This document shows, piece by piece, positions 1 through 20,730 of a stretch of 20,730 bases of DNA. The notes under the pieces were generated by a model that did not search any database, had not been told where the DNA came from, and was given only the letters and a program-made list of their open reading frames with translations. Each line of letters starts with the position of its first letter. Position 1 is the first letter of the stretch. The position numbers and the translations under genes were made by a program. This DNA is from a virus. The DNA lies in IMG/VR virus record IMGVR_UViG_3300020183_000557, positions 1 through 20,730 of that record; one strand, 5' to 3'.

Positions 1-935
1 CCACCAGTAATCGCCACGCTATTTGCGGCCTGAGTGGCCATTGTGCCTAGCCCTAGTGTGGCGCGAGCAGCCGAGGCATCGGCGTCATCGATTAAAGAAC
101 GACCATATGCAGATAAATCCGTGGTAGCAGCAGTTGTAGAGCTATCAAAGTATGGAAGCTTATTAGCTGCTTGCGTAAGTCCTGCAAGATCAGCAAGAAT
201 ATCGCTATAAGCTTGTACGTTAGAGCCAATGGCAAGGCCCAAATTACTGCGGGCATCACCTGCTGAAGTTGCGCCAGTGCCCCCATGTCCCAAGCCAATG
301 GCCGTGCCCTGCCAAACGCCAGTGCTAATCGTGCCCAAACTTGTCAGGCTAGAAGAAACAATGGCAGAACCAAGGCCAGAGCTAGTTAAAACAGTGGTAT
401 TGTTAATTTTATAAGACTTACCACTGGCTAAATCAAGATGCTCACTGCTTGTCCAACAATCAGACGCATCCACCCAATTAAAGGTTTTATCAGTGGTGCC
501 TTTTAGCGTGATGCCACCACCATCAGCCGTGGCATCACTAGGACTTGCAACGCTACCAAGTTCAAGATTTTTATCGTCAACAGTAACAGTGGTGCTATTA
601 ACAGTAGTAGTGGTGCCATTAACGGTAAGATTGCCGCCAACAACAACATTGCCTGTAGTGGTGATGCCGCTAACAGTGGGAAGACTAACCGTGCCCGTAA
701 ATGTTTTATTGCCTGTAATTGTTTGATTTCCGCTTAAGTTGACAAACGCACCATCGCCACCAATTGCAACAACTTGCGTGGCAGTACCACCAGCCCCACC
801 AGTGCCATAACCATAATAAAGAATGCCATTTCCTGCATCGCTTTCGTTATAAGCAAGTTCTGCATTAGCCAGGCTTGACGGGGCTCCAGTGCTACCACCA
901 CTGGCGCGGCGCTTAATGCGAATGGTATTGGCCAC
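1..935 (-). CDS. Tail fibre protein, GTG start, C-terminus beyond left edge
   Basis: I translated this open frame by hand; 311 codons are present and no stop occurs before the window edge. The start is a GTG at 935-933 that shares one base with the TAG stop of the upstream gene, giving TAGTG. A G-rich stretch (GGGGG) lies about nine bases before it. The N-terminus reads MANTIRIKRRASGG, then SLANAELAYNE at residues 21-31, a head I associate with cyanophage tail fibres. Residues 101-127 carry GNLTVNGTTTTVN and DDKNLELGS, also frequent in such fibres. Residues 216-243 hold one copy of the GGTGA...DARSNLGLAIGSNVQAY repeat seen three times in the 962-residue fibre. The product is probably a trimeric, repeat-built fibre on the virion surface, perhaps contacting the host. 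The full length is unknown. Fibre identity is well supported; the host and receptor are not. Confidence 0.85.
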   Translation of the reverse strand, partial: MANTIRIKRRASGGSTGAPSSLANAELAYNESDAGNGILYYGYGTGGAGGTATQVVAIGGDGAFVNLSGNQTITGNKTFTGTVSLPTVSGITTTGNVVVGGNLTVNGTTTTVNSTTVTVDDKNLELGSVASPSDATADGGGITLKGTTDKTFNWVDASDCWTSSEHLDLASGKSYKINNTTVLTSSGLGSAIVSSSLTSLGTISTGVWQGTAIGLGHGGTGATSAGDARSNLGLAIGSNVQAYSDILADLAGLTQAANKLPYFDSSTTAATTDLSAYGRSLIDDADASAARATLGLGTMATQAANSVAITG

Positions 936-1345
936 TAGAAATTGCCCCCGTCAGTTAATGAAATGGAAGTGAAAGAAGAATTTGCCACAAACTTTTGGCT
1001 TCCTCCATCATAAACAAGAACGCTTCCGTCTATTTTGCTTCCAACATTCACATCAGAAAGATCGCTCAATGCTAATGTTTTCCATTGCGTATCATAATTA
1101 GCATTGCTTGTTTTTGCCAACACTTGACCAGTGGTGCCGCTGGGAATAATGCCTGGGCCAGGTACGCCCTGGGGACCATTTCCAAAATATTCAAGACTTA
1201 CTTCTGGAGCCTGTTCTACGACAATAGAAGGGCTTGCGCTAGCTGAAACGACAATATTATTTGCCTCTTCATTGATAACAATGGAAGGAGAAGCTTGTTC
1301 GGAGAGATTGAGAATAGTGGTAGATTCTTGAACAATAACTGTCAT
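935..1345 (-). CDS. Small fibre-associated structural protein (136 aa)
   Basis: The N-terminus is rich in Val, Ile, Ser and Glu, with SPSIVI at residues 19-24 and a near copy, SPSIVV, at 38-43. This suggests two short beta repeats. A brief collagen-like turn, GPQGVPGPG, follows at about residues 57-65. Next comes GTTGQVLAKTSNANYDTQW, a module common in phage fibre proteins and echoed in the 57-residue protein at 7526-7699. The C-terminus ends in TDGGNF, related to the ends of two other fibre-block proteins. It starts at an ATG overlapping the stop of the 112-residue gene by four bases (ATGA), and its own stop overlaps the next GTG by one base, so the three genes are probably translationally coupled. 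I infer an adaptor or accessory fibre role. No enzymatic motif is visible. Confidence 0.75.
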   Translation of the reverse strand: MTVIVQESTTILNLSEQASPSIVINEEANNIVVSASASPSIVVEQAPEVSLEYFGNGPQGVPGPGIIPSGTTGQVLAKTSNANYDTQWKTLALSDLSDVNVGSKIDGSVLVYDGGSQKFVANSSFTSISLTDGGNF

Positions 1346-1680
1346 TGAAAACTAAGCCCTCGATTAACATAGGCATTGCCTTCTACTAAATAATACACAT
1401 CATTACTGGGTTCTGTCACTAAAATATCGTACTGGCCTTGCTCTGTAAGGCCGCTAGTACCAGAAGCTTCTAGGCGAATCTTGAAAATACCACTTGCTTG
1501 ATTCACATAGGAAGCTATAAAATCCGCAAGTTTAGTTGTGCCAAGACGGTTATAAAGCTTGCTAGCAATGGTATAACCGCTCATATTAACTGGCACGCCA
1601 GAATCATCCTTATATTGCACCTGCAGCTCAAACGTGGCCCCTTGGTAAATAGTAATATCGTGCTTACCTGGCGTGATCAT
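1342..1680 (-). CDS. Beta-sandwich-like phage structural protein (112 aa)
   Basis: The sequence opens with KHDITIYQGATFELQVQYKD, continues with GVPVNMSGYTIASKL, and has GQYDILVTEPSN near the C-terminus. This pattern (D-x-T-I-Y-Q-G-A-T-F, G-x-P-V-x-x-S-G-Y, then G-x-Y-D) resembles small phage tail or baseplate beta-sandwich proteins of the BppU N-terminal type, which often sit among fibre genes. The resemblance is from memory. It is the first gene after the hairpin terminator at 1807-1832, so it may begin a separate transcript with the two genes after it. No strong ribosome-binding site precedes the ATG; the upstream bases are purine rich. It ends in a four-base overlap with the 136-residue gene. 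A structural role is likely, but the exact role is unknown. Confidence 0.75.
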   Translation of the reverse strand: MITPGKHDITIYQGATFELQVQYKDDSGVPVNMSGYTIASKLYNRLGTTKLADFIASYVNQASGIFKIRLEASGTSGLTEQGQYDILVTEPSNDVYYLVEGNAYVNRGLSFQ

Positions 1681-1806
1681 GGCAAGACTTTTCTTTCTTC
1701 TTTTCTCTCATCTTAATACAATTCCCTCCAACCAATCTTGCCAGTGGCTTTCATCGCCGTATCACATTGAATGGTTAGGGCCAAAATGCTTGTTTTATTC
1801 TATGGC
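1681..1806 (-). other. Untranslated leader between terminator and next gene
   Basis: This gap separates the terminator from the 112-residue gene and presumably contains a promoter, because the upstream transcript should end at the hairpin. I could not identify convincing -35 and -10 boxes. On the minus strand GGAGGG lies at 1729-1724, and an ATG twelve bases later would open a 15-codon basic peptide (1711-1664) that overlaps the next gene out of frame; this is weak evidence for a leader peptide. Another frame, 1794-1708, reads like protein but is broken by TGA and has no start codon. I see nothing else. Confidence 0.3.
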
Positions 1807-1832
1807 AATAAAAAAGGCCCCTAGGGGCCTTT
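1807..1832 (-). terminator. Rho-independent terminator
   Basis: Positions 1813-1832 form a perfect 20-base palindrome, AAAGGCCCCTAGGGGCCTTT, which can fold with an eight-pair stem and a CTAG loop. On the minus strand the GC-rich part is followed at once by a T run (TTTTTTATT, 1815-1807). It begins four bases after the stop of the 45-residue gene, as expected for the end of the long tail and fibre transcript. On the plus strand it is followed by TTTGTTTT, so it could also stop antisense transcripts. Confidence 0.85.
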
Positions 1833-1835
1833 GTT

Positions 1836-1973
1836 TTACTTACCTTGTCCTCGCATGAGCTTACGTCCATGAGAAGGTTTACTATTTTTTCCTTGCCCTT
1901 GGCGAGTGCGTTTAGGCTTTTGGACGATAATGCGCTTAGACGATGAAGCACCGAGTTTGCTTTTGACGGCCAA
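1836..1973 (-). CDS. Small basic protein (45 aa), TTG start
   Basis: A hand-translated frame begins MAVKSKLGASSSKR and ends in a strongly basic, Gly/Gln-rich tail with KPKRTRQGQGKNSKPSHGRK followed by RGQGK and TAA. Twelve or more Lys and Arg residues in 45 suggest a nucleic-acid-binding or virion-internal peptide, but the function is unknown. I recall short proteins with similar TRQGxGK and RGQGK endings in cyanophage genomes, without being able to verify it. The start is inferred: TTG at 1973-1971 gives the natural-looking MAVKSK, and no ATG or GTG precedes it in frame after the preceding gene's stop. No good ribosome-binding site is visible. It lies 23 bases after the 107-residue gene and four bases before the terminator. 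The neighbouring ORF at 2301-2381 also begins MAVKS. Confidence 0.6.
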   Translation of the reverse strand: MAVKSKLGASSSKRIIVQKPKRTRQGQGKNSKPSHGRKLMRGQGK

Positions 1974-1996
1974 TGGAGGGCAGCGAAAAAAGAATA

Positions 1997-2320
1997 CTAG
2001 CGAGCCCAGGGCACGCCAGCGCCTTTAGTGGGAGTTTTTTGCTCATCAATTTGAGACTGTAGGGCAGCTTCCACTTCTGCTTTTTTCTCTTCACCAAACT
2101 TGTCAAGCAACCAGCCCACTACAATTTCTTTGGTGAGATTGCCATAGGGAATGGCATCATCCTCTTCGGGCGGCTCAAGGCCAATGGAGCCATAGGCTCC
2201 TGAACGATAGGTGCCATCAAATGCATCAATCGTATAGTGAAGTGTGTAGACAATGCCGTCTGAAAGCGTGCGTTCAAGATTGGCAATGTTCCAGGAAAAT
2301 TCAGTAGCTTGAGAGGCCAT
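1997..2320 (-). CDS. Conserved-looking phage protein of unknown function (107 aa)
   Basis: The protein begins MASQATEFSWNIANLER, continues SDGIVYTLHYTIDAFDGTY and GAYGSIGLEPPEED, then IPYGNLTKEIVVGWLLDKFG, and ends with an acidic helix and PTKGAGVPWAR. I recognise the general plan (F-x-W-x-I-A-x-x-E-R, then Y-G-S-I-G-L-E, then I-P-Y-x-x-L-T-x-E-x-V-x-G-W) from small cyanophage proteins of unknown function, from memory only. The start is the ATG at 2320-2318; the frame is open to a TTG two codons earlier, which is less likely. The start context TGACCATGG is identical to that of the shortened copy at 2381-2473. No strong ribosome-binding site is visible. Position between fibre genes suggests a virion or assembly role, which is inference. 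Confidence 0.75.
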   Translation of the reverse strand: MASQATEFSWNIANLERTLSDGIVYTLHYTIDAFDGTYRSGAYGSIGLEPPEEDDAIPYGNLTKEIVVGWLLDKFGEEKKAEVEAALQSQIDEQKTPTKGAGVPWAR

Positions 2321-2381
2321 GGTCAAACAAAACGTTCTTAACTAGTTTAAAAGACAAATGAGCATTGGACTTAACAGCCAT
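2301..2381 (-). CDS. Tiny ORF (26 aa), possible remnant or coupling peptide
   Basis: ATG at 2381-2379 overlaps the stop of the 30-codon ORF as TGATG. The product starts MAVKSNAHLSFKLVKNVLF and stops inside the first codons of the 107-residue gene, 20 bases past its ATG. Its first five residues match those of the basic 45-residue protein. It may be the cut remnant of a second copy of that small gene, or merely carry ribosomes to the next start. Whether it is translated is uncertain. Confidence 0.3.
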   Translation of the reverse strand: MAVKSNAHLSFKLVKNVLFDHGLSSY

Positions 2382-2473
2382 CAGTTAGCCCAGGACAGTC
2401 CGTCTTGGGTTTCGCGCTCAGGTTGCGCGATCTTCCAAGAAACGGTAAAGGAGGAAGTAGAAGTTTCAACCAT
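2381..2473 (-). pseudogene. Internally deleted copy of the 107-residue gene (30 codons)
   Basis: The frame begins MVETSTSSFTVSWKIAQPER, continues ETQDG and ends LSWAN. Its first part aligns with the start of the 107-residue protein (S-W-x-I-A-x-x-E-R-x-x-x-D-G), and its last residues resemble that protein's end (P-W-A-R). The DNA just before the two stops shares CCTGGGCT, and the two start regions share TGACCATGG. The simplest reading is that about 75 central codons were lost in frame from a tandem copy. It lies 24 bases after the 1656-residue fibre gene, without an evident ribosome-binding site. It could instead be a real short peptide. Confidence 0.45.
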
Positions 2474-2497
2474 GGTCAGTGGGGTTGTACGGCAAGT

Positions 2498-5400
2498 TTA
2501 GGCAGCGACAGCCTTGAGCACGCTGAAATTGAATACAGGCTGCTCTGTAGTCGTGCCGCCTGTAGTGGCAAAGCTGATCTTGAAGCTACCGGCGGCCACG
2601 TTGGTGACATGGATCATATAAAGATTGGTGCCACTTTTTTGGTTGACGATCACGGTGTCAGTAGCAGCCACCGTTGAATTGGTGACCGTGAACGATTGCC
2701 ATGATGTAGAGCCAGCGGCAGACACCAATGTGATGGCACCGCAGATCCTGTTGAGTGTGACGCCTGTGGTGCGGCTGGTGGCTTGGGTGACGGCACCGCC
2801 TGCACCTGTAATGTAACCAATACCAGCGGTCGAGCTTTGCGTATGCAGTTTGCCGCCGCCAACAATGTCACCCCTAACGGTCAAGTCCTGCGCGACCTCG
2901 GCGCTGCCGTTGATATTGGTGGTGCCAGTCAGATCAATCGTGACGCTGGGGATGGTGTACTGATAAACGGTGTCGTTGGCCGTGCCGACGATATAGAACT
3001 TGGTGCCGTCGGGTTTGACGAATAAGCCACTTGGCGCAGTTTCCTCAGTGGAAACACTAAACACCGTCACAAAGGATGCTGTGGTGATGTCCCAAGGTGT
3101 TGTCAGGTTGTAGATATTCACGTCATCTCCGGTGCTTCCCATCACAAACATACGGGAACCGTCAGCGGTAAAACTAAGGGCTCGCGCAGTACTCTCTTGT
3201 CCGCTAACACTAAATGAATCAACACCAATGGCAGTTGCAGGATTCCAGGCTGTTTGTAGGAAATAGCAATAAACCGTGTCGTTAGTTTCACCAACAATAT
3301 ACATCTTTAGACCATCAGGCTTGAAAAACAATCCTGTGGGGATAGCCTCTTCCGTGGTTACTGAGAGTGAAACGCTGTCGTAGGACGCGCTAGCAATGCT
3401 CCATGGTGTACTTAACGTGTACTGGTCAACCTCATCGTTTGTACCGCCGACGACATAGAGCTTTTTGCCGTCATTTCTAAAGTACAAATCCTGCGGATTG
3501 GTGTCTTGGGAAGCGACTGAGAACACCGTGACAAATGTGGCTGTGGAAACATCCCACGGCGTAGACAATGTGTACTCGTTAATATCATCACCAGAGCTGC
3601 CGATGACAAACATCTTGCGGCCATCAGGGCTAAAGAAAAGACCATTTGGGTTAGTTTCTTGGCTCCCAACCGAGAACGACACACCGTCGTAACCGGCATT
3701 AGCAACATCGACGTCGCTGATGATGGTGTTACTGCGAATCGGGCCAACAAACCGCGAATCGCCGTTGACATGCAACAACGCCGTGGGCGAACTAGTCCCA
3801 ATACCCAATCTGCCGCTGGAGTCGATGCGGGCACGCTCAGTGCCGCCTGTTTGAAATGCATGGCCACCCGTATTGAGGCCGGTTGAGTTGTAGGTGACAA
3901 GATTATTTGCAGCATCTGCTTGGATCTCAAGACGAGCACTATCAGTACCTGCGGCATTGAATTGTTCAAGGCGAAGCAAAACTGCAAGTGTGTCGCTATT
4001 TGCAGCCCTAACATGAAGCCTTGCAAAAGTGCCGCTAATTGCACCGATGCCCACATCCCCAGAGCTATTAATCCTCATCCGCTCCGTCGGTGAATTTGCA
4101 TTATTGGCGGTAGTCGAGAACGTTAAGAAGCTTCCCTTTGCTGTTGATGTCCAGGTTTGACTTGCGATGGCTGCAATTTCAGCGCCACGATCATCGCTCG
4201 TGTTACCAAACTGAATGCGACCAAGCGTGCCGCTAGCGGGAACATTTGTGGTTGGGTGAGCAAGTTTGATTTCACCGCCAGTTCCACCAGGAGCGCCACT
4301 CCTGCCAAGAAACACAGCAATAGCGTCGGCAGTGCTCGAAGACGTGCCAACTAACAGGCGTCCGCTGGAGTCGATGCGGGCGCGTTCGGTGGTTCCAGTT
4401 TCAAACGAAAGAACACCCGCAAGATTTCCAATGCTGGCTTGAGTTGAAGAACCAGCATTGTTCTGGAATCGCAGGTAGCCATAATCATTAGCAGTTCTAT
4501 TCCTAATGTTGACAGCAATACCGCCAGAATCAGATACAACATCAAGAGAACCGTTGGGACTTGTAGTGCCAATCCCTACGTTGCCTGATTGATCAATCCG
4601 TACTCGTTCTGTTTTTGTTGTATTAGTACCGGTTGCAAAACTAATCCAGCCAGCTCCAGCAAGTGTAGTCGCGCTCGCAATGTAGGCATACACGCCAGGA
4701 TCACTTGAATCGGCGGTATACCATTCTATTCCGCCGTTAACTTGACTATTGACTTTTGTTGTGTCTGTGTCAGTAAAACGAAGTCGGTTGTTAGCCGCAA
4801 GAGGATCGGTGCCGGGTGTATTGTTATTTGCTGCAAGTTCTAACAGCGCTTGAGGTGCGCCAGTCCCTATGCCTACGAGGCCAGCGGAGGTGATGCGGGC
4901 ACGTTCTGATCCGCCAGATGCAAATGTAAAACCGCCTGCAGAAGTGTTGCCAGCAGTTAAACGAAATTCACCGTCGCCAAGATTTCCGCCACCAGCAAGT
5001 TTAGAAATTCCGTAAAAGTTTGCAGCATCACCATTGAATTGTATTTTTAGAGCATTTGTGTCAGCAAAAGAAAGCGGTGCGCCACACAGAGCAGTGCCAA
5101 TTCCTACCCGCTGTGAGGAGTCAATAGTGATCGCACGATTACCGCCCGTATTAATTCCAAGAGTATTTGCGGACGGGTTTAAGATGCCAGTATCGGTGTC
5201 GTTGTTAAACGTAATTGATGGATTGTTGCCCGTAGTTACGTTTTCAAATGTAGTTGAACCACCCAAGAAAGCTGCAATATTTGTAGAGCTAAGCGCACCT
5301 GTCCCAACTTGAAGTAGTGAGCCAGGTGAAGAAGTCCCCACGCCTACTCGATCAGTAGAGGCGTCAACAAAGAACAGGTTTGCTTTTGTGTCCCCTTCAA

Positions 5401-7468
5401 CGCGGAAGTCTAAATTGGCGCCATCATCGTTGAAAACATTTTCTGGCACACCATTAGGGCCTGCTACAAAAGCCTTGTAGTAGCTGTATCCCGCTGTTGG
5501 GGAATTAAAGAAATGCTCGTCTGCAGTATATGTGGCGCCGTAAACAGCACCGAAATAGGCTCCATTATTAGCCCCCAGCATAATCGCTGGGCCTGTAGGT
5601 GAAACTATATTGATTGGTGCGTTCCCCGCCGCTGCGGTACCAATGCCAATATTGCCGCTACCGTCAACACTAAAACGATTGGCGGTAGCGTTGCCGTTAA
5701 TGGAGATTGAATTTCCGGCAGTTCCGGCTAATTCAAGCGTGCCGCTTGAATTAATCTGCAACCTTGACGTCCCACCAGTGCTGATGGCCACTTGGTTTGC
5801 ACCGGGGAAGTAGATGCCGGTATCAAGATCCCCGCGTGCAGCAATAGAAGGCGTAGCAGCAGCACCAGCACCAAACGATGCAATGCCATTGACTGTTAGT
5901 TTTGCGTCAGGCGATACATCGTAGATGCCTACTCTATCGGTTGCTTTATCTACAACAATCGCCTCCACTGATCCAGCACCCATAGCAGCAAATCGTGCTG
6001 CATTTATATACATGTAGTAAGTAGTCCCATTGCCAGCGTAGACGGTATAATTATCATGTTGCCCAAGGTAGTTATCTGATATTGTAGAAAGCGAGGTTAA
6101 AGTAATGTTTGAACTAGCAGTAATTCGTGCAGAGGCGTTATAATAATTATTGTGAAAACGTATCTCTCCTAGAGCTGTACTTTGTCCAACATTTGTATTG
6201 ACAAAAAGCTGAGTAGGATTTGTAAATTGTGCATTGCTCGCCAGCGTTAAATCACCGATACTCGTACCGTTATAAACGGTTGTAGTCGTGTTAATCCCAA
6301 CTCTGTTATTGGCAGCATCAACAAATAAAGTGCCGTTGTCGATGTTTAAATTATTGGTGACAGCGACTGTTCCGCTCCCATCAATCGTCACACGACTTAC
6401 AGTGTTCGTTGCAATCCCAACCGTATTAGCTGCTGGCAGATAAATTCCGTTTGATGGGACCGTGCTGCTGGTCGGGGACAGGCTGGCGCCCGTAACCGTG
6501 CCAGTGGTGGTGACGTTTTGACTGCCAAAGTTGGGAGAGATCTTGGTGCCAGCAATAGCAGCAGATGCGTTTACGTCAGCGTTGACGATGACACCAGCAG
6601 AAATAGCAGTTACGCCAGAACTATTAATTGTTACATCACCAGATAACGCCGTGGCAGTTGGCACATTGCTTGCATTACCAAGTAAAACAGAACCAGCGGT
6701 AATATTTGCAAGTTTGCTATGGGCAATCGCAGCAGCACTATTAATATCCGCATTGACGATGGTGTCGTTAAGAATCATCGTGCTAGTAACAGTGCCACTA
6801 TCACCAGTGGTAACAACATTGCCAGTTACATTGGGAAAAGTAATGGTGCGATCAGCCGTAGGATTAGTAACGGCAATGGTCGTTTCAAAACTATCATCGC
6901 TGCTCCCTTCAAAAACCAAACTGCCACTAGGACTAATCAGCAGTTCTCCAGTAACAGTGCCGCCAGTTTTCGGCAATGCTGCATTGGCTAGGTCATAGGC
7001 GCTTTTGACCGCAGTAGAAGAAGCAATGGTGGTGGAAGAAGTGGTGGCAGTGGAATCGCTAATTTTACTTTGCAAGCCAGAAGGCGTTACAGCACGTTGA
7101 TGATCCGTGCCAGTTTGCACTTCAGCGGGCGTGGCCACTTCCAACAGGCCAGGAATAGTTTCACTGCCAGAAGGCGTAAGATTGGAAAATGCATTACCAT
7201 TCCAAACTTTTAAACCACTAGGCACTAAACCATTGTCCACCCAAAATTCGCCCGTGCTATTGCCAGCACTACCAGCGGGCGTAGCGTTAGGAGCAGATGC
7301 TCCAACGTGGGCAGGTCCCACTTTAACAATTTCACTATTACTATCTTTAAAAAATAAACCAGGAGTGCCTGAAGCAGTATTAATAGCGAGTTGACCATCG
7401 GCTAGGCCCGATGCAGTGGGGCGCTTATCAGCAGAAGACGAACGAAGATGCTTAAGCGTAGAAGCCAT
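2498..7468 (-). CDS. Large mosaic tail fibre / receptor-binding protein (1656 aa)
   Basis: The N-terminal module (residues 1-85, MASTLKHLRSSSADKRP... LADGQLAINTASG... GNSTGEFWVD) resembles attachment heads of cyanophage fibres. Residues about 86-340 are Ser/Thr/Ala-rich, with TGGTVTGELLIS and DRTITFPNVTGNVV. About 340-1245 is a long stalk with roughly ten VGIGT-type repeats (GNVGIGTTSP, DRVGVGTSSP, GRLGIGTSSP) and DTGIYFPGANQVAISTGG motifs. About 1259-1510 is a five-unit propeller-like segment (SPDGRKMFVIGSSGDDINEY, then TPWDVSTATF). The last 108 residues (from about 1549, GYITGAGGAVTQATS, to VFNFSVLKAVAA) match a beta-rich C-terminal knob I recall from many phage proteins. No S74-type chaperone end is apparent, although VGIGT stalks often carry one. 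The product is likely a trimeric fibre whose propeller and knob face the host. The start ATG is preceded by AGGGCTTAG. The 3' portion is richer in G+C than the stalk. Confidence 0.88.
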   Translation of the reverse strand: MASTLKHLRSSSADKRPTASGLADGQLAINTASGTPGLFFKDSNSEIVKVGPAHVGASAPNATPAGSAGNSTGEFWVDNGLVPSGLKVWNGNAFSNLTPSGSETIPGLLEVATPAEVQTGTDHQRAVTPSGLQSKISDSTATTSSTTIASSTAVKSAYDLANAALPKTGGTVTGELLISPSGSLVFEGSSDDSFETTIAVTNPTADRTITFPNVTGNVVTTGDSGTVTSTMILNDTIVNADINSAAAIAHSKLANITAGSVLLGNASNVPTATALSGDVTINSSGVTAISAGVIVNADVNASAAIAGTKISPNFGSQNVTTTGTVTGASLSPTSSTVPSNGIYLPAANTVGIATNTVSRVTIDGSGTVAVTNNLNIDNGTLFVDAANNRVGINTTTTVYNGTSIGDLTLASNAQFTNPTQLFVNTNVGQSTALGEIRFHNNYYNASARITASSNITLTSLSTISDNYLGQHDNYTVYAGNGTTYYMYINAARFAAMGAGSVEAIVVDKATDRVGIYDVSPDAKLTVNGIASFGAGAAATPSIAARGDLDTGIYFPGANQVAISTGGTSRLQINSSGTLELAGTAGNSISINGNATANRFSVDGSGNIGIGTAAAGNAPINIVSPTGPAIMLGANNGAYFGAVYGATYTADEHFFNSPTAGYSYYKAFVAGPNGVPENVFNDDGANLDFRVEGDTKANLFFVDASTDRVGVGTSSPGSLLQVGTGALSSTNIAAFLGGSTTFENVTTGNNPSITFNNDTDTGILNPSANTLGINTGGNRAITIDSSQRVGIGTALCGAPLSFADTNALKIQFNGDAANFYGISKLAGGGNLGDGEFRLTAGNTSAGGFTFASGGSERARITSAGLVGIGTGAPQALLELAANNNTPGTDPLAANNRLRFTDTDTTKVNSQVNGGIEWYTADSSDPGVYAYIASATTLAGAGWISFATGTNTTKTERVRIDQSGNVGIGTTSPNGSLDVVSDSGGIAVNIRNRTANDYGYLRFQNNAGSSTQASIGNLAGVLSFETGTTERARIDSSGRLLVGTSSSTADAIAVFLGRSGAPGGTGGEIKLAHPTTNVPASGTLGRIQFGNTSDDRGAEIAAIASQTWTSTAKGSFLTFSTTANNANSPTERMRINSSGDVGIGAISGTFARLHVRAANSDTLAVLLRLEQFNAAGTDSARLEIQADAANNLVTYNSTGLNTGGHAFQTGGTERARIDSSGRLGIGTSSPTALLHVNGDSRFVGPIRSNTIISDVDVANAGYDGVSFSVGSQETNPNGLFFSPDGRKMFVIGSSGDDINEYTLSTPWDVSTATFVTVFSVASQDTNPQDLYFRNDGKKLYVVGGTNDEVDQYTLSTPWSIASASYDSVSLSVTTEEAIPTGLFFKPDGLKMYIVGETNDTVYCYFLQTAWNPATAIGVDSFSVSGQESTARALSFTADGSRMFVMGSTGDDVNIYNLTTPWDITTASFVTVFSVSTEETAPSGLFVKPDGTKFYIVGTANDTVYQYTIPSVTIDLTGTTNINGSAEVAQDLTVRGDIVGGGKLHTQSSTAGIGYITGAGGAVTQATSRTTGVTLNRICGAITLVSAAGSTSWQSFTVTNSTVAATDTVIVNQKSGTNLYMIHVTNVAAGSFKISFATTGGTTTEQPVFNFSVLKAVAA
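2939..3694 (-). repeat. Five-unit propeller-like repeat within the large fibre
   Basis: Five units of about 50 residues repeat within residues 1259-1510 of the fibre. Each has a hydrophobic beta strand (VSFSV, VTVFSV, VSLSV), a Q/E-E/D-x-x-P-x-x-L-x-F segment, a D-G-x-K/R-M/L-Y/F-V/I-V/I-G strand-turn, N/D-D-x-V-x-x-Y, and, in the first four, TPW or TAW. This spacing is typical of WD- or YVTN-like propeller blades. Five blades would be compact. The fold is inferred from sequence only. Confidence 0.65.
3745..6440 (-). repeat. VGIGT-type stalk repeats within the large fibre
   Basis: This coding stretch holds about ten irregularly spaced copies of a motif of the form G-x-V/L-G-I-G-T-x-x-P/A followed by a short hydrophobic strand, often preceded by E-R-A/M/V-R-I-x-S/Q-S/A-G. 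The phrase ERARIDSSGRL occurs twice, near residues 1030 and 1215. Such repeats are usual in beta-helical or triple-beta phage stalks. Copies are diverged at DNA level, so I give approximate limits for the whole array. Confidence 0.7.
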
Positions 7469-7525
7469 GGTGTCTAAGCCCTAACGGGTGACGGTAAATA
7501 TCTTTCCTGATTCTACTGTTCTCTA

Positions 7526-7699
7526 TTAATATTCGCCTTCATCAATGATGCCGCCATTGTCATTGATCATATGGTCAATACTACGCCAAGTGGTATAATA
7601 ATTTGCACTGGTATGTTTAACTAATACCTGCCCCTTGTCTCCATAAGGAGGAATTTCCTTTCCTGCATAGACAAACCCTTCGTAACCATAGCCTTGCAT
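7526..7699 (-). CDS. Small fibre-associated protein (57 aa)
   Basis: This hand-translated gene fills most of the gap between the two largest fibre genes. It reads MQGYGYEGFVYAGKEIPPYG, then DKGQVLVKHTSANYYTTW, and ends NGGIIDEGEY. The ATG at 7699-7697 has a clear ribosome-binding site, GGAG at 7710-7707, seven bases upstream, and lies 15 bases after the stop of the 962-residue gene. The GQVLVK...W section matches that in the 136-residue protein, where it reads GTTGQVLAKTSNANYDTQW. The C-terminal GIIDEGEY closely matches GIIDDGSY at the end of the 962-residue fibre; the last 27 bases of the two genes are identical at 22 positions. It is probably a structural adaptor or a detached C-terminal fibre module. 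Good initiation signals and conserved motifs make it a likely real gene. Confidence 0.75.
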   Translation of the reverse strand: MQGYGYEGFVYAGKEIPPYGDKGQVLVKHTSANYYTTWRSIDHMINDNGGIIDEGEY

Positions 7700-7706
7700 T
7701 AGTTTG

Positions 7707-7710
7707 CTCC
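7707..7710 (-). promoter_or_regulatory. Ribosome-binding site of the 57-residue gene
   Basis: GGAG on the minus strand lies seven bases before the ATG at 7699. It is one of the clearest Shine-Dalgarno sites in the window, and it supports this short frame as a real gene. Confidence 0.7.
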
Positions 7711-7714
7711 ATCA

Positions 7715-10603
7715 TTAATAAGAGCCATCATCAATAATGCCAATGCTCATAATGCCAGTGCCACTAGCCACTGCAATTTCTGTAGAGGCTCGCACAATGC
7801 CATAGACAGAAGTGGAGGCCACTTGCACTCTCCCCCATACACTGGTGTTGAAACTTTCCTGCGTGGTAATTCCAGGGGCTGCAGGAATTAAGGCGGGACC
7901 GTCAACGAGCACGTCTCCATCGCTAACGCCAGCCACTGCGGAAGCAAAGTCAAGCGTCTCCCAATTTGCCCCTTGCCCCAGCGAAACCACCCAGTCCCCA
8001 GCCGATAGCGTTCCAACAGGAGCAGCTCCAGTGCCATAGCCCGAAGTGGTAACAATGTAATAAAGGCCATTATTACTTTCACTGGGGGCTGTTAAAACAT
8101 CACCAATGTTTAAACCAGCTTGTGTGGAGTACTGCGTGACTGTGGCAATCGTATTTCCAGAAGCGTTATAAGTGCCAGCAAAACGCAAGTTTTCATTCTG
8201 TAAATTGCCATAGCCAAGATTAAGCCAATAACCATTGCTAGTCTCTAAAGTTTCTCCAATTTGTCCCACCCAGATATAACTAGAGCGATCACTAGGATTC
8301 ACCCACCATTGACCAGCAAATTGTGGATTTGGCGCACTCTCGCTCACTTGAGCAATGCCATTATCAGCCAACTGCTCTGCCGTAACGCTATTTGTGGCAA
8401 GACGTTCGCTGCTAAATGTGCCAGTAGTAATCTTGCTGGCGTCTAACGCTGGAATTTGATCCGCAATAAGAGAAGTGGCTGCACTTGTAATATGTCCTTG
8501 AGCATCAATGGTCAAAAGACCAATATATTCACCAGCAGCAAATGAATTGCTATGGTTGATGGCGCCACCAGCATCCACGCTTAAACCAGCGCCAGGACTG
8601 ACAGCACCAATCGCATTGCTAGTTGCAACGGGCAAATCTGCGGCTGTTAAATTACGGAATGTAGGCGTAGTCGAGGCTCCAGAAACTGGTCCCGCAAAAA
8701 TAGTATTAACGGCTTGATTGTCTAAAGAGCTAGTAATTGTGGCCGAATAATCGTCTGGGTAGCTAACGACAAAATTTAATGGAGTGGAATCAACAAAGTC
8801 AATAGTATTAATTGCCGCCTGCCGTTCCCAGCTATCACCATCCCAAATATATTCAAAACTAGTAGCAGTATCAAAATATTGCTGGCCAATAAAATTACCA
8901 GCAGTAATTGGTGCTCCTACATCAACAATGGAAGAAGAATTATCCGCAAGTTTATCAGCCGTAACACCACTATCTACAATTTTGATAGTAGTTACAGCCG
9001 CGTTTTGAAGGGCATCAGTAAAAATAGCATTAGCAGCAATTAAGCCGCTGCCGATTGTTCCACTTGCAATGGAAACACCACTAATTCCCCCAGCGGAAAT
9101 ATCTGCGCTAGTAATTGCATTATTTAACGCAATGGCTCCCAGGCCAATATATGAACGCACTGCACCAGCGGAAGTTCCACTGGCCAGCATCGTTTTCATA
9201 AAATCATCTACGCCAATCGTTGTATAAACATCACTGTCAGTGGTATAAAGAAGCGTACCAGAAGAAGTGGCAAGCCCAGCAATAGAAGCCAAGCCAGCAT
9301 CATAGGCTTGCACATTTGTGCCAATAGCTAAACCAAGATTAGTGCGAGCATCAGAGGCAGTAGAGGCTCCAGTGCCACCATCAGCTATTGCAATGTCGGT
9401 AATACCAACAATAGTGCCGCCGCTAATCGTGACGCTTCCTGGCTCTTGGATGGACATATTGCCCAGTCCCAAGGTGGTTCTGACAGTGCTTGCAGTGGAA
9501 CCAGAAATAATTGCGCGTCCAATAGATGAAATAGGACTAACTGCAAACACCCCAGAAGAAGTGGTGTAAAGCATTTCGTCAGCGCCAGTTGTAACAGTGG
9601 TCAGACCAGAAAGCGTTGAACTATATGGTTGAACGTTGCTGCCAATAGCAAGCCCTAAATTAGTACGTGCATTGGCTGCTGTGGAAGCACCAGTGCCACC
9701 ATCGGCAATAGCTAAGTCAGTGATGCCACTAATTGTGCCTCCGCTAATCGTGGCATTGCCAGTTGTTAAATTAATATTTTCAATAGTTCCACCACTAATT
9801 GCAACGCTGGCAGCATTTTGTACTGCCATTGTGCCCAGCCCAATAGTGCTACGAACATCAGCAGTTGTACTGCCAGAAACAATACTTCTACCAAGAGAAG
9901 TGATGGAACTTGCCTCAAACACTCCCGATGCGGTGGTGTAAAGCAGTTGATTTGCGCTAGTAGTGGCAGTGGCAATACTAGAAAGCGTTGAACTATATGG
10001 TTGAACGTCGCTGCCAATAGCAAGTCCTAAATTGCTACGTGCATCAGCCGTAGTAGAGGCCCCCGTGCCGCCATCGGCAATGGCTAGGTCAACAATTCCA
10101 CTAATTGTGCCACCACTAATTGTGGCATTTCCCGTAATTAAAGTAATATTTTGAACAGTGCCGCCACTAATTTGAACGCTTGCAGCATCTTGACTTGCAA
10201 TGGTGCCAAGCGTAGGCAGACCAGTTAAGCTCGCATAGGTGCCGCTAGTTGCAACTGCAGCAAGTCCAGAAACGCCAGAAGCAGTAATGGCAATGGCAAT
10301 GCCAGATGCATAAGTGACAAGGCCCTTGTCATTGATGCTGAATTGCGGGACAGTATTGGCACTTCCAAATGTGCCAGAAGAAATAATGCTTGCTAATGCA
10401 GCCGAAGAAAGCTTGGTGCTAGATGATTGGTTTAATACTCCAATATCAATGGTGCCAGATGGCATTCCACTGATGCCATATTGCAATAAATTGCCAACAG
10501 TTATTTTCTTTGTTTCTTGAGCGCCAATATCTACAATTGGCAGCAAGTCTGACTGAGCTACATCATTCGTGAGCGTCGTTAAGTCTGAAATGCGAACAGT
10601 CAT
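7715..10603 (-). CDS. Repeat-containing tail fibre protein (962 aa)
   Basis: The head (residues 1-60, MTVRISDLTTLTNDVAQSDL... LLPIVDIGAQETKKITVGNL) is typical of phage fibres. Residues 170-489 contain three large repeats, each opening with the IADGGTGAST...NLGLAIG...VQ-Y signature, followed by LLYTT or MLYTT and RxTIGLGxM-type strands. Residues about 490-740 include GQQYFDTATSFEYIWDGDSW and ASKITTGTFSSERLATNS. About 775-815 repeats the tryptophan module (AGQWWVNPSDRSSYIWVG), and about 825-900 resembles a cyanophage fibre domain (FAGTYNASGNTIATVTQYS, then DWVVSLGQGANWETLDF). It ends GIIDDGSY. No enzyme motif is visible. AGGAG at 10619-10615 precedes the ATG by eleven bases, within the end of the preceding gene, two bases from its stop. 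The product is probably a trimeric beta-rich fibre. The shared repeat links it to the GTG-start fibre at the left edge. Confidence 0.88.
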   Translation of the reverse strand: MTVRISDLTTLTNDVAQSDLLPIVDIGAQETKKITVGNLLQYGISGMPSGTIDIGVLNQSSSTKLSSAALASIISSGTFGSANTVPQFSINDKGLVTYASGIAIAITASGVSGLAAVATSGTYASLTGLPTLGTIASQDAASVQISGGTVQNITLITGNATISGGTISGIVDLAIADGGTGASTTADARSNLGLAIGSDVQPYSSTLSSIATATTSANQLLYTTASGVFEASSITSLGRSIVSGSTTADVRSTIGLGTMAVQNAASVAISGGTIENINLTTGNATISGGTISGITDLAIADGGTGASTAANARTNLGLAIGSNVQPYSSTLSGLTTVTTGADEMLYTTSSGVFAVSPISSIGRAIISGSTASTVRTTLGLGNMSIQEPGSVTISGGTIVGITDIAIADGGTGASTASDARTNLGLAIGTNVQAYDAGLASIAGLATSSGTLLYTTDSDVYTTIGVDDFMKTMLASGTSAGAVRSYIGLGAIALNNAITSADISAGGISGVSIASGTIGSGLIAANAIFTDALQNAAVTTIKIVDSGVTADKLADNSSSIVDVGAPITAGNFIGQQYFDTATSFEYIWDGDSWERQAAINTIDFVDSTPLNFVVSYPDDYSATITSSLDNQAVNTIFAGPVSGASTTPTFRNLTAADLPVATSNAIGAVSPGAGLSVDAGGAINHSNSFAAGEYIGLLTIDAQGHITSAATSLIADQIPALDASKITTGTFSSERLATNSVTAEQLADNGIAQVSESAPNPQFAGQWWVNPSDRSSYIWVGQIGETLETSNGYWLNLGYGNLQNENLRFAGTYNASGNTIATVTQYSTQAGLNIGDVLTAPSESNNGLYYIVTTSGYGTGAAPVGTLSAGDWVVSLGQGANWETLDFASAVAGVSDGDVLVDGPALIPAAPGITTQESFNTSVWGRVQVASTSVYGIVRASTEIAVASGTGIMSIGIIDDGSY
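9137..10096 (-). repeat. Three tandem coding repeats of about 90-124 codons
   Basis: Repeat units begin near 10096, 9724 and 9403 and correspond to residues 170-293, 294-400 and 401-489. Each contains IADGGTGAST, R-x-N-L-G-L-A-I-G and a Y-T-T strand; the first two also share GNATISGGTISGI. The third is the most diverged at its end. A fourth, separate relative lies at about 206-290 in the left-edge fibre gene. Confidence 0.8.
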
Positions 10604-10605
10604 GG

Positions 10606-11538
10606 TTAATTGTTCTCCTCTAAGACGCCCAGTTCTTCTAATGTACTTTCGTTACCAATGCTAACATCGGCCTCAGTAGTAAGGTCAATTGCCTGCACAC
10701 CAGCACGAAGTTTAAACTCACCATTAACGACAAAATCAAAACTACATTCCACAATTTGATCAGCCGCTACATCCACACCAGCATTGGTCATAATGCCTTC
10801 CACTTCATAATAAAGACCATTATTTGCTGCGTATCCTGGAGGTTGCGGTAGGCCAGGTTCTAAAACATAAAACTTGCCATTAAAACGACTGCCAATTTCA
10901 ATTTTCTGGATGAGCTGGCACAATGCTATTGGAAGCTCTTCGTCGTTCAATGTAGAAAAATCAAACTTACAATCAACACTGCCGCTGCCATTCACTTGTG
11001 CTGCTTGGTAATTTTGATATTTATCGCCAAGGGTGGTAGTATCAACAGTAACTCGTTCAGTGTTAATCGTAAATCCTTCCACTCTTCCTAAAGTGTTATA
11101 AGCCCCTGCAAGTTGAGTAATGGTTACGGGCCAACTAGGATCAGAAGCCGTCTTGCTTAAAGGGATAGCAAGGTAACGCACGCCAGGATTAGACAATGCA
11201 TCAGCAAATGTGCGATACATGCGAATTTGCCCCATTGCATCGACATTGGCAAAAAATTCTAAGGGCAACACACTTGCACCAGGATCATCTATATAAGTAG
11301 TATTTGTATTATCAGTGTAAAAGCGAAAAGGAAGCCCCCTGGCGTCGCTAGTTGTAATCCTAATGCGATCTCCAGAAGTGATTAAACCATGTTCAACTTC
11401 ACTGCCGTCGGGGTTGGTTAAAGCAATTCTTTTTCGCGTAGTATTAAGATTTTCAGCCGAAAGGCTTAAAGACAATGTATTACTAGAGCCAATTCTTTGC
11501 AGCTCAATAGCACCATAATGGCCAGCAAAGACTGTCAT
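10606..11538 (-). CDS. Tail-tube-like structural protein (310 aa)
   Basis: The start MTVFAGHYGAIELQR and the sequence GDRIRITTSDARGLPFRFY look like a virion protein of marine long-tailed phages. Residues 93-112 read EFFANVDAMGQIRMYRTFAD. Residues 153-190 read VEGFTINTERVTVDTTTLGD, then NGSGSVDCKFDF. This D-T-T-x-L-G-D plus S-G-S-G arrangement is the signature of lambda V / TP901-type tail-tube subunits and related proteins, and the protein ends with a hydrophobic strand (VECSFDFVVNGEFKL) like the tube-like neighbour upstream. It lies 13 bases after that neighbour and two bases before the 962-residue fibre. There is no clear ribosome-binding site; the leader is A-rich. It may be a second tube, a tube-cap or an adaptor ring below the tip. 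The family assignment rests on motifs, not a search. Confidence 0.65.
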   Translation of the reverse strand: MTVFAGHYGAIELQRIGSSNTLSLSLSAENLNTTRKRIALTNPDGSEVEHGLITSGDRIRITTSDARGLPFRFYTDNTNTTYIDDPGASVLPLEFFANVDAMGQIRMYRTFADALSNPGVRYLAIPLSKTASDPSWPVTITQLAGAYNTLGRVEGFTINTERVTVDTTTLGDKYQNYQAAQVNGSGSVDCKFDFSTLNDEELPIALCQLIQKIEIGSRFNGKFYVLEPGLPQPPGYAANNGLYYEVEGIMTNAGVDVAADQIVECSFDFVVNGEFKLRAGVQAIDLTTEADVSIGNESTLEELGVLEENN

Positions 11539-11551
11539 TTACGTTTTATTT

Positions 11552-12313
11552 TTAGGAAGGCACGCCAATAAACTGACCATCCATCTGGAACGAAACATCC
11601 ACTGTTACAATCTCTCCATAATTGGAAGACAGCGATGCACCAGTGATATAAGCGTAAAGATCAAAGCGATTTGCGTTTGAAGAATCAATGCCAAGACGCA
11701 GCAACACACGAGTGGCGCCAGTGGACTTGAAAATAATCTTGCTTAAATCTGACATATCGCTCATATTGGCAGTATTGCCAAGGTCTTCTTTGTAGTACAT
11801 TAAAGTGGCACTACCAGTGGCAGTGGTGGGGCCAGCAATAAAAGTTTTACCAGGACTGCCTAAAACGCTGGTATCCAACACATCATTAGTAATATCTAAA
11901 GACCAAGTTTTAAGTTTGCCGATATTATTGGCAGGCGTGACAAGTTCAGAAATGCTATCAATGCCAGCAGTAGTTGTAGAGGTAATTGAGAACGAATCGG
12001 TAAGCACAGCGGTTGTGCCAGCGCTCGCAAATTTAATAGTATCACCAGCACTATATCCATTCCCGCCAGCACTAATGGTTAAGGTGCCCGCAACCGATGC
12101 AGTGGTAGAAGTGGTTACGTTTGATTTTAAAGTGGCCTTGGCCCTACTGCCACCGCCAGTAACAGTAATGGCGTCCCAAGAAGTGCCTGCGGCATAAGTC
12201 CTGGCAGTAGTCGTTTTAGTAAAACTAACTGAAATATCGGCAAGATTTAACGCACCATCTTCAACATAACTAGCCATCCACATTGCGCCAGTATTGCCAG
12301 TAAAGAATCCCAT
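11552..12313 (-). CDS. Major tail-tube-like protein with an inserted domain (253 aa)
   Basis: The start MGFFTGNTGAMWMASYVEDG resembles the N-terminal strand of major tail proteins. Residues 131-175 read IGKLKTWSLDITNDVLDTSV, then LGSPGKTFIAGPTTATGSAT and LMYY. This W-S-L-x-I-x-x-x-V-L-D-T-x-x-L-G and T-G-S-A-T-L pattern is characteristic of tail-tube subunits, and it ends with a strand, VTVDVSFQMDGQFIGV. Between residues about 40 and 112 lies an extra Gly/Thr/Ser-rich segment with GGNGYSAGDTIKF, a motif seen in phage surface domains, so the tube core may be interrupted by a decoration module. The gene follows J after 42 AT-rich bases, the largest gap in this part of the operon. Tube subunits normally polymerise around the tape measure. 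A major tail protein is likely, but its location after J is unusual. Confidence 0.7.
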   Translation of the reverse strand: MGFFTGNTGAMWMASYVEDGALNLADISVSFTKTTTARTYAAGTSWDAITVTGGGSRAKATLKSNVTTSTTASVAGTLTISAGGNGYSAGDTIKFASAGTTAVLTDSFSITSTTTAGIDSISELVTPANNIGKLKTWSLDITNDVLDTSVLGSPGKTFIAGPTTATGSATLMYYKEDLGNTANMSDMSDLSKIIFKSTGATRVLLRLGIDSSNANRFDLYAYITGASLSSNYGEIVTVDVSFQMDGQFIGVPS

Positions 12314-12355
12314 GACTTCTTTTAGCTTAAAAGCTTATTGTACTTTCCTTTTATA
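12314..12355 (-). other. AT-rich spacer between J and tube-like genes
   Basis: This is the only intergenic gap over 15 bases between the tape measure and the 962-residue fibre. It is AT-rich on the minus strand, with TATAAAAGG near the J stop, a short inverted repeat (AGCTT/AAGCT) and AGAAG close to the ATG. A promoter or processing site here is possible but unproven. There is no GC-rich terminator stem. Confidence 0.25.
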
Positions 12356-15300
12356 TTAGCTTGCTTTGCCATCAATAGTAAACACCCCCGTGCTTTTAGC
12401 AGTGAGTCCTTTAGAAACTAAAGACTTCCCATTGCTATCGCAAGGATGTTCGACGCCGCGAATAGTCACTTCTCCTTCCTCGTCCATTTCCACTTCAGTC
12501 ACACGAAATACGCGCTTGCTATTAATTTCCTTGCCGAGAACAAAGAGCTTTCCATTGAAAGCCTTTAATGCATTGCCTGAGACAGCGCCATTCGCAATGA
12601 CAATACCAGACTTAGTAGAAGTGCCACTAACACCAGTATTCGGATCGTAAATCAAAATATTATAAGTGCCGTCAGGAATTTTACCGTTGCTAGTTTTACT
12701 GCCAATAGGAACATCTAAGGCGCTATTTGCTCTGATGGTTCCAGTGTAAATATCTTGCCATTCATTTTGAGCCAGTTCTACATAGATATAGGCACCAGGA
12801 GAGATGGCGGCTTCCGTAGGAAAAGTTTTAAATTCAATGGCGCGACGTGTATGATGGCGTAGTTGGCACAATGATTTGCCAACTAAAATTGCCTGCTCTT
12901 TATTGCTCACATAAGCCGACATATCAACAGTTTGACGAATGGCATCGTTTTCATTGAGTTTAATCTTTTGGTCTTCATCTACATACGTGCGCCTCACTTC
13001 TACGCTTTTATTGCGTGAAAATGCTCCGTCTTTATCTAGATCACGATAAATACAAGTGACGATAATGTCTTCCGTGTTGACGCTATAATCAATAAATTCC
13101 TCTTTGTAAGAATCTTCAAAAATATTACCTGGATTAAATAGAGCTGAAACTTTAATTGTTTGCGTGATTTCGCCAGTGGAGGAATCATAGGGCACGGAGG
13201 GAACTAGGCAGTCTTGGCCGCCAATGCGAGCAAGTTCTAACAAGCTAAAACCAGCCGTTTGCGACCAAAACGAACGCCATGATTGTGCATCAGCAATCAC
13301 ACAATCCATAAATAATTTATTGATTTCACAAAACTTTTTGCTTCTTGCTAATTGTTCAAGATTAACGCAACTCACTGATGCATATTTACCAATGCCATCG
13401 TTTTGATCCAATACAGTGTCCAACAAAATATCAGGGGCAGTATTAATATAAGCTTGCGCTACCACTTGTCCAGTGCCAGTAGCAGGGCCAGTGGCAATAA
13501 AATCCACTCCTACTGCCGCTTCTACATTTTTTGCAAGCCCATGATTGTAAAAATTAGTAGTGCCGACTTTAGTGATAATATAAGAAGTGTCTGCAACCAT
13601 TTCTTGCGCTGGAATGGTTCCCGCTGGTGGTAAATATTCATAACCTGGCTTGCCCCATGCCACGCCATTAACAGTGCCTTTTGTTCGCAATGCACGAGCG
13701 GGACGCCCTTTCGTAACAAACATGCTGAGCGAACGCAAATCGCTCACGCTTTTCCCCGAATACAAATTAAAACCAACCAACGAAAGATCATTGTAAAGAG
13801 TGGGAAAGGATGTTTTTATGTCATCAATAACCACTTGCTCAGTAACTGCCGTAATTTGCATTTCTGGACCACGATCAAACGACATGGAATACTGCGTATC
13901 AGCCACCAAGCTAAAAGCATCCCATTCACGGGCATCTAATAAACCATCGCTTACGGGAGGCAGTCCATTTTTTGATGTTTTTTTAGTGCCAACAATTTGA
14001 ATGGAGGCAGTTCCTGGCAAGTCAATATTTAATGGGCTACCAGAGTTTTCAATGTAATAATAAACAACTCCACTTGCGCCATAAATTTTAGTATTTTTCT
14101 TAAGTTCAGCCGAAAAATCACACACGGGTTCAAGCTCAAAAGACCAATGCGTGGCATTAGCCTCTCCAGTCTTTCCACTATTAAAACGAAGGTAATTAAA
14201 ATTCTCTTGATCGGCAGCTCTTCGTATAACAAAAAAGCCTGAAACATATAAATAATTATCTTGGGACGCTTTTTTATATTTTAAAAGAAAAATAGCAGTG
14301 CGAGATTTGATGCCATTGTCTGATGACGGATATCCTTTGCGACGCTCCCGCCCATATTGTTCTTGTCGTCCGCTAATTCTGCGATAGACAGTAGATTTAA
14401 TGGCAATATCTACAATATTGCAAGGAGAAATTGTTTCATATTTGGCTTTTTCAATGCGAACCAAAGCTTTTAGCCCAAACACGTCTTTAAGGCTCACTTT
14501 TAAGCCTGTTCCAGTATTATTTATTTTGTTTCTTGCATCTATGTATTGTTTAATTGCCGCCTTGTCGCTTGTTGATAAAATAGTTATATCTTTATACACT
14601 TGCACGGTGTAGGGGACTCGGATATAATAAATGCCTGCCTTGCCCGATCTCCGTTCTGTTCTGTATCTAGTTTCCGTGCGTACACTTTGTGTTTTACCTT
14701 TTTTGTAAATTTTATCAATATCGTCGCCAGTCTTGTCTTCTTCTTCAAACTTACTCACTAGACTTTGCCATTTATCAACAATTTCTTGTTCCGCCAAAAG
14801 ACTAGCAGGACCAACAATAATAATGTCTAAACTATTATCTATAAAATTAGTTTTATCATATTGAACAGTTGGGGAATATCCAGCTTCAATACATTGCAAT
14901 GTCACGTTTGCATTGGCGTCTTCAATATCAGAACGGTCAATTTTAACAACGCTAAATAAAGCCGACCCCAGTTTAAAAATGCTTGCATTGTCAAAGATAC
15001 TAACCACTTGACGGCGATAGTCATTTGCTTCTTTTTGCGCCACGTTAGGCTTGTCAGTATCAACTTTTGCAATGGAAACTGTAAGTTTATCGCCAACACT
15101 AATCCGGTTAAGGCGTGATGACCATGATGACAAACGAGCTGTCACCTTATTAGAAGCACTAATCCTATTTCCACTGCCTTTTCTGACGTATAAATTAACA
15201 TTGAGGGCAATGGGGGAATAAAAACCAAACGATTGCGAAGATGATAATGAAAAAGCTTGACTAAAACCATCTTTGCGCTCCGTATTATCTTTTCCATATG

Positions 15301-15973
15301 GAATGCGATAAGGGTTGGCTGAGCTTCCACCAGCTTTTGTGGGATCAGTTTCTTTAGTTAAACCATAGGGATCGGGCAGTAAATCAGCATTGGTAAGCTT
15401 GCCAGTTTGAAAATCATTAAAATAAATCCAATAATTTTGCGCCACCAAGTCTCTAACTGGTGTTTGACCAAAGGCAATTAGTTCTTGATCAATTTCGCCA
15501 ATAGGCCCCGCGCTAATTAGAGCAAGCATCTGCACAAATTGACTACTGCCATAGCTCCTTAGTGCAGACCATAATAATGAAGTGGCAATTCTTGCCCCAC
15601 CATTTGGATTGATAGAACGATTGGCATAGACTAAGTTGACTGGCGTGCCATATTCTGCCACTTGCTGAATCGAATTAAAACGTGTGCGTGGAGCAAATAT
15701 GTCATCGCGAGTTTGATTAACTCCTTCTCCCTGCGGAGCCTGTGGTTGCTCTTCTGCGGGCAGCAACGCTGCCACTACTTGCAAAATTGTGCCAAGAACA
15801 ACTAAAACAATGGCAACAGCAGGCCAGTTCCTTACGTCTAAAACCGTGCCTTCTTTAACATCTTTATATTGCTGCTTAACATCTAAGAAATTAAAATATT
15901 CCTCTTTGCTAATGCCAAGCGCATCAATCAGCTCATATTCATAAGGAAGAAGACGACGCCGTTGATCGCTCAT
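12356..15973 (-). CDS. Tail tip attachment protein, J-like (1205 aa)
   Basis: Length (lambda J is about 1130 residues) and position immediately after an NlpC-like gene fit the central tip protein that contacts the host. A hydrophobic segment at residues 51-71 (AVAIVLVVLGTILQVVAALL) is likely membrane- or tip-inserted. Residues 95-165 hold NSIQQVAEYGTPVNLVYANR and QMLALISAGPIGEI, typical of J N-termini. From about residue 860 to 1130 the order KFCEINKLFMDCVIADAQSW, ELARIGGQDCLVPS, EVRRTYVDED, LRHHTRRAIEF and PGAYIYVELAQNEW resembles the hub domains of J and gp27-like proteins. A separate module at about 790-840 (DTSYIITKVGTTNFYNHGLA, then ATGPATGTGQVV) looks inserted. The ATG shares one base with the stop of the upstream gene (TAATG). 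Later genes probably supply side fibres and tube-like parts. J identity is good at family level. Confidence 0.78.
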   Translation of the reverse strand: MSDQRRRLLPYEYELIDALGISKEEYFNFLDVKQQYKDVKEGTVLDVRNWPAVAIVLVVLGTILQVVAALLPAEEQPQAPQGEGVNQTRDDIFAPRTRFNSIQQVAEYGTPVNLVYANRSINPNGGARIATSLLWSALRSYGSSQFVQMLALISAGPIGEIDQELIAFGQTPVRDLVAQNYWIYFNDFQTGKLTNADLLPDPYGLTKETDPTKAGGSSANPYRIPYGKDNTERKDGFSQAFSLSSSQSFGFYSPIALNVNLYVRKGSGNRISASNKVTARLSSWSSRLNRISVGDKLTVSIAKVDTDKPNVAQKEANDYRRQVVSIFDNASIFKLGSALFSVVKIDRSDIEDANANVTLQCIEAGYSPTVQYDKTNFIDNSLDIIIVGPASLLAEQEIVDKWQSLVSKFEEEDKTGDDIDKIYKKGKTQSVRTETRYRTERRSGKAGIYYIRVPYTVQVYKDITILSTSDKAAIKQYIDARNKINNTGTGLKVSLKDVFGLKALVRIEKAKYETISPCNIVDIAIKSTVYRRISGRQEQYGRERRKGYPSSDNGIKSRTAIFLLKYKKASQDNYLYVSGFFVIRRAADQENFNYLRFNSGKTGEANATHWSFELEPVCDFSAELKKNTKIYGASGVVYYYIENSGSPLNIDLPGTASIQIVGTKKTSKNGLPPVSDGLLDAREWDAFSLVADTQYSMSFDRGPEMQITAVTEQVVIDDIKTSFPTLYNDLSLVGFNLYSGKSVSDLRSLSMFVTKGRPARALRTKGTVNGVAWGKPGYEYLPPAGTIPAQEMVADTSYIITKVGTTNFYNHGLAKNVEAAVGVDFIATGPATGTGQVVAQAYINTAPDILLDTVLDQNDGIGKYASVSCVNLEQLARSKKFCEINKLFMDCVIADAQSWRSFWSQTAGFSLLELARIGGQDCLVPSVPYDSSTGEITQTIKVSALFNPGNIFEDSYKEEFIDYSVNTEDIIVTCIYRDLDKDGAFSRNKSVEVRRTYVDEDQKIKLNENDAIRQTVDMSAYVSNKEQAILVGKSLCQLRHHTRRAIEFKTFPTEAAISPGAYIYVELAQNEWQDIYTGTIRANSALDVPIGSKTSNGKIPDGTYNILIYDPNTGVSGTSTKSGIVIANGAVSGNALKAFNGKLFVLGKEINSKRVFRVTEVEMDEEGEVTIRGVEHPCDSNGKSLVSKGLTAKSTGVFTIDGKAS

Positions 15974-16365
15974 TAGTCTGCCCAGAAATATTTCTTTGGA
16001 CGCACATTATTTAATGGCGCCGCAATTACCATCTTACTCGGCCCAAGAAATAAACAATTATCTTCATCAGCTACAACTGCCATAGCCAATAATGATTTGG
16101 CGCCTGGTAAATAAAAAACTGCCCCTGGACGTGGCTCTTTTAAAATTTCACCATGCGTAAGAAGCCAGCGAAAAATACGGCGCACAGTTAGCTCTTCTTC
16201 TGCATAGTCTTCATACACCCATGGAAAGCTATCCTTCAATGTTTTAAGGCCAAGCCGTCGGCGCACTTCCATACAGAGAAGCCAGCAGTCCGTAAAGCCA
16301 TTACCATCCTCTGGAGATGCAGCATAACGATGGCGAAGACCCACTAAATCGTTATAGTCAATCAT
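15973..16365 (-). CDS. NlpC/P60-like tail protein, possibly inactive (130 aa)
   Basis: Residues 22-40 read NGFTDCWLLCMEVRRRLGL, resembling the D-C-x-x-L...R-x-x-G helix that carries the catalytic Cys in NlpC/P60 peptidases of the lambda K type. Residues 78-86 read PRPGAVFYL, like the P-x-x-G-D-x-x-x strand before the catalytic His in that family. At the expected His site the sequence is SLLAMAVV, with no His; the only His residues are 12 and 71. The usual family domain is about 110-130 residues, so length fits. It sits between L-like and J-like genes, exactly where K lies in lambda, and overlaps its neighbours by four and one bases. It may be a degenerate tail-assembly factor instead of a cell-wall peptidase. 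Family assignment is moderate and loss of activity is inferred. Confidence 0.6.
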   Translation of the reverse strand: MIDYNDLVGLRHRYAASPEDGNGFTDCWLLCMEVRRRLGLKTLKDSFPWVYEDYAEEELTVRRIFRWLLTHGEILKEPRPGAVFYLPGAKSLLAMAVVADEDNCLFLGPSKMVIAAPLNNVRPKKYFWAD

Positions 16366-16898
16366 TGTAAATACAAATCAGCATTCATCGGTAACAATCC
16401 TACAAGCGCTCTTGTAAGACGCCGTGAAGGAAATTGACTCCCCACGCTATCCATTGCACTCCTAAAACGTAATTCTATGGTTGTTTCACTAACCGTAGAA
16501 CCAATGCCAATGTAATATTCAGAATAAGCTTTAGTCGTTTCTTCTAAATCTTCATTTAACCAAACAGTAGATAAAGTGAGTCTACTCAGACGGTTACCAT
16601 TACCTTGCTCTAACAAGCGCATTGCCACTGGAATGTTTGGAAACGTAATGCTTAGCAAGGAATTGTCTCCATTCAAGTTGGAAATGGAGCCAGTGGTGCT
16701 AAATGGCATGAAGCCATATTTATTATTATCTCTCGTTTTTGTTTCGTTGACAAAATAATTTTGGTAGCGATGGATGAAAGCACTACCAGTGCCATAAACA
16801 ACAGTATCTTTTGTACTAGCCTTTCCTTCGCTTTGTGCAATTGCAGCAGTAGGAGCAAATGCCGTAAGATCTAAATATTGAACAATGCGAATGGTCAT
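16362..16898 (-). CDS. Distal tail / minor tail protein, L-like (178 aa)
   Basis: The protein begins MTIRIVQYLDLTAFAPTAAI and ends with FPSRRLTRALVGLLPMNADL. A middle segment reads RLSRLTLSTVWLNEDLEE, with YYIGIGSTVSETTIELRFRS after it. These match small minor tail proteins that occupy the lambda L position (DUF1833-like or L-like): a beta-rich domain ending with P-S-R-R-x-T...G-L-L-P. No Cys is present, so it cannot bind the iron-sulfur cluster reported for lambda L. It overlaps the M-like gene upstream and the NlpC-like gene downstream by four bases each (ATGA). I infer a distal tail ring joining the tube to J. Confidence in the role comes mostly from gene order. Confidence 0.65.
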   Translation of the reverse strand: MTIRIVQYLDLTAFAPTAAIAQSEGKASTKDTVVYGTGSAFIHRYQNYFVNETKTRDNNKYGFMPFSTTGSISNLNGDNSLLSITFPNIPVAMRLLEQGNGNRLSRLTLSTVWLNEDLEETTKAYSEYYIGIGSTVSETTIELRFRSAMDSVGSQFPSRRLTRALVGLLPMNADLYLQ

Positions 16899-17299
16899 AC
16901 AAGGTCTGCCACTAAAGTGATTGTCACATTACTATATTGACCAAACACTGATTCAATTTGAGGACTTTCCACATAAAACCAATCAGTATTAGAAGGATTT
17001 TGAAACAATGCATATACATCGGCGGATAATCCTGAAAACATTTCCTTTGGCATCGTAAAACCAACTATGCTGCCATACTGACCGTTGTAATGATCAACGA
17101 TTGCCTTTAACGTAGATTCAGAAACGGCATTAAAGCCTAAAGTGAGTTGAAAATTAGTTGGTTTGCTTCCAAAACTCCGCCGAATGGTCTTGCCAGACAA
17201 CGAACGATAAACTTTTGTTGGATAGTCCCCTGGCGTAAAACTTCTCGCTGAAGGACGAATTTTGTCGCCATTGCTATCAACAATAGGAAATGCAGCCAT
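16895..17299 (-). CDS. Minor tail protein, M-like (134 aa)
   Basis: It begins MAAFPIVDSNGDKIRPSARS, then FTPGDYPTKVYRSLSGKTIR with RSFGSKPTNFQLTLGF, and later has HYNGQYGSIVGFTMPKEMF. The pattern P-S-x-R-x-F-x-P-G-x-Y-P-x-K-x-Y-R-S-L-S-G and the later G-F-x-x-P resemble the small beta-rich proteins encoded just after tape measure genes (lambda M position). It starts three bases after the tape measure stop with a weak GGGAA about seven bases upstream, and its stop overlaps the next ATG by four bases. A role in assembling the tail end next to the tape measure C-terminus is inferred from order. Confidence 0.68.
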   Translation of the reverse strand: MAAFPIVDSNGDKIRPSARSFTPGDYPTKVYRSLSGKTIRRSFGSKPTNFQLTLGFNAVSESTLKAIVDHYNGQYGSIVGFTMPKEMFSGLSADVYALFQNPSNTDWFYVESPQIESVFGQYSNVTITLVADLV

Positions 17300-17302
17300 G
17301 AT

Positions 17303-20300
17303 TTACATTCCCACGCGACGGCGAACAGAAGGACTTTGCTGAAGCTTGTCTAATGCCATTGTGGCGCCTTTAGTGGCACCATCTCTGGCGGCAAGCCTGC
17401 GCGTTTGCGCCATGGCCTGCTCTAATTGATCTTTACTAACGTATTCTACGCCATTAACACTTGTGGTCTGGAAGCTCATATTAAGCACGGGCGACATATT
17501 GCGCTCAGAGCCGCCATTAATTAGTTCTCGCGAACGAGGGCTTCCCTGCAGGGCCACAGGGATGCTCCTGCCATCAGGCAGAGGCACAATAGCCTCGTTG
17601 TACTTGCCTTCGCCTACGAGGCCCAGCGTGGGACCAGAAACAGTACCGCCATTGGCAAATGCCTGGAATCCTCCAGTGGCAATACCTCCATTTGCAAAAC
17701 CTTTTAAGCCAAAAATTTTGCCAAAGCCAAAAATGCCACCACCAATGCCCATCAAAATACTGCCAATGCCAGCAATTGTATTTTTAGTGCCTCCTTTTTG
17801 CAATTGTTCAATACCTGCCACAATGCTCATAGCAGCTCCAGCCATCATTCCAATTCCTTGAACAACACGGCCAAGACTTTCTACAAATTTATTTCCTTCA
17901 TGCTTGGCTTTGTTTGTCACATCTTTAACTGCATCCATGTTTACGCTTAAATTATTGGATGTTTGCAGAGTCGTGTCGGAAAGATATCCCATTGATGCCG
18001 CCACTCCCTTGGTGGCTTCATTAAAACCAGCGGATGACATATTAAATTGATCCATGTTGATACCAGCTTCAGACAAGAAGTTGGACCCGCCTGCCATTGT
18101 GAATGCAGAAGTTGCAGAACCAGGCGTATAAGAACCAAAACCAGCCGTTCCGCTAAGTGTTAAGCTGCTGCTGGCGGGCAAAGCCTGAGCAGCGGCGCCA
18201 GCGCCAGGCCGCGTATTTTGTTCAATTCTGTTAAGCGTATCATTTGCTGTATCTAGCTTTTGTTCAACTGGCGTTTGCGCTTTTTGCTGTTGTTTTTCGG
18301 CTTCAGATGGAGGGAATAATTTTTCAATTAATTTGCCGCCAACAACGTCCTTAAAGAAATCTTCCACGGGTTTCATTGTGAAATCCAAGAAAATAGTCAA
18401 CACTCTATCTTTTAAACCTTCTTGGAACTGCTCTAATGCATCAACAGCGTCTTCGCCGCTAATCACTGCTTTTAAGAAGCCCTTGTAGTCCGATGAAGTG
18501 GAATCAACAAAATTATCAATTAGCTCTCTCACTTGTTTAATATTGTCGCGAACTTTTTCCAGCGACATAATATTATTTAAATCGCTTTCTCTTAAGTCGG
18601 GATATCTTTGAAGGATCTCTAGACGACGGCGTTCTTCGTCGTTAACCGCACGAAGCAAGGCAATTTCATTCTGCAATGGTTTCAGCAGTTCATCTTTTAC
18701 TGTTTTTTGATATTTAGTAGCATTGGCATCTTGAATTCTTAGCCTGATTTGCTCCCTAAGTATCTGCGCCAATTCCTGACCACGCTTGGCGTCTTTGCCT
18801 TTAAGCGCATCGAGAGTGGTTCTAATTAAATATTCAGCCTCTAAAACATCATTGTTTACGTCAATAGCATTGCCATACAATTCTTGTTGTATTGTTGCCA
18901 ATGCAGTTGCCTTTGTTTCTTTTTCGATGCCATCGAGAATTGGGCCAAACAAAACTTTTTCTTTTTCTAAAGTAGCTTCTCCTATTGATTTTTGATACTG
19001 AGCATTTGCATCATCAATAGCTTTCTGTCTATTTACATAGCCAGCCTTTTCAATCTGCAATAATCGCGCATTTAATTCTTCTTTTGCAATTACATGTTTT
19101 CCGTATTCGGTTATATTTGCCTTCTGAATTTCTTTTTCTCGTGCGTCTAGGCTTGTATTGCGCTCCACTGCCGCAAGCCTTTCATTGAGTTGTCGTTCAA
19201 TCTCAGGAGATTTTGTACTGATATAAACTTTTGGTTTGGCAGCACGTCCTTTTTCATCTCCAGTGCCAGCGGGAATTGCACCAAGAACGGGAGGAAGCAT
19301 TGCCTGCTTCTCCTCATATGTCAATTGTTCGCCTCGATACCTGGCTTCTGATTCTCTTTGCCTTAACTGTTGATATGCACCGGCAATACGATACGGCTGT
19401 ACTTGCTCTTGCCCTCTAACATTGCTAGTCATAATACCAGCCGCCTTTAACGCCTCAGATTGTTGCTTGCTGACGGCAATCCATGCCTTGCCTTTGAGTT
19501 GCCCATTTTCCAATTGCTTGTTTAAGTCTTCAAGACTACGAGCAAAACCTCCGTAGCTTTGTTCGGCTGCTCGTGCTTCACCACGACTCATTGAACGAAT
19601 TGCATTGCCAGCATTCATTGCCTTTTGTTTTGTTTCTTCTAAGCGTTGATTAAGCGACATAAAGCGCTCAATCAATGCACTAATTCCAACCAGCACAAGA
19701 CCAACGCCAATAGAAGCAAAAAATGTACGAAGAGTTAAGCCAGCCGTGCGAATAGATGCAGCAGTGACTTGCGCTGTATTGCCAGTGGCTGCCATCATTC
19801 CACGGAAAGCGCTTAACGTGGTAGTTCCAGTTAGAACACGAGCGTTAAAAATTAACAATTGTGCGGCATTGGAAATCCACAGGCCACGCATCACATTAAG
19901 AGCCATGTTTAATGGCAAAACAATCGTATAAATTCTTGCTAAATATCCAACAAATGGATTGCCAGCAATTTGCAATAAAATTTTCGATACCTCTAACGCA
20001 ATCTTCCCAAATGCACTAAATTGTTGAATCAATGCAGATAGATTAGTCCTAGTGCCATCAAAGGCCGGACGCAAACGTTCCAGTTCTTGTGCTAAAGCAA
20101 AACCACCTGCAGTACGTGCTTGTGCTCCCGTAAAAAAGGAATTCACGCCATCCGCCACTTGACGAATGCCTTGCGTCATGGGCGTAACTACGCTATTTAA
20201 AAAGCCCACCGCAACAGGTTCAAAAGCTTCGTATAGAAGCTTGAGTGAATTCTGCATACGATTGATGCTGCCTTGGAATGTACGAGCCGCACCTTCCGCC

Positions 20301-20730
20301 CCCGGCCCAAATTCTTGAGTCATTACCACGCCAACATTTTTAAGCAATCCAACCATTGCTTCGCCCTTGTATCGACCTTCTTCCAATGCAGCAGAAAAAT
20401 CTTGAATTGCTTTTGGCCCTTTAAATCCTGCAGCTTCGGCAAAAATGGCCATTGCCCCAGGCAATACATCACCTAATTGCCCCTTAAGCTCTTCACTCAT
20501 TACTTGTCCTTTGCTTGCCATTTGAGCAAAAGCATAATTAACGCGATCCACCTTGTCAGCGCTCATACCAAAAGTGGCTGCAGCTTGGCTGATTCCAGTG
20601 AATAATTGTCTAATTTCTTCCCCCTGGAAACCTGCTGGAGCCATAGAAGCATAAAGCTTTGTAAAACCATCGCGAGCCGATTGAAGCGGAATATTGTATT
20701 GATCAACCAAGTCAAGAATAAGTTTATTGG
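17303..20730 (-). CDS. Tail tape measure protein, N-terminus beyond right edge
   Basis: The frame remains open to the window edge: six more codons (NKLILD) lie upstream of a TTG at 20710, so the true start lies outside. Numbering from that TTG, residues 1-170 form the conserved tape-measure domain, with GISQAAATFGMSADKVDRVN, KGQVMSEELKGQLGDVLPGA and EGAARTFQGSINRMQNSLKL. Hydrophobic segments lie near 255-280 and 329-350 (FFASIGVGLVLVGISALIERF). A long, charged, helical region (about 355-800), including likely coiled coils, follows. A Gly-rich hydrophobic stretch is at 952-1003. The end has FANGG twice and GLVGEGKYNEAIVPLPDGRS (about 1031-1050), a signature shared by many tape measures. These proteins set tail length and help DNA entry. 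No peptidase motif is visible in this part. It starts the M-L-NlpC-J cluster. Confidence 0.92.
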   Translation of the reverse strand, partial: NKLILDLVDQYNIPLQSARDGFTKLYASMAPAGFQGEEIRQLFTGISQAAATFGMSADKVDRVNYAFAQMASKGQVMSEELKGQLGDVLPGAMAIFAEAAGFKGPKAIQDFSAALEEGRYKGEAMVGLLKNVGVVMTQEFGPGAEGAARTFQGSINRMQNSLKLLYEAFEPVAVGFLNSVVTPMTQGIRQVADGVNSFFTGAQARTAGGFALAQELERLRPAFDGTRTNLSALIQQFSAFGKIALEVSKILLQIAGNPFVGYLARIYTIVLPLNMALNVMRGLWISNAAQLLIFNARVLTGTTTLSAFRGMMAATGNTAQVTAASIRTAGLTLRTFFASIGVGLVLVGISALIERFMSLNQRLEETKQKAMNAGNAIRSMSRGEARAAEQSYGGFARSLEDLNKQLENGQLKGKAWIAVSKQQSEALKAAGIMTSNVRGQEQVQPYRIAGAYQQLRQRESEARYRGEQLTYEEKQAMLPPVLGAIPAGTGDEKGRAAKPKVYISTKSPEIERQLNERLAAVERNTSLDAREKEIQKANITEYGKHVIAKEELNARLLQIEKAGYVNRQKAIDDANAQYQKSIGEATLEKEKVLFGPILDGIEKETKATALATIQQELYGNAIDVNNDVLEAEYLIRTTLDALKGKDAKRGQELAQILREQIRLRIQDANATKYQKTVKDELLKPLQNEIALLRAVNDEERRRLEILQRYPDLRESDLNNIMSLEKVRDNIKQVRELIDNFVDSTSSDYKGFLKAVISGEDAVDALEQFQEGLKDRVLTIFLDFTMKPVEDFFKDVVGGKLIEKLFPPSEAEKQQQKAQTPVEQKLDTANDTLNRIEQNTRPGAGAAAQALPASSSLTLSGTAGFGSYTPGSATSAFTMAGGSNFLSEAGINMDQFNMSSAGFNEATKGVAASMGYLSDTTLQTSNNLSVNMDAVKDVTNKAKHEGNKFVESLGRVVQGIGMMAGAAMSIVAGIEQLQKGGTKNTIAGIGSILMGIGGGIFGFGKIFGLKGFANGGIATGGFQAFANGGTVSGPTLGLVGEGKYNEAIVPLPDGRSIPVALQGSPRSRELINGGSERNMSPVLNMSFQTTSVNGVEYVSKDQLEQAMAQTRRLAARDGATKGATMALDKLQQSPSVRRRVGM

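Follow-up and report, generated by a model that had tools for sequence, protein, structure and literature searches.

Tube-fold proteins of tail tips and the locus analyzed

Extra tube rings at the tail tip have been described for few phages. In T5, the tip protein p140 has a tube fold, is encoded among the baseplate genes and is a probable duplicate of the shaft protein, with which it shares 9% identity; it is ringed by a collar of p132 that holds the lateral fibers, and p140 and p132 are described as a landmark confined to large T5-like phages (PMC10038345, available excerpt). According to the same excerpt, each p140 chain has two tube domains and forms trimeric, pseudo-hexameric rings that are undecorated (PMC10038345). 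In T4, the two tube-like rings of gp54 and gp48 lie between the hub and the shaft (PMC10038345 and PMC8718954, excerpts of both); the T4 tail is contractile, and we liken gp54 and gp48 to the proteins studied here by description only. In the available part of a further source, the distal tail protein of JBD30 and the shaft protein of T5 are described as carrying two tube-like domains side by side in one chain, an arrangement of adjacent domains that can convert sixfold into threefold symmetry (PMC11445458). Our literature search, which covered few subscription papers, returned no account of a pair of tube-type proteins encoded after J.

The DNA analyzed here, referred to as the window, is a linear viral record of 20,730 bases whose minus strand encodes, in this order, a tape measure protein, proteins of 134, 178, and 130 amino acids (aa), a J-like protein, the two proteins of interest (tube1 and tube2), a tail fiber, a 1656-aa protein, and smaller genes. 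The tape measure gene (positions 17303 to 20728; Pfam TMP_3, E value of 1e-16; phrog_2335, 2e-43) is cut by the contig end, where its frame is still open. The three small tip genes (15973 to 17299) belong to the same module; in the PHROG search the 134-aa gene matched phrog_15525 (“minor tail protein,” 2e-18), the 178-aa gene matched phrog_25799 (7e-11), and the 130-aa gene had no match. The upstream neighbor of the pair is a 1205-aa J-like tip protein (12356 to 15973; phrog_27845, “tail protein,” 3e-6), for which the name J was taken over from the preliminary description of this DNA; tblastn linked it to a tail protein of Mic1 (3e-9) and to S-LBS1 (6e-5). It is followed by the genes of tube1 (253 aa, 11552 to 12313) and tube2 (310 aa, 10606 to 11538), which are spaced by 13 nucleotides (nt), and the preliminary description was correct in the coordinates of the pair, 10606 to 12313, and in both lengths. 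The downstream neighbor is a tail fiber of 962 aa (7715 to 10603; phrog_24210, “tail fiber protein,” 3e-45). Several tail fiber families match the 1656-aa protein (2498 to 7468), and given these matches the window phage may have fibers of more than one type. Families involved in fiber assembly match a gene at 1342 to 1680.

We propose that tube1 and tube2, as specialized proteins of the tail-tube family, are probably components of the tip (baseplate) in a long-tailed phage, and gene searches indicate that in relatives this extra pair comes on top of an ordinary shaft-tube gene. Like T5 p140, the two proteins are of the tube family, distinct from the shaft protein and encoded in the tip block; unlike p140, they are two one-domain proteins encoded after J, and tube2 as well as the tube1 of the window carries an insert. 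They also differ from the distal tail protein of JBD30, a fused chain and an ordinary Dit, in being two chains encoded after J. The locus adds an unrelated phage group with a fixed pair of tube paralogues in its J-fiber module, and it offers a test case for the recruitment of tube proteins into tips, for the meeting of a sixfold tail with a threefold tip, and for the seating of fibers.

Kinship of tube1 and tube2 with tail-tube proteins

Profile searches linked tube1 to two PHROG families of major tail proteins, phrog_10528 (E value of 9e-7) and phrog_1407 (2e-5), and the tube1 family matched the protein annotated as major tail protein in MED4-117 and MED4-184 (2e-18) as well as the shaft (major tail) protein of DSL-LC06 (1e-12). 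These shaft proteins are the nearest annotated sequence relatives of tube1; their gene lies before the tape measure gene and is the sole tube gene that our models found in those records. A comparison of 25 tube1 members with NCBIfam gave nothing beyond chance-level matches in single members, and a sequence search of the PDB with the tube1 and tube2 profiles gave no tail match. The single-chain AlphaFold2 model of tube1 (mean pLDDT of 74.7) had six Foldseek matches at an E value of ≤0.001, every one a tail or tail-like particle, and among the 50 matches listed all were phage-tail, GTA, or injection-system proteins. Its best VIA-align match was the Sf11 tail (Z of 10.3, rmsd of 5.8, 138 aligned residues), and among the matches listed most were tubes, Hcp, Dit, or proteins related to these; VIA-align re-examines Foldseek's own candidates, and the tool warns that best Z values of 7 to 8 are common without true kinship. 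From profiles and the predicted model, we regard it as settled that tube1 is a tail-tube family protein with a tail-tube fold.

The tube2 protein of the window matched a single PHROG family, phrog_1407, at an E value of 0.014, and tube2 genes of relatives reached the same family at 7e-4 and 3e-4. In four of 28 contigs (G003, G015, G024, and G027), phrog_1407 alone gave three matches each, to the upstream gene, to tube1, and to tube2. When 25 tube2 members were compared with Pfam, the families most often matched were, at weak E values, two families of tail-tube proteins, Phage_TTP_11 (6 members, best 0.008) and Phage_tube_2 (3 members, best 0.002), and E values of 4e-5 to 4e-4 linked the tube2 family to the MED4-117 and MED4-184 major tail protein. 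The single-chain AlphaFold2 model was of low confidence (mean pLDDT of 63.8); Foldseek gave no match to it at an E value of ≤0.001, and its rows were mixed, with immunoglobulin proteins among them. The best VIA-align match was the YDC107 tail core (Z of 8.1, rmsd of 4.3, 113 aligned residues), a score about equal to that of models without a clear match, and among the 50 matches listed nearly all were tube, Hcp, Dit, or related proteins. Mainly on account of its sequence, tube2 is very likely a tail-tube family protein.

The two proteins also resemble each other. Pairwise BLASTP aligned them over 141 positions at 20% identity (E value of 0.004), and this alignment takes in the last strand; profiles of 22 sequences each, aligned by hhalign, gave an E value of 7e-6 and a probability of 84%. 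Among 14 contigs, the tube2 gene was also detected by the tube1 model in 7 (3e-8 to 2e-6) and the tube1 gene by the tube2 model in 9 (1e-6 to 7e-4). With broader models, tube1 matched 106 of 168 tube2-labeled open reading frames (ORFs) and tube2 matched 95 of 183 tube1-labeled ones, counts that are redundant in that loci overlap and some of the labeled ORFs are shaft genes. In the control, for which 7,429 ORFs were examined, no ORF best labeled as another gene was matched by the broader models at an E value of ≤1e-3. By these comparisons, the likeness between tube1 and tube2 exceeds chance.

The signature that the preliminary description ascribed to both proteins held in part. The motif D-T-x-x-L-G, followed by a G-S-x-[T/S] segment, was found in tube1 (residues 147 to 152, 11858 to 11875; GSAT at 167) and in tube2 (residues 166 to 171, 11026 to 11043; GSGS at 184). 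The full signature as worded is not common to the two: T-x-x-V-x-D-T-x-x-L-G occurs exactly in tube1 only (residues 142 to 152), the tube2 version, T-x-x-V-x-x-D-T-x-x-L-G (residues 160 to 171), is one residue longer, and with the leading hydrophobic residue included neither protein matched. The broader statement, that two tube-type proteins follow J, is supported by the profiles, the fold comparison, and the tree described below, and the fold is firm for tube1 and less so for tube2. In the structure-based comparison that had been proposed, tube1 clearly resembled solved tail tubes, and the likeness of tube2 came from a low-confidence model.

The tree was built from 18 of 25 tube1 members, 18 of 25 tube2 members, and 11 shaft proteins. 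In it, tube1 formed one clade (support of 99/98) and tube2 another (91/76), and each of them contained both phage clades, that of the window and a second one. The tube1 clade lies with the MED4-117-type shaft proteins, and on these grounds a recent tandem duplication was rejected; the rows of the 192-aa shaft protein described below had been trimmed by guess, sit on a branch of 4.2, and were flagged as unsure by the program.

Profile matches and alignments revealed one tube core in each protein. In tube1, the core is C-terminal (approximately residues 129 to 253, 11555 to 11929; PHROG matches span residues 129 to 247), and in tube2 it covers approximately residues 146 to 280 (10699 to 11103; phrog_1407 match at 143 to 274). 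The tube1 proteins of the window's clade have some 110 extra residues near the N terminus, which in the window correspond roughly to residues 18 to 128 (11930 to 12262, limits approximate) and which the second clade, with its short tube1, lacks; the insert of tube2 (residues 20 to 145, 11104 to 11481, limits likewise approximate) is present in both clades. Outside tube1 genes, a hidden Markov model of the tube1 insert found only cut pieces of tube1, the tube1 of the window itself, and weak matches (E value of 0.005), the latter being small ORFs at the tube1 position of a frameshifted contig. Inserts of this size, carried by the window tube1 and by tube2 in either clade, together with the fiber gene adjoining tube2, could mean that the tube fold is a mere scaffold and that the inserts make tube1 and tube2 peripheral adaptors for fibers or receptors rather than channel rings. 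We hold this to be distinctly improbable, because tube1 of the second clade, at about 143 aa, has little beyond the tube core, and because the core is the conserved part of these proteins, a hint that contacts of the ring type remain important.

The shaft-tube gene of the relatives

Since the window stops within the tape measure gene, the shaft-tube gene of its virus is inferred from relatives. A 192-aa tube gene was present in 11 of the 15 contigs of the window's clade, between the head genes and the tape measure gene and upstream of the latter where both are visible. It is whole or nearly so in six contigs (G003, G005, G007, G010, G011, and G013) and runs off the contig end in 5 of the 11 (G004, G006, G009, G012, and G027). 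The other 4 of the 15 contigs end too early: G001, G002, and G014 stop within the tape measure or tip genes, and G008 opens on a partial ORF immediately ahead of the 134-type gene, its sole match to the shaft model being its tube2 gene. Two of the 192-aa genes matched phrog_1407 (E values of 1e-4 and 7e-4), and among five relatives the gene is 87 to 92% identical in pairwise comparisons. Its alignment with tube2 was confined to 44 columns at the last strand (3e-6), and it gave no match with tube1 (0.68). The 79,771-base contig G006 is probably a whole genome, because its 200-base ends match at 99.5%, and in it the tube1, tube2, shaft, and phrog_1407 models found no fourth tube gene. The phage S-CBS4 has both the 192-aa shaft gene (9e-63) and the tape measure (6e-277) in common with the window's clade, and when its whole record was searched with the tube1 and tube2 models, neither gene was present.

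A shaft gene of the 192-aa type was absent from all 14 contigs of the second clade. A further gene was found there by the tube1 model in seven contigs (G015, G020 to G024, and G026), and coordinate comparison placed it upstream of the tape measure in six of them; the contig of G020 breaks at this place. None of the tube models used matched the gene that precedes the tape measure in G016, G018, or G025 (394 or 310 aa). Such unmatched large genes precede the tape measure in part of the second clade, at loci L192 and L194 (394 aa) and L193 (310 aa).

Among the roles offered in the preliminary description was a two-part tube, which we disfavor because in the relatives a separate tube gene occupies the customary position, ahead of the tape measure; such a gene was one half of what had been named there as evidence against its own reading, and this half was found in the relatives. 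Neither tube1 nor tube2 lies between the head-completion genes and the tape measure, where a major tail protein gene would stand; the pair follows J. One could still imagine that tube1, tube2, or both polymerize along the tail, with the upstream tube protein or in its place. The pair indeed shares its family with shaft proteins, the tube1 clade groups with those of the MED4-117 type, and the shaft gene was not recognized in G016, G018, and G025. Moreover, the abundant tail-tube protein of Mic1, ORF20, is encoded downstream of the tip genes, and the SPP1 shaft mixes gp17.1 with a C-terminally extended form (PMC8718954, in the available excerpt). We nevertheless consider a mixed shaft quite unlikely: the relatives keep their separate 192-aa gene, strongly conserved and in its usual place, S-CBS4 has this gene and a tape measure without the pair, and the pair is far more diverged than the shaft protein and the capsid. 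As for Mic1, its ORF20 was not matched by the tube1 or tube2 model.

Gene context, divergence, and putative role of the pair

In IMG/VR, at least 569 relatives of tube1 were confirmed, shaft genes possibly included, and the tube1 profile scan kept 80 of them, so that the counts of gene order describe the best-matching part. This part comprised 69 distinct tube2-labeled genes, counted by their last 300 nt, with L028 and L175 from the one frameshifted contig left out. Tube1 adjoined tube2 in 67 of the 68 that had at least 400 nt upstream, and a fiber gene directly followed tube2 in 56 of the 57 with at least 250 nt downstream; the lone exception on both sides was the KBS-S-2A gene, a shaft gene and not a tip gene. 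In the same best-matching set, 71 genes were labeled tube1: 59 were flanked by J and tube2, 4 were flanked by a 134-type gene and tube2, 2 lay at contig edges within the block, and the remaining 6 were stand-alone shaft genes. The median tube1-tube2 gap was −1 nt (61 pairs), compared with 37 nt between J and tube1; gaps were taken from the first possible start codons, and negative ones may be overstated.

Five relatives were compared for the divergence of their genes. Mean pairwise identity was 90% for the capsid and 89% for the shaft tube, against 44% for J, 50% for tube1, 64% for tube2, 69% for the fiber N terminus, and 39 to 55% for the small tip genes. The pair therefore diverges like the tip genes and unlike the capsid and the shaft protein. 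The tape measure, at a mean identity of 32% in the same five relatives, is more diverged than the tip genes; as it lines the shaft and yet diverges most, divergence alone cannot place a protein.

Of the three roles considered in the preliminary description, a distal extension of the tip on which fibers sit fits best, because the position of the pair is constant, with J on one side and the fiber on the other, and because it diverges like the tip genes; the seating of fibers on it is putative. A collar at the neck, the third role, would have tube1 and tube2 forming rings where the head-completion proteins meet the shaft. Tube-like rings do occur at necks, and the Foldseek and VIA-align rows for the pair include the SaPI1 neck and the GTA neck. 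The link of the pair to the tip genes speaks against this, however, as the two genes are fixed between J and the fiber, their divergence is unlike that of capsid and shaft, and S-CBS4, which shares the shaft gene and has a capsid and head genes arranged in the same order, lacks them. We consider a neck collar very improbable. The pair likewise does not occupy the place of a Dit gene, directly after the tape measure; the 134-aa gene is found there, and Mic1 relatives of that gene have a faint match to DUF2460 (E value of 0.01).

As components of the tip, tube1 and tube2 would each assemble into a tube-like ring, extending the channel close to the distal end of the tail. These rings would be sandwiched between the J/hub complex and the final ring of the shaft and would have the inserted regions on the outside, and by analogy the pair might work like T5 p140, the tip ring of tube fold encircled by a fiber-bearing collar. 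That the tube2 ring forms part of a fiber seat is a tentative idea, slightly less likely than not: it comes from the adjacency of the tube2 and fiber genes, which is suggestive only, given KBS-S-2A. In that phage, a fiber with the same N-terminal segment directly follows a tail protein and the pair is absent, so tube2 is not required for every such fiber. The fiber N terminus, considered as an anchor specific to tube2, was not upheld for the same reason.

The two proteins might also share a single ring, three copies of each in alternation, which would be a two-chain counterpart of the trimeric, two-domain rings of T5 and JBD30. Such a mixed ring is allowed by the strict pairing (all 67 tip-type cases among the best-matching relatives), by the close-set genes, and by the single core of each protein, and a ring mixed from two tube proteins is on record in type VI secretion, where an Hcp2-Hcp3 heterohexamer is named in the title of PDB 9vne. 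We rate this arrangement as rather unlikely; if true, it would offer J and the fibers a threefold platform on a sixfold shaft.

Relatives of tube2 were searched for in phage records with three tube2 query sequences and in the contigs of species genomes, and none was found in either; the records searched likewise held no isolate of the pair-carrying phage group. A search of 28 contigs for PF00124 (psbA type) gave no match. By sequence likeness to S-CBS4, Mic1, S-LBS1, and the MED4 phages, a cyanobacterial host is at most suggested.

In MED4-117 (L001), the major tail gene occurs at 611 to 1030 and at 38473 to 38805, toward opposite ends of this linear record, each time with a recurring 354-nt gene as its neighbor. 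The recurring neighbor and the positions near the ends are what an end overlap would produce, and the second place was rejected, by inference, as a precedent for two tube genes.

Some further variation was observed around the pair. In G010 (L028 and L175), the tape measure, J, and tube1 are split into many short frames and tube2 is open, and the broken frames are probably sequencing errors. At five loci (L143, L144, L152, L156, and L160), a relative of the 134-aa gene sits between J and tube1, unlike in the window, where this gene follows the tape measure, and in Mic1 four genes were matched by the 134-aa-gene model.
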